IMG/VR virus record: IMGVR_UViG_3300026484_000236 | Span: 62,001-126,000 of that record | Reading direction: 5' to 3' (one strand) | DNA from: a virus | Length of the DNA: 64,000 bases | Part shown: in pieces, positions 1 to 64,000 of the stretch | How positions within the stretch are numbered: position 1 is the first letter of the stretch | Layout of the letters: each line of letters starts with the position of its first letter | Translations under genes and position numbers: made by a program | The notes under the pieces: generated by a model | Database searches by the model: none | What the model saw: the letters and a program-made list of their open reading frames with translations, nothing else | Told to the model about the DNA's origin: nothing

Positions 1-1145
1 AAATTATTGGTACTAGTATCCACGAAGTACCAATACAATACCGAATCCTAAGTAAGAATGATTTTGGAATTCATAAGAATAGAATTAACTTAGGTCTCTT
101 TAATAAAAAAACCGATTTTAGAATTTCTGAAAAAGAATCTATAATCACTCTTAATAAAGAAACCTTAGAATTACAGGCCCCAACGGTTACAGAAATACAA
201 CGTGATCCAGATAATTATTTTTTATTTTGGAAGTACTCGTTTCAAAAAAGAAATAATGAAATTTTAATTATTAAAGATAAAAATAATAATAAAGAATTTC
301 AAATTAAATTAACATATTCTTTTGCTAAAGAAATTATTATACATTTACTTTATTCTGATGAATCATTTCAATTTTCTAAAAATTTTACCGAGACTGAAAA
401 AATATTCATAAGTAATTTTATAACTTTTAAAAATAATAAAGTTAGTTTTAACAAAGGTATTTTAGTAAATTCAAATTATAAATTTTTATTAGGGTTAACA
501 GAATTATTTAAAAATTCTGGAATTATACCAGAAAATATCAATTTATATAGCGTTGGTTTAATTTTTAATCTTTTGGAAGCTAGTTATAGTATTCGTAAAA
601 AAGATGAAAATTTTATAGTAAGATATAAGTTCAGTTCATACTTATATAAATTATTAATAAAAGAAAATGAGTTAGATATTTTAAAAGATTTACAATTTAA
701 ATTTAGAAATTTAAAATATTTTATAATAAATGGTCAAATTAAAACCAGGTACTTAAAATTTTATAATGATATAAATGATATTAGAAGTATGGAAAATAAT
801 TTAGATCCAGTTGGTATAAACTCTGGGGAAATTGAATTAATTCCGTGTACTGATATAGTATTTGAAAAAGTTCAGGTAAATCAAGATAATTTAAAAATGG
901 TTGATTTAGTTATGGAAAATGATAATGCTCATAACTTTTATTTGGACGGATTACCATTATTGAAAAACTCTGATGGTGATATCCTAGCGGCAATGGCATT
1001 ATTTTCTAAAGAAGCAGCTAAAGAAGCTTCTGAAAATTTTAGTGCTACTAATAAAACGAAATTCGTTAATCCTGCTAATTTAAATATACAAAATTGGGGT
1101 GTAAAGACTGACAGTCAATTAGGGTTATATAACGCTACTAAATAG
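1..1145 (+). CDS. RNA polymerase beta'-like protein, C-terminal part (5' end outside window)
   Basis: The frame is open from base 3 to the stop at 1145, so the true start lies before the window; the TTG at 573 is not a start. Most of the visible 380 residues are unrecognised. The last 70 match the catalytic region of RNA polymerase beta': NSDGD followed by a Ser/Glu/Ala-rich helix (SKEAAKEA), then NPA and finally DSQLGLY. The order and spacing match DFDGD...LSPA...D..LGLYY of bacterial beta'. Two of the three catalytic Asp are present; the first is Asn. The protein ends just before where the bridge helix would begin, and a mobile endonuclease gene follows 9 bases later. The beta' assignment is by motif only; a second beta' pair lies at 6576-9178, so this may belong to another polymerase, as in phiKZ-type phages. 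Confidence 0.5.
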   Translation, partial: IIGTSIHEVPIQYRILSKNDFGIHKNRINLGLFNKKTDFRISEKESIITLNKETLELQAPTVTEIQRDPDNYFLFWKYSFQKRNNEILIIKDKNNNKEFQIKLTYSFAKEIIIHLLYSDESFQFSKNFTETEKIFISNFITFKNNKVSFNKGILVNSNYKFLLGLTELFKNSGIIPENINLYSVGLIFNLLEASYSIRKKDENFIVRYKFSSYLYKLLIKENELDILKDLQFKFRNLKYFIINGQIKTRYLKFYNDINDIRSMENNLDPVGINSGEIELIPCTDIVFEKVQVNQDNLKMVDLVMENDNAHNFYLDGLPLLKNSDGDILAAMALFSKEAAKEASENFSATNKTKFVNPANLNIQNWGVKTDSQLGLYNATK

Positions 1146-1154
1146 GATACTGGT

Positions 1155-2042
1155 ATGGCTTTAAATACTAAAATATTTATAAAACGTTCTATAAATAAAC
1201 ATGGAGATAAATATAATTATTCAAAATCTAAATATACTGGAATTTTTAATAAATTAATTATAATATGTCCAATACATGGCGAATTTTTACAAACGGCTAA
1301 AGATCATATGTATGGAAATGGATGTCAAGAATGTGCCAAAATTAATAAATTTAAAAACTTAGATAAAGTTATAGAAGATTTTAAAAATGTTCATGGGAAT
1401 AAATACGATTACTCGAAAGTAATTTATAAAGATTCCAAAACACCGATCGAAATAATTTGTACGATACATGGAAGTTTTTTTCAACAACCAAATGGACATT
1501 TATCGTATGGTTGTCAAAAATGTTCTAATGATAAATCTAGAAAAAACTTAGATAAAGTTATAAAAGATTTTAGAAAAGTTCATGGGAATAAATACGATTA
1601 TTCAAAAGTACAATATGAAAATACTACGACTAAAGTAGAAATTATCTGTCCGGAACATGGGAAATTCTTTCAAATGCCGATGAATCATAGAAATGGAAAT
1701 GGTTGTCCGAAATGCAAAAATTCGTTTGGTGAAAATAAAATAAGAAATTATTTAGAAGAAAATAATATAAATTATATTCAGGAAAAAATTTTTAAAGATT
1801 GTAAATTTAAAAAAGTTTTACCATTTGATTTTTATTTACCAAATTTAAACGTAATTATTGAATTCGATGGAGAACAACATTTTAAACCAATAAAATATTT
1901 TGGCGGAGAAAAAACTTTTAAAATTATTCAAAAAAGAGATTTTATAAAAAATGAATATTGTAGAAAGAACAATATAAAACTTATAAGAATACCACAATAT
2001 TATTTTAATAATATAGAGGAATTCTTAGAATACAAATTATAG
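1155..2042 (+). CDS. Putative mobile endonuclease with treble-clef repeats and Vsr-like nuclease domain
   Basis: Three repeats of about 55-60 residues fill the first 190 positions. Each has HGNKYDYSKV, then IICPEHG.F.Q, then H...GCPKC, a pattern of small zinc-binding DNA-recognition modules. The C-terminal 100 residues have a Vsr/PD-(D/E)XK-like core: FDFYLPNLNVIIEFDGEQHF, later RDFIKNEYC and IKLIRIP. This architecture is typical of free-standing phage homing endonucleases. It sits 9 bases after the beta'-like gene and before the primase gene, as expected for an element placed next to conserved genes. The shortest of five related genes in the window. Activity is inferred. Confidence 0.7.
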   Translation: MALNTKIFIKRSINKHGDKYNYSKSKYTGIFNKLIIICPIHGEFLQTAKDHMYGNGCQECAKINKFKNLDKVIEDFKNVHGNKYDYSKVIYKDSKTPIEIICTIHGSFFQQPNGHLSYGCQKCSNDKSRKNLDKVIKDFRKVHGNKYDYSKVQYENTTTKVEIICPEHGKFFQMPMNHRNGNGCPKCKNSFGENKIRNYLEENNINYIQEKIFKDCKFKKVLPFDFYLPNLNVIIEFDGEQHFKPIKYFGGEKTFKIIQKRDFIKNEYCRKNNIKLIRIPQYYFNNIEEFLEYKL

Positions 2043-2046
2043 ATAT
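2039..2046 (+). promoter_or_regulatory. ATAGATAT motif before primase-helicase gene
   Basis: ATAGATAT overlaps the stop codon of the endonuclease gene and lies about 30 bases before the ATG at 2075. The same octamer recurs at similar distances before many genes here, on both strands. Promoter function is inferred. Confidence 0.35.
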
Positions 2047-2074
2047 AAATATTAATAAGATAAGGAAAACAATA

Positions 2075-5071
2075 ATGCAATCTGCACCTCAAAATAATCA
2101 AGAAATAAATTTTACTCAAATTATGAACGAACAAGATATCATAACTTACTGGAATAAAATATTCAAAGTTAATGATTTTAAAGAAGATGAAACAGCTAGA
2201 ATAGTTTTTCAAGCTAAAGTTAAACAAGAGATTCGTGGAAAATATGAAAATATAAAAGATTTTGAAATTACAGATAATGTTCAATTAAAGAACCCAAATA
2301 ATTTAATAAACTATTTAAAAAATAAAATAGTTTCTTTGCCTCATCATGATTGTGGTATTTCGATAAGTACCGGAATTTTTGAATACGATCCAAAAAACCT
2401 TAATGAAAAAGGTAATGTAAAAGCACCAAGTATCAATACTTTTAAAAAATTAAATACTATTGTACTTGATATTGATGCACATATCAAAGGAACTAAAGAA
2501 AGATTTCATGTTTATTCTTTAGAAGAAAATTATCAAAAGATGGTAATTATTAGAAGTTATTTAGAATTATTTTCTTTATTGAAAGGACATGGTTTTGAAT
2601 CAATAATTCCTTCATTCAGTATGGTAACTGGTGGGGGAATTCAAATAGCTTTTGATTTTGACCAAGATTTATATGCTGGGGATGCAAAGTTAATTTTTAA
2701 TAGACTTGGTGCTATTCTTGGTAAGAAAACTTTTGGAGTTCTCGTTAAAGATATTATGGGTAATTTCTCTGAAATTATTATGGATTTTGATGCATCATTT
2801 AAAGATATTTCTCATACTCAAAGAGCTGCTGGTATCGTTCACCAAAAGTATGGAAATATTCCAACATTCCATACTATTGGAACCACTGGGATATTTGATT
2901 TCTTTAATCAAGATCCTTTAAAATTAGAGTTCAATAAAATCATTACTGAGATAGATAATGAAATTTTAGCTAGCGGATATACGGATATTCAAAAGAAAAG
3001 TTACGAAGATTACTATATTGGTATTATTAAAAGTTTTCAAAAGCTTAGCGAAAATACACAAGCTTTAATGTTTCCAAAAGATATTTTAGCTGAAGATGCG
3101 CGAATTGATTTAGCTCAGAATAAAAATAATTTAAATATTTTAAATACTAATCCACTTGAGTACGAATTAGTACAAAATCTTAAACAAAAGATTCAGGATG
3201 GTATTTTTAATTTAGCAGCTCTGTTCCCAGATGTTAATTTCGAAGATCATGGTAGTTATTGGAAAATTAATTGTCTATTTCACGAAGAGACTAAACCAAG
3301 TATGGCAATTTATAAAAATTCTTTAAAATTCGAAGATTTCCACGATAATCAATCATATAGTATAGTTGAAGCATTTATGAAAGTTCATGAACTTAATAAA
3401 GGTGACGCAATTAATAAAATTGCTGATTTAGCCGGAATTAAATTCAAGAAGGCTGATCGTAAAGAATTTGAAAAAATGGAAATGGATGAACTAATCGAAG
3501 TTCTTATTGATAAAATTAATCAGGATGATTATGTTTATTATAGATTAGCTAATAAAAATAGAGCTTGTATTATTAGACATATTGATTCTGGAGAAGTTTA
3601 TTCATTTGATGGTATGGTAATGTTAGCAAATCATGTCCTTAGTAATCAATTAAATGTTACTGATATTGATTTTGAATTTCAAAAAGAATTTGCTAGAGCT
3701 TTTGAAAGAAAAATTCTTATAGAAGCTTTTGAAGAATTTCAACCAGGTAAACCAACTGTCTTTCAAAGAAACTTTATTAAGTTTGTAAATCTTTGGGTAC
3801 CAAGTAAAAATTACGAAAAAGCTCATTCGGCTAACGATACTTTAAAAGAAGAATTTCCAGAGCAATTAGAAGTAAACGATACCATTATTATGCTTAAAGA
3901 GAAAACACCTTGGACATATAAATATATATTACAGTTAGTACAAAGAGGTGATTTAGGGTGGTTTATTAACTGGTTAACTGCTACAGCTAATCATTATGTA
4001 CTCCCAACTATTCCGGTATTCTTTGGTGTTCCTGGAGCTGGTAAAAACTTATTCGTAAGTACTATTTTAGAATGGTATATAAATTCAGAGTTTACTAAAA
4101 TTCTTAGTACGGATAGACTTATGTCAAACTTTAATAGTATTTTAGAAAGTTGTTCTTTAATGGTTCTAGATGAAGGAGATTTTAGTACTCAAAAAAGTAA
4201 CGATGCATTAAAACTTATTACTGGTTCCGATAAACTTCTTATTGAAAAGAAAGGAGTCGACACACAATCTAAAACTAAGAAATTAAATATAATGATGTTT
4301 AGTAATGGTCAAGTACCAGCAAGACATCCAAGTTCAGATAGACGTATGGTTTATTTTAATTCGGAAATTACTTTATTAGAATTAACGGAATCTCTTGGAT
4401 TAAGTATAGAGCAATTCGTAAGTAATGTAAAGGAAGAATTAGAAACTTTTTGGGCAATTATTTTAAATAATAAATTAGATAAACCAAAAGCTATGACAAA
4501 TCTTAAGAATGCCACTTTTTATACCCAAGTACTTAAAATGCATCCATTTGGGGAATTAGTACTTTTAATGTTAAAAGGGGAATGGAAAGATATTGGACTA
4601 CAGCTTAATGAAAATGTATCTGATCCAATTATGATGAAAAACAATCTTGAATTACTGGATCAAATTAAGGATCAATTTTCAAAGAGTGGTAATATTTCAT
4701 TAACTCTTATTAATAGATATTTACAAAGTCTTAATTTTAAAGTAAGTACGAGTGTTCAAAGATTCTTAGCTAATAATAATTTAGAATTTTTTGGAATTAG
4801 TATTGAAATAAAAAATAGCGAAGTTGTTTTAGTTATTAATAAAAAGAAACTTGAAAAATCTCTAAGTTCTTCTAATATTATTTTAGAAGAAATTCCAGAA
4901 ATTACGAAAAAAATTAAAAGAGTTCAAACTAAAATTAAAAAGATGAATCCTTTAGATACGTTAAGCGCAGGTGAAAATTTAATAGCAGAGGAAGAAGTTC
5001 ATTACGAAGAAGAGAAAAATAATCTTTCCCAAAGTATTCCGGAACCTCCAAAATTAAAAAATATAGATTAA
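2075..5071 (+). CDS. Primase-polymerase / SF3 helicase fusion (replication primase-helicase)
   Basis: 998 residues. The N-terminal third resembles an archaeo-eukaryotic primase (PrimPol): LDID near residue 131, VTGGGIQ near 184, then FDASFKD with a following Arg near 240-250, matching the usual D.D / sGxG / (h)D...R order. A short CHC2-like segment, NCLFHEETKPSM, lies near 400. The C-terminal third is a superfamily 3 helicase: Walker A GVPGAGKN near 651, Walker B SLMVLDEGD near 694, sensor Asn in MMFSNGQ near 742, and an Arg pair (DRRM) that could be the arginine finger. Such proteins prime and unwind DNA at phage origins. ATG start with AAGGA upstream; a hairpin terminator follows at 5099. 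Confidence 0.8.
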   Translation: MQSAPQNNQEINFTQIMNEQDIITYWNKIFKVNDFKEDETARIVFQAKVKQEIRGKYENIKDFEITDNVQLKNPNNLINYLKNKIVSLPHHDCGISISTGIFEYDPKNLNEKGNVKAPSINTFKKLNTIVLDIDAHIKGTKERFHVYSLEENYQKMVIIRSYLELFSLLKGHGFESIIPSFSMVTGGGIQIAFDFDQDLYAGDAKLIFNRLGAILGKKTFGVLVKDIMGNFSEIIMDFDASFKDISHTQRAAGIVHQKYGNIPTFHTIGTTGIFDFFNQDPLKLEFNKIITEIDNEILASGYTDIQKKSYEDYYIGIIKSFQKLSENTQALMFPKDILAEDARIDLAQNKNNLNILNTNPLEYELVQNLKQKIQDGIFNLAALFPDVNFEDHGSYWKINCLFHEETKPSMAIYKNSLKFEDFHDNQSYSIVEAFMKVHELNKGDAINKIADLAGIKFKKADRKEFEKMEMDELIEVLIDKINQDDYVYYRLANKNRACIIRHIDSGEVYSFDGMVMLANHVLSNQLNVTDIDFEFQKEFARAFERKILIEAFEEFQPGKPTVFQRNFIKFVNLWVPSKNYEKAHSANDTLKEEFPEQLEVNDTIIMLKEKTPWTYKYILQLVQRGDLGWFINWLTATANHYVLPTIPVFFGVPGAGKNLFVSTILEWYINSEFTKILSTDRLMSNFNSILESCSLMVLDEGDFSTQKSNDALKLITGSDKLLIEKKGVDTQSKTKKLNIMMFSNGQVPARHPSSDRRMVYFNSEITLLELTESLGLSIEQFVSNVKEELETFWAIILNNKLDKPKAMTNLKNATFYTQVLKMHPFGELVLLMLKGEWKDIGLQLNENVSDPIMMKNNLELLDQIKDQFSKSGNISLTLINRYLQSLNFKVSTSVQRFLANNNLEFFGISIEIKNSEVVLVINKKKLEKSLSSSNIILEEIPEITKKIKRVQTKIKKMNPLDTLSAGENLIAEEEVHYEEEKNNLSQSIPEPPKLKNID

Positions 5072-5083
5072 TAATAAACTAGA

Positions 5084-5105
5084 TAACTATTAATAGTTAA
5101 CTATT
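5084..5105. repeat. TTAACTATTAATAGTTAA-type palindrome
   Basis: AACTATTAATAGTTAACTATT just after the primase gene, merging with the terminator hairpin. One member of a palindromic family scattered through non-coding parts of the window. Confidence 0.6.
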
Positions 5106-5127
5106 CATGGTACCACCATGAATAGTT
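5099..5127 (+). terminator. Hairpin terminator after primase-helicase
   Basis: A 13-bp perfect stem (AACTATTCATGGT with its complement) and 3-base loop, followed by TTCATGTCGTTTAATT, a variant of the TTTTCCTGTCGTTAAATT motif that follows other terminators here. Confidence 0.6.
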
Positions 5128-5184
5128 TTCATGTCGTTTAATTCCACTGAATGTTCTAAAAATTATTTTATTTTGTCGAGAGAA

Positions 5185-5210
5185 AGGAAAGGATATATCT
5201 ATCCTTTCCT
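5185..5210 (-). terminator. Hairpin terminator for minus-strand gene at 5219
   Basis: Stem AGGAAAGGAT / ATCCTTTCCT with a 6-base loop, starting 9 bases beyond the stop of the minus-strand gene. No clear T tract on the minus side. Confidence 0.5.
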
Positions 5211-5218
5211 AGAGATTG

Positions 5219-5455
5219 CTAATTTTGGTATAAACCATCATTAGCAATCTCTATAAGAGCATAACCAAGATCTCTAAGATCTTGATGGTAAGCTCGTACT
5301 ACGTTTGGAGAATATTCGTTCTCCAAACGACTTTGAGTAAATGCGATAGCATTGGCTATCGCTATTACACTTAATCGCGAATATGGGTTTCGTCTTTGAG
5401 GACGATTCCCATTTTTATGATTTTTATGATTTTTAATATTTTGATTACTTGCCAT
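5219..5455 (-). CDS. Small basic protein of unknown function (78 aa)
   Basis: A lone minus-strand gene between plus-strand replication and lysis genes. The first 25 residues are rich in Asn, Lys, His and Arg (repeated NHKN); the rest is predicted mixed helical. No family recognised. It is preceded by a structured leader (5456-5565) and an ATAGATAT motif, which it shares with three minus-strand genes of the 17-22 kb block. This suggests it belongs to the same expression class although it lies 12 kb away. Start ATG with AAGGAG upstream. Confidence 0.7.
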   Translation of the reverse strand: MASNQNIKNHKNHKNGNRPQRRNPYSRLSVIAIANAIAFTQSRLENEYSPNVVRAYHQDLRDLGYALIEIANDGLYQN

Positions 5456-5565
5456 AATAACTCCTTCTTCTCCTTTATCGGAGGTATATCCAGCATTAGG
5501 ATTATGCTATAAAAATAAATCATTTTGCTAATGATTCAACTCTTTACTGATTATAAGATATCTAT
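5456..5565 (-). promoter_or_regulatory. Structured 5' leader, copy A, with promoter-like motif
   Basis: Read on the minus strand: ATATAGATATCTTATAA (5551-5567), hairpin H1 (5518-5536), H2 AGCAT-loop-ATGCT (5492-5508), H3 CTCC-GATAAA-GGAG (5470-5483), then AAGAAGGAG and ATG. The same order occurs in three other leaders at 20224, 20935 and 22428, with stem bases changing together. No gene is visible in the 5456-5652 gap. Confidence 0.6.
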
Positions 5566-5652
5566 ATAATAAATAACTTATTTTAAAGTATTTTAAAGGA
5601 GCAAATTTTAATTAAAAGAACTAATTCTTATATAAAATCAAAAGAGATTAAA

Positions 5653-6549
5653 ATGAAATTAGAATTAAATAAAAAATTATTATTAGAAGATTATATGCAA
5701 TACATGATGGACCATTGGTCTGAGAATGATGTTGATAATGATGCCGCTTTTGAAAAAGTTAAAAAAGCTGGAACTCCGTTAAAACATTATATTCAAAATG
5801 AAAGAATACTTGATAAAGATCCAGATATTCAAGGAGAACCATTTCCACCAATTAAACCTATTCCGAGTGCAGATCATCCAGAAAATAACGTAATTCCAGA
5901 ACGTTATCCATACTTCGATAATGATTCGGTAGAAATTATTCGAAATGGTATGAACGGAGACGTTGGTTTACATAATCAACCATTTCGAATAAGTAAAGGA
6001 ACTTTAGAGCAAGGCGTTCAAAATACACATGATTGGCAGGTTCGATTAGGACAAACTGAAAATTCTGGATACACACATGGTGGAAATATTCCTATAAATG
6101 GAGTTAAACCAACCACTGCTCAAGGGTTGTATCAATTTACAAATGATACTGCTACGACTGATTTAAAACGTGGATTACGTGATGGAGTACTTCATAAAGA
6201 AACTATGCCGTGGGTAGAGAATGCAACCAAAAATTTACATTATAATAAAGAACTTGGTAAATATGTTAGCGATGTAGATGTATCTAAATTAAGTAGACCA
6301 GAAATGACCAATTTATCTCTAGCTCATCAAATTGGACAAGGTAATGGAAAATATCAATTTCATAATATACCAGAAGGTGATACCGACGCTCAATTAAAAC
6401 AGAATTATTATAAAATGCATCATACTAATCCAGATGCCCAAACGATTCGAAATGCTACTAGTGTTTTTAAAACACCTATCAAAGATATTCATATTCGTCC
6501 GGAAAATGAAAATAATTATAATTATACTAAATATTTAGCTTCTAAATAA
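5653..6549 (+). CDS. Putative lytic transglycosylase / lysozyme-like protein
   Basis: 298 residues without a signal peptide. Around residues 130-165 it has RLGQTENSGYTH, then TTAQGLYQFTNDT. This resembles the catalytic Glu (E136) plus SAAGLYQF motif of the SLT/goose-type lysozyme fold, which cleaves peptidoglycan. The N-terminal 100 residues are Pro-rich and unrecognised. It could be a virion-associated muramidase or a lysis enzyme; no holin was recognised beside it. It precedes the beta' genes and is read in the same direction. Moderate confidence because only two motifs match. Confidence 0.5.
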   Translation: MKLELNKKLLLEDYMQYMMDHWSENDVDNDAAFEKVKKAGTPLKHYIQNERILDKDPDIQGEPFPPIKPIPSADHPENNVIPERYPYFDNDSVEIIRNGMNGDVGLHNQPFRISKGTLEQGVQNTHDWQVRLGQTENSGYTHGGNIPINGVKPTTAQGLYQFTNDTATTDLKRGLRDGVLHKETMPWVENATKNLHYNKELGKYVSDVDVSKLSRPEMTNLSLAHQIGQGNGKYQFHNIPEGDTDAQLKQNYYKMHHTNPDAQTIRNATSVFKTPIKDIHIRPENENNYNYTKYLASK

Positions 6550-6575
6550 AAGAAAATACAAAAGGAAACAATCCA

Positions 6576-8015
6576 ATGCCAATGAAATTATTAAATATGG
6601 AGAAGTTTGTAAACTCTCCGGAATCTGGTCCAAATCAAACCAGAGCTATAAAAACAGCTAAAACATTTACAAGAGATGCTAATAATGAATTAATTCCAAA
6701 TTCTGGAAGTTTTTACGATGCCAGTATATTCGGTTTTAGTTCAAGAGAAATTTTTGATCAATTTGCTTATATAAAATTAGAGGAACCAGTTCTTCACCCA
6801 TTCGTATATAAAAATATAGGTTCCCTCGGAGGATTATTTAACAAATGTGTTAATAAAGCAATTAAATGTAATATTGTCAATGGAGTATTAGAAGATGCTG
6901 ATGCTTCTAAAGGTTCTTCTGGAGGAAACGGTGTTAGTTTTCTTATTAATAATTGGGACAAGATTAACTTTAATAAATACAAAAATGATAAAAATAAAGA
7001 CTTTGTTGATTTATTACAACAAGATAAAAAATTAATTATTATAGATAAAATACCAGTAATTCCAATAGGATATAGAAATTATTCTAATAAACATGGAATG
7101 GTAGAAGAAGATGAAATTACGGATATTTATAAAAAAATTGTAAATATTAATGAAAGTAAGGATTGGATTAAAGATTTAGATAAAAATGAACAAAATGAAT
7201 TCGAACAAGTAATTCAAAGTATTTATAAAAATACTTCTAAAAAAGAATATGTTCAAAGATATATTCAAACACTTTATGAATATTTTTTAGATAAATTAAA
7301 TTCTAAAGATGGTTTCTTTAATGCCTCTCTGTTTGGTAAGCGTGTTGATAATGTAGCTAGATATGTTGCAAATGCTCAGCCAGATATTCCAGCTGATAGT
7401 GCCGCTTTTCCTTGGCAAGGTCTTTTAATAATGTTTGATGTTTTTGTAATAGCTTATTTAAATAAACCAGAATATGAGGAAGTTTCTAAAAAATTAGGAA
7501 TGAAAGAATTACTTATAGATGATATTGGAAAACAATTAGAATATATTTATAGAAATACAGAAGAGTACTTAAATACTTATCCACATCACGAAGAATTATG
7601 GATTCAGTTACTTACCGATATATTTAATGATAATTCAGAAATTAGGGTAATTACTAAAAGGGATCCTGGTTGGACTCCAGTATCTTGGTGGGCTTTTAAA
7701 CCATTAATACTAACTGGAGTACAGTACCAACTTATAGTACCTAGTTTAATTTATGCTCCAATCGGTGGAGATAGCTTCTCTAGTAATTATATTATTAAAG
7801 ATGATTTATCCGAGGCTGCTCAAAATAATATTATTTTGGAAAATGATGATTTTATAGTATCATTACCAAATGATACTACTGGTTCTAAAAATAAAGTGCA
7901 AAAAATATATAATAGTTTTTCATTAGTACAAAATTTAAAAATGAATTCTTCAAAAATAATTAACGAAGATGATTTTGAAGCGTTTATGGCAACTGCTGGA
8001 ATTAGGAGAATATAA
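6576..8015 (+). CDS. Phage RNA polymerase beta' subunit, N-terminal half
   Basis: 479 residues aligning by motif along the N-terminal half of bacterial beta'. In order: GSFYDASIFGF and FAYIKLEEPVLHP (residues 44-75; compare GLFC..IFGP and GHIEL..PV.HI), IPVIPIGYRN and ITDIYKKIVNIN (159-194; compare IPPDLRP and LNDLYR.VI.RN), FGKRVDNVARY (253-263; GKRVDYS.RS), KRDPGWTP and AFKPLILTG (361-381; NRAPTLHR and AFEPVLIEG). Where beta' has NADFDGD this protein has YAPIGGD (393-399), so two of the three Mg-binding Asp are missing. Its stop overlaps the next start (TAATG), so the two halves are translationally coupled. Phages of the phiKZ type also split beta'. Confidence 0.85.
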   Translation: MPMKLLNMEKFVNSPESGPNQTRAIKTAKTFTRDANNELIPNSGSFYDASIFGFSSREIFDQFAYIKLEEPVLHPFVYKNIGSLGGLFNKCVNKAIKCNIVNGVLEDADASKGSSGGNGVSFLINNWDKINFNKYKNDKNKDFVDLLQQDKKLIIIDKIPVIPIGYRNYSNKHGMVEEDEITDIYKKIVNINESKDWIKDLDKNEQNEFEQVIQSIYKNTSKKEYVQRYIQTLYEYFLDKLNSKDGFFNASLFGKRVDNVARYVANAQPDIPADSAAFPWQGLLIMFDVFVIAYLNKPEYEEVSKKLGMKELLIDDIGKQLEYIYRNTEEYLNTYPHHEELWIQLLTDIFNDNSEIRVITKRDPGWTPVSWWAFKPLILTGVQYQLIVPSLIYAPIGGDSFSSNYIIKDDLSEAAQNNIILENDDFIVSLPNDTTGSKNKVQKIYNSFSLVQNLKMNSSKIINEDDFEAFMATAGIRRI

Positions 8016-9178
8016 TGGCAATTAATATAGAAAATAGTACAAGATTATATAACTCTAAAATAATTATACCAAATGCTTTTAGACCACCAGAATGGTTTTT
8101 TAAAACTAAAGATATATTTAGAAAAGAAATACTTGAAAGTATTAAAAAGAATGGATTCTTAGATAAAGAATTGGTACGTAAAATGCTTAACGAAGTTCTC
8201 GAAAATAAAGTTAAAATTAAATTTCCTTTAAATAAAGATAATATTGGAAAATTGTATGCTGATATGTTTGATGTTTTTGAAGATGACGTTTTTATTTGGA
8301 AATATCAATTAGTTTATGAAATTGGATTCTTTTTAAGTACTTTAAAACCTAGTTCCTTTTCTCCAGAGAGTATGATACTTCCAGAAGAATTTAAAAAAGA
8401 AAAAGAACGTATTAAATTACAATATGAAAATTCTCCTAAAAAAGAAAAAGATATTATTAAGGCCAATAAAGAATTAGATAAACTTGCTGAAAAAGTTATG
8501 GAATATTTTCGTAAAAATAATATATCTGTCTCCGATTTAATCGATTCTGGTTCAAAAGGTTCGGTATCTGATATACGTAAACTTCTTTTAGGAGTTGGTT
8601 TAAGTATCAATGCTAAAGGAGAAATTAATGATGTTATTCTTAAAGCTCATTCGGAAGGATTAGATAAAACTCAATTCTTTAATTATAGTTCTCAAGGTAT
8701 TGTATCATTATATTCTAAATCAATGAATACTGCTAAACCTGGTTATTTAATTAGACAACTTTATACTATTATGGAAACACTGAACTTATCTAAATTAAAT
8801 GACTGTGGTACTAAAAAATATTTTGAATTTAAAATACCAAAAGGTAAAGATGGTAAAAAAATCTTATTTAATCTTAAAGGTAGGATTCTTGATAATGGTA
8901 ATACTATAGATCATGAGGACGAAAGTTATTTAGGTAAAAACGTTAAATTAAGAAGCCCTCTTTATTGTCAGGCTCGAGATGGTATTTGTAAAACTTGTTA
9001 TAATCCTAAAGCAGTAGAGGATTTAAAATTGTATCCAGGAAGTAAAGTTGGTCAAATGTCTGTCGCATCGTTAGCGGAAAGTTTAGTAAATATAACATTG
9101 AAAGCGAGTCATACGGGATTATCATTAGATAGCGAAGAAGTAGATTTAACAAAAGATATCGAAAGATATTCTAAGTAA
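8015..9178 (+). CDS. Phage RNA polymerase beta' subunit, central part with bridge helix
   Basis: 387 residues. Bridge helix SGSKGSVSDIRKLLLGVG near 177-194, TAKPGYLIRQL near 239-249 (compare TANSGYLTRRL), NDCGT near 262 and C..ARDGICKTCY near 318-329, matching the second zinc site of beta', and AESLVNITLKASHTGLS near 354-370, matching the start of the trigger loop (GEPGTQLTLRTFHTGG). The protein stops about 17 residues after this point, so the rest of beta' (second trigger helix, jaw, C-terminal clamp) is absent and must be another gene or lost. An endonuclease gene begins 29 bases downstream, exactly at this break. Confidence 0.85.
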   Translation: MAINIENSTRLYNSKIIIPNAFRPPEWFFKTKDIFRKEILESIKKNGFLDKELVRKMLNEVLENKVKIKFPLNKDNIGKLYADMFDVFEDDVFIWKYQLVYEIGFFLSTLKPSSFSPESMILPEEFKKEKERIKLQYENSPKKEKDIIKANKELDKLAEKVMEYFRKNNISVSDLIDSGSKGSVSDIRKLLLGVGLSINAKGEINDVILKAHSEGLDKTQFFNYSSQGIVSLYSKSMNTAKPGYLIRQLYTIMETLNLSKLNDCGTKKYFEFKIPKGKDGKKILFNLKGRILDNGNTIDHEDESYLGKNVKLRSPLYCQARDGICKTCYNPKAVEDLKLYPGSKVGQMSVASLAESLVNITLKASHTGLSLDSEEVDLTKDIERYSK

Positions 9179-9179
9179 A

Positions 9180-9187
9180 ATAGATAT
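9180..9187 (+). promoter_or_regulatory. ATAGATAT motif before endonuclease gene
   Basis: ATAGATAT directly after the beta' stop, about 28 bases before the ATG at 9208. Same motif and distance as at other gene starts. Confidence 0.35.
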
Positions 9188-9207
9188 TTTTCCAAAAAGG
9201 TAATTAA

Positions 9208-10338
9208 ATGGCATTTTATAACGATCCAATAAAAGTTTTAGAAGAACTTAAAGAAAAATATCCAAAATACGATTATAGTAAATTTAAATATTCTAAAATG
9301 CGGGAAAAATGCATTATAATTTGTTCGGAACATGGTGAATTTTACCCAACTGTTATTAATTTTAAAAATGGTTCTGAGTGTCCGGCATGTTCTAGAAAAA
9401 TTTCTAGAACCGGTAATAAAGGTACCAAAAGTTTAACACAAGAAGAAATTTTAAAAAGATTTAAAGAAGTTCATGGAAATAAATACAATTATTCGGAAGT
9501 TAAATATATTAATAGAAGTACCAAAGTTAAAATAATTTGTAATTCCTGTAATAATAAATTTGATCAAATTCCTAGTTCTCATCTTAAAGGACATGGTTGC
9601 CCAAAATGCTCCAAGATAGAAGCATCTAAAAAAAGAATTGAAAATACAAATAATACCAAAAATATTACCATGAATTTTAAAAAAATTCATGGAGATAAAT
9701 ACGATTATTCAAAAGTTAATTATATAGATTCCAATACTAAAGTAGAAATTATATGTCCGGAACATGGAAGTTTCTTACAACTTCCAAATAGTCATAATTC
9801 CGGAAATGGTTGTCCAAAGTGTGGAATTTTAAAAAATATGAATACACCCGAAAAAAATATAAATAATTTTAAAAAAGTTCATGGTAATCAATACGATTAT
9901 TCACTTTTGAATAATACTACAAATTTAAATTCTTTAATTCCAATAATATGTTCAAAACATGGAGAATTTTTACAAACCAAATCTAACCACCTTCAAGGAC
10001 ATGGATGTCCAAAATGCTCTGAATCCAAAGGAGAAAGAAAAGTTAGAGAATTTCTAGAAGAGAATAATATTAATTATTCTCAAGAAGTTAAACTCTTTGA
10101 TAATTATAGATTTGATTTTTATTTAGAAGATTTAAATACTGTCATTGAGTATGATGGTAAACAACATTATGAACCGATTGGATATTTTGGTGGTTTAGAA
10201 GGGTTCTTGAAAACTCAAGAATGTGATAAAATTAAAACCGATTATTGTATTAAAAACGATATAAGAATTATTCGAATAGGATATTTTGAAGATGTTAGAG
10301 AAGTTTTAACACAAGTAAAACCATACCTAACAAACTAA
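9208..10338 (+). CDS. Putative mobile endonuclease with treble-clef repeats and Vsr-like nuclease domain
   Basis: 376 residues: four Cys/His repeats (about 20-72, 90-146, 155-208, 215-270) of the form HG.KYDYSKV...VEIICPEHG.F...H..G.GCPKC, then a nuclease domain with YRFDFYLEDLNTVIEYDGKQ, D.IKTDYC and IRIIRIGY. In the first two repeats some metal ligands differ. It lies between the truncated beta' gene and HU. Its last 300 bases are almost identical in DNA to the ends of the genes at 10876 and 12001, showing recent copying or gene conversion. Confidence 0.7.
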   Translation: MAFYNDPIKVLEELKEKYPKYDYSKFKYSKMREKCIIICSEHGEFYPTVINFKNGSECPACSRKISRTGNKGTKSLTQEEILKRFKEVHGNKYNYSEVKYINRSTKVKIICNSCNNKFDQIPSSHLKGHGCPKCSKIEASKKRIENTNNTKNITMNFKKIHGDKYDYSKVNYIDSNTKVEIICPEHGSFLQLPNSHNSGNGCPKCGILKNMNTPEKNINNFKKVHGNQYDYSLLNNTTNLNSLIPIICSKHGEFLQTKSNHLQGHGCPKCSESKGERKVREFLEENNINYSQEVKLFDNYRFDFYLEDLNTVIEYDGKQHYEPIGYFGGLEGFLKTQECDKIKTDYCIKNDIRIIRIGYFEDVREVLTQVKPYLTN

Positions 10339-10373
10339 AATAAATAAAACTATTAAAATAAGGAAAATTATAA

Positions 10374-10634
10374 ATGAAAAAAATCGAATTAGAAAAAGCT
10401 CTTGCAGCTAAATTAGAAATAAGTAATAAAGAAGCGGAAAGAATTCTAGAAGCTGTTGTTAATACTGTAGTAGCTGGTGTTAAAGAGACTGGTGAGGTTC
10501 CATTCGGAAAGATTGGTAAGTTCAAATACGTAGACGTTAAAGAACGTTCCGGTGAAATGAATGGTGTGAAATGGACTAAACCTGCTCACAAAACTATTAA
10601 ATTTAGTTTATCTAAATTTGGTAAAGAACTTTAA
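10374..10634 (+). CDS. HU/IHF-family DNA-binding protein
   Basis: 86 residues, near the usual length of about 90. Shows the N-terminal helix pair (KKIELEKALAAKLEIS, ILEAVVNTVV) and the first strands GEVPFGKIGKFKYVDV, then a short arm region and KTIKFSLSKFGKEL at the C-terminus (compare P.F.pgk.lk..v). The DNA-binding arm is shorter than in E. coli HU and the conserved arm Pro is not obvious. HU-like proteins bend and wrap DNA; in phages they may organise the genome or help replication. A strong terminator follows, so it is the last gene of its unit. Confidence 0.85.
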   Translation: MKKIELEKALAAKLEISNKEAERILEAVVNTVVAGVKETGEVPFGKIGKFKYVDVKERSGEMNGVKWTKPAHKTIKFSLSKFGKEL

Positions 10635-10660
10635 TAAATGAGGCTTCGGCCTCATTTATT
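10633..10660 (+). terminator. Strong UUCG hairpin terminator after HU gene
   Basis: A perfect 12-bp stem (AATAAATGAGGC / GCCTCATTTATT) closed by a TTCG tetraloop, overlapping the HU stop codon, followed by CCTGTCGTTA. Confidence 0.9.
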
Positions 10661-10699
10661 CCTGTCGTTATATAAGAATATAAATATATTTAAAACAGG

Positions 10700-10825
10700 T
10701 TAACTATTAATAGTTAACTATTAATAGTTATCTCCAAAATAGATATTATAGATAACTATACTGAATAACTATTAATAGTTAACTATTTGGTACACATACT
10801 ATAAATAGTTAACTATTAATAGTTA
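10700..10825. repeat. Cluster of TTAACTATTAATAGTTAA palindromes
   Basis: Copies at about 10700-10730, 10766-10786 and 10806-10825, spaced by 30-50 bases, filling most of the 240-base gap between HU and the next endonuclease gene. Each is a near-perfect palindrome of the AACTATTAATAGTT type. No gene seen here. Confidence 0.75.
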
Positions 10826-10846
10826 TATACATTATTTCTAGTTTAA

Positions 10847-10854
10847 ATAGATAT
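10847..10854 (+). promoter_or_regulatory. ATAGATAT motif before endonuclease gene
   Basis: ATAGATAT 22 bases before the ATG at 10876, downstream of the palindrome cluster. Confidence 0.35.
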
Positions 10855-10875
10855 TTTATCAATAAGGAAAATTTT

Positions 10876-11961
10876 ATGGGTAAAAAACTAACGCAAGAAG
10901 AAGTTATAAAAAGATTTAGGAAAGTTCATGGAGATAAATACGATTATTCTAAAATTCAATATTCTGGAATAAATGATAAGGTTATTATAATCTGTCCAGA
11001 GCATGGAGAATTTTTGCAAACTCCAAATAATCATTTAAGTGGTTATGGTTGTTCCAAATGTGCCGGAAATTTAAAATTAACTCAAGAAGAAGTTATTAAA
11101 AGATTTCGAGAACTTCATGAGGATAAATATGATTACAGTAAAGTCGATTATAAAAATAATATGACTAAGGTAGAAATTATTTGTCCAGAACATGGAAGTT
11201 TTTTTCAAACACCAAGTAATCATTTACGAGGTCAAAGTTGCAAACAATGTTTTTATAATAATTTAAAAACTCCAATTGAAAAATTATTAAAAGATTTTAA
11301 AAAAATTCATGGTAATAAATACAACTATTCCAAAGTTAATTATAAAAATAATAATAATAAAGTTATTATAATATGCCCAGAGCATGGAAAATTTTTACAA
11401 ACTCCAAGTTCCCATCTTAAAGGACATGGTTGTCCAAAATGCTCTATAAAACAAAATTTTACAAACACTAATGAAATTATTAAAAAATTTGTAAAAATTC
11501 ATGGAACTAATTATAATTATTCTAAAGTTAATTATATACATAGTATGGAAAAAATTGAAATTATTTGTCCAGAACATGAGAGTTTCTGGCAACTCCCATT
11601 TAATCATTATAGAGGTTCTATATGTCCAAAATGCGCTCAAGAAAATTCTGAATCTAAGGGCGAAAGAAAAGTTAGAGAATTTCTAGAAGAGAATAATATT
11701 AAATATTCTCAAGAAGTTAAACTCTTTGAGAATTATAGATTTGATTTTTATTTAAAAGATTTAAATACTGTCATTGAGTATGATGGTAAACAGCATTACG
11801 AACCAGTTGAATATTTTGGTGGTTTAGAAGGATTCTTAAAGACTCAAGAACGGGATAAAATTAAAACAGATTATTGTATTAAAAACGATATAAGAATTAT
11901 TCGTATAGGATATTTTGAAGACGTTGGGGAAGTTTTAAACGAGTTAACTATCAATAGTTAA
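10876..11961 (+). CDS. Putative mobile endonuclease with treble-clef repeats and Vsr-like nuclease domain
   Basis: 361 residues: four repeats at about 8-63, 68-125, 130-187 and 195-252, each with KYDYSKV or a close variant, IICPEHG and a Cys pair, then the nuclease domain (SKGERKVREFLEENNI, FDFYLKDLNTVIEYDGKQ). The last residues ELTINS are encoded by the palindrome GAGTTAACTATCAATAGTTAA, so coding sequence and repeat overlap. The gene at 12001 has the same ending and the same following spacer, indicating tandem duplication of gene plus spacer. Confidence 0.7.
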   Translation: MGKKLTQEEVIKRFRKVHGDKYDYSKIQYSGINDKVIIICPEHGEFLQTPNNHLSGYGCSKCAGNLKLTQEEVIKRFRELHEDKYDYSKVDYKNNMTKVEIICPEHGSFFQTPSNHLRGQSCKQCFYNNLKTPIEKLLKDFKKIHGNKYNYSKVNYKNNNNKVIIICPEHGKFLQTPSSHLKGHGCPKCSIKQNFTNTNEIIKKFVKIHGTNYNYSKVNYIHSMEKIEIICPEHESFWQLPFNHYRGSICPKCAQENSESKGERKVREFLEENNIKYSQEVKLFENYRFDFYLKDLNTVIEYDGKQHYEPVEYFGGLEGFLKTQERDKIKTDYCIKNDIRIIRIGYFEDVGEVLNELTINS

Positions 11962-12000
11962 CTATCTTTAGTTAACTAAAGATAGAAATAAAGGATTTTT
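11941..12000 (+). repeat. Spacer with palindrome, duplicated at 13077-13120
   Basis: GAGTTAACTATCAATAGTTAA, then TTAACTAAAGATAGAAATAA and AGGATTTT before the next ATG. The same string, lacking a 12-base insert, follows the gene at 12001. It carries the ribosome site of the next gene in both cases. Confidence 0.8.
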
Positions 12001-13095
12001 ATGGGTAAAAAATTAACACAAGAAGAAGTTATAAAAAGATTTAAAGAAGTTCATGGAGATAAATATGATTATAGTAAAGTAATTTACCATAAATCTAAAT
12101 CTAAAGTTATTATAATCTGTCCAGAACATGGAGAATTTTTACAAACACCAAATAATCATTTAAAATATAAATGTCCAAAATGTTCTATTTTAAAAAAACC
12201 AATAAAAAAACATATAAAAGATTTTAAAAAAGTTCATAATAATAAATACAACTATTCAAAAGTACACTATATAAATACTATGACTAAAATAGAGATTATT
12301 TGTCCAAAACATGGGAGTTTTTTTCAAACACCGATGTCTCATAAATCTGGAAATGGTTGTCCGGAATGTTCCAAAGAAAAACAATCAGGTAAATTAGAAA
12401 ATTTTTTAAAATCTTTACCAATAGAACATTTCAATAAATACGATTACCGTAAAGTTAAATATATAAATCGATTTGAAAAAATAGAAGTAATTTGTAAAAA
12501 TTGTAATAAATCGTTTTGGTGTATACCAAATAATCATTTAAAAAATAACCCTGATAATTCATTTTGTCCAAATTGCTATATTAATAAAAATACATATTCG
12601 CAGGATAAAATAATATACGATTTTAAAGAAATTCATAGAAATAAATACGATTATTCAAAAGTACACTATATAAATACTATGACTAAAGTAGAAATAATTT
12701 GTCTAGAACATGGAAGTTTTTTTCAAAAACCAAACGATCATAAAAATGGATCTGGTTGTCCAATATGTGCTCAAAAAAATTCTGAATCTAAAGGTGAAAG
12801 AAGAGTTAGAGAATTTCTAGAAGAGAATAATATTAAATATTCTCAAGAAGTTAAACTATTTGATAATTATAGATTTGATTTTTATATAAAAGATTTAAAT
12901 ACGGTTATAGAGTATGATGGTAAACAACATTTTGAACCAGTACCATATTTTGGTGGTTTAGAAGGATTCTTAAAAACTCAAGAACGTGATAAAATTAAAA
13001 CAGAATATTGTATTAAAAACGATATAAGAATTATTCGAATAGGATATTTTGAAGACATTGAAGAAGTTTTAAACGAGTTAACTATCAATAGTTAA
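12001..13095 (+). CDS. Putative mobile endonuclease with treble-clef repeats and Vsr-like nuclease domain
   Basis: 364 residues with four Cys/His repeats, the third divergent (CKNCNKSFWCIPNNH, wider spacing), and the C-terminal nuclease domain (SKGERRVREFLEENNI, FDFYIKDLNTVIEYDGKQ). Closest paralog of the gene just upstream; the two share the first 20 codons and the last 100 almost unchanged and differ in the middle repeats, where target recognition would be expected. It lies immediately before the terminase gene. Confidence 0.7.
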   Translation: MGKKLTQEEVIKRFKEVHGDKYDYSKVIYHKSKSKVIIICPEHGEFLQTPNNHLKYKCPKCSILKKPIKKHIKDFKKVHNNKYNYSKVHYINTMTKIEIICPKHGSFFQTPMSHKSGNGCPECSKEKQSGKLENFLKSLPIEHFNKYDYRKVKYINRFEKIEVICKNCNKSFWCIPNNHLKNNPDNSFCPNCYINKNTYSQDKIIYDFKEIHRNKYDYSKVHYINTMTKVEIICLEHGSFFQKPNDHKNGSGCPICAQKNSESKGERRVREFLEENNIKYSQEVKLFDNYRFDFYIKDLNTVIEYDGKQHFEPVPYFGGLEGFLKTQERDKIKTEYCIKNDIRIIRIGYFEDIEEVLNELTINS

Positions 13096-13120
13096 CTAAA
13101 GATAGAAATAAAGGATTTTA
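13077..13120 (+). repeat. Second copy of endonuclease-flanking spacer with palindrome
   Basis: GAGTTAACTATCAATAGTTAA, then CTAAAGATAGAAATAAAGGA, matching the spacer at 11941. Here it supplies the ribosome site of the terminase gene. Confidence 0.8.
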
Positions 13121-15142
13121 ATGAATTTAGATATAAAAAATATTATTATTAATGATAATAAAATTATTACAGAAGTTTCTCCAGAAGAAGCTCAACAAGT
13201 AAAAAATTTAACCGATCAAAATCTTATGGCTAAATATGCTAGTCCAAATGCTCCAACGATTATGAGACAACAAGAACAAGATAAACAATGGAGAATGAGA
13301 GAATATTTAAAATGTAAAATGAGTGCTCTTTATTTTATTAAAAACTATATTAGAGTTCAGGTACCAGGTGGAATTATTAAAGTCGGTGAATCTGCTGAGT
13401 GGTTAGAGACTCCAAAATATTCACAATTTATTAAACTTATCCAATACACTGATAATGTTAATATGATGGCGTCGAGGCAACATTATAAGACCACCACCGT
13501 TGGACAATATTTGTTATGGGTAATGCTTTTTCATCCAAAAGTTAAAATAGAGTTCTTAACTCTAAAACAAAAATCGGCTTTGGATTTCGTTGAACGTATG
13601 TACAGTATGTTATCAATGCTTCCAAAATGGTTAGAAGTTCCTAAAAGTAATAAAGGTGAAAAACAAACTTATCTAGAATTAGCAAATGGTTCTAGATTAA
13701 ACTCGAATTATGTTTCCGGAGCTATTAATCCGGATACCGTGGGACGTGGTATGACAGCTCCGGTAATCTACATAGATGAGGCTGCCTTTATCCCACATAT
13801 GGATGTGGTTTGGGGTTCATTGCAACCAGTTGTTTCAAAAGCGAGGGTACTTGCTAAACAAAATAATTTCCCTACGAATGTTATTATGACCACTACTCCA
13901 AATGGATCTAATGGTAACTTCTTTTATGACCTTTGGCAAAACTCTTGGGACTATTCTGAAATATGGGATGAGAAAACGAATAAACCAGTTCTTGATAATG
14001 AAAAGGTTCTTAATAGCTCTGATTTCCGAAATAACTTCGTTAAGTTAGAATTACATTGGTCAGAGACTGGCAAAGATGAAGAATGGTATAAAAAGCAACA
14101 AAAAGAACTTAACTTTAATATGAGAAGAGTTAACCAAGAGCTTAACCTTGTTTTCTTAGGTTCTAATAATGCCGTATTCCCAGATGAGGTACTGGAACAT
14201 TTTAAACCAACTCCACCTAAATTTCAATTAGATTTAGCATACGGTGAAAAAATGGATGTATTTGAAGATCTTGATCCAAATAAATTATATCTAATGGGTG
14301 TGGATAATGCTGCCAGTACTGCAGCTAAATCGGATTTTAGTACAATGGTTTTAACAGATGCCGAAACTGGTAGACAGGTCGCAGAGTACAGAGGCAAATT
14401 TAATGTTATTAAAAGATACGCAGCCGTTGTTAAATCGGCCATTTTACAATTACAACTGATTTGTGGATTAACTCCTAAAACACTAAGTGTAATTATAGAG
14501 CGAAATAGTTTTGGTATTGGTATCATTGAGGAAATATTATTTTCAGAAGCTCCAGATAAAATTAAATTTGAATTTGAAGAATTCTTGCATTTTACTAAGA
14601 CTAAAAGTACTGGTGATAGAGTTCCAGGTATTATGACTAATAAAACAAATCGTGAGCAAATGTTCAATCTTTTACTAAGTGCATTAAATACTGACCCAGC
14701 ATTGGCGCAGGGTAAATATTTACAAAATGAATTAAGAACTCTTGAGCAAAAAACTAACGGAAGATTTGAAGCAAGTTCTGGACAACATGATGATATTATT
14801 ATGGCTTTTAATTTCACATTATGGTTAAGACATGAAATGATCCAGGAAGGAGATTTACTTACGGAAGATACTCCGGAAGGATTAAAAATAACTCAAGGTG
14901 AGATTAATTCTTATCTGAATGTTACTTTTAGCACTATGGAACATGATTTTAAAAATGAAGCTAAACTTATTAATAAACAAAAAAGTTTTGAAAACATTCA
15001 AGAAGTAGGAAATCATTTTACGGATAAAGATGAGGAAAAACAAAGAAGAAGAGAAATTCTAAAAGAATTTGAAATTCCTGGTTTTACGTCTATAATGGAT
15101 GAAGACGACGAATACTATATGGAAGATTATAAAATATTTTAA
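13121..15142 (+). CDS. Terminase large subunit (DNA packaging ATPase-nuclease)
   Basis: 673 residues, T4 gp17-like. ATPase: Walker A variant SRQHYKTTT near 118 (T4 type SRQ.GKTT), Walker B VIYIDEAAFI near 215, coupling motif MTTTPNG near 256. RNase-H-like nuclease: LMGVDNA near 391 with first Asp, IIERNSFG near 465 with Glu, and QHDDIIMAF near 560 with the last acidic pair. It packages DNA into proheads by docking on the portal (34240-36486, unusually 19 kb away). No small terminase subunit was recognised beside it. ATG with AAGGA upstream. Confidence 0.95.
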   Translation: MNLDIKNIIINDNKIITEVSPEEAQQVKNLTDQNLMAKYASPNAPTIMRQQEQDKQWRMREYLKCKMSALYFIKNYIRVQVPGGIIKVGESAEWLETPKYSQFIKLIQYTDNVNMMASRQHYKTTTVGQYLLWVMLFHPKVKIEFLTLKQKSALDFVERMYSMLSMLPKWLEVPKSNKGEKQTYLELANGSRLNSNYVSGAINPDTVGRGMTAPVIYIDEAAFIPHMDVVWGSLQPVVSKARVLAKQNNFPTNVIMTTTPNGSNGNFFYDLWQNSWDYSEIWDEKTNKPVLDNEKVLNSSDFRNNFVKLELHWSETGKDEEWYKKQQKELNFNMRRVNQELNLVFLGSNNAVFPDEVLEHFKPTPPKFQLDLAYGEKMDVFEDLDPNKLYLMGVDNAASTAAKSDFSTMVLTDAETGRQVAEYRGKFNVIKRYAAVVKSAILQLQLICGLTPKTLSVIIERNSFGIGIIEEILFSEAPDKIKFEFEEFLHFTKTKSTGDRVPGIMTNKTNREQMFNLLLSALNTDPALAQGKYLQNELRTLEQKTNGRFEASSGQHDDIIMAFNFTLWLRHEMIQEGDLLTEDTPEGLKITQGEINSYLNVTFSTMEHDFKNEAKLINKQKSFENIQEVGNHFTDKDEEKQRRREILKEFEIPGFTSIMDEDDEYYMEDYKIF

Positions 15143-15144
15143 TA

Positions 15145-15170
15145 TCTATATGTATTATACATAGATATAT
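15145..15170. other. Imperfect palindrome containing ATAGATAT
   Basis: TATCTATATGTA-TTA-TACATAGATA, between the terminase and the next endonuclease gene; one bulged base. It includes ATAGATAT at 15161-15168, about 25 bases before the ATG at 15193. It could be a terminator, a promoter, or both. Confidence 0.4.
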
Positions 15171-15192
15171 TATTTACTAAAAAGGATTATAA

Positions 15193-16887
15193 ATGGCAAT
15201 AACACAAGAAGAATTTATAAATTTGGCAAAAGAAAAACATGGTAATAAATACGATTATTCAAAAGTTAACTATATTAATAAAAATACTAAGGTAGAAATT
15301 ATCTGTCCAGAACATGGGAGTTTTTTAGTAACTCCAAATAACCATTTAAAAATTTCATCTAGAACTAAAAAACCAATGGGTGGTTGTCAAATTTGTTCGA
15401 ATAAAAAATTATTAACACAAGAAGAAATTATAAACCATTTTAAAAAAGTTCATGGGGATAAATATAATTACAATAATGTTGGGTATGTTAATAAGAATAC
15501 TAAAGTAGAAATAATATGTCCAAAACATGGAAGTTTTTTTCAGACTCCAATTGATCACTCTTCAGGACATGGTTGTCCGAAATGCGCCCATTCAAAAAAA
15601 TTTCTAGGAAATTTAGAAATATTAAAAAGATTTTATAGTATTTATGGAAATAAATACCAATATGAATTACCAGAAAATAGCGATACATTAACCAAAATAA
15701 AAGTAATTTGTCCAGAACATGGAGAATTTAAAACAACAGTTGGAGAGCATTTTAAACATGGTTGTAAAAAATGCGCCGGTACTTTTTTAAAAACGACTGA
15801 AGAAGCAATTCAAGATTTTAAAAAGGTTCATTCTAATAAATATGATTATAGTAAAGTTAATTATACAAATGCTATGAAAAAAGTAGAAATAATATGTCCG
15901 GAACATGGAAGTTTTTTTCAAAGTCCAAATAATCATTTGAGTTCCGGTCATGGTTGTCCAAAATGCACTAGTACTCGTTCCAAAGCAGAAGAAGAAATTT
16001 ATAATTTTATAAAAGATGCTTTTCCAGATATAAAAATTATCCAAAATCATAAATTTGGTAGAATGGAATTAGATCTTTATTTCCCTGATTATAAATTTGC
16101 AATAGAATATAATGGGGTATATTGGCATTCATTAACTAATGTGAAAATGGCTACTTCTAAAAATCAAACGGACGCTTATTATAATAAGAAAAGACATTTG
16201 AAAAAGTTTGAAGCTTGTACTCAATTAGGAATTCATTTATTTCAAATTAATGAATTAGAATGGAAAGATCCAATTAAAAAAGATATTTGGTTAAGCAAAA
16301 TACTTTTAAAAATAGGAAAAATACCTAATAAAATACCAGGTAGAAAATGTATTATAAAAGAAGTTCCAAAAAAAGAATCTAGAGAATTTCAAGAACTTAA
16401 TCATTTACAAGGTAGTATTAATTCATTAAAACACTACGGATTATATTATCAGGATGAACTAGTTCAATTATTTACTTTGGGAGCATCTAGATATAATGGA
16501 CGATACGATTATGAAATTCATAGAATATGTACTAAAAAATATACTATAGTTCATGGAGGAGTTTCTAAATTATATAAATATGTTTTAAAGGAATTAAATA
16601 ATCCTAAAATTATAACCTATGCTAATAGACGTTGGAGTGCTTTAAATGATTCTAATCTATATAAACAATTAGGTCTAGTATATATTAATGAAAGTTCCCC
16701 AAACTTTAGCGTAATCCCAAAAGATTGTTCGAGAATGTATCCAAGAAATACTTTTCAAAAACATAAACTGGAAAAAATACCTGGTTTTGTTTACGATAAA
16801 AATTTAACAGCTCAGGAATGTATTTTAGCAAACGATTATATGATTCAGTGGGATTGTGGTAACGGAGTCTATGCTACAAAAATTTAA
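15193..16887 (+). CDS. Putative homing endonuclease, treble-clef repeats with EDxHD/Vsr-like domain and long C-terminal extension
   Basis: 564 residues. Four Cys/His repeats occupy about 1-265. A nuclease core follows: RSKAEEEIYNFI, then MELDLYFPDYKFAIEYNGVYWHS near 288-310, resembling the EDxHD family of phage homing endonucleases (I-Bth0305I type). The remaining 230 residues (PGRKCIIKEVP, LGASRYNG, IITYANRRWS, NFSVIPKD) match a C-terminal region common in such phage endonucleases. Different in kind from the other four, sharing only the N-terminal repeats, so domain shuffling is likely. It follows the terminase gene, a frequent target neighbourhood. Confidence 0.75.
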   Translation: MAITQEEFINLAKEKHGNKYDYSKVNYINKNTKVEIICPEHGSFLVTPNNHLKISSRTKKPMGGCQICSNKKLLTQEEIINHFKKVHGDKYNYNNVGYVNKNTKVEIICPKHGSFFQTPIDHSSGHGCPKCAHSKKFLGNLEILKRFYSIYGNKYQYELPENSDTLTKIKVICPEHGEFKTTVGEHFKHGCKKCAGTFLKTTEEAIQDFKKVHSNKYDYSKVNYTNAMKKVEIICPEHGSFFQSPNNHLSSGHGCPKCTSTRSKAEEEIYNFIKDAFPDIKIIQNHKFGRMELDLYFPDYKFAIEYNGVYWHSLTNVKMATSKNQTDAYYNKKRHLKKFEACTQLGIHLFQINELEWKDPIKKDIWLSKILLKIGKIPNKIPGRKCIIKEVPKKESREFQELNHLQGSINSLKHYGLYYQDELVQLFTLGASRYNGRYDYEIHRICTKKYTIVHGGVSKLYKYVLKELNNPKIITYANRRWSALNDSNLYKQLGLVYINESSPNFSVIPKDCSRMYPRNTFQKHKLEKIPGFVYDKNLTAQECILANDYMIQWDCGNGVYATKI

Positions 16888-16901
16888 TAAAAATTGTCGG
16901 A

Positions 16902-16955
16902 AGAAATAATTGTATTATCTATACAATTATTTCTCTGATTCTCCTGTCGTTAAAT
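16902..16955 (+). terminator. Hairpin terminator with CCTGTCGTTAAATT motif
   Basis: Stem AGAAATAATTGTA / TACAATTATTTCT (16902-16934, 7-base loop) followed by CTCCTGTCGTTAAATTT. It overlaps the end of the minus-strand gene at 16927. Confidence 0.7.
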
Positions 16956-17091
16956 TTAACAACAATTGAACCTTTTTTGGTTTTCGCGCGAACTTCAACC
17001 GAACTTTTTTTATCTTTTTTTCTATATAAGTACAATCGATAACCGTTGAACAGAAATCATCTATCGTACTTTGTCTATGTTTCTGTAACAT
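16927..17091 (-). CDS. Small basic protein of unknown function (54 aa)
   Basis: Starts MLQKHRQSTIDDFC and ends LNLTTGESEK. Lys/Arg-rich in the middle (EKKIKKVRLKFARKPKK), which suggests nucleic-acid contact, but no family is recognised. AAAGGAGATAAC precedes the ATG and overlaps the stop of the gene at 17102, so the two are probably coupled. Its 3' end lies over the plus-strand terminator. Last gene of the minus-strand block. Confidence 0.55.
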   Translation of the reverse strand: MLQKHRQSTIDDFCSTVIDCTYIEKKIKKVRLKFARKPKKVQLLLNLTTGESEK

Positions 17092-17101
17092 GTTATCTCC
17101 T

Positions 17102-17389
17102 TTAAAAATCGTCTTCTAAAGATTCTTCATCTTCTAAATGACTATCGACTGGGAATATATTTAGACTTTTTGGATATCTAATATATCTTCTATCTATACT
17201 TCCAGTAATACATTCATCCTCGATATCATTATTAGAAGATACTTTAAGATTATTAGATTTTAATAAAGTTGGAAATATTGTATCTTCACCAGAATCATTC
17301 CAAAGAATAATATCCAAATCTTCATTTTCATTTAATAAAATATTTAAGTAATCCCTTAATTGTTTCACTGTTCTAAATTCTTGTTCCAT
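17102..17389 (-). CDS. Acidic protein of unknown function (95 aa)
   Basis: Begins with a helical stretch (FRTVKQLRDYLNILL), then a segment like a small beta sheet (LDIILWNDSG), and ends with an acidic tail rich in Glu and Asp. No family recognised. It is in a string of short minus-strand genes, 9 bases after the gene at 17399, and shares a transcript with its neighbours. Start ATG with AAGGAATATTT upstream. Confidence 0.7.
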   Translation of the reverse strand: MEQEFRTVKQLRDYLNILLNENEDLDIILWNDSGEDTIFPTLLKSNNLKVSSNNDIEDECITGSIDRRYIRYPKSLNIFPVDSHLEDEESLEDDF

Positions 17390-17398
17390 AAATATTCC

Positions 17399-17707
17399 TT
17401 ATTCATCAAAAGATAATACATCTTTTAAAGTTTTATATTTCTTTTTTAAATCGTTCTCTTTTGGAGGCAGATTTAAAAAATATTCCTCTAAACATATTTC
17501 ATGTACAAAAGTACTTCCGTGTGCTCCTTGGTACACTTTTACGAAACCAACTTCAGTGAGAAATTTTATTTTACCTTTAGCTTCATTACTTACCGAAACT
17601 TCCGTAAATGTTAAAAGCTCTTCTTGGCGTATTGAACCAGGACGATGAACTTTAGAAATATATTGCTGAATCTTTTTCTTTTGTAATCGGGTAAGAACTA
17701 TACGCAT
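17399..17707 (-). CDS. Unknown protein, possibly winged-helix (102 aa)
   Basis: The order helix (TRLQKKKIQQYISKV), helix (RQEELLTFTEV), helix (NEAKGKIKFLTEVGFVKVY), then short strand pair would fit a winged helix, which would make it a DNA-binding regulator; this is a guess from pattern only. Otherwise unrecognised. It has close spacing on both sides (9-10 bases) within the minus-strand operon. Confidence 0.65.
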   Translation of the reverse strand: MRIVLTRLQKKKIQQYISKVHRPGSIRQEELLTFTEVSVSNEAKGKIKFLTEVGFVKVYQGAHGSTFVHEICLEEYFLNLPPKENDLKKKYKTLKDVLSFDE

Positions 17708-17716
17708 TTATCAGCC

Positions 17717-18028
17717 TTATTTTTTAATATATTCTAAAAAATTTTTTAACTCGTCCCCAGTTAAAGCACCTCTTTCCGGATCGATAATAAATTCTAAATT
17801 TACCTCGAACCATTGCTTAAATCTAGTATCTTCCGGATTCGAAAAACATTCAAGTTCTCTTTGATCATAAACTATTCCAGCAGCAGTAAATAACCCATTA
17901 TCTACTAAACATACTGGAAAGAATTTACCAGTAAAATTATAATTTTTTGGTTCCTCAATTGGGGTACCGTAATGATTTAACCAGTACTCTTTACTATTTC
18001 CATCTATTGGATTAATATAAAATCCCAT
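17717..18028 (-). CDS. Unknown protein (103 aa)
   Basis: Begins MGFYINPIDGNSKEYWLNHYG, a pattern seen in small hypothetical phage proteins, followed by a possible beta-rich core (FFPVCLVDNGLFTAAGIVYD) and a helical C-terminus. No catalytic or metal motif seen. In the minus-strand operon with AAAGGAGG before the ATG. Confidence 0.65.
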   Translation of the reverse strand: MGFYINPIDGNSKEYWLNHYGTPIEEPKNYNFTGKFFPVCLVDNGLFTAAGIVYDQRELECFSNPEDTRFKQWFEVNLEFIIDPERGALTGDELKNFLEYIKK

Positions 18029-18044
18029 AAATCCTCCTTTTTAT

Positions 18045-18323
18045 TTAATTATTTTTTTGGCAAATTTGTTTGCCATTTTCATCCATTCTTGGAGTAATAT
18101 TATCTCCAAAAAAACCACCTTGTAAATATTGACATCCGGTTTTATAATCAGTATAAATAACTAAATTACTTCTTTGGTGAGCAATAGAATTATCCGAATT
18201 ATCAAAGCCAATATTAAATTGATTTAGAGTATATTGAATCACCATTAAAATTCCAATAAAGAATAATAATTTACCTAAACTTGGCCATTGAATATTTATT
18301 GACCATTTTGTCTCGTTATGCAT
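18045..18323 (-). CDS. Single-pass membrane protein of unknown function (92 aa)
   Basis: One hydrophobic segment near residues 16-33 (LGKLLFFIGILMVIQYTL), with no lipobox; the remaining 55 residues, with two Cys, are probably on the far side of the membrane. Its start overlaps the end of the gene at 18316 by 8 bases and the ribosome site GGAGGGGG lies inside that gene. Could be an accessory or exclusion protein. Confidence 0.65.
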   Translation of the reverse strand: MHNETKWSINIQWPSLGKLLFFIGILMVIQYTLNQFNIGFDNSDNSIAHQRSNLVIYTDYKTGCQYLQGGFFGDNITPRMDENGKQICQKNN

Positions 18324-18840
18324 CTTCCCCCTCCTTTTCTAATTCTTTTAATTGTTTGGACATATTTAAAATTTCTTCTAAAACATCATCTGGTTGCCAA
18401 ATTTTACCAGTAAAAGAATCTGCCATTATTTTTAATGAGAACATACTTTTTTTAGTATGATACTTTTCAGCTAATTCTATATTAATACCATCACCGAGAT
18501 GGGCAGTATCGAAACCAACCCAATAGTATGGAGCTTCAAAAAGAACTGGAATATTAATCATTTTAATATTACCCTGTGAATTCATTATTAGTTTACCTTC
18601 TGGATATTTCCCAGATTGCTCAAAGGTTACTCCACCGTGAACTTTTAATTCGACTTCTATACAATATTTATCCTCGAGAGCTGGATGACCAGGAGGAATA
18701 CCAATATAACCATTTACGCATCCAGTAGGACCCATCCTAATTTTATATGGAAAACCTTCTAAAGTTTCACCTGTTTCGATAATTAATTTAAGATTATCTT
18801 CAATAATTTTTTTTCTTTTTATTACATTTAATTTGTCCAC
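18316..18840 (-). CDS. Conserved phage protein of unknown function (174 aa)
   Basis: Shows GYIGIPPGHPALEDKY, VHGGVTF and YWVGFDTAHLGD. This combination recalls a hypothetical protein family common in phages, but I cannot assign a function. The GTG start at 18840 has GGAG six bases upstream. The C-terminal 40 residues form a charged helix. Member of the minus-strand operon. Confidence 0.75.
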   Translation of the reverse strand: MDKLNVIKRKKIIEDNLKLIIETGETLEGFPYKIRMGPTGCVNGYIGIPPGHPALEDKYCIEVELKVHGGVTFEQSGKYPEGKLIMNSQGNIKMINIPVLFEAPYYWVGFDTAHLGDGINIELAEKYHTKKSMFSLKIMADSFTGKIWQPDDVLEEILNMSKQLKELEKEGEDA

Positions 18841-18851
18841 AATATTCTCCT

Positions 18852-19013
18852 TTAGAATAGTTCTTTATTGATATTACATGGGTATCTACACCCATGTTTT
18901 AGTATGTACTTAATTTCCATAATACATACACCTTTTTTATTTAAATCTTTTACTAACTTTTTAACTTTTCTAAGAGCTAAAAAATTATTAACTTTATTTT
19001 TTAAACGTTTCAT
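18852..19013 (-). CDS. Small basic protein of unknown function (53 aa)
   Basis: I place the start at 19013 because TTGGAGGATAG precedes that ATG; a longer in-frame start at 19085 would overlap the upstream gene by 70 bases and lacks a ribosome site. The product (MKRLKNKVNNFLALRK...) is Lys-rich with three Cys near the C-terminus. The last codons overlap an 8-bp hairpin (ACATGGGT / ACCCATGT) that may act as a terminator or attenuator. Confidence 0.55.
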   Translation of the reverse strand: MKRLKNKVNNFLALRKVKKLVKDLNKKGVCIMEIKYILKHGCRYPCNINKELF

Positions 19014-19014
19014 T

Positions 19015-19611
19015 CTATCCTCCAAAAATTGTTTTAAAGAAAAATCCTTCTTTAGTTCTATTGAAAAGATGATTATTTTTTTCATAACCTTCGCTAGTTT
19101 CAGATTCTAAAAATTCAAATAACTCAGAATTTTCGACATTTGAAAAATTTGGAATAACGTGTTTTGGAATATCTATATGTTCCAATTTTTGAATTTTTGA
19201 AAGTTTTGAAATATTATCACGCACTTTACTAATCATTTGATTAGCTTTTTCAAATGCATTAGTTCTCCAACAACTATCGTGATTAGTTGTAAATTCCCAA
19301 ATACTTTCTTCTATTGTATCTTGTGGTTTATACTTTCCTTCGTTAAAGAAACATGAATAATAGTTACCACGATCTATAAAAAGAAAATTTAGAAATAATT
19401 TTTTAGAAACATTTTCATCTGTTATTTCTAAATCAGGAAAAGATTTTTGTAAAAGTTTTTGTTTGTTTTTGGAAATTTCTCCATTTTGAAACCATTCTGA
19501 AAAGCTATAATCAAAATTAATAATTATGGCTTTTCCTTCTGTTATTCCATCCGCTGTATGAGGCATAATATTGTTTAAAATATTTTGAGCAACGTAATCT
19601 AACTTAATCAT
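19015..19611 (-). CDS. Unknown protein (198 aa)
   Basis: No family recognised. It has a repeated Phe/Asn-rich, soluble character, with NHDSCWRTNAFEKANQM in the middle and a helical C-terminal half. No signal peptide or membrane segment. Follows the lipoprotein gene after a terminator and precedes the small gene at 18852, whose ribosome site lies over its stop. Confidence 0.65.
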   Translation of the reverse strand: MIKLDYVAQNILNNIMPHTADGITEGKAIIINFDYSFSEWFQNGEISKNKQKLLQKSFPDLEITDENVSKKLFLNFLFIDRGNYYSCFFNEGKYKPQDTIEESIWEFTTNHDSCWRTNAFEKANQMISKVRDNISKLSKIQKLEHIDIPKHVIPNFSNVENSELFEFLESETSEGYEKNNHLFNRTKEGFFFKTIFGG

Positions 19612-19650
19612 TTATTATCCTTTTTTAAATTTAAATATTTTTTTACGCAA

Positions 19651-19676
19651 AAAATAAGAACCGAAGTTCTTATTTT
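19651..19676 (-). terminator. UUCG hairpin terminator after lipoprotein gene
   Basis: Stem AAAATAAGAAC / GTTCTTATTTT, tetraloop TTCG on the minus strand, followed by T-rich sequence. It overlaps the stop of the gene at 19670. Confidence 0.8.
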
Positions 19677-19966
19677 CCAAACGTACCGAGTGCTATAACT
19701 CGACCATATTCGTCAACTGAACATGAAATGAACAGACCATTTTTTCTATCGATTGCTGGCGTCATGCCATTATACGAAACTATGTACATGACTCCATCGG
19801 TACATAGTTTACGTATACCTCCAAAATTAGTAGCATGTTGTTCTCCTTGAACTCCCATGTTAAATGCTCTTGGTGTAACCATATCTTGTTTACTTGAACA
19901 ACCACTAAAGCTCATAAGAGCAACTACTATACCTACTAACATTAACATTTTTTGAAAAGTTTTCAT
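19670..19966 (-). CDS. Small lipoprotein
   Basis: 98 residues with a typical signal sequence: MKTFQKMLMLVGIVVALMSFSGCSS, where the lipobox FSGC puts the lipidated Cys at 22. The mature part (about 77 residues, two Cys in LCTDG and ISCSVDE that could form a disulfide) has no recognised family. Phage lipoproteins of this size often block superinfection or belong to the spanin pair; no spanin partner was found, so exclusion is the more likely but unproven role. Lipidation implies a host with a periplasm-facing lipoprotein pathway. Confidence 0.75.
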   Translation of the reverse strand: MKTFQKMLMLVGIVVALMSFSGCSSKQDMVTPRAFNMGVQGEQHATNFGGIRKLCTDGVMYIVSYNGMTPAIDRKNGLFISCSVDEYGRVIALGTFGK

Positions 19967-20049
19967 AACTTATCCTTTGTATTGTATTTTATTTTTATTT
20001 TTTAAAAGATGTTTAACGTCATCACGGACGAGAAGTCTAACTTGCCATT

Positions 20050-20223
20050 TTAATAACCGAGAATACAATCACCTAAGTCAATTAAGTAATCGTAAGCATC
20101 TGCTAATTTTTTAGAATCAGTACCTAGAAATTCTATATTAACTGAATATCCAGCAACCAAAGATTGTTCAATAAATGCTTTACAAACCTTTATTTCCTCT
20201 TCACTATTAATTAAAATATCCAT
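20050..20223 (-). CDS. Small acidic protein of unknown function (57 aa)
   Basis: Begins MDILINSEEEIKVCKAFIEQ and ends LIDLGDCILGY. Read by hand on the minus strand. It is supported by an in-frame ATG directly behind leader copy B, whose last hairpin is followed by AAGAAAGG. No family recognised. Small alpha/beta character. The 3' side has a weak hairpin (GATG / CATC) before the lipoprotein gene. Confidence 0.6.
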   Translation of the reverse strand: MDILINSEEEIKVCKAFIEQSLVAGYSVNIEFLGTDSKKLADAYDYLIDLGDCILGY

Positions 20224-20320
20224 AATAACCTTTCTTCTCCATTATCGGAGGTAATAATTAACTCAGTATTAGAGTTATACTAAACGCTATTTCTAGCAAC
20301 TTGGGTTAAACTAAAACCCT
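20224..20320 (-). promoter_or_regulatory. Structured 5' leader, copy B
   Basis: Minus-strand order: GGGTT-loop-AACCC (20303-20319), H2 AGTAT-AACTCTA-ATACT (20265-20281), H3 CTCC-GATAAT-GGAG (20237-20250), AAGAAAGG, ATG. H2 and H3 match copy C; H2 differs from copies A and D by paired substitutions. Confidence 0.6.
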
Positions 20321-20398
20321 AATAAAAGCTAACCGTTCTTTTATCTGAGAGTCACATCATCTAGATGACTCGAACATTTAGGTTAGCTTTTATTAAGG
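20319..20398. other. Long nested hairpin, possible structured RNA
   Basis: A 14-bp perfect outer stem (AATAAAAGCTAACC at 20321-20334, complement at 20381-20394) encloses a second hairpin GAGTCA / TGACTC (20349-20371). No coding frame. It lies between the membrane-protein gene and leader B. Confidence 0.45.
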
Positions 20399-20403
20399 TT
20401 TAA

Positions 20404-20463
20404 AGGCCTCCCCGTCGGGAGGCTACGAGGTAGTAGATATTTATATAGCGGTTCCCACCGCTG
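20404..20463 (-). terminator. Two adjacent hairpins after membrane protein gene
   Basis: GCCTCCC / GGGAGGC (about 20406-20423) and AGCGG / CCGCT (about 20447-20462), just past the stop of the gene at 20467 on the minus strand. Unusually GC-rich for the window. The rest of the 20224-20466 gap holds the nested hairpin and leader B. Confidence 0.55.
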
Positions 20464-20466
20464 GGA

Positions 20467-20934
20467 TTATTTATAAGGACGGGTTACCCACGCTTCATAA
20501 ATAGCCCAAGATAAATATACCGGTGTAAACAGTAAGGAAAGTACTAACAATAAGTATTTAATTAATGGTCTTATTGTTGTACTACGGAACAGAGATGATA
20601 AAATCATTAACTGTAATACTACAGATAATGTTAAAGCAATTACTACTATTACTAGGTATGGATGCACTATTGCTACCCATATTAATATAATCGAAACCAA
20701 AGCTGCCCACACTCTGAGAACTTCTGGACGGTATGGCCAAAGTTCCAATCCCATTCTTACTAATGGAATTACTGTCATTGCTAGTAAAAACATACTAGCA
20801 TTTACTACATCCATAAAGAGATCATAATTGATCATTCCATACGAACGGAATGTAAAAGCAATTCCGAGAATAATTACAACACTAACTACCAACCAGAGAA
20901 CAAAGTTCTCTATAATATGGTTAATTCTTTTCAT
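20467..20934 (-). CDS. Multi-pass membrane protein of unknown function (155 aa)
   Basis: Four or five hydrophobic segments at about 10-28, 42-60, 75-92, 93-112 and 125-145 (for example LWLVVSVVIILGIAF, YLVIVVIALTLSVVLQLMIL). No family recognised. It is too large for a typical holin and lacks a charged C-terminal tail. It could alter the host inner membrane. Its leader (copy C) is the same structured type as before the genes at 5219, 20050 and 22182. GC content is visibly higher than its neighbours, a possible sign of recent acquisition. Confidence 0.7.
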   Translation of the reverse strand: MKRINHIIENFVLWLVVSVVIILGIAFTFRSYGMINYDLFMDVVNASMFLLAMTVIPLVRMGLELWPYRPEVLRVWAALVSIILIWVAIVHPYLVIVVIALTLSVVLQLMILSSLFRSTTIRPLIKYLLLVLSLLFTPVYLSWAIYEAWVTRPYK

Positions 20935-21125
20935 AATAACCTTTCTTCTCCATTATCGGAGGTATTAATTAACTCAGTATTAGAGTTATACTAAAAGCTA
21001 TTTCTAGCACCTTAGAAATAATATAGATATCCCTTACCAAATCCATAGAAAACTATAAATTTAATAAAAGATATTTAACAATTGCATGTTAATTATATCT
21101 CTCTGTTTATAAGATATCTATACTT
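20935..21125 (-). promoter_or_regulatory. Structured 5' leader, copy C, with promoter-like block
   Basis: Minus-strand order: TATAGATATCTTATAA (21107-21122), H1 TATTTCTA / TAGAAATA (20999-21020), H2 AGTAT / ATACT (20976-20992), H3 CTCC-GATAAT-GGAG (20948-20961), AAGAAAGG, ATG. The promoter-like 16-base block is identical in copies A and D. Confidence 0.6.
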
Positions 21126-21130
21126 AGAAT

Positions 21131-21155
21131 ACGTTATTTTAAAGTAAAATAACGT
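21131..21155 (-). terminator. Hairpin after gene at 21163
   Basis: Stem ACGTTATTTTA / TAAAATAACGT with a 3-base loop, 8 bases beyond the minus-strand stop. T tract weak. Confidence 0.5.
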
Positions 21156-21162
21156 AGTTATT

Positions 21163-21645
21163 TTACTTTATTTTAAAAATTTCTTTAGCTTCTTTTTTAG
21201 CTAATTTAATTCTATTTTTATAATCCTTATCGGATTCTTGTTTGTATTTTGGATTATCTTTTTTATAACTTCGTAAGTTATAATTAGAAGTTAATCTAAA
21301 AATATATCCATTATAAGGAAGAATTTTAGCTAAAGATTCTAAATGTTCTTTATACTCTAATTCTTTTTTATGTTTTTTATAATCCTGTATTTCGTTATTG
21401 ATAATTTCTCCAATAACCCATACTATAGCAAAACCTAAAGAAGTACTCGCACTTAATGCAATTAAACCCATTTTTTTAAAATGATCTAATTTACTTAAAT
21501 CATATAACGAAAACATAGTAATTACGCTTAAAAAGATAATTACATTTTTAGGAATTTCATGAACGTAAATATCCAAACCCAAAACACTAAGAAGAGAAAA
21601 TAAAACAAGTACTAACTTTTCTTCTTTACCAAAATGATTCTCCAT
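21163..21645 (-). CDS. Membrane protein of unknown function (160 aa)
   Basis: Three hydrophobic segments near residues 11-25 (LVLVLFSLLSVLGLDIYV), 31-45 (NVIIFLSVITMFSLY) and 58-78 (MGLIALSASTSLGFAIVWVIGEII), then a highly charged, Lys/Glu-rich C-terminal half predicted cytoplasmic. No family recognised. A membrane anchor with a helical cytosolic tail would fit an adaptor or exclusion protein. ATG behind AAAAGGATAAAA. Confidence 0.7.
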   Translation of the reverse strand: MENHFGKEEKLVLVLFSLLSVLGLDIYVHEIPKNVIIFLSVITMFSLYDLSKLDHFKKMGLIALSASTSLGFAIVWVIGEIINNEIQDYKKHKKELEYKEHLESLAKILPYNGYIFRLTSNYNLRSYKKDNPKYKQESDKDYKNRIKLAKKEAKEIFKIK

Positions 21646-21680
21646 TTTTTATCCTTTTTAAATTTAAATTTATAAATAAA

Positions 21681-21698
21681 GAAGCTCCGAAGAGCTTC
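21681..21698 (-). terminator. UUCG hairpin terminator after gene at 21703
   Basis: GAAGCTC / GAGCTTC closed by TTCG on the minus strand, then an A/T-rich run. Confidence 0.75.
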
Positions 21699-21702
21699 AG
21701 AA

Positions 21703-22056
21703 TTAAAGACTAATTGGTACTATAGACAACTCACTATAGTAACTGTAATCCGGAAAGTTTAATGGATCTAGGATCACCTTTAACTCTTCCAAAGTATAAT
21801 TAGACTTTAATACAAACTGATGAAATCTTCCAGAACCTTTATTTGGAGAAATTCCTTTAGGAAACTTCCCAAAACGATCCAAGTAAACATCATCATATAG
21901 TTTTGTGAAAGCAATAATCCTCCCACTAGCTTTAGCTAGTTCTTGGATTCTTGCTAAAGCTTGCATACAGTGACCAGCTCTTTTAGAGCTAATTACAACC
22001 GTTGTTAAATACAAAGATTTTTCTACTTCACTATCGTTTATCCATTTTACTTTCAT
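21703..22056 (-). CDS. Unknown protein (117 aa)
   Basis: Alternates strands and helices (LYLTTVVISSKRAGHCMQALARIQELAKAS, GRIIAFTKL), which resembles a small ferredoxin-like alpha/beta fold, with a C-terminal YSELSIVPISL. No catalytic motif or family recognised. It has its own terminator downstream and AAGGAG before the ATG. Confidence 0.65.
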   Translation of the reverse strand: MKVKWINDSEVEKSLYLTTVVISSKRAGHCMQALARIQELAKASGRIIAFTKLYDDVYLDRFGKFPKGISPNKGSGRFHQFVLKSNYTLEELKVILDPLNFPDYSYYSELSIVPISL

Positions 22057-22119
22057 TTTTATCTCCTTTTCGAAATAAGTCTATTAACTTATAATAAGCT
22101 CGTTCTCGAGCAACAAAAA

Positions 22120-22150
22120 CGCTTCGTTTAACGTCCAGCTAGACGAAGCA
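22120..22150 (-). terminator. Hairpin terminator after gene at 22182
   Basis: On the minus strand GCTTCGT...ACGAAGC with inner TCTAGCTGGA, followed by GTTTTTGTT. A second small hairpin (GCTCG / CGAGC) follows further on. Confidence 0.65.
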
Positions 22151-22181
22151 TTAAAGCTCTTCAGCTATTTGATTTATTTAC

Positions 22182-22427
22182 TCATATTCGACAACGAGTA
22201 TAATAAACGTCACAAACAACGTCGATTTTGTCAACAATATCATATGTTTCATCTTCAGTATACCCTTCTTCACAATTATAACACATACATGGAGATATTA
22301 TCACCTCTTCACCTGTTAAAAAATGCTTTCCTACTTCAAACTCAGTATCACATAAACAGCAAACATGAACTTCGTAATCACCTGTATCTTCATTCATTGC
22401 TACTATTTCAATATTTAAATCTTTCAT
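22182..22427 (-). CDS. Small zinc-ribbon-like protein (81 aa)
   Basis: Two Cys pairs: CCLC near 24-27 and CMCYNC near 47-52, spaced about 22 residues, consistent with one zinc site of the ribbon type. The rest is acidic, ending with VYYTRCRI. Such small phage proteins often bind a host protein or nucleic acid, but no specific family is recognised. It is the first gene of the minus-strand block and is preceded by leader copy D. Confidence 0.65.
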   Translation of the reverse strand: MKDLNIEIVAMNEDTGDYEVHVCCLCDTEFEVGKHFLTGEEVIISPCMCYNCEEGYTEDETYDIVDKIDVVCDVYYTRCRI

Positions 22428-22542
22428 TTTGAATCCTTCTTCCCTTGTTCAAAGGGGTATATCCAGCATTAGGATTATGCTATAAAAAATAAACCATCCA
22501 ACGGATGATTCAACTCCTTACTGTTTATAAGATATCTATATA
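22428..22542 (-). promoter_or_regulatory. Structured 5' leader, copy D, with promoter-like block
   Basis: Minus-strand order: TATAGATATCTTATAA (22525-22540), H1 AATCATCC-GTT-GGATGGTT (22492-22510), H2 AGCAT-AATCCTA-ATGCT (22465-22481), H3 CCCTT-TGAAC-AAGGG (22442-22456), AAGAAGGA, ATG. H3 keeps pairing although both arms differ from copies A-C. Confidence 0.6.
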
Positions 22543-22579
22543 AAAAATAACTTATTTTAAAGTATTTTATTACGAGTTT

Positions 22580-22823
22580 TTATTAATAGTTAACTATGGA
22601 TAGTGTCAACTAACATACTATAGCCAGTTATTTCAAAAAGACAAAAAATTTAAAACTTAAAATTTAAGAAATAGTTAAATTTTCAATCCTTTATAACACT
22701 GGAAAATAGGGGACTTGGTTTTTGATTTTAAGTTTATTTTAAAATCTGTTAGCTAGGATATTTTAAAAACGAACAACTATTGATAGTTAACTATCAATAC
22801 CACACACTATGAATAGTTAACTA
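22580..22823 (+). repeat. Long inverted repeat, copy 1
   Basis: About 245 bases matching, as reverse complement, 62760-63013 with only scattered differences. The core includes CAACTAAC.TACTATAGCCAG, AAATAGTTAAATTTTCAATC and GGGGACTTGGTTTTTGATTT. Palindromes of the TTAACTATTAATAGTTAA type stand at both edges. No gene is visible in the 457-base gap 22433-22889. It lies between divergent genes, as does copy 2. Confidence 0.9.
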
Positions 22824-22843
22824 AGTATCTACATAAAGATTAT

Positions 22844-22851
22844 ATAGATAT
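22844..22851 (+). promoter_or_regulatory. ATAGATAT motif before helicase gene
   Basis: TATATAGATATAATAA just outside repeat copy 1, 39 bases before the ATG at 22890. The equivalent position next to copy 2 has ATATAGATATAATAAA reading toward the dUTPase gene. Confidence 0.4.
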
Positions 22852-22889
22852 AATAAGACATATCACTAAAGAAACATAAAGGAGAAGAT

Positions 22890-24644
22890 ATGGAAGAAAC
22901 CGAAATATCATATCAAAATTTTATTCCGTATCAAGTATGGTTAGATATTTTAAATAGAGCTGATATATCAAGAGGTATTCAAAATTTTAATTCAGATGAA
23001 GTTAATTTATTAGTAAACTGTTATGATAAAAATCTCAAGTACTTAGATATGCAAAAGATTGAAGAATTTGAAGTAATTGTTCCTGATTGGGTACTGGTAC
23101 CAAAATTCTTCTGGATTAGAAATATTGAAAAATTAAAAGATTTAAATGCTTATTTGGATTTAGAACCTAAATTAAAACAATTTCAAAAAGAAATTAAAGA
23201 TTACGATAAAGAAGTTATTAATCAAAAACCAAGAATTTATCAATCTAAAATAATTCCTCGGGATGAGCAAATACCAGCTTTTGAAATACTTGAAGAACTT
23301 CGTTATAATAAAAATGAATTATTTAATGGTATTATTCAAGCTACTCCTGGATTTGGTAAAACCGTTCTAGCGGTTCATTTAATCCATTTATTAAATTTTC
23401 GGAAACCTATTATTATTGTACCAAAAGATATTTTAGTTAAACAATGGAAGGATGCTTTCTTAGGATTTTCAGATCTTTCTGATGGAGACATATATTGTTT
23501 GGAAGGTTCAGATCCAGAAACAATTATAAATGGTATTAAAAATTCTAAAGTAATTATAGCTAAAGTTCAATCTATTCTTTCTCAATTAAAAAGAATTCCA
23601 TATAACGAATTATATAAAATTTACGAGGATATTGATTTATTTATATTTGATGAGGCACATGGTTCTGGAGCACAGGGATATGGGAAAGTATCAAGCGTTT
23701 TTAAAACTAATAATGTTTTAGGATTGACCGCAACTCCATATAGAAGAGGACTATCAGATTTTCTCTTACAAAATAGTATTGGTGACGTAATCTTTAAATC
23801 AGATCATAAAAACTATCACCCAAAAATAGAAATATTTAATTTAAACTCAGAAGAAAATACTCCTTTAGAATTTTCTAAGAAAGAGATACAAACTCTTGGA
23901 TGGGCTGCAAAAAATGATTATATTAAATTTCTAACTTTTTATAATATGTTTCTTTATAATAGAGATTTTTATTTTGATTATCTAGCTAAATGGACTAAGT
24001 ATCAACGAAGTCTTGGGCATGTGTCAGTTATTCTTTTTACTACTATTAAAATGATTGATAAATTTATAGAACGATATATAAATCAATTCACTGAAGAAGA
24101 ATACGCGAATTTACCAGAAGATGAAAAACCTTTAAAACTTATAGGAAACTCTAAAATAGATTCCCAGAATTTAGCTAAAACTAAAAACAGAGAACTTAGA
24201 GCGGAACTTAAAACATATAAAGAAATATTAAATCAACGAGTAAAAGATAAAGAAATCAAAAGAAAAGAAGCAAATGAATTATATAAAGAACGTTCGGTAA
24301 CTGTGAAAGAAGAGCAGGCTCAAAATTTAGAACATGCGTTAGAGATTTACGAACAAAAGATTAAGTCTAGTAAAGTTCTTGTATCTAATTATGGTTTATT
24401 AAGCGCTGGGTTTGATAAAGAAGATCTCAGCCATATTATTTTTGGTAGTCCTATTATTGGAAAGGTTACTGTTCTCCAAAGTATTGGTAGGATCGTAAGG
24501 GTAGCTGAAAATAAACAATTTCCGTTAGTGCAGTTCTTTTTTACTAGTACCTTTTTAAAATATCAACCAAACGCAAATATGATTTTAAAAAATAATATTA
24601 CGAGTGAGTTTGATGAATCTGAATTTGAATATAAAGGATTTTAA
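22890..24644 (+). CDS. Superfamily 2 DNA helicase (UvsW-like)
   Basis: 584 residues. Motifs in order: Walker A ATPGFGKT near 151-158, VPKDILVKQW (motif Ia) near 177, DEAH near 254, LTATPYRRG (motif III) near 279, SAGFDKEDLSHIIF near 507 and QSIGRIVR (motif VI) near 539. The layout resembles phage UvsW-type helicases that remodel recombination intermediates and switch replication modes. A charged coiled region (about 420-480) separates the two RecA-like domains. First gene of the long plus-strand run, behind repeat copy 1. Confidence 0.9.
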   Translation: MEETEISYQNFIPYQVWLDILNRADISRGIQNFNSDEVNLLVNCYDKNLKYLDMQKIEEFEVIVPDWVLVPKFFWIRNIEKLKDLNAYLDLEPKLKQFQKEIKDYDKEVINQKPRIYQSKIIPRDEQIPAFEILEELRYNKNELFNGIIQATPGFGKTVLAVHLIHLLNFRKPIIIVPKDILVKQWKDAFLGFSDLSDGDIYCLEGSDPETIINGIKNSKVIIAKVQSILSQLKRIPYNELYKIYEDIDLFIFDEAHGSGAQGYGKVSSVFKTNNVLGLTATPYRRGLSDFLLQNSIGDVIFKSDHKNYHPKIEIFNLNSEENTPLEFSKKEIQTLGWAAKNDYIKFLTFYNMFLYNRDFYFDYLAKWTKYQRSLGHVSVILFTTIKMIDKFIERYINQFTEEEYANLPEDEKPLKLIGNSKIDSQNLAKTKNRELRAELKTYKEILNQRVKDKEIKRKEANELYKERSVTVKEEQAQNLEHALEIYEQKIKSSKVLVSNYGLLSAGFDKEDLSHIIFGSPIIGKVTVLQSIGRIVRVAENKQFPLVQFFFTSTFLKYQPNANMILKNNITSEFDESEFEYKGF

Positions 24645-24833
24645 ATGATCGAAAACATTAAAAAATATACTCCAGAAGACTACGACTATCAATGTGGCGG
24701 AATTTCTAAAAAAGAATTGGAAATAATGGAAATAGGTTACGTTGGAGTATTTTTTAAATACTCTTTTAAAAAATTAAAAGAATTTTATATTAAAATCAAA
24801 GGAAAATCATGTACCAAGGATATCAATTCTTAA
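24645..24833 (+). CDS. Small protein of unknown function (62 aa)
   Basis: Its ATG directly abuts the helicase stop (TAAATG), with AAAGGA inside the helicase end. Contains a helical C-terminus (FKKLKEFYIKIKG) and two Cys. It overlaps the next gene by 25 bases. No family recognised. Confidence 0.6.
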   Translation: MIENIKKYTPEDYDYQCGGISKKELEIMEIGYVGVFFKYSFKKLKEFYIKIKGKSCTKDINS

Positions 24834-25459
24834 AAATAGTAATATGTTTGAAATTTTTAAATATTAATTTTATTCAAAAATGGTTATTTAATGCTTCATT
24901 AATGAATAAAAAAGAAAATTTAAAAAATGATTTATATACATTTACTAAAGATTTATATGTTTATATGACATTTAAAGTTATTTCCGAAGAAGAAAGAAAA
25001 TTATTAGATATTTACGTTGATTCATATCAAGGAGTAAATAAACATGATTTACCAACAAAAGGCGTAACTGAAAAGGAATTAAACTCCTTCGAAAAAAAAT
25101 TATATATCCGATATTTAAATATTATTAACAGAGCATTATATCTAAATGAAGAAACTGTTAACCTTACAAAATTAGAATATTTTTTAAATATACAATTGGA
25201 TATATTAGATTCGAATAAAAATTATCCATTAATTTCTTTTATATATCAGAATGATATTAAACATATAGAAAAATTAAAAAAAATATTATATTTAGTATAC
25301 GAATATAGTAAGAATGATGATTATTTTACATTCGGTGAATTTCAATCTTTTTTATATTCTTATCGTGAGAACTTTCATATAGTTGATATAGATATATTTA
25401 AGAATTTAAATAAAATTCCAAAGAGATTGAAAAGGAGAACATATGTCAATAAAAGATAG
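24809..25459 (+). CDS. Unknown protein, mainly helical (216 aa)
   Basis: AAAGGAAAATC precedes the ATG inside the upstream gene. The first 30 residues are moderately hydrophobic (LKIVICLKFLNINFIQKWLF) and could touch a membrane; the rest is Leu/Tyr/Lys-rich helix. No motif recognised. Translationally coupled on both sides. Confidence 0.65.
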   Translation: MYQGYQFLKIVICLKFLNINFIQKWLFNASLMNKKENLKNDLYTFTKDLYVYMTFKVISEEERKLLDIYVDSYQGVNKHDLPTKGVTEKELNSFEKKLYIRYLNIINRALYLNEETVNLTKLEYFLNIQLDILDSNKNYPLISFIYQNDIKHIEKLKKILYLVYEYSKNDDYFTFGEFQSFLYSYRENFHIVDIDIFKNLNKIPKRLKRRTYVNKR

Positions 25460-25598
25460 ATACAATGATATAAAATGGTTCACTATTACTTCGATTGGTT
25501 ATATGAATGGAGTTTATTCTAATAATAAATATATTAATTTATTATATATTTTACCACAATTACCTTTTAGATATTATAAGTATCTAAAAGTATTTTAA
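25443..25598 (+). CDS. Small protein of unknown function (51 aa)
   Basis: MSIKDRYNDIKWF... to YYKYLKVF. Start overlaps the end of the gene at 24809 by 17 bases and has AAAAGGAG upstream at good distance. Rich in Tyr and Asn, hydrophobic C-terminal half (YINLLYILPQLPF). Its stop overlaps AAAGGAG of the actin-like gene. Too short to classify. Confidence 0.5.
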   Translation: MSIKDRYNDIKWFTITSIGYMNGVYSNNKYINLLYILPQLPFRYYKYLKVF

Positions 25599-25608
25599 AG
25601 GAGACAAA

Positions 25609-26661
25609 ATGGCTAAAAAAGCATCTGCTGCACCAATGACTGGCGAACCAGTTAAGGTACAAAAACAAACAAGTCCTGCTCAACCAGCAAGAAAAATAAA
25701 CTATGATAAATATCAAGATTATGCTATGAGTATTGATCCAAAGGTAATTACTCCAATTGGGGTTGATCTTGGTTATAGTTCTAGTAAAATAAGTTTTTTA
25801 GGAAATTTAAGTACCGAACCAACCGCAATTAATTTTAATATTGATACAGGATTGAGTTATGGTACAAATTCTTCGTTTATTTATGAAAACGAAGATCTTT
25901 TAGTAGGAGAAAATGTTCAAGAATCATTTAGTACTCTTGATTACAATTTTAAACATAAATATGATCCACTTATTCTTTTTAGTATTCTTTTTAAATTAAA
26001 AGCTATTAATTTTAATCAAGAAGATCAAACTCATATTGAACTTCGGGTTGGTTTATCGTTAGCTGATTGGAAAAATAAAGATGAATACATCAAACGTTTA
26101 TCTGAATTTGAAGTAGATGGCAGAATATTTAAATTTAATAATATTAAAATTATTCCTCAGGGTGCTGGTGCGTATATAGATTATATTAGTACTAAACAGA
26201 TTCCTCATCCAGATACAGCAATGCTTCTTGATATTGGATATAATACTATCAATGTTCTTTATTTTGATAATGGTGTTCCACAAAGAAATAATTCTAGAAG
26301 TTTTCCAGGTCATGGAGTAAGTTCTATTATTAAATCATTTTCCGATTTCTTAGAAAATGAATATGGTATGTCCTTCTCGGATGCAGAAGCTTTACAAATA
26401 TTCCTAAAAAATAAATTTATTTATAATGGGGTAGATCAAGAAAAAGTAAAAGCCATTATTTTTGAATTAAAAAATAACTTTCTTAAAAAACTAAAAAATA
26501 GTATTTTGGTACGTGAAAGAAAATTATTAAGTACTTCTGAAAAAGTAATATTTGCTGGTGGTGGCGCTAACTTATTATATGGTACGACATTTCCACCAAA
26601 TGTAGATTTTGTAGAACCAGAAAGACTTTACTCAAATATCAGAGGATTTATGCTGGCATAA
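25609..26661 (+). CDS. Actin-like ATPase (ParM/Alp-type)
   Basis: 350 residues. After a 45-residue Pro/Ala/Gln-rich tail come the actin-fold signatures: phosphate 1 PIGVDLGYSSSKIS near 49-62, phosphate 2 MLLDIGYNTINVLYF near 205, and adenosine loop VIFAGGGANLLYG near 315. Families with these motifs form filaments that segregate plasmid DNA or position phage DNA. No ParR-like partner is evident unless it is the next small gene. AAAGGAG precedes the ATG. Phages of this class more often carry tubulin (PhuZ), so an actin homolog is worth noting. Confidence 0.75.
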   Translation: MAKKASAAPMTGEPVKVQKQTSPAQPARKINYDKYQDYAMSIDPKVITPIGVDLGYSSSKISFLGNLSTEPTAINFNIDTGLSYGTNSSFIYENEDLLVGENVQESFSTLDYNFKHKYDPLILFSILFKLKAINFNQEDQTHIELRVGLSLADWKNKDEYIKRLSEFEVDGRIFKFNNIKIIPQGAGAYIDYISTKQIPHPDTAMLLDIGYNTINVLYFDNGVPQRNNSRSFPGHGVSSIIKSFSDFLENEYGMSFSDAEALQIFLKNKFIYNGVDQEKVKAIIFELKNNFLKKLKNSILVRERKLLSTSEKVIFAGGGANLLYGTTFPPNVDFVEPERLYSNIRGFMLA

Positions 26662-26699
26662 TCCAAAAACTTCTAATAATTATTAAATAAGGAAAAAAT

Positions 26700-27125
26700 A
26701 TGATAGCTCAAGGTTATGAAAATCCACCTCAACGACCTCAACAGGTTCAACAAACACAACAAACAATCGCTTATGAACAACCAGAAGATAAATTCAATAC
26801 GATAGTTCCATCTCTTTCTGGAACTAGATATACTTTAGAAGCGGATGGAGAAACTAAAGAAATTATAGATAGTATTTCTCCAGAATTAAGAAATGCGTTT
26901 GTAATTCTTAGTATTAAAAATCTTAAAAATGATCCTCTTTATGGATCATTTTTTAAAGTAAAAGCTCCAGAAGAAATTAGAGAAGAATTGCAGGAAGCAG
27001 AATCACTAGCTTCTCAAGGTTCGATGATGCAACAACCTGCTCAAAACGCTCAACCTGTATCAACTGGTATTCCAGCAGCTTCTCCTCAAACGGAGGCACT
27101 AAACGATACTTTTAGTTCGTGGTAG
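26700..27125 (+). CDS. Unknown protein with Gln-rich ends (141 aa)
   Basis: Gln/Pro-rich N-terminus (PPQRPQQVQQTQQT), a compact middle (TRYTLEADGETKEIIDSISPELRNAFVILSIKNL) and a low-complexity C-terminus ending FSSW. Follows the actin-like gene by 38 bases. It may be its partner, but no DNA-binding motif is seen. Confidence 0.6.
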   Translation: MIAQGYENPPQRPQQVQQTQQTIAYEQPEDKFNTIVPSLSGTRYTLEADGETKEIIDSISPELRNAFVILSIKNLKNDPLYGSFFKVKAPEEIREELQEAESLASQGSMMQQPAQNAQPVSTGIPAASPQTEALNDTFSSW

Positions 27126-27147
27126 AAAATAAGTAAAAGGAAATTAA

Positions 27148-27513
27148 ATGGCAAATCAAATGATACAACAAAAACGTAAATTGGTAAATGGTTTTTTAGA
27201 AGAAATTAAAAAAATCTCTTTGGGACCATTAGTAAATACAGATTCGGAAATTAATAATTTAGTTATTATGAGCACCCCGAATTTTATTAGAATTAATCCT
27301 AATATTACATTAGATGATTTAAATACGTTTATTAAAAGTCATGGTGGTTCAAGTAAATATGAATCATTCGTAGATTTTTTTATAGAATTTTATAGTATTA
27401 AATCATCTGAAATCGTAAATAAATATCTTCCGGAAATGAAAGGAAAAAGAATTTCATTACCAATTATCAGTTTTTCAGAAGCCGAGGGAAATACTATTTT
27501 AATTAATTCATAA
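27148..27513 (+). CDS. Unknown protein (121 aa)
   Basis: Helical N-terminus (KRKLVNGFLEEIKK), then mixed alpha/beta; no motif recognised. The ATG has AAGGAAATT upstream. The spacer to the next gene (68 bases) contains an ATAGATAT motif, so the operon may restart there. Confidence 0.65.
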   Translation: MANQMIQQKRKLVNGFLEEIKKISLGPLVNTDSEINNLVIMSTPNFIRINPNITLDDLNTFIKSHGGSSKYESFVDFFIEFYSIKSSEIVNKYLPEMKGKRISLPIISFSEAEGNTILINS

Positions 27514-27544
27514 TATTTATAACTTTAGGTCGATACCAAGATAT

Positions 27545-27552
27545 ATAGATAT
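27545..27552 (+). promoter_or_regulatory. ATAGATAT motif before Sm-like gene
   Basis: TATATAGATATTTTAAGATA, 30 bases before the ATG at 27582. Confidence 0.35.
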
Positions 27553-27581
27553 TTTAAGATATATAAATTTAAAGGAAACAC

Positions 27582-27938
27582 ATGCAAAATTTAAAAACAT
27601 TAGCAATTTTACAACTAGTAAATTCAGAGAATATTATCGGAATGATTTCAAATACATCTGACGACACAATTACAATTGAGTATCCAATGAGTCTTATGTT
27701 AGATCCAATGTCAGGTGGTTTAGGAATGATGCCTTATTTAGCAATTTATACTGGAACCGTTCAAGATGAAAAAATTATTTCTAAAAAACATATTCTTGGA
27801 ATACTTGAAGAAAAAGATCTTACTCCAGAAATATCTGCTAAATACCATGAATATAAAGAACAAGTTCTCGATGGAATGAAAGAAGAAGATTCTAAAGAAA
27901 AGAATCCACCTTTACCAGGTTTAGAGGAGGAAGTATAA
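27582..27938 (+). CDS. Sm-like small phage protein (118 aa)
   Basis: The first 70 residues follow the Sm fold pattern: LAILQLVNSENIIGMISNTSDDTI..IEYPMSL, then a Gly/Met loop and YLAIYTGTVQD. Similar proteins are common small genes of T4-like and cyanophages and are annotated hypothetical or Sm-like. Sm folds usually bind RNA or form rings. The acidic tail ends LPGLEEEV. Its stop overlaps the next start (ATAATGG). Confidence 0.55.
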   Translation: MQNLKTLAILQLVNSENIIGMISNTSDDTITIEYPMSLMLDPMSGGLGMMPYLAIYTGTVQDEKIISKKHILGILEEKDLTPEISAKYHEYKEQVLDGMKEEDSKEKNPPLPGLEEEV

Positions 27939-28846
27939 TGGAAAATTTAGATTTAGATATTAATGCATTATCTTCTGGAACTCCTACTCCAGGAGATGCT
28001 GGAACAGTAGTAGAACCTGCACAAGCTTCTTTAAACGATTTTAAAGCGGAAACGGTAGTTCAGACAACAGTTGCTCCAACACAGCAAGGTGCTCCAGGTT
28101 CAAACGAAGTTTATCAAATTGGCAAAATTCAAAGTGCTCTTTATGGTGGTCTTATTAAAATTCTTTCTTTTCTAAGTACTGGAACTACTTCTCAAGATAT
28201 TATTCATATTAGAGAAGGTAATCTTAATTTAGTAAAAAATGCTGGTTATATTTATGCTGATCTTAGTATCTTTTTTGATAATCATGATTTAGATATTATT
28301 GATCCAGTTAAAAATACTAAATTACTTGGCCTTATTAAAGGTGGTGATGAAGTAATGTTTATTAAAGATAATAATAATTCTAGATATTTAATTACTTCAT
28401 TGGTGAATGATAATCCAAGTACTAGTATTACCTTACCACAAGCAGAGAATCAAAATAATCTTCAAATTACAGCTCCAGAACTGGGCGAATTAAAATTAAG
28501 AAGAGAACTTGAAATTGATTTAGTCGAAACTATTCAAAATGCTAGTAAAGCAGTTGAATCAGATTATCTTAAATTTGAATTAGATAATTTTTTCAATATT
28601 GTAAGTATTAGTACTTCCGATGATATCTTTAAACAAGAATTTGTAACAATTCCAGAAGGAACTGAAACTAAAGTTTTTAAAATCTTTAATCCATTTGCAT
28701 TTACTAAACCAGACGAATTCTATATAGAATTTTATCAAAACGGTGATGATATTTGGGTAAAAACTATTTCAGCGATTGGAATGGTTAATCTCGAGTACAG
28801 CGAAAAAATTGAAGAAGTTGGTGAGTTTGATACTTTCTCTCTTTAA
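27938..28846 (+). CDS. Possible sliding clamp-like protein (302 aa)
   Basis: After a low-complexity N-terminus, residues about 55-165 and 185-300 look like two similar beta-rich domains. IIHIREGNLNLVKNAGYIYA, then LLGLIKGGDEVMFIKDNNNS resembles T4 gp45 (SGQFIMTRAVNGTTYAEA, then FLGILSLVNDDAEISQSEDG). FKIFNPFAFTKPDEFYIEFY resembles the last gp45 strand set. These are pattern similarities only. A clamp would tether the polymerase; the C-terminal FDTFSL may be a clamp-loop end. It precedes a terminator and virion genes. Confidence 0.35.
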   Translation: MENLDLDINALSSGTPTPGDAGTVVEPAQASLNDFKAETVVQTTVAPTQQGAPGSNEVYQIGKIQSALYGGLIKILSFLSTGTTSQDIIHIREGNLNLVKNAGYIYADLSIFFDNHDLDIIDPVKNTKLLGLIKGGDEVMFIKDNNNSRYLITSLVNDNPSTSITLPQAENQNNLQITAPELGELKLRRELEIDLVETIQNASKAVESDYLKFELDNFFNIVSISTSDDIFKQEFVTIPEGTETKVFKIFNPFAFTKPDEFYIEFYQNGDDIWVKTISAIGMVNLEYSEKIEEVGEFDTFSL

Positions 28847-28852
28847 TTAATT

Positions 28853-28896
28853 ATTCTAGAAGCAATGCTTCTAGAATTTTCCTGTCGTTAAATTCC
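28853..28896 (+). terminator. Hairpin terminator with TTTTCCTGTCGTTAAATT motif
   Basis: Stem ATTCTAGAAGC / GCTTCTAGAAT (11 bp, 3-base loop) followed by TTTTCCTGTCGTTAAATTCC. Confidence 0.85.
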
Positions 28897-28967
28897 GAAG
28901 AAATATAGAGGACTAATTATAGATAACTTAACAAAAGATAATATAATAAAAACAAAGGAAATCTTCT

Positions 28968-31900
28968 ATGGGTGCAAATAGTCAAGAATATAATAAATCT
29001 CTCGTCGAACGTTTAGAAGAGGACCACGCAAAAAGTTACTTAGGTAAAAAATATGATAAACTTGCTCAAAAGACTGGACCAATAGGAACTATCGGTGGTA
29101 TGATGGCCCCTATGGCTGGTGGAGCAGTAGGAAATCTGGCAGCTGGTGTAACTGGTAATGCGGAATGGTCAGATTATGCTACTATGGGTGGTTCTGCGAT
29201 TGGTGCGGCTATGGCTCCAATTATGTATAGAGGTATGCAAAAACAAGCTACGAAAGATATTAAGGATACTAATTCTCGAAATATCGATTTAAAAAGAGGT
29301 GGAAAAGTTTCCGGAGTACAAGCTTTGGATTCAATGCTTAACGCTGGTAAAAGTTCAAAAGGTGCTTTTATGGGTGGTATGGCAGGTGGATATGGTTATG
29401 GAGCACTTACTGGTAATATGATGGATCCAGCTACTATGATGTTAGCTGGTAAAGCCTCCAGCGCATTAAGCAATCCTGGTGCAATGGCCTATTTAGCAGC
29501 TTCTCAAATGGCAGGTGCTAATTATTTTGGAAATATATTTGGGAATGAAAAAACTCATCAAGCAGCTCTTTTAGGAAGTTCTGTTCAGGGTCTTGGTGGA
29601 ATGGCATCTCATTTTGGTTTTGAAGGACTTGGAAAAGGCCTTACTGACATGGGTGGTGGTATTCATGATATGACTGGTATGGGTGGATCGCTAACGGGAA
29701 TGTTAACATATATGTTAGCGTCTGCGGGTGGAAATAAACTTATGAAAAGTATTAAATCCTCTGCTCAAGCAAAAGATACTAAAAAATATAATTATAAAAT
29801 AGGAGATTTAGGAAGACCAGCGAGTACTGATAGAGACGTTACGAAATACGATACTATGAAATCAGTAGCTGCTCAAGTAAATTTACTAACCGTAACTGGA
29901 CAATTAAGCCCATTTGAATCATTGGCTCTTGGTTATTACCAAAGTATGGATAAACATTTATTATTTTTAAATGCTATTTACGACATTTTAAATGATGAGG
30001 AACATTCAAAACTTAATAAAAAAGAAGATATATTTGGAACACATAATGAAATAGGCGATTTATTTAATGAATTTGCTTATGATGAAAATGGTTTTAGTAC
30101 TAAAAATAGTTATATTAAAAAAGAAAAAAAGGGGTACGCTGAAAGAACTGGGGACAGACTTTCAGATATATATCATGATACTACCGAATTTTTACAAAAT
30201 GCTAGTACTGATACAAATGCTTTTTTCGAAGCTTGGAACCCGTTAAAAATATTAACCGGAGGGTTATTAGGGAATTCAAGTACTAAAAATATTAAAGCTT
30301 TGTATGGATTAGATGAAGAATCTAAGAAAGACGATGCGATTGCTCAAACGGCTTCTAATATAAATGTACCATCGTCTATGGTACAAGTAGCCGAAATGGA
30401 TATTTCCCAAGTTATGAAAATGTCCGATACTATAGAAGGCAAACAATTAGCAGTTCAATCTTTTAGCGCAAGCTTATTACAAAACTTATTAAGATTACGA
30501 TTAGAAGAAAAAAGTAAATCCGAAACTGGTTCTAGTTTTTTCAATCAAACTCAAAAAAACTACGACTCCTTAAATCATGATAGTTGGTTTGATAAATTAA
30601 AAGATTCTGCCGTAATGGGATTAGGTAATGTACCAATCTTAAATGTTATAGCAGCTGAAATTATGGCAGGAAAAGGTAGGAAAAAAAGAAAAGAAGATTT
30701 GGATAATGTAAAAGGTCCACAAATAGTGGAAAGTTTGGCATTATCAGAAAGTAACGAAATAAATAATGATGATTTTTTATCTTTACAATTTCCTAGTCTT
30801 TTCTTAGAAAATATTTCTTTAGATGAAGAACGTAATCAATTACTTAGACAAATGCTTGAATGTTGGAATTGTGATTTATCTAAAATAAAGAAAAAATCTT
30901 TTGGAGTATACGATGCTATAAATGGACAAGTAACCGACGAAGTTGGTGTACAAAATTCATTTAAAGATAAATTTAACGAAGATAGTTCTAGTATATATGA
31001 ACAGTATAAATTAGCTATTGAAAATGATCCTAAAAATGAAAAAGAATATTTAGTTAGAAGAGATGAAGAAATCTTAGGATTAAAGAAAAAATTAGTAAAT
31101 AGTTATGAACAAAGTTCGTTAAAATTTAGTGATGTTTCTAGTAATTCAATTGGAGCTAGCCAAGAAAAAGAAAAAGATGAAAAGTATAAATCTAAAATGC
31201 TAGAAGCTTTTGAAGCCATTGCTGAAAATAATAAAAATAAAAAAGATGATATTAATGAGAACGATATTAATAATAATCAAAATAAAATGGGAATGGTTAA
31301 AAGTGGTTGGTCACAGTATAAAGGTTTAGTATCTAAATATGGATTAATGTTTGGTTCCTTATTTGGGGCTGGAAAATTAGCAGGTAATTTAACCAAAATG
31401 GCAGTTAAAAGTTTATTTTCCTTCGTAGTATCTCATAAAAAAATGGGTACTGCTCTTGGAGCAGCGGCTGCACTTGGTTATTTAGCATATAATTATAAAG
31501 ATGATGAAACTGTTAAAAAAGGTATCAATACCTTAACTGGATGGACAAAAGCAATCACAGATAAAGTAAGTTTTAGCACCGATATTGACGATTATTCAAA
31601 CGCTGCTTTAGTTGGAATGTTTGGTAGGGCTGTTATGTTTTTACCAATACCTGGAGCAAGAATAGTCGGTGGTTTAATAATGGCCGGAGCTGGGTTATTA
31701 ACATTAAATTATGATAAAATAGCCGATGATTTTGCGGCTGAATATCCAAAACTAGCAAAATTTTTACATATTGGTAGTAAAAATAATTATTCGGTTAAAA
31801 ATACTAATGGTCAATCAAATGCTGTAGGTGGTATGGGAGTATCTCGGGAAGCCAGAATAAGAAACGAACAACTAAAACAAGACCTAAAGTATGCTAATAA

Positions 31901-32303
31901 ATTAAGACATGTAGAATTATTAAAAGTAACCGATCTAAAAAAAGAATTACAATATATAAAAGATGATAAACTGCGAAAACGAGCGGAAAGTTTATTAGAT
32001 AAATTAAATAAAGATAAAAGCGATTACATAGATAAAGCAGATAGAAAAGGTAGAGAAAAAGAATTTGATAATTTACAAAAAGAATTAAATAAAATATTGG
32101 AACACTCTTTAGGAGCTAATAGTAGTATAATATTAAAATATATCGAAGCCCATACCGAACTAAGTAAAAAAGAAAGAATACAGATGAGTTCAGATAACGC
32201 TATACAAAATATACATCTTAGAAACTTAATCAGTGAGCAAATAAGTGCTTCTAAATATCAAATTGCAGCAATTAGACCAAAAGAAGATATATTAATAAGA
32301 TAA
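28968..32303 (+). CDS. Large putative virion protein with Gly-rich membrane-like segments (1111 aa)
   Basis: Residues 30-270 are Gly/Ala/Met-rich (GTIGGMMAPMAGGAVGNLAA, MGGMAGGYGYGALTG). Two strong hydrophobic stretches occur near 790-840 and 870-905 (LGAAAALGYLAYNY, MFLPIPGARIVGGLIMAGAG). The ends are charged and coiled. It fits an internal head, tape-measure or membrane-contacting tail protein, but I cannot tell which. It starts the virion gene run after a terminator; the start is 7 bases after GGAAA. Confidence 0.55.
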   Translation: MGANSQEYNKSLVERLEEDHAKSYLGKKYDKLAQKTGPIGTIGGMMAPMAGGAVGNLAAGVTGNAEWSDYATMGGSAIGAAMAPIMYRGMQKQATKDIKDTNSRNIDLKRGGKVSGVQALDSMLNAGKSSKGAFMGGMAGGYGYGALTGNMMDPATMMLAGKASSALSNPGAMAYLAASQMAGANYFGNIFGNEKTHQAALLGSSVQGLGGMASHFGFEGLGKGLTDMGGGIHDMTGMGGSLTGMLTYMLASAGGNKLMKSIKSSAQAKDTKKYNYKIGDLGRPASTDRDVTKYDTMKSVAAQVNLLTVTGQLSPFESLALGYYQSMDKHLLFLNAIYDILNDEEHSKLNKKEDIFGTHNEIGDLFNEFAYDENGFSTKNSYIKKEKKGYAERTGDRLSDIYHDTTEFLQNASTDTNAFFEAWNPLKILTGGLLGNSSTKNIKALYGLDEESKKDDAIAQTASNINVPSSMVQVAEMDISQVMKMSDTIEGKQLAVQSFSASLLQNLLRLRLEEKSKSETGSSFFNQTQKNYDSLNHDSWFDKLKDSAVMGLGNVPILNVIAAEIMAGKGRKKRKEDLDNVKGPQIVESLALSESNEINNDDFLSLQFPSLFLENISLDEERNQLLRQMLECWNCDLSKIKKKSFGVYDAINGQVTDEVGVQNSFKDKFNEDSSSIYEQYKLAIENDPKNEKEYLVRRDEEILGLKKKLVNSYEQSSLKFSDVSSNSIGASQEKEKDEKYKSKMLEAFEAIAENNKNKKDDINENDINNNQNKMGMVKSGWSQYKGLVSKYGLMFGSLFGAGKLAGNLTKMAVKSLFSFVVSHKKMGTALGAAAALGYLAYNYKDDETVKKGINTLTGWTKAITDKVSFSTDIDDYSNAALVGMFGRAVMFLPIPGARIVGGLIMAGAGLLTLNYDKIADDFAAEYPKLAKFLHIGSKNNYSVKNTNGQSNAVGGMGVSREARIRNEQLKQDLKYANKLRHVELLKVTDLKKELQYIKDDKLRKRAESLLDKLNKDKSDYIDKADRKGREKEFDNLQKELNKILEHSLGANSSIILKYIEAHTELSKKERIQMSSDNAIQNIHLRNLISEQISASKYQIAAIRPKEDILIR

Positions 32304-32312
32304 GGAAAATAA

Positions 32313-33698
32313 ATGGCAACAACGAACGTAACAATAGTTGGGAAAATACCTGGATATGGACATGTACTGGATGAAGAAAATACTTTTGGTAAAATATTAT
32401 TAAGAGATGTTACATACATTGATTTAATCCCTGCGTCTTATTCAGTAAATATGGGTATGTTGGGTGTTAAAGGAGATATATCAAATTTTTATAATTATAG
32501 TTCTGGTAATAATGCTAGCAAATCTCTTAATATATTTAAAGATGTAATAAAAAATTTAGCTAAGCATTCTTTAACACAGTTTGAAAAAGGTTTAGATGGT
32601 TTACCAGGATGTAGTGCCTCAACTAAAAATTTATTTAAAGAAAAAGCTACAGCTATAAATAAAACCTGGGTAAAAACCAGCAGTATTCGTATTATGGGAA
32701 CAAACGATAGTACCTTTACAGAAACAATTTCTAATAACTTTCAAAATAATGATTCTGGAAGCAGCATGCCAAGTATGGGTATGAAAGCAATGAATAAATT
32801 TATGCCTAGTGTTAACGAAGCTTTGGGTGGAGAATCAATGCTAGGTAAGTTTCAAAATATGGGATATGAAAATGCTTTAGATGCTCTTACAGCAGCAAGT
32901 ACGCAAAGTGGGTTAATTTCCTTATTAAGTGGTAAAGCTCTTGGTGTTCAATTTGCTACTCCAAATACTTGGCAAAGTTCTTCTTATAATAGTACTTTAA
33001 ATTTATTTATTAAATTGGCCAGTCCAAGTGGAGATCCATTAAGTATTTATAAAAATATTACATTACCTATCTTAACAATGATGGCAGCTGGTTCACCAAT
33101 TACGGTAAATGGGGTTACATACGCCATGCCTTTAATATGGGATGTTAGAGCATATGGTATTACTCATTTTAAAATTGGTGCAGTTGCAGCAATGACAATT
33201 TCTAGAGGGTCATATGAAACAGTTTTCAATAGTTCTAAACAACCGCTTTTAGTAGATGTAAGATTAACTATCGTACCATTAATGCAAGATTTTGCAGTAC
33301 AATATACCGGTGGTTCAACTACTTCAATAACGAAAAATGTAGGTAAATTATTAACCACCGGTAAAGAAGAAGCAGGTATGGTAAAAGCTATCGTTGGTAC
33401 TAATATAACAAAAATTCTTAAAACCGCATATGAGGCATTAAGAAAAGTATTTGATCAAATAGCTGCTAAAGCTACTGAATTAACTGGGTACACACCACAC
33501 GCACCAAGATCTATTTATGGTAATGATGGTTTAGGGGTTCAATCTCCAGGCGATGAAATAGATGGTTTAATGGGTATTGCTTATGGTGGACCATCAAAGG
33601 ATGCAACTCAAGGAGATTTTATGAAACTTTCTGAATATCCAGATACTAAAAATGGATATATAAAAGGTTTTGCAAATAGCTATACATTTAAGGTATAG
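32313..33698 (+). CDS. Putative tail/baseplate structural protein (461 aa)
   Basis: Soluble, Ser/Thr/Gly-rich with many short strands. The stretch TPNTWQSSSYNSTLNLFIKLASPSGDPL, then ITLPILTMMAAGSPITV resembles baseplate or tail proteins that pack beta sheets (W...Y...L.L...L.SP.GDP). The start follows the 1111-aa gene by 9 bases. No enzyme motif. Role as a virion protein is inferred from position and composition. Confidence 0.5.
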   Translation: MATTNVTIVGKIPGYGHVLDEENTFGKILLRDVTYIDLIPASYSVNMGMLGVKGDISNFYNYSSGNNASKSLNIFKDVIKNLAKHSLTQFEKGLDGLPGCSASTKNLFKEKATAINKTWVKTSSIRIMGTNDSTFTETISNNFQNNDSGSSMPSMGMKAMNKFMPSVNEALGGESMLGKFQNMGYENALDALTAASTQSGLISLLSGKALGVQFATPNTWQSSSYNSTLNLFIKLASPSGDPLSIYKNITLPILTMMAAGSPITVNGVTYAMPLIWDVRAYGITHFKIGAVAAMTISRGSYETVFNSSKQPLLVDVRLTIVPLMQDFAVQYTGGSTTSITKNVGKLLTTGKEEAGMVKAIVGTNITKILKTAYEALRKVFDQIAAKATELTGYTPHAPRSIYGNDGLGVQSPGDEIDGLMGIAYGGPSKDATQGDFMKLSEYPDTKNGYIKGFANSYTFKV

Positions 33699-33702
33699 AT
33701 AT
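33695..33702 (+). promoter_or_regulatory. ATAGATAT motif before membrane protein gene
   Basis: ATAGATAT includes the stop codon of the upstream gene and lies about 25 bases before the ATG at 33724. Confidence 0.35.
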
Positions 33703-33723
33703 AATTAATTAAAAGGAAAATAT

Positions 33724-34230
33724 ATGAATCAAGACTATCTGTGGGTATATCCATTAATTAGTGGAGCATTGGCATTTTTAATAGGTATGTTATTATTTAT
33801 AATTGATACACGAAAAAAAAATAAAACAAAAGAAATGAAAAAACCAGAAAATTTGTTAAGTATTTCTCCTGTAAATGGAAAATATGCTATGGATTTTTTA
33901 AATGATTTAATTAAAAAGAAATACGAATATTATTTATATAAAGATATACTTCCAGTATATATTGGAAACGAGTACTCAAAAAAAGAAAAGTTCACGAAGG
34001 AACGATTTCTAGAAATAAAAGAATTTTTCTTTAATGATATTTTTATGAGTCTTTCTCCAGAAATGAAAAAAGAAATAGTTAAATTATTTAGTGCTAGTGG
34101 GATAGAAATATATATTCATCAACAATTCGCTACTTATTTTAATAAAACAGATGCTAAGTTTCTAAACAAAGAAGAAGATATAAAAGATAATATGTTTTTC
34201 ATGTCCGAAATAGAAACGAATAAAAACTAA
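33724..34230 (+). CDS. Small membrane-anchored protein in virion region (168 aa)
   Basis: One hydrophobic segment at about 8-28 (YPLISGALAFLIGMLLFII) followed by a charged, mainly helical 135-residue domain. No signal-peptidase site is obvious, so it may stay anchored. Between tail-like and portal genes. Could be a virion or assembly protein. Unrecognised. Confidence 0.55.
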   Translation: MNQDYLWVYPLISGALAFLIGMLLFIIDTRKKNKTKEMKKPENLLSISPVNGKYAMDFLNDLIKKKYEYYLYKDILPVYIGNEYSKKEKFTKERFLEIKEFFFNDIFMSLSPEMKKEIVKLFSASGIEIYIHQQFATYFNKTDAKFLNKEEDIKDNMFFMSEIETNKN

Positions 34231-34239
34231 GGAGATTAA

Positions 34240-36486
34240 ATGGCAAATGAATACAATGATTGGGGAATACCTGATCCAAGTCAAGATCCTAACCAAATGA
34301 ATCAGGAACAGTCTCAACAAACTCCAGAACAGAATGCAATAAACGTTCTGGATGATTTAGATAATTTAGATCAAATAACAAACGAATTTGATAAAATATA
34401 TTCTGAAGTTGTTAATGGTAGTTCTGATATGCAACTATTTAGTTCTAATGTTCAGCGAATAGAAATAAATAATATTAATCCAGTTCTTACAGGAATGAGT
34501 AGTATTAAATCGGATAAAGCTGAGAAAGATGAAGAAAATAAAGATTTAGATGATTTACTAAATACTAACTCAGATGATATTTTAAAAATATTTAACAATG
34601 GTAATATTAGTAATAATAGAAAACAAATTTACGATCTTTACAATGAAATATCAGAAATCAATCCAATCGCTTATAGAATGCTTAGAGTTTACATTGATAA
34701 TATTCTTATTAAAAATATTCAAAATAAACAATTTATAAATATTATTGAAAATGATCATAATGAATTGATGATTAAATTAGATGAAAATGTTAAAAAGAAT
34801 ATTTCAAATTTTATGAAAACATTTTTAGTTTATTTTGATATTCAAAATAAATTAAAAAATAGTATTATCCATAATACTCTCAAATACGGCGACTTTTATA
34901 TGGAGGTAATTGATCTTTCAGGTATTTCTAAAATCGCCGAAACTAGATCAGAATTGATTACTGAAAATATTACTTTTTATGGGGAAGATAAAAATGTTAC
35001 TGCTAATTGTAATTTGGGATATCTAGAACTTCCGATAATTCAAAAAGAAGAAATTCAGGAAAATTATACAGAAGCTCCTTCCGAACAATTTATAAATATT
35101 TTAAAATCTAAAGAAAGTATCCAAGAGAATGATATTAATTTATTTAATGATGTTTATATGGATCAAATTGGAGAATTAGAACAAAGTGGTTTTCAATCAG
35201 ATTTATTCGATATTAATAATATAAAAGATTTAGATTTCGATATTATTAAAAATATTTATTTAAAATTTATTCAACCTACATCTGTTATTAAATTAGAACA
35301 AGATGGGATTAACTTTGGTTATTTAGTAATTGAAGAGTTAAATAAAGGTGCCGAAGCAGACGAAGTAAACCTTTATAAAAGATTTGCTAATGATGACGAT
35401 AACACTAGTAATAAAGAATCTCTTACTAATAAGAAAACTACAGATGAAGTAATAGATAAATTTAGTAAAGAAATTATTTTTAAATTAAAAGAACATTTAG
35501 CAATTTCTAATAACTTTATAGAGGATTTACCAGAAGAATTATCATTTAGTCTTAAAGTTATTCTTTATGAAAAAATTAAGAAAAGATCTAAACTAAAATT
35601 TAGATTGGTAGAAGCAAATAATTTAATTAACTTTCATACAAATATTGATAAGTTTGCTCCTTATGCAACTAGCGTATTTGATCCAATAGTTCTTCCAGTT
35701 AAACTATATACGATCGCTCTTTTAAGTTCGGTTATATCTAGATTAAGTAGAGCTTCTGTTGTTCGTAAATGGAATATTGAAGTTGGTAAACGAAGAAACC
35801 ATTCACAAATAGTTCAAAATGTTCAAAAAGAACTTAAAACTAAAAATATTTCATACGATGATTTAGGTTCAATGAAAAATATTTCTCAAATTATGACTGA
35901 CTTCCGTGATATTGCTACAGTATCTAAGAATGGTCAAAAATTTATTGATATGGAAGTTATGCCTATGCATGATAGAGCATTGCCTATTAATGATTTAGGT
36001 GATCTTAGAAATGAACTTATTGCAGCTACAGGTATTCCATCAGTATTTTTAAATATTGGAGAAAATATAGAACAAAGAGAAACTTTAGTAAATCTTAATA
36101 TTACTTTCGCCAATAGTATTACTACTTATCAAGGTTATATTGAAGATGCATTAAACGATTTAATTAATACAGTCTTTCAAAAAGTACTTAAAGCTAATAA
36201 TAAAGATTATAAATCTTTTAATATTACACAATACATGAAATTTACTTTAAATGCTCCGGTTATTTTACAATTGCAAAATAGCGAAGCAGTTATTAGTAGT
36301 ATTGGTAATCTAGTTGGAACTCTTTCTCAAGCAGGAATGAAGGTAGATCCAGAAGAATTATTTAAACTTTATGCTCCTAACCTACCGTGGGATAAATTAA
36401 AACGTGGTGGAGAAACAGAGATTAAAGAACAGATTAAAGAACAGATTATGCAAAACTTAGCTCAGCCTCCAGAGCAAGTTCAATAA
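34240..36486 (+). CDS. Portal protein
   Basis: 748 residues. Acidic N-terminus, then a long mixed domain and typical portal-like C-terminal half: FAPYATSVFDPIVLPVKLYT, RLSRASVVRKWNIEVGKR, MPMHDRALPINDLGDLRNEL, IAATGIPSVFLNIGENIEQR, then TLVNLNITFANSITTYQ. The pattern (R...R..W.IEVG, .TGIP..FL) agrees with T4 gp20-like portals. It forms the ring through which DNA enters and leaves. A terminator follows. Confidence 0.7.
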   Translation: MANEYNDWGIPDPSQDPNQMNQEQSQQTPEQNAINVLDDLDNLDQITNEFDKIYSEVVNGSSDMQLFSSNVQRIEINNINPVLTGMSSIKSDKAEKDEENKDLDDLLNTNSDDILKIFNNGNISNNRKQIYDLYNEISEINPIAYRMLRVYIDNILIKNIQNKQFINIIENDHNELMIKLDENVKKNISNFMKTFLVYFDIQNKLKNSIIHNTLKYGDFYMEVIDLSGISKIAETRSELITENITFYGEDKNVTANCNLGYLELPIIQKEEIQENYTEAPSEQFINILKSKESIQENDINLFNDVYMDQIGELEQSGFQSDLFDINNIKDLDFDIIKNIYLKFIQPTSVIKLEQDGINFGYLVIEELNKGAEADEVNLYKRFANDDDNTSNKESLTNKKTTDEVIDKFSKEIIFKLKEHLAISNNFIEDLPEELSFSLKVILYEKIKKRSKLKFRLVEANNLINFHTNIDKFAPYATSVFDPIVLPVKLYTIALLSSVISRLSRASVVRKWNIEVGKRRNHSQIVQNVQKELKTKNISYDDLGSMKNISQIMTDFRDIATVSKNGQKFIDMEVMPMHDRALPINDLGDLRNELIAATGIPSVFLNIGENIEQRETLVNLNITFANSITTYQGYIEDALNDLINTVFQKVLKANNKDYKSFNITQYMKFTLNAPVILQLQNSEAVISSIGNLVGTLSQAGMKVDPEELFKLYAPNLPWDKLKRGGETEIKEQIKEQIMQNLAQPPEQVQ

Positions 36487-36490
36487 TATT

Positions 36491-36526
36491 ATCTTAGGCT
36501 TTTGCCTAAGATTTTCCTGTCTTTTA
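36491..36526 (+). terminator. Hairpin terminator with TTTCCTGTC motif
   Basis: Stem ATCTTAGGC / GCCTAAGAT with TTTT loop, then TTTCCTGTCTTTTATC, a shorter form of the conserved post-hairpin motif. Confidence 0.85.
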
Positions 36527-36578
36527 TCTTTCGAACTAAATATTAAATAACCTTACCAAAGTATATCAAAGGAATCTT

Positions 36579-37241
36579 ATGAAAAAGAAAATAAGTTTAA
36601 AAATTTTAGAAGAAAATGGATATCAATATGGGAAATCTCCTTGGGATTTTTTAATTGAAGAGGCCAAAACTCAAGAAGTAAATTCGGACGATGATACTCC
36701 ACCTGATGATACACAAACCGAAGATAATGAGGATTCAGATTCGAATGGGGGAGAAGAAGAAGGTCAAGAAGAACCTTTATTACCAGAAGAGGAACTTCAA
36801 CAATTGGCCCAAAATTTACAACAATCTGAAGATATGGAAGCTGATATAAAGAAGTTATTAGATTCTGGAAAAATTAATCAATCAGATGTAGAATTACTTG
36901 GACAGATGTTACAAGGATCTCAGGAACCTTCTCCAGAAGAAGAAAGAGCTTATCAAATAAATAATATTCAAGAAATGGTAATTCGTTTTAATATTTACGA
37001 CAAATTAAATGATCTTGAAAGTAAATTAGAAATGTTTACAGATAACTTCCCAAATATAGACGAGGAATTTTATAAAGATGTTGCCCAAGTACATGAGTAT
37101 ATTAAAGTGGTAAATACTTTAATTTTTAATCTAGAAATTAATTTAGTTTATCAATTATTTGCTAATCTTGAAATGAAATTAATTTCATTATTTACGGATT
37201 ATCAAGCCAAAATGCAACAAGAAAAACAAAATAAAGGATAA
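36579..37241 (+). CDS. Acidic, coiled-coil protein, possible head scaffold (220 aa)
   Basis: Residues 30-95 are strongly acidic (repeated Glu/Asp/Gln, SDSNGGEEEGQEEPLLPEEE) and the rest is helical with heptad-like Leu spacing. Composition and position right after the portal fit a prohead core or scaffolding protein, but there is no sequence motif to prove it. ATG with AAGGAATC upstream. Confidence 0.45.
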   Translation: MKKKISLKILEENGYQYGKSPWDFLIEEAKTQEVNSDDDTPPDDTQTEDNEDSDSNGGEEEGQEEPLLPEEELQQLAQNLQQSEDMEADIKKLLDSGKINQSDVELLGQMLQGSQEPSPEEERAYQINNIQEMVIRFNIYDKLNDLESKLEMFTDNFPNIDEEFYKDVAQVHEYIKVVNTLIFNLEINLVYQLFANLEMKLISLFTDYQAKMQQEKQNKG

Positions 37242-37243
37242 TT

Positions 37244-40159
37244 ATGAGTATTACAATCAATGGTCTAGATGATTATAAAAATGCAGAGATACTTGGTTTA
37301 GAAGCAAGTGATAGAGCTCCAAATGATTATTTAAGACTTACTTCAAAAGTATTTAACTCTTTTAAACCAGTCGATCCAACAGTAACCATATCTTCATATA
37401 TTAGTGGACTAGAAACAACAGTACGAAAAACTATTTTAAATAATGAAAATAATTTAGAATTTTATATTAATAAAGGTTCTTGTTTCGTAGATGATCAATT
37501 TATAGCATTTACGGATGATATTATATTTAACGTTCCAATTTCAAAATTAGTTAATAATGTCGATTATTATTTAGTAATTTATTATCAGTATAGCAACCAA
37601 TGTTTGTATAATCCTGCTATTTTTGATTATGTGGCAGTTAGTTCTTATAATCCGGCAACCATGCTTAAGATTATTCAATTTAAAATGGATGGTTACGATT
37701 TAATAACATATCCACAGAATCTTGATGATATGTTTATTGATAACTACACTAGATTATTTCAGTTAGTTTCTGATAAAGCAGTTGATTTATTTAAAATTAA
37801 CTCTTATCAAGGTATTACTATATCAGCAAATAAATTATATAAAAATAGTACTAATCCGGAATATAGTACAAAATCTGGGGATGTTATTTTCTTGGATTTA
37901 GACGGATTATATAAACCAGCAAGAGCATGTAATAGAAAAATAGATAAAGCTATGGGAATTTATGTTTATAATCCAAAATCTGGCGCACATACTATAGTTA
38001 CGAATGGTATTATTGATTTTAATCTTAATATAAAAATAGATGATAGTAATAAAATATTATTAAATATGGAACCAGGAAAAAGTTATTATCTTTTAGATAA
38101 CTGTTCTGAAACTAATTACGCTTGGGAAGATGGACAACAGCCAGTACCTGGAAAAATAAGTTCTAGATTTACTCCAGGTAATGTAATGGTTGGGTACGCT
38201 TTGGATAATAAAAAAATGATGGTTAATTTTCAGTATGCTGATGATATGAATACTGCTAATTTTTTAGAACTTATTGGTCTTCCTCAACAATTTCAGGATC
38301 GTTTTAATATTATTTATGCTTATTGGAATAGTAAAGAATCCAAAGATTTTAGAAATTTATTTATTCGAGAATTGCAAATACTTAAAGAAGAATTAGCTAA
38401 TCAAAAAGATCAATTAGTTACTGATAGCAATATTAAAGAAAATGAATATCAAGATAATTTAACTATTTATAATAATACTACTTTAACTAGTACTCCGGTG
38501 GTAACAATTAATAATGTAACTGGTCCTATAAGTATTTCTACTTTGGAAAACACTTTAATTGATCAAAATGCAATTATGAATAAATACCAATCGGAAAATC
38601 AATTTAAATTTGCCAAGATTGATTACCTAATTAAATATTTACCAGATTTTGAAACTTATTTAACTCAGTACTTAGCTAACTTAAATCAATTTATTACCTA
38701 TTTAAATGATTTAAAAGATAATTTTAGTACTAAAAATCAAGATAATTTATTTTTTGAATTAGAATATACTATTCAAACATTTAGTAGTTCTTTTAATGGT
38801 TTTCGAGATTTTAGTTCATTGGCATTGCCGAGTATTAATCGTCTTACTACTTCGATAATACAGGTTTCAGCACCTAAGGTAAAAACCGATATGGATGCCC
38901 CAAGTGGTTCTAATGTTTCAATAGTTAATATAAATATAAATACTACTAAATATTCATTAACTTCTAGAAATCCAGTTGGTGAAACTCAGCGTGGTACTTT
39001 GGTTGGACCAGTTACTACTTATAATGCAACTGATGAGGTTATCAGTAGTACTAATAACCCAATGGAACAATTTAGAAATAATAATCGAATATTAATTAAT
39101 ACTTTGAAAAATTTAAGCAATGTTGTTACAAATATACAAAGTACTATTCCAGCAATTATAAACGCTTTAAACACATTTAATACAACGGATATAGATAATT
39201 TAATGGATATAGATAATAATAATGGTACATCAGTAGTATTTTATTTAAATCAATTAAGTAATTATTTATTTGGTGATCCAAAATTTACAGAAATATCTGC
39301 TGGAGCATATGGCATCGCTCATTATTTAGAAAAAATTCATTATTTTATAGATAATGATAATGATAATATTCCATTTGATGAATACTCACGTCAGATGGAA
39401 ACCGACACACATTCCCCGTATTATATAACTAGATATTTAATACAAGAATTAACAGATGTAAATAATTATTTAAAAACTTTATCTGGTACTAATTCCGAAG
39501 ATGAGACAGCTAAAGTAACTATAGAAAATACTTTAGACGTTTATGATACAGAAAGAAGAAATTATATAAATACGAAATATAATACATTTAGTACTTATCA
39601 AGAAAGTCTTAGAGAATTTAGTGAAATTATTTTAACTATAGTAGATATCGATTTAGAAATAGAAGATTTAAACAATAGAATATCTTCCGAATTATCTTTA
39701 GTTATTAAATTAGAGAATGATATAGTTAATATGGATCAACAAATTATTGATAGAATATCACATCAACAAAGTGTTAACACAATATTATATATTAGTGATT
39801 ATGAACGAAAAATTTATAATTATACTTATTTAACTATTCGTATTAGATTAAAACAAAAAATGTTAATTGCAGTAAATAACGATGTTCAAATTATTAATGA
39901 TATTTTATTGCAATTAAAAAGTCAAACTATACCAGATAGATCGTTAATAGATAGAACTGAAACTAACCTAAATGCTTTTGTAAGCGTATTGAATAACCTT
40001 ACTGCAGAGTTAGAAGGTATGGTAATAGAATATAATAAATTAAGAGAAGAGTTTGGTATTAATGATCCAGTACTTATAACAGATTATGAATTTAATGATC
40101 ATGGTTTAGCTGATCCAAATTTAGATTGTTTTCAAAATTTAAATACTTTTTCTGAATAA
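37244..40159 (+). CDS. Large virion protein, likely tail/baseplate (971 aa)
   Basis: N-terminal 330 residues are beta-rich (LEFYINKGSCFVDDQFIAFTDDIIFNVPISKL). The rest alternates long helical coils with short Ser/Thr-rich stretches (LITRTSIIQVS-like; NFRD, many Asn/Asp). This resembles baseplate or fibre shafts rather than an enzyme. Start is 3 bases after the previous stop. A small beta-rich gene follows. Assignment by composition and neighbourhood only. Confidence 0.45.
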   Translation: MSITINGLDDYKNAEILGLEASDRAPNDYLRLTSKVFNSFKPVDPTVTISSYISGLETTVRKTILNNENNLEFYINKGSCFVDDQFIAFTDDIIFNVPISKLVNNVDYYLVIYYQYSNQCLYNPAIFDYVAVSSYNPATMLKIIQFKMDGYDLITYPQNLDDMFIDNYTRLFQLVSDKAVDLFKINSYQGITISANKLYKNSTNPEYSTKSGDVIFLDLDGLYKPARACNRKIDKAMGIYVYNPKSGAHTIVTNGIIDFNLNIKIDDSNKILLNMEPGKSYYLLDNCSETNYAWEDGQQPVPGKISSRFTPGNVMVGYALDNKKMMVNFQYADDMNTANFLELIGLPQQFQDRFNIIYAYWNSKESKDFRNLFIRELQILKEELANQKDQLVTDSNIKENEYQDNLTIYNNTTLTSTPVVTINNVTGPISISTLENTLIDQNAIMNKYQSENQFKFAKIDYLIKYLPDFETYLTQYLANLNQFITYLNDLKDNFSTKNQDNLFFELEYTIQTFSSSFNGFRDFSSLALPSINRLTTSIIQVSAPKVKTDMDAPSGSNVSIVNININTTKYSLTSRNPVGETQRGTLVGPVTTYNATDEVISSTNNPMEQFRNNNRILINTLKNLSNVVTNIQSTIPAIINALNTFNTTDIDNLMDIDNNNGTSVVFYLNQLSNYLFGDPKFTEISAGAYGIAHYLEKIHYFIDNDNDNIPFDEYSRQMETDTHSPYYITRYLIQELTDVNNYLKTLSGTNSEDETAKVTIENTLDVYDTERRNYINTKYNTFSTYQESLREFSEIILTIVDIDLEIEDLNNRISSELSLVIKLENDIVNMDQQIIDRISHQQSVNTILYISDYERKIYNYTYLTIRIRLKQKMLIAVNNDVQIINDILLQLKSQTIPDRSLIDRTETNLNAFVSVLNNLTAELEGMVIEYNKLREEFGINDPVLITDYEFNDHGLADPNLDCFQNLNTFSE

Positions 40160-40176
40160 AAATTAAAGGATAAAAA

Positions 40177-40449
40177 ATGATAAAAAAGACTTCAGTCTTA
40201 ACTGCCGGAGTAGAAAAAAACTTCGGTAATGTTACTGGACTTATAAACAGTATTATAGTTTCGAATACTGATGGTGATTCACCAGCTTTAGTAACTATTA
40301 GAACGGATAGCATAGTTCTTTGGGTTGGAGAACTCCAACCAAATACAACAATTAGATATATGTTAGATGTAATTGTTGATGAAAGTGTATATTGTATTAG
40401 TGACGTAGATGAAACAAACGTTATTGTTAATATAATAGAAACTCTTTAG
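40177..40449 (+). CDS. Small beta-rich protein (90 aa)
   Basis: Predicted mostly strands (ITVRT-type repeats, VLWVGELQPNTTIRYMLDVI). Located between two large virion proteins and ending 8 bases before the next ATG with TTAGGAG. A small virion or assembly component is likely; no family recognised. Confidence 0.55.
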   Translation: MIKKTSVLTAGVEKNFGNVTGLINSIIVSNTDGDSPALVTIRTDSIVLWVGELQPNTTIRYMLDVIVDESVYCISDVDETNVIVNIIETL

Positions 40450-40457
40450 GAGTTAAT

Positions 40458-42494
40458 ATGGAATTTACGGAAATAAAAATTTATGATATAATAGAAGAAA
40501 ACTTAGTAGATGGGCAGTTAATAACTGAAGTGGAAACTGACGTTAATTCGGTTTCTTATTCGCTAGAATCTAGTTATAATCAATATTTTTCTGTTCAAGA
40601 AAATAAAGTTTATTTAACGGGTGATGGTAAAGACGCTATTAATACGGATTATCCAGAAGATATAAATAAAGAAATTCAACAACTTAATTTTACTATTATA
40701 GCAACTGATATGGAAACTGATGCCAGCATATCACAAAATATTAGTATTAAAGTACAGCGTATTATCGACAATGCGCCTTACGTTTTAAATCATTTTGAAC
40801 ATAATATGTATACACATAATCTTTATCCAAATATGCTTACTGCTAAAATAGATTTAGTATACAATACCTTTTGTACTATAGTTGGTACAAATGCTTCTTA
40901 TTTCGATATTGATCCTATCCCAAGTACTGGTATGGATAATATTACAATTAGATTAAATAATAATGGTATTAACTTATATTCTAATTTTGATTTTGATTCT
41001 TTAGATCCAGATGATATAGAATTAATAGAAAATAGAAGAGTTTATAAAGTTGAAATAATTTTAAATTTAATAGATGCCACTAATAAAAAAAGTACTGTGT
41101 TTAGTATTTTTGCTAAATTTGTAGAAGGTGATCAATATCAAAACTTACCTACTAAAAATAATTTAGAAATTCAAGCCGAACTATTAGCTACTAAAATTTC
41201 GGAAATATTAACTAAATATGACGATACTATTAATGAATATTCTTTTGATATTTCTAATCTTAAAAGAAAGGTATCTGTAATTGGTAGTCAGTTAAATTTA
41301 AATAGAACTCAAATAAATAAATTAACCGCTTTATTACAAGAAAGTATTGATGAAAGCAAACAAGTATTCGAATACACTGATGATAAAATAAAAGTTATTG
41401 TTAAATCATTATACGATATGTACGACGTAATCTATGGAACCATAACTGATTTTTTAAAATCAGAGACTAATTCGGATTTAGAAAATAAAGCAAGTATGTT
41501 TCAAGATCTAAAAACAGTGGATTGGTACGATAAAGCTGAGAAAATATCTAGTCAAGGTTTCAGTGAATATCTAATGCTTAGAACAGATTTACAAATAGAA
41601 AGAAGATTTGAAAATTATACTGATACAATTAACGAAATGTTTGTTAAGTTCCGATCTTTAATCAATTCAAATATTATTTCACCATTTACTTTAAAAGATA
41701 ATGAATTAGCGGTTGGAGTAAATGATTTGTATGCTCAGTTAGCATTAATTGGAAATATAGCAGCCGAAGCGAAAGCTAGAGTTTTCAATGCTGATGATAA
41801 TATAAAATATTTGGATAATCGTTTACAATTTGTAGAATCTTTTAATCTTGAAGATTGGGGAGATGATGGTGCTTGGAAATTTTATGCCAATACTTTACAA
41901 TATAATGGTAATGATGTACTTAGTTATAGTAATACCGAAATAGATTTACATCACTCTAATAGAATTACTTGTAGTACCGATGATGGAAATATGTATTGGG
42001 ATGGAGATACACTAACATTCGATAATGCAAGCGGTGTTACAGTAGACGCTGGAACTTTTACAGGTACTGCTACTACGGCTAAGTATGCCGATTTAGCCGA
42101 GTACTATAAAAAAGAAAATCATGAAGATTATATGTATGAATCGGGGACTATTTTATATTTTAATAGATCTAAAGATAATGAAGATTTTGAAGTTACTGAG
42201 AATGCTAAAGGTAATATATACTGTGGTATTGTAACGACTAATCCAGGTTTTGTACTTAATAGCACTTTCGAAAATAATCAAGAATATGTTAATATTGCTT
42301 TAAATGGTAGAGTACCTGTTAAATGCGAAGGACTTATTAAAAAAGGAATGTATTTATATCCTAGTCATAATAATCCGAACGTTGCTGAAGGAACATACAC
42401 TTATAAAAATACCATTGATTTAATTGGAGTAGCATTGGAAAATAGCGACCCAAGTTCTTTAGAAAATTTTAAAATTCTATGTAAAGTTAAATAG
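40458..42494 (+). CDS. Tail-fibre-like virion protein with Peptidase_G2-like C-terminus (678 aa)
   Basis: The N-terminal 230 residues have cadherin-like strand patterns (SVQENKVYLTGDG, IATDMETDASISQNISIKV). A helical shaft follows (about 250-470). The C-terminal 145 residues read ATTAKYADLAEYYKK, CGIVTTNPGF, NIALNGRVPVKCEG and IKKGMYLYPS, matching the C-terminal module of many phage structural proteins (Peptidase_G2 / auto-processing type), suggesting self-cleavage. The gene directly precedes the radical SAM island, with ATAGATAT at its stop. Confidence 0.65.
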   Translation: MEFTEIKIYDIIEENLVDGQLITEVETDVNSVSYSLESSYNQYFSVQENKVYLTGDGKDAINTDYPEDINKEIQQLNFTIIATDMETDASISQNISIKVQRIIDNAPYVLNHFEHNMYTHNLYPNMLTAKIDLVYNTFCTIVGTNASYFDIDPIPSTGMDNITIRLNNNGINLYSNFDFDSLDPDDIELIENRRVYKVEIILNLIDATNKKSTVFSIFAKFVEGDQYQNLPTKNNLEIQAELLATKISEILTKYDDTINEYSFDISNLKRKVSVIGSQLNLNRTQINKLTALLQESIDESKQVFEYTDDKIKVIVKSLYDMYDVIYGTITDFLKSETNSDLENKASMFQDLKTVDWYDKAEKISSQGFSEYLMLRTDLQIERRFENYTDTINEMFVKFRSLINSNIISPFTLKDNELAVGVNDLYAQLALIGNIAAEAKARVFNADDNIKYLDNRLQFVESFNLEDWGDDGAWKFYANTLQYNGNDVLSYSNTEIDLHHSNRITCSTDDGNMYWDGDTLTFDNASGVTVDAGTFTGTATTAKYADLAEYYKKENHEDYMYESGTILYFNRSKDNEDFEVTENAKGNIYCGIVTTNPGFVLNSTFENNQEYVNIALNGRVPVKCEGLIKKGMYLYPSHNNPNVAEGTYTYKNTIDLIGVALENSDPSSLENFKILCKVK

Positions 42495-42498
42495 ATAT
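42491..42498 (+). promoter_or_regulatory. ATAGATAT motif at the start of the radical SAM island
   Basis: ATAGATAT begins inside the tail-fibre-like gene's stop codon and lies 35 bases before the ATG at 42533. It may give the island its own transcript. Confidence 0.4.
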
Positions 42499-42532
42499 TT
42501 TTATAAAACTTAAAAAGAATAGGATTAAATAA

Positions 42533-44380
42533 ATGGAAAAGTTTGAAGAAATGAGTATTAATCCAGAAGAGGCTATACCGAGAATAAATGAATTAATAAA
42601 TAATTCATTGTTAAATATAAAGGAAATTTCCTTTATATTTAACGAGGATAATTTAAATATTTTATTAGATATCTTTAATATTTTAGGTCAATCGGATATT
42701 AAAACTAAGGATATTTTATTAGATACCTTAGAAGACTTTGAAGAAACTCCAGAACGTAATGAACAAACTATTAAAATTTTAAAATTAATAAATGATGATT
42801 TATTTGAAATGATAATTCTTTTAAAATATATTTCCGAAGTTACTGGAAACGATTTTAGTAATTTTATAAATGATATTGGCGAATTTGTAAAAGAATTGAG
42901 TACTACTATAATTCAATATAAATATCAGGAAACTTATCAAGAAGCTCACAACAGATTGGAATATGCTAGACATTACGAAGAATTAATAGAAAATGATATT
43001 AATTTAAAAAATTTATATAACGATTTAAATAATTACTATAGAAAAACACTAGATGAAAAAAAATTAAATGAAAAAGATATTATCTTAAAAAAAGAACATT
43101 ATTTTCACGACGATACTCCAGATCCTACAAATCATGATGACGAAGATTCATTTCATATAGTATTTCAAATAAATAAAAATTGTAATTTTAAATGTACTTA
43201 TTGTTATGAAGGTCTTGATAAAGTTACCGAAATATTATCGATAGATGATGTAGAAGATATTGTCAAAGGTATAAAAAATTTTGCCAGAACTTTAGAAGAA
43301 AAAGGACTTGTTTCTAAAATGTCTTTTAGTATTCTTGGTGGAGAACCAACTTTAGTACCACAGGAAGTAACTCACAAATTAACTAAATTATTAGAAGATG
43401 AATTAGATTTAAAATATATTATTTTAATTACTAATAATTATTCTGCTAAAAGAACTATTGGTTTCTTCCATCCAGATTTTCCAAGAGATAAGATTAAAGT
43501 TCAAATATCTTATGATGGTGGAAGAATCCAAGATGATTATAGAAAAGATTCTAAAAAAAATGGAACTAAAGAATCTCTTACTAAAGAAATTAGAGCTTTA
43601 CTTAATGAAGATAATGGAATTAAGGTATCCTTAAAAGCGACTTTACCATTGGAGGCTATTAGTAGTGTTCCAGACGCAGTGCAGGATTATGTAACATTTG
43701 AAGAAGATATAAATAAAAAAAATAATAATCCAAATAACTTTTCTTATTATCCAACTTTCGATACTACCTCTATATTAATGTATAATTTAAGACAACAGGA
43801 AAAGTGTGGAAATACAAAACCAAAAGAAAAACTATTTACCGAATTAGACGAGACTTTTAAATATTTATTAAAATTTGAAATGGATAGATTAATAAATAAC
43901 AAACCAGCTTTTACCAGATGGTTTAGAGAAATGAGTTATGCTGCTAATAATACCACATGTTCTGCGGGAAGTAAATTATTTGGTCTTGATCAGGATGGTA
44001 TTGGAAGATATTGTCATAGAACTGAATTTGGAGAAGAACATACAAATGTTAAATTTCCATATAAAAAAGAACAATTAAATAGTTTAAAATACGGTGATAT
44101 AACTTCAGATACTTTTCAACAAAAATTCTTTAAAACAAAAGAAAAATTGGAAAAGGTTATTAATTCGGATAAAGAATATTCATATTGCGATGGATGTAAA
44201 ACACTTACATGTGTTAAATGCCCAATGGTAAATATAACCCCAGATAGATCTTTAGACACTAGTACTACTAATGATCTTTATAAAGATATGTACTCTCATG
44301 GTTTAACATTATCATGTGAAATTAACAATCAAATTAGTAAATATTTATACATATTTGATAAAATTATAAATAATAAATAA
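42533..44380 (+). CDS. Radical SAM/SPASM-type enzyme with long N-terminal domain (615 aa)
   Basis: Residues 1-200 form a helical domain of unknown type (no Cys motif). The radical SAM domain starts with CNFKCTYC (217-224, CxxxCxxC for the [4Fe-4S] cluster), has LGGEPT near 268, and ends with a Cys-rich SPASM-like tail: CSAG...YCHR near 475-497 and CDGCKTLTCVKCP near 557-569, which would hold auxiliary clusters. SPASM proteins typically modify peptides or proteins. It is the only member with this long N-terminus and is followed, after 11 bases, by the Cys-rich protein gene. Confidence 0.9.
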   Translation: MEKFEEMSINPEEAIPRINELINNSLLNIKEISFIFNEDNLNILLDIFNILGQSDIKTKDILLDTLEDFEETPERNEQTIKILKLINDDLFEMIILLKYISEVTGNDFSNFINDIGEFVKELSTTIIQYKYQETYQEAHNRLEYARHYEELIENDINLKNLYNDLNNYYRKTLDEKKLNEKDIILKKEHYFHDDTPDPTNHDDEDSFHIVFQINKNCNFKCTYCYEGLDKVTEILSIDDVEDIVKGIKNFARTLEEKGLVSKMSFSILGGEPTLVPQEVTHKLTKLLEDELDLKYIILITNNYSAKRTIGFFHPDFPRDKIKVQISYDGGRIQDDYRKDSKKNGTKESLTKEIRALLNEDNGIKVSLKATLPLEAISSVPDAVQDYVTFEEDINKKNNNPNNFSYYPTFDTTSILMYNLRQQEKCGNTKPKEKLFTELDETFKYLLKFEMDRLINNKPAFTRWFREMSYAANNTTCSAGSKLFGLDQDGIGRYCHRTEFGEEHTNVKFPYKKEQLNSLKYGDITSDTFQQKFFKTKEKLEKVINSDKEYSYCDGCKTLTCVKCPMVNITPDRSLDTSTTNDLYKDMYSHGLTLSCEINNQISKYLYIFDKIINNK

Positions 44381-44391
44381 AAGGAGAAAAT

Positions 44392-44970
44392 GTGTCTCGT
44401 ACTACCAAAACAACTAATATTAATTGTCGATTTAATACGACAGTTTGGTCATCTGGTACCAGAGTTTATACTACCGGAGGAGATGGAAATACCTCGTCTA
44501 ATAATCCTCCTAATTCTAATACTGATGTTGCTAGTACATGTCCTTCGTATAGAGATACTTGTAGTTCTAATTATGCAAGTGCTTTGGAAACAGTATTTGG
44601 ACATACTTCACCAAACAATGAATTAATAGATGATAAACATTTTAAAGATATGTATGATATTATTCATAGTATTGCTAGCGAAAGAAACATTTCTGATATC
44701 GAGGCAATATCATCTTTAGTTGCTCCGGGTAAATTAGTAGACCATGATCATTATAATACTATGAAATGGTGGGCAGATAATGTTGTTGCAACAACTGGTT
44801 CCGTAACATATAGATCCCGCGGTAATTTAATAGATAATGCAAGTATGACAACATTAAAAAATAAATTAAAAGCAGTTGCTAGATTATGTAATCAAAATGA
44901 CCATAACTCTTGTCCAAGTGTATGTAAATGTAATACAGTATGTACATGTAACTGTAATGCAAATTATTAA
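44392..44970 (+). CDS. Cys-rich protein, candidate substrate of radical SAM island (192 aa)
   Basis: GTG start at 44392 behind AAAGGAGAAAAT; the overlapping ATG frame at 44390 is a shadow. The protein has ten Cys: 12, 50, 57 and seven in the last 27 residues, ending CPSVCKCNTVCTCNCNANY. The N-terminal third is rich in Ser, Thr, Asn and Gly; the middle has a helical segment. There is no signal peptide. A Cys-dense C-terminal tail next to SPASM enzymes resembles RiPP precursors, though the leader-like part is large; alternatively it binds metal as a virion protein. Substrate role is inference. Confidence 0.7.
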   Translation: MSRTTKTTNINCRFNTTVWSSGTRVYTTGGDGNTSSNNPPNSNTDVASTCPSYRDTCSSNYASALETVFGHTSPNNELIDDKHFKDMYDIIHSIASERNISDIEAISSLVAPGKLVDHDHYNTMKWWADNVVATTGSVTYRSRGNLIDNASMTTLKNKLKAVARLCNQNDHNSCPSVCKCNTVCTCNCNANY

Positions 44971-44987
44971 AAATTAAAGGAAAATAA

Positions 44988-45602
44988 ATGCAAGTAGCTT
45001 TACTAAATAAAATAAATGGAAATTTTGTAATTTCTGAAATTATGCAATTCTCTGGTCAAGATTTAGAATTATTCGAAAATTATGCTATGATTGACGATGC
45101 AACAAAATATATGTACAATGCCTTGGTTAATGAATATGGAAAAGTATATATTAAAGAAGAAGATATTTTTAAAAAAAGTATTACTAAAGATAGTTTTATA
45201 TATCTTAAAGAAGATTTACCCGAAGGCACTACTTTAGAAGCAGAAGAACTAGAATTAAAAAAAGTAGAATTATATAATTATATGGATAATAATTTGGCCT
45301 TAAATATTCAAAAAATTAGCTTTTTAACATATATTCATTATATTACTTTATTTAATTATTTTGCAGCTAAAGGAATTTTTATTACTGAAGATAATAAAGA
45401 AGATAAATATATTGAAATTTTAGAATTAGACGACGAAAGCGCTATCGAAAAATTAGAATTGTATTTAAGTATACAGGATGAACTCAAACCATTTTTAGAA
45501 TTAAATAACGAATTAATACAAACTAAAGAAGATATTGATTATGCTGATGAAGAAGAATTAGAGGTATTAGCTGAAAAAATAATTCCTACTAAAATTCTAT
45601 AA
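44988..45602 (+). CDS. Unknown protein in radical SAM island (204 aa)
   Basis: Acidic, Leu/Glu-rich, predicted helical, with no Cys. VALLNKINGNFVISEIMQFS at the N-terminus and DIDYADEEELEVLAEKI at the C-terminus. It has no membrane segment. Downstream of the Cys-rich gene with AAAGGAAAAT upstream. Could be a chaperone, scaffold or second substrate; not recognised. Confidence 0.6.
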   Translation: MQVALLNKINGNFVISEIMQFSGQDLELFENYAMIDDATKYMYNALVNEYGKVYIKEEDIFKKSITKDSFIYLKEDLPEGTTLEAEELELKKVELYNYMDNNLALNIQKISFLTYIHYITLFNYFAAKGIFITEDNKEDKYIEILELDDESAIEKLELYLSIQDELKPFLELNNELIQTKEDIDYADEEELEVLAEKIIPTKIL

Positions 45603-45619
45603 AATTATAATGATTAACA

Positions 45620-46465
45620 ATGATTAACTTAATTCAAGAAAATAGATTCGGATCTCGTAAAAGAGGTTCGAATACTATTCCTGCCAAAATTTTACGGAAC
45701 TATAATAACCAATTCATTATGAATATTTCTCCATCCAAAAGAACGCCCAATATTAATTTTTATAGACAACCAGATGCTAAAATATTTAAAAATCTTTTAT
45801 TTACATATTCTAAATCTAAACATGAATTAATAAAAGATAATATATTTTTCGAGAAGACTAAATATTTATTTTTAAAAAATAATAATAAAATATTTTCAAA
45901 TGGTTTTTATTACAGTAAATATTATAATATGAAATTCTATCCAACTTATTTTTACGAGTTAACTATTGATAGTAAACTATCAATAGTTAACTATCAATCA
46001 AAACAGTATAAGTATGGTATATATAATCGGGCTGAATGCCAAGATAAAAAAGTACTTTTAAACTATTTAAAAAATAACGATATTTCCGAACGAGATGTTC
46101 TAGTATTTGGTGGTAATATAGAAGGTTTTGATTCTTGTACCGATCAAGATTATTTTTTTAATAATTTTGAAACTTATTTAATAAATAACGAAGATAATGA
46201 TTCAGTTTCAAATACATTATTAGAATGTATTTATTACAAAAAAAAATTATTACTTATGAATAATTTAGCTATTGCCAACGATAATAAAGCTATGTTAGAA
46301 GCTTTAAATTATTATGGATATGATAGATTATTCAAAAAATTAAATAATTTAAATACTTATTGTTGGAGTGATTTAACAGAAGATAATTTTAGAACTAAGG
46401 TCAATTATATAGATAATATATTTAAAAGATCTATTAACTTTACAAATTTTCTAAAGGAATTTTAA
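45620..46465 (+). CDS. Unknown protein in radical SAM island (281 aa)
   Basis: Basic N-terminus (GSRKRGSNTIPAKILRNYNN), Tyr/Asn/Phe-rich, four Cys in the second half. No enzyme motif recognised. Around residue 115 the reading frame passes through a palindromic repeat (45957-45998) encoding ELTIDSKLSIVNYQ, apparently inserted in frame. No clear ribosome site precedes the ATG; ATG at 45610 leads straight to a stop. Its stop overlaps the next start (TTTTAATG). Confidence 0.55.
   Translation: MINLIQENRFGSRKRGSNTIPAKILRNYNNQFIMNISPSKRTPNINFYRQPDAKIFKNLLFTYSKSKHELIKDNIFFEKTKYLFLKNNNKIFSNGFYYSKYYNMKFYPTYFYELTIDSKLSIVNYQSKQYKYGIYNRAECQDKKVLLNYLKNNDISERDVLVFGGNIEGFDSCTDQDYFFNNFETYLINNEDNDSVSNTLLECIYYKKKLLLMNNLAIANDNKAMLEALNYYGYDRLFKKLNNLNTYCWSDLTEDNFRTKVNYIDNIFKRSINFTNFLKEF
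45957..45998. repeat. TTAACTATTAATAGTTAA-type palindrome inside a gene
   Basis: GAGTTAACTATTGATAG, then TAAACTATCAATAGTTAACT, read in frame by the gene at 45620. Elsewhere this family lies between genes. Confidence 0.7.
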
Positions 46466-47346
46466 TGTTATCTAAAAATAAACCCAGTGAATTAAATACA
46501 AAAATATTTAATAATAACTTGGGTATTTATGTTCAATTAATACCTTTTTATAATTGTAGTATTGGTTGTGAATATTGTTTTACATATTCTAAATTAAATA
46601 GTTCGATTAAGTTAAGTCCAGATGAATTTAAAGATATCCTAATTAAATTAGATACTGATACAAAGAATTTTAAAATAATTTCGTTATCTATACTTGGTGG
46701 GGAATTAACCGAGTCCAAAGATTACTATAAGTATTTAGATAATATATTTGAAGTATTTTCATACAGAAAAGAAAGCGTTAAAATAGAATTTTTATCTAAT
46801 TTAACTGGAAGTATTAAACAATACGAATACTTTTATAAAAAGTTTCAAGACTTTAATGAATTTTGGAGTTTATTTACTATTCATAATAATGCTGTAAGAA
46901 ATAATAAAAGTTTGGATAATTTTGCTATAAAGCTTCAGTACCTTAAAGAGAATAATTATATATTCAATATCGATTTTTTACAAAGTCTAGATAAAAATTA
47001 TTCTAAAATAAATAAAAATAATGAGAATTATCTTGTTTCGTTAATTCCCGAAATACAGTTTGATATAATTCATTCCGATTTGGTTGAAAATATTAGTGAA
47101 TCTATTTATGGGACTAATTTTAATAAACATAAAATTAGTCCTAAAAAAGTTTTTTGCCACGCGAATTATATTTGTATACGACCAGAAGGTATCACAAATG
47201 AATGCAATAATACTAGTATTACATTTGATATATTTTTTAAAAAAGGTCTTAAAAGTATTTTAAAAAGTAAAGTATGTACTTTAAATGAATGTCCATGTTT
47301 TCCAGACTTAAGAAATATAGTTGGATTTATTAATTTAAAAAAATAA
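46465..47346 (+). CDS. Radical SAM enzyme (293 aa)
   Basis: CSIGCEYC at 31-38 (CxxxCxxC) and LGGELT near 78. C-terminal Cys groups FCHANYICIR, NECNN and CTLNECPCF (residues 229-282) fit a SPASM or twitch-type cluster site. Resembles the enzymes at 49087 and 57504 (shared LTESK / LGGE.T.SK run and length). Starts inside the previous stop, so tightly coupled. Confidence 0.85.
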   Translation: MLSKNKPSELNTKIFNNNLGIYVQLIPFYNCSIGCEYCFTYSKLNSSIKLSPDEFKDILIKLDTDTKNFKIISLSILGGELTESKDYYKYLDNIFEVFSYRKESVKIEFLSNLTGSIKQYEYFYKKFQDFNEFWSLFTIHNNAVRNNKSLDNFAIKLQYLKENNYIFNIDFLQSLDKNYSKINKNNENYLVSLIPEIQFDIIHSDLVENISESIYGTNFNKHKISPKKVFCHANYICIRPEGITNECNNTSITFDIFFKKGLKSILKSKVCTLNECPCFPDLRNIVGFINLKK

Positions 47347-47360
47347 TTAAAAGGGAAAAA

Positions 47361-48233
47361 ATGAATTTTGGTAAAAAAATAGTTCTTACTTATTGTCCAA
47401 GCCAATTTGAAAGAAATAGAATATGTGGTCATACCTTTGAGGTAATGGATTATTATTTATTATTTCATGAATTGGGATATTCGGTAAATATTTTAATACA
47501 AGAAAACTCACCTAAAAATATTTTTTATAAAGCTTGGGAAGATAAGTACATATTACCAAATGATTATAAAAAAGATATTATTTTTAATTTTAAAAGAAAA
47601 ATTATAAAAGGTGATATTTTAATATTTACAGATGGTTTATATGATTATTACTGGGATAAATATGTTTTATTATTTGAAAAATTGATTTTATTAAGATGTA
47701 ATAAAATCACAGATTATTCAAAAATTTTAAAAAATGATAAGGTATATTTATTACAAGATAAAAGAATATATAAAGATTACGATAATTTTAATAATTGTAT
47801 AAATTACGTTAAAAAAATAAATTTTAAATATTTTAAAACCATTAGAAATTCAGTACAAAACAAAACATTAATATATATTAATACAAATCTTAGAAAATTG
47901 GATAATATTACGGATAATGAAAATATTCTTTACGTATCTGGAACTAAACATAATTTTGGAGATTTTGTTTTAACTGCTCCAGTTGAAAATATTTTTGAAA
48001 AATTTAATTCTTTTTTATATACGAAAACCAAATTTCAATTCGATTGTAGTCCAAGATTTATCGCGGAATGTAAATTTTATAATAAAAAAATATTGTTTGA
48101 TTTTAATTTCGAAGAATATTGTGGACCAGATTATGGAGATACTGGTTTATATTGGCGTTGGTGGGATATAAATAATAATTTTGAAAATATAGAATTAAAG
48201 GAAAATGATGAGTTGCTCGAATATACAAAATAA
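47361..48233 (+). CDS. Putative glycosyltransferase, GT-B type (290 aa)
   Basis: The C-terminal half has FDCSPRFIAECKFYNKKILFDF, a pattern found in GT-B glycosyltransferases (sugar-nucleotide site with Glu-Cys), and DYGDTGLYWRWWD at the end. The N-terminal half has GHTFEVMDYYLLFHELGYSVN, like the first Rossmann helix region. It would transfer a sugar to a protein or polymer. It sits inside the radical SAM run and overlaps the next gene by 29 bases. Donor and acceptor cannot be deduced. Confidence 0.5.
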   Translation: MNFGKKIVLTYCPSQFERNRICGHTFEVMDYYLLFHELGYSVNILIQENSPKNIFYKAWEDKYILPNDYKKDIIFNFKRKIIKGDILIFTDGLYDYYWDKYVLLFEKLILLRCNKITDYSKILKNDKVYLLQDKRIYKDYDNFNNCINYVKKINFKYFKTIRNSVQNKTLIYINTNLRKLDNITDNENILYVSGTKHNFGDFVLTAPVENIFEKFNSFLYTKTKFQFDCSPRFIAECKFYNKKILFDFNFEEYCGPDYGDTGLYWRWWDINNNFENIELKENDELLEYTK

Positions 48234-49077
48234 ACAAGTTTATGTATCTATAGAACCAACGACGACTTGTAATTTAAATTGCCCATATTGTTATGTATCT
48301 TATTTAAATACTGTAAAGTTAATTTCTAAATCCGTTTGGACTTTTTTTAAACATAGATTAAAGAAGATTAAAAAAAAATATCCAAATAAGGAATTATATA
48401 TAGATTTCTTGGGTGGCGAACCTCTAACATTAAGTCAAGAATTACTTAATGAAAAAATAGAAGATATGTTAGATTTACATATTCTTGGAGTAGTTGATAT
48501 TTTTTCAATTACATCAAATGGATTAATTTATAAGGATTTAAAATTATTAAAAAAATTTAAAAAATCTATGTTAAATATTAGTGTACATCCCTTTAATTTT
48601 TTAAAAAATTTCGATTCTTTATTTTTTAATCTAAAAACTTATAATGAAGAAAATATACAAATGTTTATTAATTTTTATATAGATGATGTATTAACCAAAG
48701 AACATAAAGAAAAAATTGAATTAATTTTAGATTTCCTAAATGAAAATGATATAAAATATAGATTTATACCCATATTTAAAAATGATGTATTATTTGATAT
48801 ATTTTCCTGCGGTATCTCAGAAGAAAAAATGTTTAAGTATATATCTAAAAATTATGCTGTAAATGCTAAGTACAATAAAAAACAATTTAACTGTACTCCA
48901 AATGTTTTTGATATTAATATTAATGGTGATATAATATTTTCATGTTCTTATAATTTAAAACAGAATTTAAATATTAAAAATCACGATATACCAGTAAATA
49001 AAAAAGTAATATGTGATGAAAATTTTTGTACTAGTTACGATGGGGATAAAACAAACGTGAATAAATATTTATTATAA
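48205..49077 (+). CDS. Radical SAM enzyme (290 aa)
   Basis: CNLNCPYC at 22-29, LGGEPL at 69-74. C-terminal half carries NCTPNVFDININGDIIFSCS and DENFCTSYDGD, Cys positions like those of the SPASM-type tail, with INGDI typical of the domain's start. Overlaps the glycosyltransferase gene by 29 bases; the ribosome site AAAGGAAA lies within it. Substrate unknown. Confidence 0.85.
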   Translation: MMSCSNIQNKQVYVSIEPTTTCNLNCPYCYVSYLNTVKLISKSVWTFFKHRLKKIKKKYPNKELYIDFLGGEPLTLSQELLNEKIEDMLDLHILGVVDIFSITSNGLIYKDLKLLKKFKKSMLNISVHPFNFLKNFDSLFFNLKTYNEENIQMFINFYIDDVLTKEHKEKIELILDFLNENDIKYRFIPIFKNDVLFDIFSCGISEEKMFKYISKNYAVNAKYNKKQFNCTPNVFDININGDIIFSCSYNLKQNLNIKNHDIPVNKKVICDENFCTSYDGDKTNVNKYLL

Positions 49078-49086
49078 AGGAAATAT

Positions 49087-50016
49087 ATGTATTGGAATTC
49101 TATATACTCACAAGAAAATAGAATATATTTAGATTATGATATACAAATGATGTGTAATATAAATTGTACATATTGTTTTCAAAAATTTGATAATAGTTTA
49201 AATATAAAAAATGATAATAAAATATTATTAAAAAATTCTACGATATTATTAAATTTATTAAAAAAACATCCTTTTGATTTTACGTTGGGATTGCTTGGCG
49301 GAGAACCAACATTAAATAAAGAATTATATTTTAATATTTTAGATAAATTTTCCGATATAGATAAACCTAACTCAGATATATTTATAAGTACTAATTTTTT
49401 TCAATCATATGAATTTTATAAAAATCACCCAAATTATAATAATGTTAATCATTGGCTTAGTTTACATCCAGAATACTTAAATAATATTAATCATAAAAAG
49501 AATTTATTTGATAAATTAGAACTAATTGTATCTAAAAAATTTAATATTATTATTTCACCAATGTTATATTTAACTGAAAAAACAGAATACTTTTTTAAAA
49601 ATATTATTTTAGAACTATATTATTTTTGTATTAGTAATAATATAATATATAGTCCTCAGATAATATTTAAAAATGAGGAATTTAAATCAAATAATTTCTT
49701 AGATTTTTTAAATAAGATATCTTATTTAAAATTACCAGAAAAAGTATTTAATCAAAATATTCCGGAATTTTTTTATAATAATAAAAAAATTACATTGAAT
49801 GAAGTAATGAAAGATAATATAAGTTATAAAAATAAAACATGTTCTTATAATTATGGACATATAGATGAAAACCTTACCTTCACCGCAGATTGTTTAAATT
49901 ATAATTTTAATATAAAACAAAACCCAGTAAAATTTTTAAAATATTTTGGTAAAAAAATTATTTGCCAACGCGATTCCTGTTTGGATTACCCATTATTATT
50001 AACTAAAAAAGATTAA
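49087..50016 (+). CDS. Radical SAM enzyme (309 aa)
   Basis: CNINCTYC at 23-30, GLLGGEPT at 68-75, then ISTNF (compare TTN) and SLHPEYLN, matching the enzyme at 57504 (LGLLGGEPT, ITTNL, SFHPEYFKN). C-terminal Cys in TCSYNYGH, ADCLNY and IICQRDSCLDYP suggest an auxiliary cluster. The stop TAATG overlaps the next start. The clear pair with 57504 points to duplication. Confidence 0.85.
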   Translation: MYWNSIYSQENRIYLDYDIQMMCNINCTYCFQKFDNSLNIKNDNKILLKNSTILLNLLKKHPFDFTLGLLGGEPTLNKELYFNILDKFSDIDKPNSDIFISTNFFQSYEFYKNHPNYNNVNHWLSLHPEYLNNINHKKNLFDKLELIVSKKFNIIISPMLYLTEKTEYFFKNIILELYYFCISNNIIYSPQIIFKNEEFKSNNFLDFLNKISYLKLPEKVFNQNIPEFFYNNKKITLNEVMKDNISYKNKTCSYNYGHIDENLTFTADCLNYNFNIKQNPVKFLKYFGKKIICQRDSCLDYPLLLTKKD

Positions 50017-50765
50017 TGATGTATACATATATTAACATTATTACCGATGGTAAACTCGACAATATAAAAAAACTTTATAATGGTATAAAAAATATTCCTA
50101 ATATTGTATTAGATATTGAATTAAATAATATTAATATAAATGATTTGTATTATATTTTAAAAGTATTTAAATCTAATAATATAAAAATAACTTTAAGTGT
50201 TACTAATATACAACAACTTAAATTAATAAATAATTTAAACATGAAAGAGTATAATATCGTAAATGTTTCCATATTATTAGATTACAATTTTAATGATATA
50301 ATTAAGTTAAATAATTTATTAAATAATTCAATATATAAAGAATATTTATATATAGACATATTTTTTGAAAAAAACGATATTTACGAAGGAAGTAATAAAA
50401 TTATAAAATTATATAAGAACTTAAATAAACTAGATATTAAGTTAGGTATTACTATAAAAGATTTATCAAATAATGAACAATCAGTTTTTAAATATTTAAA
50501 AAATAATCTTGCTAATTTAACAAATTATATTGATCATCAATTAAATATATTTAATACCTCTAATGTTTGTACACCAAATGCTTTTATTTTTTTATTAAGC
50601 ACTGGTTTATTATATGTTGCATGTGGTATTGAAAAAACAGAAATAAAAATTATAAATTTAAATAAATATTTAAATAAAAAATATTCTTGCGATATAGATA
50701 TATGTCCAATAGGAGATGCTATTAATAAAGAATATAATTACAACACGTTTTATAAAGGAACATGA
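50016..50765 (+). CDS. Radical SAM-like protein lacking the N-terminal cluster motif (249 aa)
   Basis: Fold pattern of strands and helices resembles a (beta/alpha) barrel (YINIITDGKLDNI, VLDIELNNIN, KITLSVTN, LGITIKD) and the C-terminus has VCTPNAFIFLLSTGLLYVAC plus CDIDICPIGD, the Cys set of its neighbours' tail. However, there is no CxxxCxxC. If the tail holds an auxiliary cluster, it could be a partner or substrate-recognition subunit rather than an enzyme. Start overlaps the previous stop and the end overlaps the next. Confidence 0.6.
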   Translation: MMYTYINIITDGKLDNIKKLYNGIKNIPNIVLDIELNNININDLYYILKVFKSNNIKITLSVTNIQQLKLINNLNMKEYNIVNVSILLDYNFNDIIKLNNLLNNSIYKEYLYIDIFFEKNDIYEGSNKIIKLYKNLNKLDIKLGITIKDLSNNEQSVFKYLKNNLANLTNYIDHQLNIFNTSNVCTPNAFIFLLSTGLLYVACGIEKTEIKIINLNKYLNKKYSCDIDICPIGDAINKEYNYNTFYKGT

Positions 50766-51640
50766 TGAAAAAATTAGTAATACCTTATTATAAAGATGGA
50801 ACATTTTTAACCCATTTAATAACTTTAAAAAAATATTATAATATTGTTTTATACAATGGTTTTAACAATTGTGTTTGGAATGGTGGTAGAATACTTGATG
50901 AAAAAATACAAATAACAGAAATGGATATAGATACTTATAATAAGTTTGGTATTAGTATTGGATTAACGTTTACGAATTCCTTATTGACGAAGGAACATTT
51001 AAATGATAAAAATGGTAATGAATTATTAAAAAATTTATTAATATCGTCTATTAAATATAATATTAAAAATGAGATAATTATTAATTCCGATATATTATAT
51101 GATTATATTATTACAAAATATCCAGAAAGTAAACAATGGTTTACATTCGTTTATAGTATTACTGCTCATAAAAACTTTCCAGAATTTTATAAAAATAATA
51201 AAATATCCAAAGAAAAGATTTTTAAGTATTATACAAATTTATTTAATAAATATGATAATGTTGTAATACATAGTGAATTAATTATAAAACAATGGTTTTA
51301 TAATTATTTAGTACAAAATAATTATTTAAAACAAACGGAAATAATTATCAATATTATTAAAGGTTGTAATCATTGTAATAAATATAAAAATCATTATGAT
51401 AAAATTAGTTATTATAATTTAAATTATGTCGCGAATAGAAAAAAATTCGAAAGTAGTTGTATGCCATGTATATTAGAAAAAGTACCAAAAAAATTTACGG
51501 AAGCTTTTATACCAGATAAACATAAAATAATATTTATAAAACGATTTAATATAATTAAATTTGAGGGGCGATCCATAAATAATTATAATCAATTTATAAA
51601 ACAAAATGATATAATATTAAAATTAAAGGGGATACAATGA
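50762..51640 (+). CDS. Protein of WNGGR family, possibly iron-sulfur, paralog of 54177 (292 aa)
   Basis: VLYNGFNNCVWNGGR near 28-42, LTFTNSLLTKEHL, IINSDILYDYI and IIKGCNHCNKYKNHYDKIS, then SSCMPC. The paralog at 54177 shares VYDGPNNCKWNGGR, FTFSNGV, NDTCKPNCEFYYEHFKEIS. The alternation suggests an (alpha/beta) barrel, and two Cys pairs might bind a cluster as in U32-type proteins; U32 similarity is a weak inference. Starts 4 bases inside the previous gene and is followed by a radical SAM gene, as is its paralog. Confidence 0.6.
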   Translation: MMKKLVIPYYKDGTFLTHLITLKKYYNIVLYNGFNNCVWNGGRILDEKIQITEMDIDTYNKFGISIGLTFTNSLLTKEHLNDKNGNELLKNLLISSIKYNIKNEIIINSDILYDYIITKYPESKQWFTFVYSITAHKNFPEFYKNNKISKEKIFKYYTNLFNKYDNVVIHSELIIKQWFYNYLVQNNYLKQTEIIINIIKGCNHCNKYKNHYDKISYYNLNYVANRKKFESSCMPCILEKVPKKFTEAFIPDKHKIIFIKRFNIIKFEGRSINNYNQFIKQNDIILKLKGIQ

Positions 51641-52356
51641 ATCTCGATTTATTTATTACATTAAAATGTAATTTTGAGTGCGATTATTGTACAGTTAGTT
51701 TAAAAAATTCTTTTATAAGTTTAGAAGAATTACATGAAATAAATTTTAAAGATTATGAAGTTATTAATATTCTTGGTGGAGAACCATTTTTGCATCCAGA
51801 ATTTGAAAAAATTATAAATTATATAAAACAATATAATCAAAATATTATTATTTATACAAATGGTACTAAATTATTAAAAATCAAAGAGTATGAATATTTA
51901 TTTACTGATAATATAAAAATAGTTCTTAGTTTACATAATCAATTATTTTTTAAATTAAAAAAAAATAAAGATGATTATTTAGAATTATTTAACAAAAAAT
52001 ATATATTAAGAACTCAAATTATTTTTAATATTAAAAATAGTAATATTATATCTTTGGTTATTAAATTATTTTCTGATATGGATATTATAATTTATTTATG
52101 TACTGATATAGAAGATCCAAATTATTATCAAAAAACTCTACCAAATTTAAAAAAAATATTTTTAAATAGAATTTTAAATTCCAATATTCTTTCAATGGGA
52201 TTAATTAATTTTGATATAGGAGCCTCACGAAAAGATTACTGTGTAACAAGTACTTTAAAAGAACCAAATACTAAATTATTTATTGAAGATAATCATATTG
52301 ATTTTTGTTCATTAAATATATTATTCGATACAAAGGAAAAATATGAATATTATTAA
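51637..52356 (+). CDS. Short radical SAM enzyme (239 aa)
   Basis: CNFECDYC at 11-18 and LGGEPF at 46-51 with H at +2. The second half is short with two Cys (KDYCVTS, DFCSLN), so no full SPASM. Resembles 55083 (GGEPFMH, similar length, same position behind a WNGGR gene). Overlaps both neighbours. Probably handles a small substrate or serves as an activator of the next enzyme. Confidence 0.85.
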   Translation: MNLDLFITLKCNFECDYCTVSLKNSFISLEELHEINFKDYEVINILGGEPFLHPEFEKIINYIKQYNQNIIIYTNGTKLLKIKEYEYLFTDNIKIVLSLHNQLFFKLKKNKDDYLELFNKKYILRTQIIFNIKNSNIISLVIKLFSDMDIIIYLCTDIEDPNYYQKTLPNLKKIFLNRILNSNILSMGLINFDIGASRKDYCVTSTLKEPNTKLFIEDNHIDFCSLNILFDTKEKYEYY

Positions 52357-53290
52357 ACCAAATAAAAAAATGGATAAATTTTTTCAATATGATATATTAA
52401 TCAGTTTGGATATAACTACAGTATGTAATTTAGATTGTTCATACTGTTATTCGAAAAATTATTATAACAAAACTAACGATTGGAATAAAAATTTATCTCA
52501 AGAAAATTGGAATAATATTAAAATATTTTTATTACATATTAAAAAAGAATTTCCAAATCTTCAATTACTTATATTAGGTGGAGAACCTACTTTAAGTAAA
52601 TATTTTTTAGATTGTGTTAATTTTTGTATCGAAAATAAAATAAATATGAATATTTTTACGAATTTAATAAATATTTCAAATTTATTAAAAGGTATTGAAA
52701 TATGTAAAAATAATAATTTTTTAGATAATATTTTTATTACTGCGAGTGTACATGAATTAATTGATTTAAATGATAATATATTTTTTAAAAATTTAAATTA
52801 TTTAATAAATAATTATAAAATTAATTTAAAAATGGATTTAATGCTTACATTAAAAAAAGAATATATTGAATTTTATAATAATAATTTTAATACTATCGAA
52901 AAATTATCAAAAGTTATTGATATAAATATCGAAGTTATAGATAATGGAAATGAAAATTTCTTAAAAAAAAGAGCTAAAATCTATTCAAAATCCAAATCAA
53001 ATCCATTTCGTAAATTGATACAATTATTAAATCCAAGTGTTACTATGAATGATAAAGAAATTTCTATAAATAATTTCATATTATTAAAAAATAAGAAAAA
53101 ATGTTACTTAAAAGAATTCTTAATTGATTACAATTTAAATATTTTACAAGGTTGTACTGGTACAAAAATTGGAAATATTCATGATAATTTTAATAATTTA
53201 CTTATAAAAATGAAAAATATGTTTATAGTTAATTGTGAAATAACATGTCCATGTTATTATCTTACTCAAATAAAAAAGGAATTGCTATGA
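52343..53290 (+). CDS. Radical SAM enzyme (315 aa)
   Basis: CNLDCSYC at 28-35, ILGGEPT at 77-83, followed by a TN loop (FTNL). C-terminal Cys in KKCYLKE, GCTGTKIGN and CEITCPCY near 249-306 fit an auxiliary cluster site. GCTGTKIGNIHDN is a typical SPASM start. The start ATG at 52343 has AAGGAAAAAT upstream inside the previous gene. Resembles 48205 and 55828. Confidence 0.85.
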   Translation: MNIIKPNKKMDKFFQYDILISLDITTVCNLDCSYCYSKNYYNKTNDWNKNLSQENWNNIKIFLLHIKKEFPNLQLLILGGEPTLSKYFLDCVNFCIENKINMNIFTNLINISNLLKGIEICKNNNFLDNIFITASVHELIDLNDNIFFKNLNYLINNYKINLKMDLMLTLKKEYIEFYNNNFNTIEKLSKVIDINIEVIDNGNENFLKKRAKIYSKSKSNPFRKLIQLLNPSVTMNDKEISINNFILLKNKKKCYLKEFLIDYNLNILQGCTGTKIGNIHDNFNNLLIKMKNMFIVNCEITCPCYYLTQIKKELL

Positions 53291-54180
53291 GTTTTATATT
53301 GGATAATAAAGAGGATCTTATAAAAAAAACAACATTGGCGTTACCAATAGGAAAACGATTTTATAAAATACTATTGTTAGCTTTTGATACAACTTGTAAT
53401 TTAGATTGTAGTTACTGTTTTGATAAATTTCTTTCTGTACCAAATAATAAAGGTACTTTTACAAACGAACAGCTTTTTAAGATAATAGATAAAGTTTTTT
53501 TAGAGTATTCTAAATCTAAATATGATAATGATGGTTTTTTTATAAGTATTTCATCTGGGGAATATTTTTATAATTTAGAAAAAATTAATAGATTTGAAAT
53601 TATTATTAATTATATGTCTGCTAAATTACATATGTTTAATAATCAAAAAATTCTATTTAAAATATTTTCTAATTTTAGTACATCTGCTTCAAAATTGGAT
53701 ACATTATTCAATTTTTTAAATAGTACAAATTTTAATAATTATGTTATTGATTTTACCTTTCATTTGGAACAATTATCATTAGATTTCTATATTAAAAAAT
53801 TAAAAGAATTAAAACCAGTACTGGATAACAACCCTGGTAAATTTGTATTTCTTTTAATGGTTAATACCTATACCGATAAAGAATTAGAAATATTAATAAA
53901 AATATTAAAAGAATATAATTATGATTATTATTACATATTTAATGTTTTATCTAAAGATGGAATACCTGATTGGATACCAGTTCCCAAATCAAAAATAGAA
54001 AAATTTAAAAAAATGGAAGTTAATATAGAAACTAATTTTATAAATTATAATTATATTAAAAAATTTTATTCTGTTAATAAATTTAAATTTTCTGAAAAAT
54101 ATAATATATTTATTGATAATATAAATGATTATGATAGATGTTTTAAAAATGAACGATTATCGACTAGGAAAAAAATATGA
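53287..54180 (+). CDS. Radical SAM enzyme with altered GGE motif (297 aa)
   Basis: I place the start at 53287 (ATGA overlap with the previous stop, AAGGAATTGCT upstream), not the ATG at 53245. CNLDCSYC at 37-44, but the SAM-contact loop reads ISSGEYF instead of GGEP, and the C-terminal part has only one Cys (RCFKNE). SAM binding may differ and there is no auxiliary cluster. The last codons overlap the next start. Confidence 0.8.
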   Translation: MSFILDNKEDLIKKTTLALPIGKRFYKILLLAFDTTCNLDCSYCFDKFLSVPNNKGTFTNEQLFKIIDKVFLEYSKSKYDNDGFFISISSGEYFYNLEKINRFEIIINYMSAKLHMFNNQKILFKIFSNFSTSASKLDTLFNFLNSTNFNNYVIDFTFHLEQLSLDFYIKKLKELKPVLDNNPGKFVFLLMVNTYTDKELEILIKILKEYNYDYYYIFNVLSKDGIPDWIPVPKSKIEKFKKMEVNIETNFINYNYIKKFYSVNKFKFSEKYNIFIDNINDYDRCFKNERLSTRKKI

Positions 54181-55025
54181 ATTTAAATATAGCAGGAGCT
54201 TTTACATTCGATAAAAAAAAATTATTAATAATTTTTACAAAATTAAAATTATTAAAAAAATTTAATGTTAAAGTATATGATGGCCCAAATAATTGTAAAT
54301 GGAATGGTGGAAGAATAAATAGAAATATTAATATTGATTTATCCGATATTGAATTCTATAATAAATTTAAAATACCTGTTTCATTTACATTTTCAAATGG
54401 AGTTATAGATTTAAAAGATAACGTTGGTTTAGAATTATTAGAATTATTAGATCAATCATCTAAAAAATATAAAATACAAAATGAAATTACTTTAATAAAC
54501 GAAGAGTTGCGATTATTTTTAAAAGATAATTATAATTTTAATTTAAAATATAGTATTACTGGACATGATTTGGAAGCTTATCCAAATTCGTTAACGCAGC
54601 AAAAATATTTCGAGTATTATTCTAATTTAGAGACTAAGTACGATTTAATTGTTCCAAAAATGGAACATATTTTTCAAGATTGGTTTCTTAAATTAAATTT
54701 AGAAAAATATGAAATTATGGTAAATGATACATGTAAACCAAATTGTGAATTTTATTATGAACATTTTAAAGAAATATCTAAGGTAAATTCGAATGGTTTA
54801 AACTCAAAGGATATTGTATTAAAAATTAAAGAGGTTGAAGAATGTTGGTTATCAAATTTTAATCCAGATAATTGTTTAACTTCATGTAAGACTGGAATGG
54901 ATTTGGATAATAAATTAATAACCAAAGCTAAATCACTTGGTTATATAAATTTTAAAATATCTGGTAGAGAAAATAAATTAAATGAGTTAGAGCATGATAT
55001 TTCAAAGTTTAATGAAATTAAATAA
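54177..55025 (+). CDS. Protein of WNGGR family, paralog of 50762 (282 aa)
   Basis: VYDGPNNCKWNGGR near 36-49, FTFSNGVIDLKD, NEITLINEELRLFL, then NDTCKPNCEFYYEHFKEIS and ECWLSNFNPDNCLTSC, with two Cys pairs. The conservation between the copies in the WNGGR and CxxxC regions suggests a shared active or metal site. Starts in the previous gene's stop. A 58-base spacer without a clear promoter separates it from the following radical SAM gene. Confidence 0.6.
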   Translation: MNLNIAGAFTFDKKKLLIIFTKLKLLKKFNVKVYDGPNNCKWNGGRINRNINIDLSDIEFYNKFKIPVSFTFSNGVIDLKDNVGLELLELLDQSSKKYKIQNEITLINEELRLFLKDNYNFNLKYSITGHDLEAYPNSLTQQKYFEYYSNLETKYDLIVPKMEHIFQDWFLKLNLEKYEIMVNDTCKPNCEFYYEHFKEISKVNSNGLNSKDIVLKIKEVEECWLSNFNPDNCLTSCKTGMDLDNKLITKAKSLGYINFKISGRENKLNELEHDISKFNEIK

Positions 55026-55082
55026 ACCCAAAAATTAATATATTTTACTTTATCAAATTATAAATGAAAGGAAATTATTTGT

Positions 55083-55865
55083 ATGGAAATAAATAAACTT
55101 CAAGAGTGGGAAGTAATAAGTCAATGTAATTATAATTGTTTTTATTGTTCTTTACCAAATTATAAAATGGAATTAAACGAAGATATTTTAAAAAAATTTA
55201 TGGATAATATTGACAAAGATTTAGAATTATTTGTATTTGGTGGAGAACCATTTATGCATAAAAAAATTAAATTTATAATAGATTATCTTAATAAAATAAA
55301 ACAACCATTCGTAATTCAAAGTAATATTAGTACTAAAAGTATCGATATTATTAAAAATAATATAAATAACTTTAACCTACAGTGTAGTGTTCATCCAACA
55401 GAAATAACAGAAACCGATTTAATAAATAATCTTATCGAATTAAAAAGGTTAAATGATTTAAAAATACTAAATATGAAACGTATAGATATTATGTATATTG
55501 GAAAAGAATCTATTAGGTATTATAGAATAGTTCAAAAAATTTTTCCAGAAATATGTTATTTATTGCCAATTTCTGGATTTTATAAAAACAATAAAAATTT
55601 ATGTTGTGCTTTAAATAAAGAGTATAATATCATAAGATATAAAAAAATATATTCTTGGATAAAATTTGAAGAAAATTATATACTTGGGGAATCAAAGTTC
55701 AGATCTGAACTTTGGGAAGAACAATGTTCCGGAAAGTTTAGTACCTATGGTAAACCATGTCCATATGATTATGTTCTTTGGGATTCAAAATTAAATAAAT
55801 ATAACTGTTGTTATAGGGAGATTACTAATGGGTACTGTACAAAAAATGGATGTTTCTGGATGTAA
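55083..55865 (+). CDS. Radical SAM enzyme (260 aa)
   Basis: CNYNCFYC at 15-22, FGGEPF at 52-57 followed by MH. C-terminal half has CCALN, QCSGK, PCPYDYV, NCCYRE and YCTKNGC, many Cys, suggesting auxiliary cluster binding. Ends with the run of CFWM, and its last 38 bases overlap the next gene. Paralog of 51637 at the same module position. ATG with AAAGGAAATT upstream. Confidence 0.85.
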   Translation: MEINKLQEWEVISQCNYNCFYCSLPNYKMELNEDILKKFMDNIDKDLELFVFGGEPFMHKKIKFIIDYLNKIKQPFVIQSNISTKSIDIIKNNINNFNLQCSVHPTEITETDLINNLIELKRLNDLKILNMKRIDIMYIGKESIRYYRIVQKIFPEICYLLPISGFYKNNKNLCCALNKEYNIIRYKKIYSWIKFEENYILGESKFRSELWEEQCSGKFSTYGKPCPYDYVLWDSKLNKYNCCYREITNGYCTKNGCFWM

Positions 55866-56679
55866 AGTAATACAATTTTCTTTAAGAATTACCGAACTAT
55901 GCAATAGAGATTGTTCATATTGTCATTATCATTCAAATATAGATTATAATAAAAAGGATATTATGAAAATAATAGATCAGTGTGTATCATATGCTAAAGA
56001 AAAAAATAGAACACCTTTGTTTTATTTTCATGGAGGTGAACCAACATTATCGAAATATTTAATAGACTATTTAAAATATATTAAATATTTAAATTCAAAT
56101 AGTATCATTGAATTACAGACTAATTTCGATAACCCCGATCTTATAATAAGTAGTTTGGATTATATTGATTTATTAAATATAAGCTTTCATTTTGAAATTA
56201 CAAATAATAAAATTATAACATATAAAGATAAATTAAAGTATTTTAAAAATAAGAAATTATTAATTAAATTAAATTATATCGATTTAATGGTAATTAAAAA
56301 TAATATAAAAGATATCATTTTTTTAAGAAAATATTTTAATTTGTTAAATATTCGAACTGAAATTACTTATAACTATTTTCAAAGTGATAGTTTTGAAAAT
56401 TTAGTTAAATCAAAAATAAAATTAACAAAACAAGAAATAGAAAAAAATAAATATTTTGCTGGGGAAATTACAGTACCCGATAATTATTTATGTGATACTT
56501 CCTATTATATTATTATTAATGGAAATGGAGATTTATTTAAATGTAGTTATAGTTTAACTCAGAATGCTCCAACTGGAAATATATTAAATGGGGACAACTT
56601 AAAAGATACAATGAAAAAAAGTTTATGTGAATTTAAAACGTGTGGTTATGAATTAAGCTATTTACAAGATTTTATTTAA
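55828..56679 (+). CDS. Radical SAM/SPASM-type enzyme (283 aa)
   Basis: CNRDCSYC at 25-32, HGGEPT near 71. C-terminal part LCDTSYYIIINGNGDLFKCS, then CEFKTCGY has the SPASM-like INGNGD...C layout. The start has GGAG six bases upstream inside the previous gene. Part of the duplicated set (WNGGR protein, short radical SAM, radical SAM) whose other copy is 50762-53290. Confidence 0.85.
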   Translation: MGTVQKMDVSGCKVIQFSLRITELCNRDCSYCHYHSNIDYNKKDIMKIIDQCVSYAKEKNRTPLFYFHGGEPTLSKYLIDYLKYIKYLNSNSIIELQTNFDNPDLIISSLDYIDLLNISFHFEITNNKIITYKDKLKYFKNKKLLIKLNYIDLMVIKNNIKDIIFLRKYFNLLNIRTEITYNYFQSDSFENLVKSKIKLTKQEIEKNKYFAGEITVPDNYLCDTSYYIIINGNGDLFKCSYSLTQNAPTGNILNGDNLKDTMKKSLCEFKTCGYELSYLQDFI

Positions 56680-56694
56680 ATAAAAGGATATTAT

Positions 56695-57510
56695 ATGAGC
56701 GAAGATATTAGAAAGGTACATAAAAAAAATAGGGAATTGGTTAATAATCTTATAGATAAAATAAATAATCAATTTAAAGATAATAGTTTTGAATTAGTTG
56801 TTAAACTCGATACCTCTTTATCGGATGAAGAAATTCATAAATTAGGTGGTCTTACAATACCCTTACCAATAAATCGAATTGTTTATCATGGTGCTTATAA
56901 ATTACTTGATATAGATACATATAATTTAATTAAGGATAAAGAAAATAATTTTTATATTGATTTAGAATTGTTTACTGAGATACTCAATAGAAAATTTAGA
57001 TATTTTCTATTATTTTATACCGGTGAAAAATTTGATATAAAAAAATTTAATTTGGGAATATTAACTGAATGGAATAAATGCGACAGTTTTAAAATTTATT
57101 TAGAAAAACTTAAAAAATTATTTACCACAGATGCCGATAAATTATTTGAAAATATTTTTTTATCAGATCTTAATTTTTTTAAGTTAGAAGATATTATAGA
57201 AATGTTTAAATATATAACCGAAATACCAGAATCTAATTTAACTTTTGCAACAGATACAATAATTAAAACTAATTACAAATCTGAAATTATAAATGTAGAT
57301 CCATATAATAAAAACCTAGGAAAAATTGATTATTTAAAAGGTTTGAATATAACTAAAAAAATAGAGAAGAATTTAAATAATTGCAAATACACTTTTTTCC
57401 CAAAAAATATATCAATTGACTATGATAATTTATTTTTTTTAAAAAATGAAAATTATTATTTTTTAATGCAACATTTACTTTTCCCAACTTTTCGGGATAG
57501 TACATGCTAG
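56695..57510 (+). CDS. Unknown protein in radical SAM island (271 aa)
   Basis: No CxxxCxxC. N-terminal helix (KVHKKNRELVNNLIDKINNQF), then LGGLTIPLPINRIVYHGAYK and a helical middle; the last residues form a strand-rich segment. It overlaps the following radical SAM gene by 7 bases. It could bind the substrate. Not recognised. Confidence 0.55.
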   Translation: MSEDIRKVHKKNRELVNNLIDKINNQFKDNSFELVVKLDTSLSDEEIHKLGGLTIPLPINRIVYHGAYKLLDIDTYNLIKDKENNFYIDLELFTEILNRKFRYFLLFYTGEKFDIKKFNLGILTEWNKCDSFKIYLEKLKKLFTTDADKLFENIFLSDLNFFKLEDIIEMFKYITEIPESNLTFATDTIIKTNYKSEIINVDPYNKNLGKIDYLKGLNITKKIEKNLNNCKYTFFPKNISIDYDNLFFLKNENYYFLMQHLLFPTFRDSTC

Positions 57511-58454
57511 ATTCCAAAACTTTTCAGGGAATTGATCATAAAATACAAAGATTATATATTCATTGGGATATAACTACAAAATGTAATTATAACTGTAACT
57601 ACTGTTACGCTAAATTAGATTATTCTAAAGAAAATAACTGGCAAAATGAATCTAAAATTAAGGATATAAATAATATTATTACTAGCCTTCGATTTAGTAC
57701 TCTTCCCGTTTTCTTGGGATTGCTTGGTGGAGAACCAACGGAATCTAAAAACTATTTTTATATTTTAGAAGAAATACAAAATAAAATATTACCAAGACAT
57801 AAAGATAATAGATTATATATAACTACTAATCTTAATCAAGATATAACATATTGGGAAAAACATCCTAAAATAAAAAATACTTTTATATTATGTAGTTTTC
57901 ATCCAGAGTATTTCAAAAATTTAACAGAAGAAAGAATAAAATTATTTATCGAAAAATTAGAATATTTAAATAAATATTTTAAAGTAAAAGTTAATATAAT
58001 GTTAGATCCAAAATATGATAATATTACTAACGAATGGTTAAAATATTTACCAAATATTTCTAAAGAAATAATAATACATCCACATATTATTTATCCAGAT
58101 GGAAATCCACACAACGATTTACAAAAATTATATAAAACCTCTTTAAATAAATATCAAGAAATATATAAATATATGGATAAAGAATATGAATATATTATAA
58201 ATGATAAAAAAGAATATCTTAATGATATTGAGGTTTTTTCAAAAAATCTCACTTTTAAAAATTGGTCATGTTATCAAAATAACTATGAAATATCATTTAA
58301 TGGTTTTGTAAGTAGTACTTGTTTTCCTGGAACATTTTCTTTAGAAACTAATTTAATGTATTTTAAAAAAATTAAAAAAATATTACCAAAAAAATGCCCT
58401 CATGATTTTTGCAACTGCGACGGATTATTAAAATGTCAAAAAATATTAAATTAA
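57504..58454 (+). CDS. Radical SAM enzyme (316 aa)
   Basis: CNYNCNYC at 27-34, GLLGGEPT near 76-83, ITTNL, SFHPEYFKN, as in 49087. C-terminal Cys in WSCYQNN, STCFPG, KCPHDFCNCDG and LKCQK suggest at least one auxiliary cluster. The start overlaps the previous gene and the end overlaps the glycosyltransferase gene. The tenth and last radical SAM gene of the main island. Confidence 0.85.
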   Translation: MLDSKTFQGIDHKIQRLYIHWDITTKCNYNCNYCYAKLDYSKENNWQNESKIKDINNIITSLRFSTLPVFLGLLGGEPTESKNYFYILEEIQNKILPRHKDNRLYITTNLNQDITYWEKHPKIKNTFILCSFHPEYFKNLTEERIKLFIEKLEYLNKYFKVKVNIMLDPKYDNITNEWLKYLPNISKEIIIHPHIIYPDGNPHNDLQKLYKTSLNKYQEIYKYMDKEYEYIINDKKEYLNDIEVFSKNLTFKNWSCYQNNYEISFNGFVSSTCFPGTFSLETNLMYFKKIKKILPKKCPHDFCNCDGLLKCQKILN

Positions 58455-59050
58455 GTATATTAATACCAACTCATGATAGACCAGAACAATTACAAAAATG
58501 TTTATTAAGTATTCGTAAAGCAAATATACAAATACCTTATGAAATTATTATTAATTATGACGACGATTCTATTAAGGATATAAATTTTAATAAATATAAA
58601 TTACCAATTACTATTTATAATGCTTCTTTTATTAATTGGGGGCAAGTATATAATTTTTTATATAAAAAATCAAATGGTGAATATATTTATTATTTAGAAG
58701 ATGATGATACTTTATTAACATCATTTGATTTTGAATTAAAAAATGATTATTGTTTTGGATTATATTATCCAAACGCTAGAGAAAATAGTACTTTAAAAAA
58801 TTTTAGAAAATCATTTAAAAAAATATGGAATAAAACACATACAGAACTATTTAATTATTATAATATTCCAGAAAAATTCGATCATTTTCAATTAGGTCAA
58901 ATAATAATTAAAAAAGAAATAATTAAAAAATTTCCAAAGACTGATAATAAATATAACGATTATTATTTATTTTTTAGAAATAGTGGAAGTATTAAATACA
59001 TAAATAAATTATTTTATAAACAAGGGAAGTCCCATTATAATGTCTCATAA
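58433..59050 (+). CDS. Glycosyltransferase family 2 (about 205 aa)
   Basis: KLSILIPTHDRPEQLQKCL at the start of the protein is the GT-A nucleotide-binding strand and helix; YLEDDDTL near residue 85 is the DXD-like metal/sugar site. I use the internal ATG at about 58433, since the upstream in-frame start has no ribosome site; the overlap with the radical SAM gene is then short. It would transfer a sugar from a nucleotide donor. The acceptor is unknown. Confidence 0.8.
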   Translation: MSKNIKLSILIPTHDRPEQLQKCLLSIRKANIQIPYEIIINYDDDSIKDINFNKYKLPITIYNASFINWGQVYNFLYKKSNGEYIYYLEDDDTLLTSFDFELKNDYCFGLYYPNARENSTLKNFRKSFKKIWNKTHTELFNYYNIPEKFDHFQLGQIIIKKEIIKKFPKTDNKYNDYYLFFRNSGSIKYINKLFYKQGKSHYNVS

Positions 59051-59771
59051 AACAACAAAACAATTACTTCAATACAGTATTGATAATAATCTAAAACATA
59101 TACCAAGCGCTCTTAGTCAATTCTCATATCTTAAATACTTATTACCAAAGTTTGATTACAGTACGACGAATATTGTAATTGGTAAGCCTTTTGGTTCACA
59201 AGCTTATTATATGATTTGGAAAGAACTTGGTTTAATTAAAGACCAAAAATTATCTTATGGGGTCAAACACGAAGAGTTAGATTTTATTAATTACAGCGAA
59301 GAAACTCTTGGAAATGCTTTAGGTATAGGAGCAGGTATTGCTTTAGGAAGTCCGGATAAGCTTACTTATGTTAACTTAAGCGACGGTGCTTTACAAATGG
59401 GTCCAACATTAGAAGCTATACAATTTATAGGAAAACATCAATTAAATATGTTAATTACTATCGATTTCAATGGTATGCAATTAACGGATTCTCTTCAAAA
59501 CGTTTCTGGTATTAATTGTTTTAATATAGAAGATATGTTTAAAATGTATAATATAGAAACTCGTTTTTATGATACTAAAGTTTTAAATGATTATGGAATG
59601 AATTTAGTTATAGATAATGTTTTACAAAAGCAAAAAGAAAGTAAAAAACCAGTAGTAATTATTTTTAATACTACTAAAGGTCAAGGCGTTAAAGAAATGG
59701 AAGAAGATCCAGTACTTTGGCATTATAAAGAATTAAAAAATATTGAAGATATAACTATCTTAAATAAATAA
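59040..59771 (+). CDS. Transketolase-like N-terminal (thiamine diphosphate-binding) subunit (243 aa)
   Basis: Contains SDGALQMGPTLEA, then MLITIDFNG (the thiamine/Mg motif, GDG...N in the family), a LGNALGIGAGIAL helix equivalent to the GSLGQGLS region, and KGQGVKEMEEDPVLWH, the C-terminal marker. The His of the usual KGHA loop is replaced (IGKPFGSQAYY). The matching C-terminal half is encoded at 60388, so the enzyme is split, with an epimerase gene between. Such pairs feed unusual sugar synthesis. Starts inside the previous gene. Confidence 0.8.
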   Translation: MSHKTTKQLLQYSIDNNLKHIPSALSQFSYLKYLLPKFDYSTTNIVIGKPFGSQAYYMIWKELGLIKDQKLSYGVKHEELDFINYSEETLGNALGIGAGIALGSPDKLTYVNLSDGALQMGPTLEAIQFIGKHQLNMLITIDFNGMQLTDSLQNVSGINCFNIEDMFKMYNIETRFYDTKVLNDYGMNLVIDNVLQKQKESKKPVVIIFNTTKGQGVKEMEEDPVLWHYKELKNIEDITILNK

Positions 59772-59783
59772 AATGGAGATAAT

Positions 59784-60386
59784 ATGATATTAATAACTGG
59801 AGAAAATGGATATTTGGGAAAAGCTTTTATTAATTATTATAAATATTATTCTGGATTTAATGCTAATTTTATAACTCTTGCCGATTATTTAAAAAATCCT
59901 TGTCCAACAAAACTTACAAAAATCATACATACTGCTGGAGTATCGGATAAAGAAGATTTTAAAAATGTTAAAAAAACTACAAATTCAATGATATTATTAA
60001 CTCAGCAATTAGTGGATTTAGCGGAACAAAATAATTTAGAATTTATATTCTTTAGCTCAGAAGCTGCTACCAATGATTTAGATATATATGGTACTTATAA
60101 AAGAGCTATGGAATTTTATATAAAAGCTTTTTTAAAAAATTATAAATTATTAAGAATACCAAGAATTTATTCAGCCGATAGAAAAAAGGGTTTAATTAAA
60201 CAACTAAGAAATAACGAAGTTCCAGAAAAAGATTATGAAAAAGAAATTGAATTTTTAGATTTAGATAATTTAATACCTCAGTTATATCATTATATATTTA
60301 AAGAAACTTCTAATAGAGTTTATTATTTTAAAAATTTAGAAACTAAAACCATTCGAAAAATAAAGGAAAGATATTTAAAGGATTAA
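59784..60386 (+). CDS. NAD(P)-dependent sugar epimerase/reductase, SDR type (200 aa)
   Basis: GENGYLG near residues 6-12 is the NAD-binding glycine motif; IHTAGVSD, FFSSEAATND and YGTYK (YxxxK) follow, with FRIPRIYSADR-type sequence LRIPRIYSADRK near 127. At 200 residues it is shorter than typical (about 300), missing part of the C-terminal substrate domain. It lies between the two transketolase halves and probably acts on the same sugar. Confidence 0.75.
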   Translation: MILITGENGYLGKAFINYYKYYSGFNANFITLADYLKNPCPTKLTKIIHTAGVSDKEDFKNVKKTTNSMILLTQQLVDLAEQNNLEFIFFSSEAATNDLDIYGTYKRAMEFYIKAFLKNYKLLRIPRIYSADRKKGLIKQLRNNEVPEKDYEKEIEFLDLDNLIPQLYHYIFKETSNRVYYFKNLETKTIRKIKERYLKD

Positions 60387-60387
60387 T

Positions 60388-60846
60388 ATGCGTAAATTAA
60401 TGGCAGCTTATTTAAAAAAAGAAGAATACTTATTACATGCTGATATGTTTAATACTAAAAACTTTCCAACAAAAGCCAAGGTAATTAATATTGGTCTTGG
60501 CGAAAGTAATTTATTAAATATCACTGGTGGTTTATCTAGTCTTGGTAATACGGTATATATTTATGGAGTTGCTGGTTTTATAATTCATCGATACGAACAA
60601 TTAAAATTTAGTTGCAGAGATTTTGGTTCTAAGAATGGTAAAATAATTATATGTAATGCTGGTAAGTACGGTTATGAAACTTTAGGAGCTGGGCATAAAT
60701 TAGATGATGATTTGGGAATTATGGAATTATCAAATATAGAATATTTTCAACCAGAAACCTTAGAAGATATGAAAAATATTTTAGAAACTTTGGATAAAAA
60801 AGAAAATGGAATATACTATATCCAATTAGGAAAAGATCTTTCTTAA
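60388..60846 (+). CDS. Transketolase-like C-terminal (pyrimidine-binding) subunit (152 aa)
   Basis: NIGLGESNLLNITGGLSSLGNTVYIYGVAGFI resembles the pyrimidine-binding domain (GI.E.nm...A.GLA..G), followed by RYEQLKFSC. It lacks the third, C-terminal domain of full transketolases. Its 2-base spacing from the epimerase gene and the N-terminal subunit upstream argue for a two-part enzyme. A strong bidirectional terminator follows. Confidence 0.75.
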   Translation: MRKLMAAYLKKEEYLLHADMFNTKNFPTKAKVINIGLGESNLLNITGGLSSLGNTVYIYGVAGFIIHRYEQLKFSCRDFGSKNGKIIICNAGKYGYETLGAGHKLDDDLGIMELSNIEYFQPETLEDMKNILETLDKKENGIYYIQLGKDLS

Positions 60847-60907
60847 TTTAACGACAGGAAAAAACTTATAGAAATTAATCTATAAGTTTTTTCCTGTCGT
60901 TAAATTT
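60844..60907. terminator. Bidirectional terminator with mirrored TTTTCCTGTCGTTAAATT
   Basis: A perfect inverted repeat of about 27 bp (60845-60871 and 60880-60906) between convergent genes. Each arm carries CCTGTCGTTAAATT in the direction of outward transcription, so both genes use the same signal. Confidence 0.9.
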
Positions 60908-60910
60908 TGG

Positions 60911-61174
60911 TTAAAATTCTTTTATATCTATATTAATATCTGATTTTCTACGTTTTTTATTAAGACCATTTAGATAATTATTAACTTCATGTTTATCAAT
61001 TTCTAAATCTGTTATATGTTTTTTATCAGTAATTCTTTTTTTACCTTTTAATAATTTTTTATATAAATAAATTAAACCATTTAATAATATTACAGCTAAT
61101 ACAAAAAGTAAAATCATAAAAATTATCATATTTAAATCAATATTAAATATTTCACTATAATTAAAAGAGATCAT
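60911..61174 (-). CDS. Single-pass membrane protein of unknown function (87 aa)
   Basis: One hydrophobic segment near residues 13-36 (LNMIIFMILLFVLAVILLNGLIYLY) and a basic tail (LKGKKRITDKK). Convergent with the transketolase gene; the shared terminator lies 4 bases from its stop. AAGGAGG-like sequence precedes the ATG. Role unknown; not obviously a holin. Confidence 0.65.
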   Translation of the reverse strand: MISFNYSEIFNIDLNMIIFMILLFVLAVILLNGLIYLYKKLLKGKKRITDKKHITDLEIDKHEVNNYLNGLNKKRRKSDINIDIKEF

Positions 61175-61212
61175 TTATCCTCCTCGTTTAATAACTTTTG
61201 AATGTATTTTTG

Positions 61213-62259
61213 TTAGGATTTATTTTTAAAACCATCGCATTTAATATTCCAAGGACATTTGATACATTTTATATCTTTATAGTATTGTGTTTTTCTTTTA
61301 AAAAATAAATCCTTTTTTATTTTATCTAAATTAAATTCATTTTTATTTTCATTTAAAATATCTTCTTTATAGATATAAAAAGGATTCCAATCATTAGTAA
61401 AATAATGATCTAAGTAATTATATAAATACTTATGATACTTTTCAGATAAAAAACAATATTCTAAATATCTTATATTTAATTTAATTTTTTTAAGAATTAT
61501 TCTGTCTAGTACTTCTTCCAAAAGATTAATATTTTCATGAACTATCGACTGCGAACGTTCACCAATTATTTTAGCATCGTCCCATTCGTTAATTGGTAAG
61601 AAATTGATTTCATGAATATTAATTAAATAAAATGAATGTTGATTTAAAAAATCCTCAATTATATCACCCAATTCAAAAATACTTTTATTATTTACTATAA
61701 TATTTAGTCTAGCTTTTACATTACTTGGATGATTATGAATTACTCTAAGATTACTAAATATTTTTTCATATGCTTTATCTAATTTAACTATCTTATCATG
61801 AGTATCTCTAAATCCATGAATACTGAACATAATTTCATCTATTCCTCTATCTATAATACTTCTTATTTCCTCATGATTTAAATAACCATTTGTAATAACC
61901 GAAGTAATTAAGCCTAATGATTTAGCGTAACTAACACATTCTAAAAAATCTGGATGAATAGTACTTTCACCACCACTGAATTCAATACTTTTAAAATTTA
62001 ATTCTTTGGCTTTATTTATTTGAGTAATAATTTCTTCTTTAGGAATAAATTCGTCATTAACCTTAGTTAAATAATAACAATAAGTGCATTTAGCATTACA
62101 TCTAAAACCAGTGTCAATTTTTAAACGAGAACTATATTTGGATTTATAATCACCATATAGTTCTTTTAATTTATTTGAATTTAATCTAGCAATATTACAC
62201 TCTTCTATTTTATTAATAATTCTATTAGATTTTTTATAATCCGGTGCTTCCAAAACCAC
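61213..62259 (-). CDS. Radical SAM enzyme on the minus strand (348 aa)
   Basis: CNAKCTYC at 54-61, SGGESTIH near 95, SVITNGY near 120, and IMFSIHG, a fuller MoaA/SPASM-like domain than in the island. C-terminal C..CPWNIKC near 335-341 is a partial SPASM site. It overlaps the dUTPase gene by 26 bases, so both are co-transcribed. It differs from the plus-strand enzymes and may be independent of them. Substrate unknown. Confidence 0.85.
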   Translation of the reverse strand: MVLEAPDYKKSNRIINKIEECNIARLNSNKLKELYGDYKSKYSSRLKIDTGFRCNAKCTYCYYLTKVNDEFIPKEEIITQINKAKELNFKSIEFSGGESTIHPDFLECVSYAKSLGLITSVITNGYLNHEEIRSIIDRGIDEIMFSIHGFRDTHDKIVKLDKAYEKIFSNLRVIHNHPSNVKARLNIIVNNKSIFELGDIIEDFLNQHSFYLINIHEINFLPINEWDDAKIIGERSQSIVHENINLLEEVLDRIILKKIKLNIRYLEYCFLSEKYHKYLYNYLDHYFTNDWNPFYIYKEDILNENKNEFNLDKIKKDLFFKRKTQYYKDIKCIKCPWNIKCDGFKNKS

Positions 62260-62704
62260 CTTCTCCTCGCTCAGTATTTTTTTCTTTGTCGAATTCTTCT
62301 TTCGTTAATGTTTTAAAATAAACTCTTGGAATTTCTTCTAAAATAGCTTGAGCAATTCTAGATCCTGCTTCAGTTGGTAATAATTCAGTTGGTATTGTAC
62401 TTGGAACTACCAATTTTACCATTATTTCTCCTCTATAATCACTATCTATAATTCCAATCGTATTTGCCAATCCCATTTGATACTTGAATCCTAAACCAGA
62501 TCTTGGATAAATTTTTAAAACATATTTATCATCGAATGATGTATATAAACCAGTACTAATTGTTGCGACGTGGTAATCCTGATAAGTTTTCCACTTAATT
62601 TCTTCCTTAGCTTCTATATCAAAGGCTGCGCTGTTAGCCGTACCGTATTCTGGTATTCTTCCAGTTTCAGAATATATTTTAATTACTGTGTTTTCTCTTT
62701 CCAT
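62234..62704 (-). CDS. dut: dUTPase (deoxyuridine triphosphatase)
   Basis: All five trimeric dUTPase motifs in order: SAAFDI (24-29), PRSGLGFK (66-73), GIIDSDYRGE (82-91, with catalytic Asp), GSRIAQ (113-118) and RGEGGFGSTG (146-155). It turns dUTP into dUMP, keeping uracil out of phage DNA and supplying dTMP. 156 residues is normal length. An ATAGATAT motif lies 32 bases upstream on the minus strand. Confidence 0.95.
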   Translation of the reverse strand: MERENTVIKIYSETGRIPEYGTANSAAFDIEAKEEIKWKTYQDYHVATISTGLYTSFDDKYVLKIYPRSGLGFKYQMGLANTIGIIDSDYRGEIMVKLVVPSTIPTELLPTEAGSRIAQAILEEIPRVYFKTLTKEEFDKEKNTERGEGGFGSTGL

Positions 62705-62735
62705 AATTTTCCTTTAATTTTATTATATCTTTATT

Positions 62736-62743
62736 ATATCTAT
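62736..62743 (-). promoter_or_regulatory. ATAGATAT motif before dUTPase operon
   Basis: On the minus strand ATATAGATATAATAAAGATAT, next to repeat copy 2; equivalent to the motif next to copy 1. Confidence 0.4.
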
Positions 62744-62759
62744 ATTAAATATTACAAGA

Positions 62760-63013
62760 TAACTATTAATAGTTAACTATTCATAGTGCGTGGTATTAAT
62801 AGTTAACTATTAATAGTTGTTTGTTTTTAAAATCTCTAGCTAACAGATTTTAAAATAAACTTAAAATCAAAAACCAAGTCCCCTATTTTCCGGTGTTATA
62901 AAGGATTGAAAATTTAACTATTTCTTAAATTTTAGGTTTTAAAATTTTTTGTCTTTTTGAAATAACTGGCTATAGTAGGTTAGTTGACACTATGAATAGT
63001 TAACTATTAATAG
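62760..63013 (-). repeat. Long inverted repeat, copy 2
   Basis: Reverse complement of 22580-22823, about 245 bases with scattered differences (for example one base in CAACTAACCTACTATAGCC). Also between divergent genes (dUTPase, minus; gene at 63085, plus). TTAACTATTAATAGTTAA-type palindromes stand at 62761-62780, 62796-62818 and 62990-63014. No gene is visible in the 62705-63084 gap. Confidence 0.9.
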
Positions 63014-63084
63014 TTTTTCTAATATTTTTAAATACGGATATTTACTATTTAAACTAAATAATATTAAAAATCTAAGGAAATAAT

Positions 63085-63750
63085 ATGGGTGTAACTCAAG
63101 CACAAATACTTGCAATTAATAAAAATGGTTCTGGTACAATAGATTTTCAAAAAGAAGCTTTATCAAAACAAGGTTCATATCCTTTAGACGCTGGAGAATC
63201 AAAGCATAATTTATTACAAAAACGATTATCTTTAAAAGCTACTGGGATGAAAGACGTTTTAAAAGATTCAGATGATTTATACAAAAGTATACTAAAATTA
63301 AAAAAAACTGGGATGTTAAAAGATATGTTAAAAAGAGCTGGGATTAAAAAATCAATGCTTAACGAAAGTGTATTTTCTATAATAGATCCTAATACCTCGG
63401 CTAAAAATGTACAAGTCTTTCAAGAGATGGAAGGAGCTGCGGTAAGTATTGGTGGAAGTCCTATTGTGCCAATGGGTGGTTTTGGAACTATGGTAAAGGA
63501 TTCTTATCCTAGTAACGGTGGACTCGGAACAACTAAGAAAAAATCTTCAAAAGATAAAGAAGAAATTATAGAAGAATTTAATTTAGGTAATAAAATATTT
63601 ATTGCATCTAGAGATGAAAATCCAGGATATGCTAAAAAAATTGATGGTTTTAGAAAACAAGAACATCAACGAAAGATATTAGCTAAAGAAAAAAAAGAAT
63701 TGGCTTTAGCGGCTAAAAAAATAAATTATCAAAAAAAAAGAAAAGGATAA
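63085..63750 (+). CDS. Unknown protein, possibly virion-associated (221 aa)
   Basis: Begins MGVTQAQILAINKNGSG, with a middle rich in Ser, Lys and Gly (GGSPIVPMGGFGTMVKDS) and a long basic helical tail (KILAKEKKELALAAKKINYQ). No recognised family. First gene of a new plus-strand unit behind repeat copy 2, followed after 3 bases by another gene of the same direction. Confidence 0.6.
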   Translation: MGVTQAQILAINKNGSGTIDFQKEALSKQGSYPLDAGESKHNLLQKRLSLKATGMKDVLKDSDDLYKSILKLKKTGMLKDMLKRAGIKKSMLNESVFSIIDPNTSAKNVQVFQEMEGAAVSIGGSPIVPMGGFGTMVKDSYPSNGGLGTTKKKSSKDKEEIIEEFNLGNKIFIASRDENPGYAKKIDGFRKQEHQRKILAKEKKELALAAKKINYQKKRKG

Positions 63751-63753
63751 TTA

Positions 63754-64000
63754 ATGGCAACCATTACAGAAACCGACTTAGTTAATAATTTAACTAAGAT
63801 TGAAGAAGAATGTGTTAACTTAGATCAATTTGATACATTTGTAGATGATATAGAAAATAATACGGATGAATCCAATTTTAGTATTACTTGGAGTAATTGG
63901 GAAAATCTTTTATCATATATTAAATTAAATCTTGGAAGTACTGTGAATAATGTAGAATTTACGGATGAAGAAATAATTGGTATTATTGAGGAACACGTTC
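63754..64000 (+). CDS. Unknown protein, 3' end outside window
   Basis: Starts MATITETDLVNNLTKIEEEC and remains open to the window edge (at least 82 residues). Acidic, with a central WSNWENLL and then acidic helix. Too short here to classify. AAGGATAATTA lies before the ATG, overlapping the previous gene's end. Confidence 0.6.
   Translation, partial: MATITETDLVNNLTKIEEECVNLDQFDTFVDDIENNTDESNFSITWSNWENLLSYIKLNLGSTVNNVEFTDEEIIGIIEEHV

Follow-up and report, generated by a model that had tools for sequence, protein, structure and literature searches.

Four small genes on the minus strand of a phage genome are preceded by leaders that resemble each other, and the question that this locus raises is whether these leaders are a structured RNA and, if so, what such an RNA does directly in front of several unrelated genes. 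The window analysed here is a stretch of 64,000 nucleotides, bases 62001-126000 of the IMG/VR virus record G000 (IMGVR_UViG_3300026484_000236; record size 167,008 bases). Each leader lies directly 5' of an open reading frame (ORF), starting at 5455, 20223, 20934 or 22427 (Table 1). A first-pass annotation had described the four as sharing two hairpins, H2 and H3, and a ribosome site. The copies are real, with all quoted arms present: the pattern of the H2 region has 4 matches in the window where 0.17 are expected (0 shuffles reach 4) and that of the H3 region has 3 where 0.02 are expected, the fourth H3 being the CCCTT/AAGGG variant. Leaders c20224 and c20935 are near-identical (96% over 82 nt) and therefore not independent, and c20935 is a recent duplicate of c20224. 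Leaders c5456 and c22428 are 88% identical along 85 nt 5' of the pseudoknot described below, promoter and H1 hairpin included.

Table 1. Positions in the window of the leader elements and of the genes behind them.
Feature	Positions	Strand	Details
Pseudoknot c5456	5488..5508	-	S1 AGC(5508-5506)/GCU(5494-5492), S2 AUCC(5502-5499)/GGAU(5491-5488)
H3 hairpin c5456	5470..5483	-	CTCC[GATAAA]GGAG; 14 nt before ATG
Shine-Dalgarno AAGGAG of ORF 5219-5455	5461..5466	-	inside tract from H3 to ATG
H1 hairpin c5456	5518..5536	-	AATCAT[TAGCAAA]ATGATT, then T-rich stretch
Promoter-like box c5456	5547..5594	-	CTTTAAAATAA...TATAGATATCTTATAATCAG
Gene after leader c5456	5219..5455	-	78 aa; L009 homologue also after such a leader
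Pseudoknot c20224	20259..20281	-	S1 AGU/ACU, S2 UAACUC/GAGUUA
H3 hairpin c20224	20237..20250	-	CTCC[GATAAT]GGAG; 13 nt before ATG
H1 hairpin c20224	20286..20297	-	GCUA[GAAA]UAGC
Extra conserved stem, long-leader class	20321..20394	-	AATAAAAGCTAACC ... GGTTAGCTTTTATT; also in L008, L009, L012; reduced in L036
Gene after leader c20224	20050..20223	-	57 aa; L008 and L009 orthologues retain leader
Pseudoknot c20935	20970..20992	-	recent duplicate of c20224
H3 hairpin c20935	20948..20961	-	13 nt before ATG
H1 hairpin c20935	20997..21008	-	GCUA[GAAA]UAGC
Promoter-like box c20935	21103..21150	-	
Gene after leader c20935	20467..20934	-	155 aa, hydrophobic (membrane protein by eye); without family match
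Pseudoknot c22428	22461..22481	-	S1 AGC/GCU, S2 AUCC/GGAU
H3 hairpin c22428	22442..22456	-	CCCTT[TGAAC]AAGGG; 14 nt before ATG
H1 hairpin c22428	22492..22510	-	AATCATCC[GTT]GGATGGTT, then T-rich stretch
Promoter-like box c22428	22521..22568	-	
Gene after leader c22428	22182..22427	-	81 aa, Cys-rich

Covariation within the window alone is thin, and the strong evidence comes from homologues. Exact-pattern scans of IMG/VR retrieved relatives, whose whole records were searched with a covariance model (R1). There are 14 copies in seven IMG/VR records, namely four in G000, two in G001, three in G003 (L009), one each in G004 (L011), G005 (L012) and G007 (L036), and two in G008 (L039 and L071), a count that overstates the number of independent events because all copies come from one phage group. 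The first-pass annotation had proposed such a model search in related phages and had made its claim depend on further covarying copies; ten were found beyond the window's four. The model gave no convincing match in viral contigs outside this phage group and none in 80 cellular contigs chosen by a loose pattern, six further records with the promoter box only had sub-threshold matches at most, and a descriptor scan for the pseudoknot over all retrieved records gave no new convincing copy. An exact match to the H2 pattern in another phage, L007, is without H3 or a start codon at the right place and has a model E of 0.01, and was therefore treated as chance. Rfam 15 had 0 matches in the window at the gathering threshold; the weak matches of a permissive search (snR13, OxyS, Anti-Q and sar) were sub-threshold and unrelated and were discarded.

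The record represents an uncultured lineage of large phages. Genes in the window encode a large terminase, two RNA polymerase beta'-like fragments, an actin-like partition protein and a helicase. Terminase and polymerase have only about 23-28% identity to isolate phages, with Bacillus phage vB_BpuM-BpSp ranked first, and neither a DNA search of the window against isolate phages nor a terminase search of species genomes gave a match. The RNA polymerase beta' homologue is split over two adjacent ORFs (6576-9178), and the same split occurs in the L009 relatives. About 20 ORFs of 200-310 aa stand in a row in the window (42533-60400 and 61213-62259); several of them have radical SAM matches and GGEPFxHP motifs, which is unusual in a phage. 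Multiple paralogous proteins built of repeated 'ICPEHGxFxxTPxxHxxGxGCPKC' units (1155-2042 and 9208-16887) have HNH/homing-endonuclease-like matches and are interspersed among RNA polymerase, terminase and other core genes. Long, near-identical (93-95%) inverted repeats lie about 40 kb apart at 22581-22843 and 62757-63012; they are rich in TAACTATTAATAGTTAACTAT palindromes, which are found again at 5057, 10674-10854, 11934, 13068 and 45949.

The main helix of the leaders differs from the one first drawn. The first-pass annotation had pointed to paired changes between the H2 stems AGCAT/ATGCT and AGTAT/ATACT; one pair does change, from C-G to U-A, but the other four are unchanged, and as a conserved helix the stem (AGYAT/ATRCT) fails, with two covarying pairs and one pair broken in 4 of the 10 distinct sequences. 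It was rejected as the main helix in favour of two helices that overlap it, S1 and S2. S2, AAYYC[UAANRCU]GRRUU, joins the loop of the first-drawn hairpin (AAYYC) to the bases just past its stem (GRRUU); it has 4-7 bp, is paired in every copy and shows double changes at all five pairs. S1 is formed by AGY upstream of S2 and the complementary RCU in the S2 loop, and two of its three pairs covary. Over the ten distinct sequences 100% of the S1 and S2 cells are paired and seven of the eight pairs have double changes, where an extra base in L009c shifts the aligned column so that its third S1 pair is scored U-G (by eye C-G), and the outermost S2 pair of c5456 and c22428 falls in an alignment gap (by eye A-A, leaving S2 with 4 bp there). 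None of 500 shuffles scored as high; slid controls were paired at 16-40%, and a shift of the partner by one column gave 33-40%.

Two comparisons illustrate the compensation. Firstly, S2 is wholly rewritten in L009c (GGUAA/UUACC) while the loop UAAUGCU is kept. Secondly, L011 and the L036 copy are identical at 31 of the 33 pseudoknot-linker positions; the remaining two pair with each other in S1, where G-C has become C-G. Given the compensatory changes in the relatives, the fold itself is under selection, as the first-pass annotation had claimed for the RNA; with 14 copies and compensatory changes in every helix the case is much stronger than from the window alone. The bases that are mostly kept are UAAN in the loop, AU after AGY and AAUACC in the linker, with stems that vary freely.

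The simplest reading of S1 and S2 is a small H-type pseudoknot, well supported by covariation; conventional folding cannot score a pseudoknot. With an S1 of 3 bp and no spacer between the 3' strands of S1 and S2, there is little steric room for a classical coaxial pseudoknot; because these strands adjoin, the geometry must be unusual. As a hairpin, S2 is better than the first-drawn stem by 3.7-5.6 kcal/mol in 12 of the 14 copies and about equal to it in c5456 and c22428; S2 and H3 are of only moderate stability. A bistable RNA that alternates between the first-drawn stem and S2 keeps a small residual probability, against which stands that the former is just 3 bp long in six copies and could hardly exist alone.

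Downstream of the pseudoknot, H3 is paired in all copies, as first proposed from CTCC/GGAG and CCCTT/AAGGG. There are seven distinct arm pairs (CTCC/GGAG, CTCC/GGGG, CCCTT/AAGGG, CCCTC/GAGGG, CTCTC/GAGAG, CCTGC/GCGGG and ACCT/AGGT), all fully paired, and the sequence turns over completely between copies. In 13 of the 14 copies, 13-14 nt separate the 3' end of H3 from the start codon; the sole exception, L071, has no open reading frame behind the leader and looks like a remnant. Among 259 candidate ORFs of G000 and G001 with a Shine-Dalgarno sequence (SD), only three, all leader copies, have a comparable hairpin at that distance, in a survey from which a 60-codon cut and one omitted 20-kb segment excluded the 57-aa copies and L010. 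By its compensatory covariation and its fixed placement before start codons, the element is a structured cis-acting mRNA leader.

The position of the SD bears on how such a leader could work. It lies 3' of H3, in the purine-rich tract of 13-14 nt before the AUG, where the mean unpaired probability is 0.5-0.7 in most copies; the exposure of the SD exceeds that in shuffled leaders only slightly, and it is lower in L009b and L036. The 3' arm of H3 is not SD-like in L036 (GAGAG) and L039 (GCGGG), and sequestration is therefore not the conserved function of H3. The earlier suggestion that H3, being close to the start codon, could control translation holds for its position, but sequestration of the ribosome site was rejected, as the SD is outside H3 and free in the tract to the AUG.

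A distance of 13-14 nt before the AUG corresponds to about the 5' edge of the 30S footprint. The fixed distance suggests action at initiation, the kept loop and linker bases beside freely varying stems suggest that the fold is recognised, and the occurrence before several unrelated genes suggests coordinated control. Therefore, we favour a translational operator or expression platform that acts in cis and is read by a trans-acting factor, a reading to which we give a probability of roughly 0.5. The factor that recognises the fold could be a phage protein, a host protein or the ribosome itself; bound just upstream of the 30S footprint, it would jointly determine how the mRNAs of a small set of probably early genes are translated, and perhaps how long they last. 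With its SD free, the leader should be ON in the ground state; the factor would then either cause repression by occlusion or assist by keeping the site open. Support for the fold is good; action at translation initiation, the factor, the direction of control and its timing are inferred.

Small pseudoknots close to the ribosome-binding site (RBS) are a common riboswitch architecture, of which the compact, RBS-proximal preQ1-type riboswitches are an example. The leader resembles these in having a compact pseudoknot near the RBS, and it has conserved unpaired bases, so that the pseudoknot might be a small metabolite-sensing aptamer and H3 its expression platform. This seems improbable, as the conserved bases are few for an aptamer, Rfam gave no match at curated or permissive thresholds, the genes have no common pathway and the SD is not sequestered by H3. 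In addition, the pairing partner of the loop lies 5' here rather than 3' as in preQ1-type riboswitches.

The full leader runs from a promoter through H1, the pseudoknot, a short AU-rich linker ending in ACC, H3 and the purine-rich SD tract to the start codon. A promoter-like box, CTTTAAAATAA...TATAGATATCTTATAATCAG, of which a TATAAT box is part, lies 50-233 nt upstream in eight copies, and the same box also precedes other genes. A long-leader class (c20224, L008, L009a, L012 and L036) has further conserved hairpins upstream of H1. The corresponding stretch of the window (20298-20463, minus strand) has the hairpins AGCGGT/ACCGCT and GCCTCCC/GGGAGGC and a 14-bp stem enclosing GAGTCA...TGACTC; it is nearly invariant in four phages and is possibly a separate RNA element. 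Two other functions of the leader have to be weighed against this architecture. In a mRNA-stabilising leader, hairpins near the 5' end and the pseudoknot would slow 5'-end-dependent decay with no specific ligand, which would fit a string of small hairpins and an H1 that in short-leader copies lies shortly downstream of the promoter's presumed start. We consider it rather unlikely, since conserved loop and linker bases and a fixed 13-14 nt spacing are needless for a pure stabiliser and some copies lie inside operons with no nearby promoter. U-rich sequence comes after H1 in c5456, c22428, L010, L009c and the alternative-leader copies, so H1 could also be a weak intrinsic terminator that is relieved by the downstream fold or by a factor. 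Such attenuation is improbable: no conserved antiterminator pairing with H1 was seen, and the c20224 class has almost no U tract after H1.

In G001, G004 and G009 another leader module stands downstream of the promoter box, immediately before the SD. The gene so preceded in G001 is the c22428 orthologue (L008; 54% identity over 52 aa), and its promoter and H1 are the same as in the window. Because the pseudoknot leader stands before unrelated genes and is replaced at this orthologue, leader and gene are exchangeable parts. That the leader is duplicated and swapped between genes would also suit a DNA element, a site of recombination or a protein-binding inverted repeat with stems that are palindromic DNA. 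The same orientation and fixed start-codon distance of the copies, the interleaved pairing around conserved, asymmetric loops, and compensation that preserves pairing and not sequence make this highly improbable. The operator or expression platform is thus favoured over stabiliser, riboswitch, attenuator and DNA element.

The second leader module has the pattern ...TTGATCG..AAGGTT.TCATA.CC...GAAAAGGAG..ATTATG and replaces the pseudoknot and H3 behind the same promoter at L290 (about 1590-1690 minus; G001, 81.7 kb), L296 (about 10560-10650 plus; G004) and L304 (about 1230-1290 plus; G009); two small hairpins whose loops complement each other may form in it. In several genomes the same promoter box also precedes a tiny ORF that has a strong SD and encodes a conserved micropeptide (MGTDITPGC, MGCDVSPGNC, MGAVDITGNC or MGAIDMT), at L281 (about 7480-7510 minus), L288 (about 2760-2790 minus), L303 (about 4390 minus) and L305 (about 880 minus). 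A terminator-like hairpin comes next in at least three, and the micropeptide phages also carry a radical-SAM gene cluster.

The genes behind the leader are several unrelated small ORFs, which include an N-rich protein, the 57-aa protein, hydrophobic proteins and a Cys-rich protein. Most had no match in a family search, and none matched a single-stranded DNA-binding protein (SSB) at the sensitivity of profile searches; no ribosomal protein was recognised. Their size, minus-strand clustering and promoter type indicate that they are probably early genes. The orthologue of the 81-aa Cys-rich protein in L008 (6532-6792) has a tandem EDI repeat at its end (IEDIEDIED...), encoded by a 9-nt repeat in frame, which the window copy lacks. 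It is possible, and we propose it tentatively, that the leaders form a phage-wide translational regulon, in which one pseudoknot-plus-hairpin module has been spread and exchanged among unrelated small genes, a single phage-encoded RNA-binding protein would switch the set on or off together, and the alternative leader modules would be a second regulatory class behind the same promoter.

The nearest known case, which works in a similar place, is the gene 32 leader pseudoknot of T4, T2 and RB69, an autogenous translational operator bound by gp32 (PMC3014915, PMC535899). Both are small pseudoknots that precede the ribosome site in the leader of a phage mRNA, with interleaved S1 and S2 in all copies here. 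The T4 pseudoknot is 67 nt upstream of the start, with an A+U-rich stretch free of structure that runs on over the ribosome site (PMC3014915), whereas here the conserved H3 intervenes, the spacing is fixed at 13-14 nt and the loop is paired with its 5' side. Moreover, T4 has one autoregulated gene, and here several unrelated genes follow, with no SSB-like gene recognised. We looked for the A+U-rich tract and an autoregulated SSB gene and found neither, and therefore do not file the leader as a gene 32-type member. The gene 43 (DNA polymerase) operator of T4 and RB69 is a hairpin in the leader, 5' of the ribosome site, whose loop has -UAAC- as conserved bases (PMC3014915); the loop here also begins with UAAN, a resemblance of four letters, but that operator serves a single autoregulated gene without a pseudoknot. 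The bacterial rpsO (S15) operator is a pseudoknot that controls translation initiation of a ribosomal protein gene autogenously (cited in PMC3014915). Such control of initiation would be the counterpart of the action proposed here, where the pseudoknot precedes several genes and no ribosomal protein gene among them was recognised. We conclude that the leader is a new RNA family of the general kind of structured mRNA leaders, unusual as a shared, swappable pseudoknot module.

Phage pseudoknot leaders are rare in the literature, and a 2010 review of T4 noted that gene 32 may be the only viral pseudoknot used in translational autoregulation (PMC3014915). The leader lends itself to testing: there are 14 natural variants and clear compensatory mutants, and the orthologue that carries another leader is a natural control. 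A pseudoknot module that several unrelated genes of the same phage have in common, and that moves from gene to gene, would indicate that a phage gene set is under coordinated post-transcriptional control.
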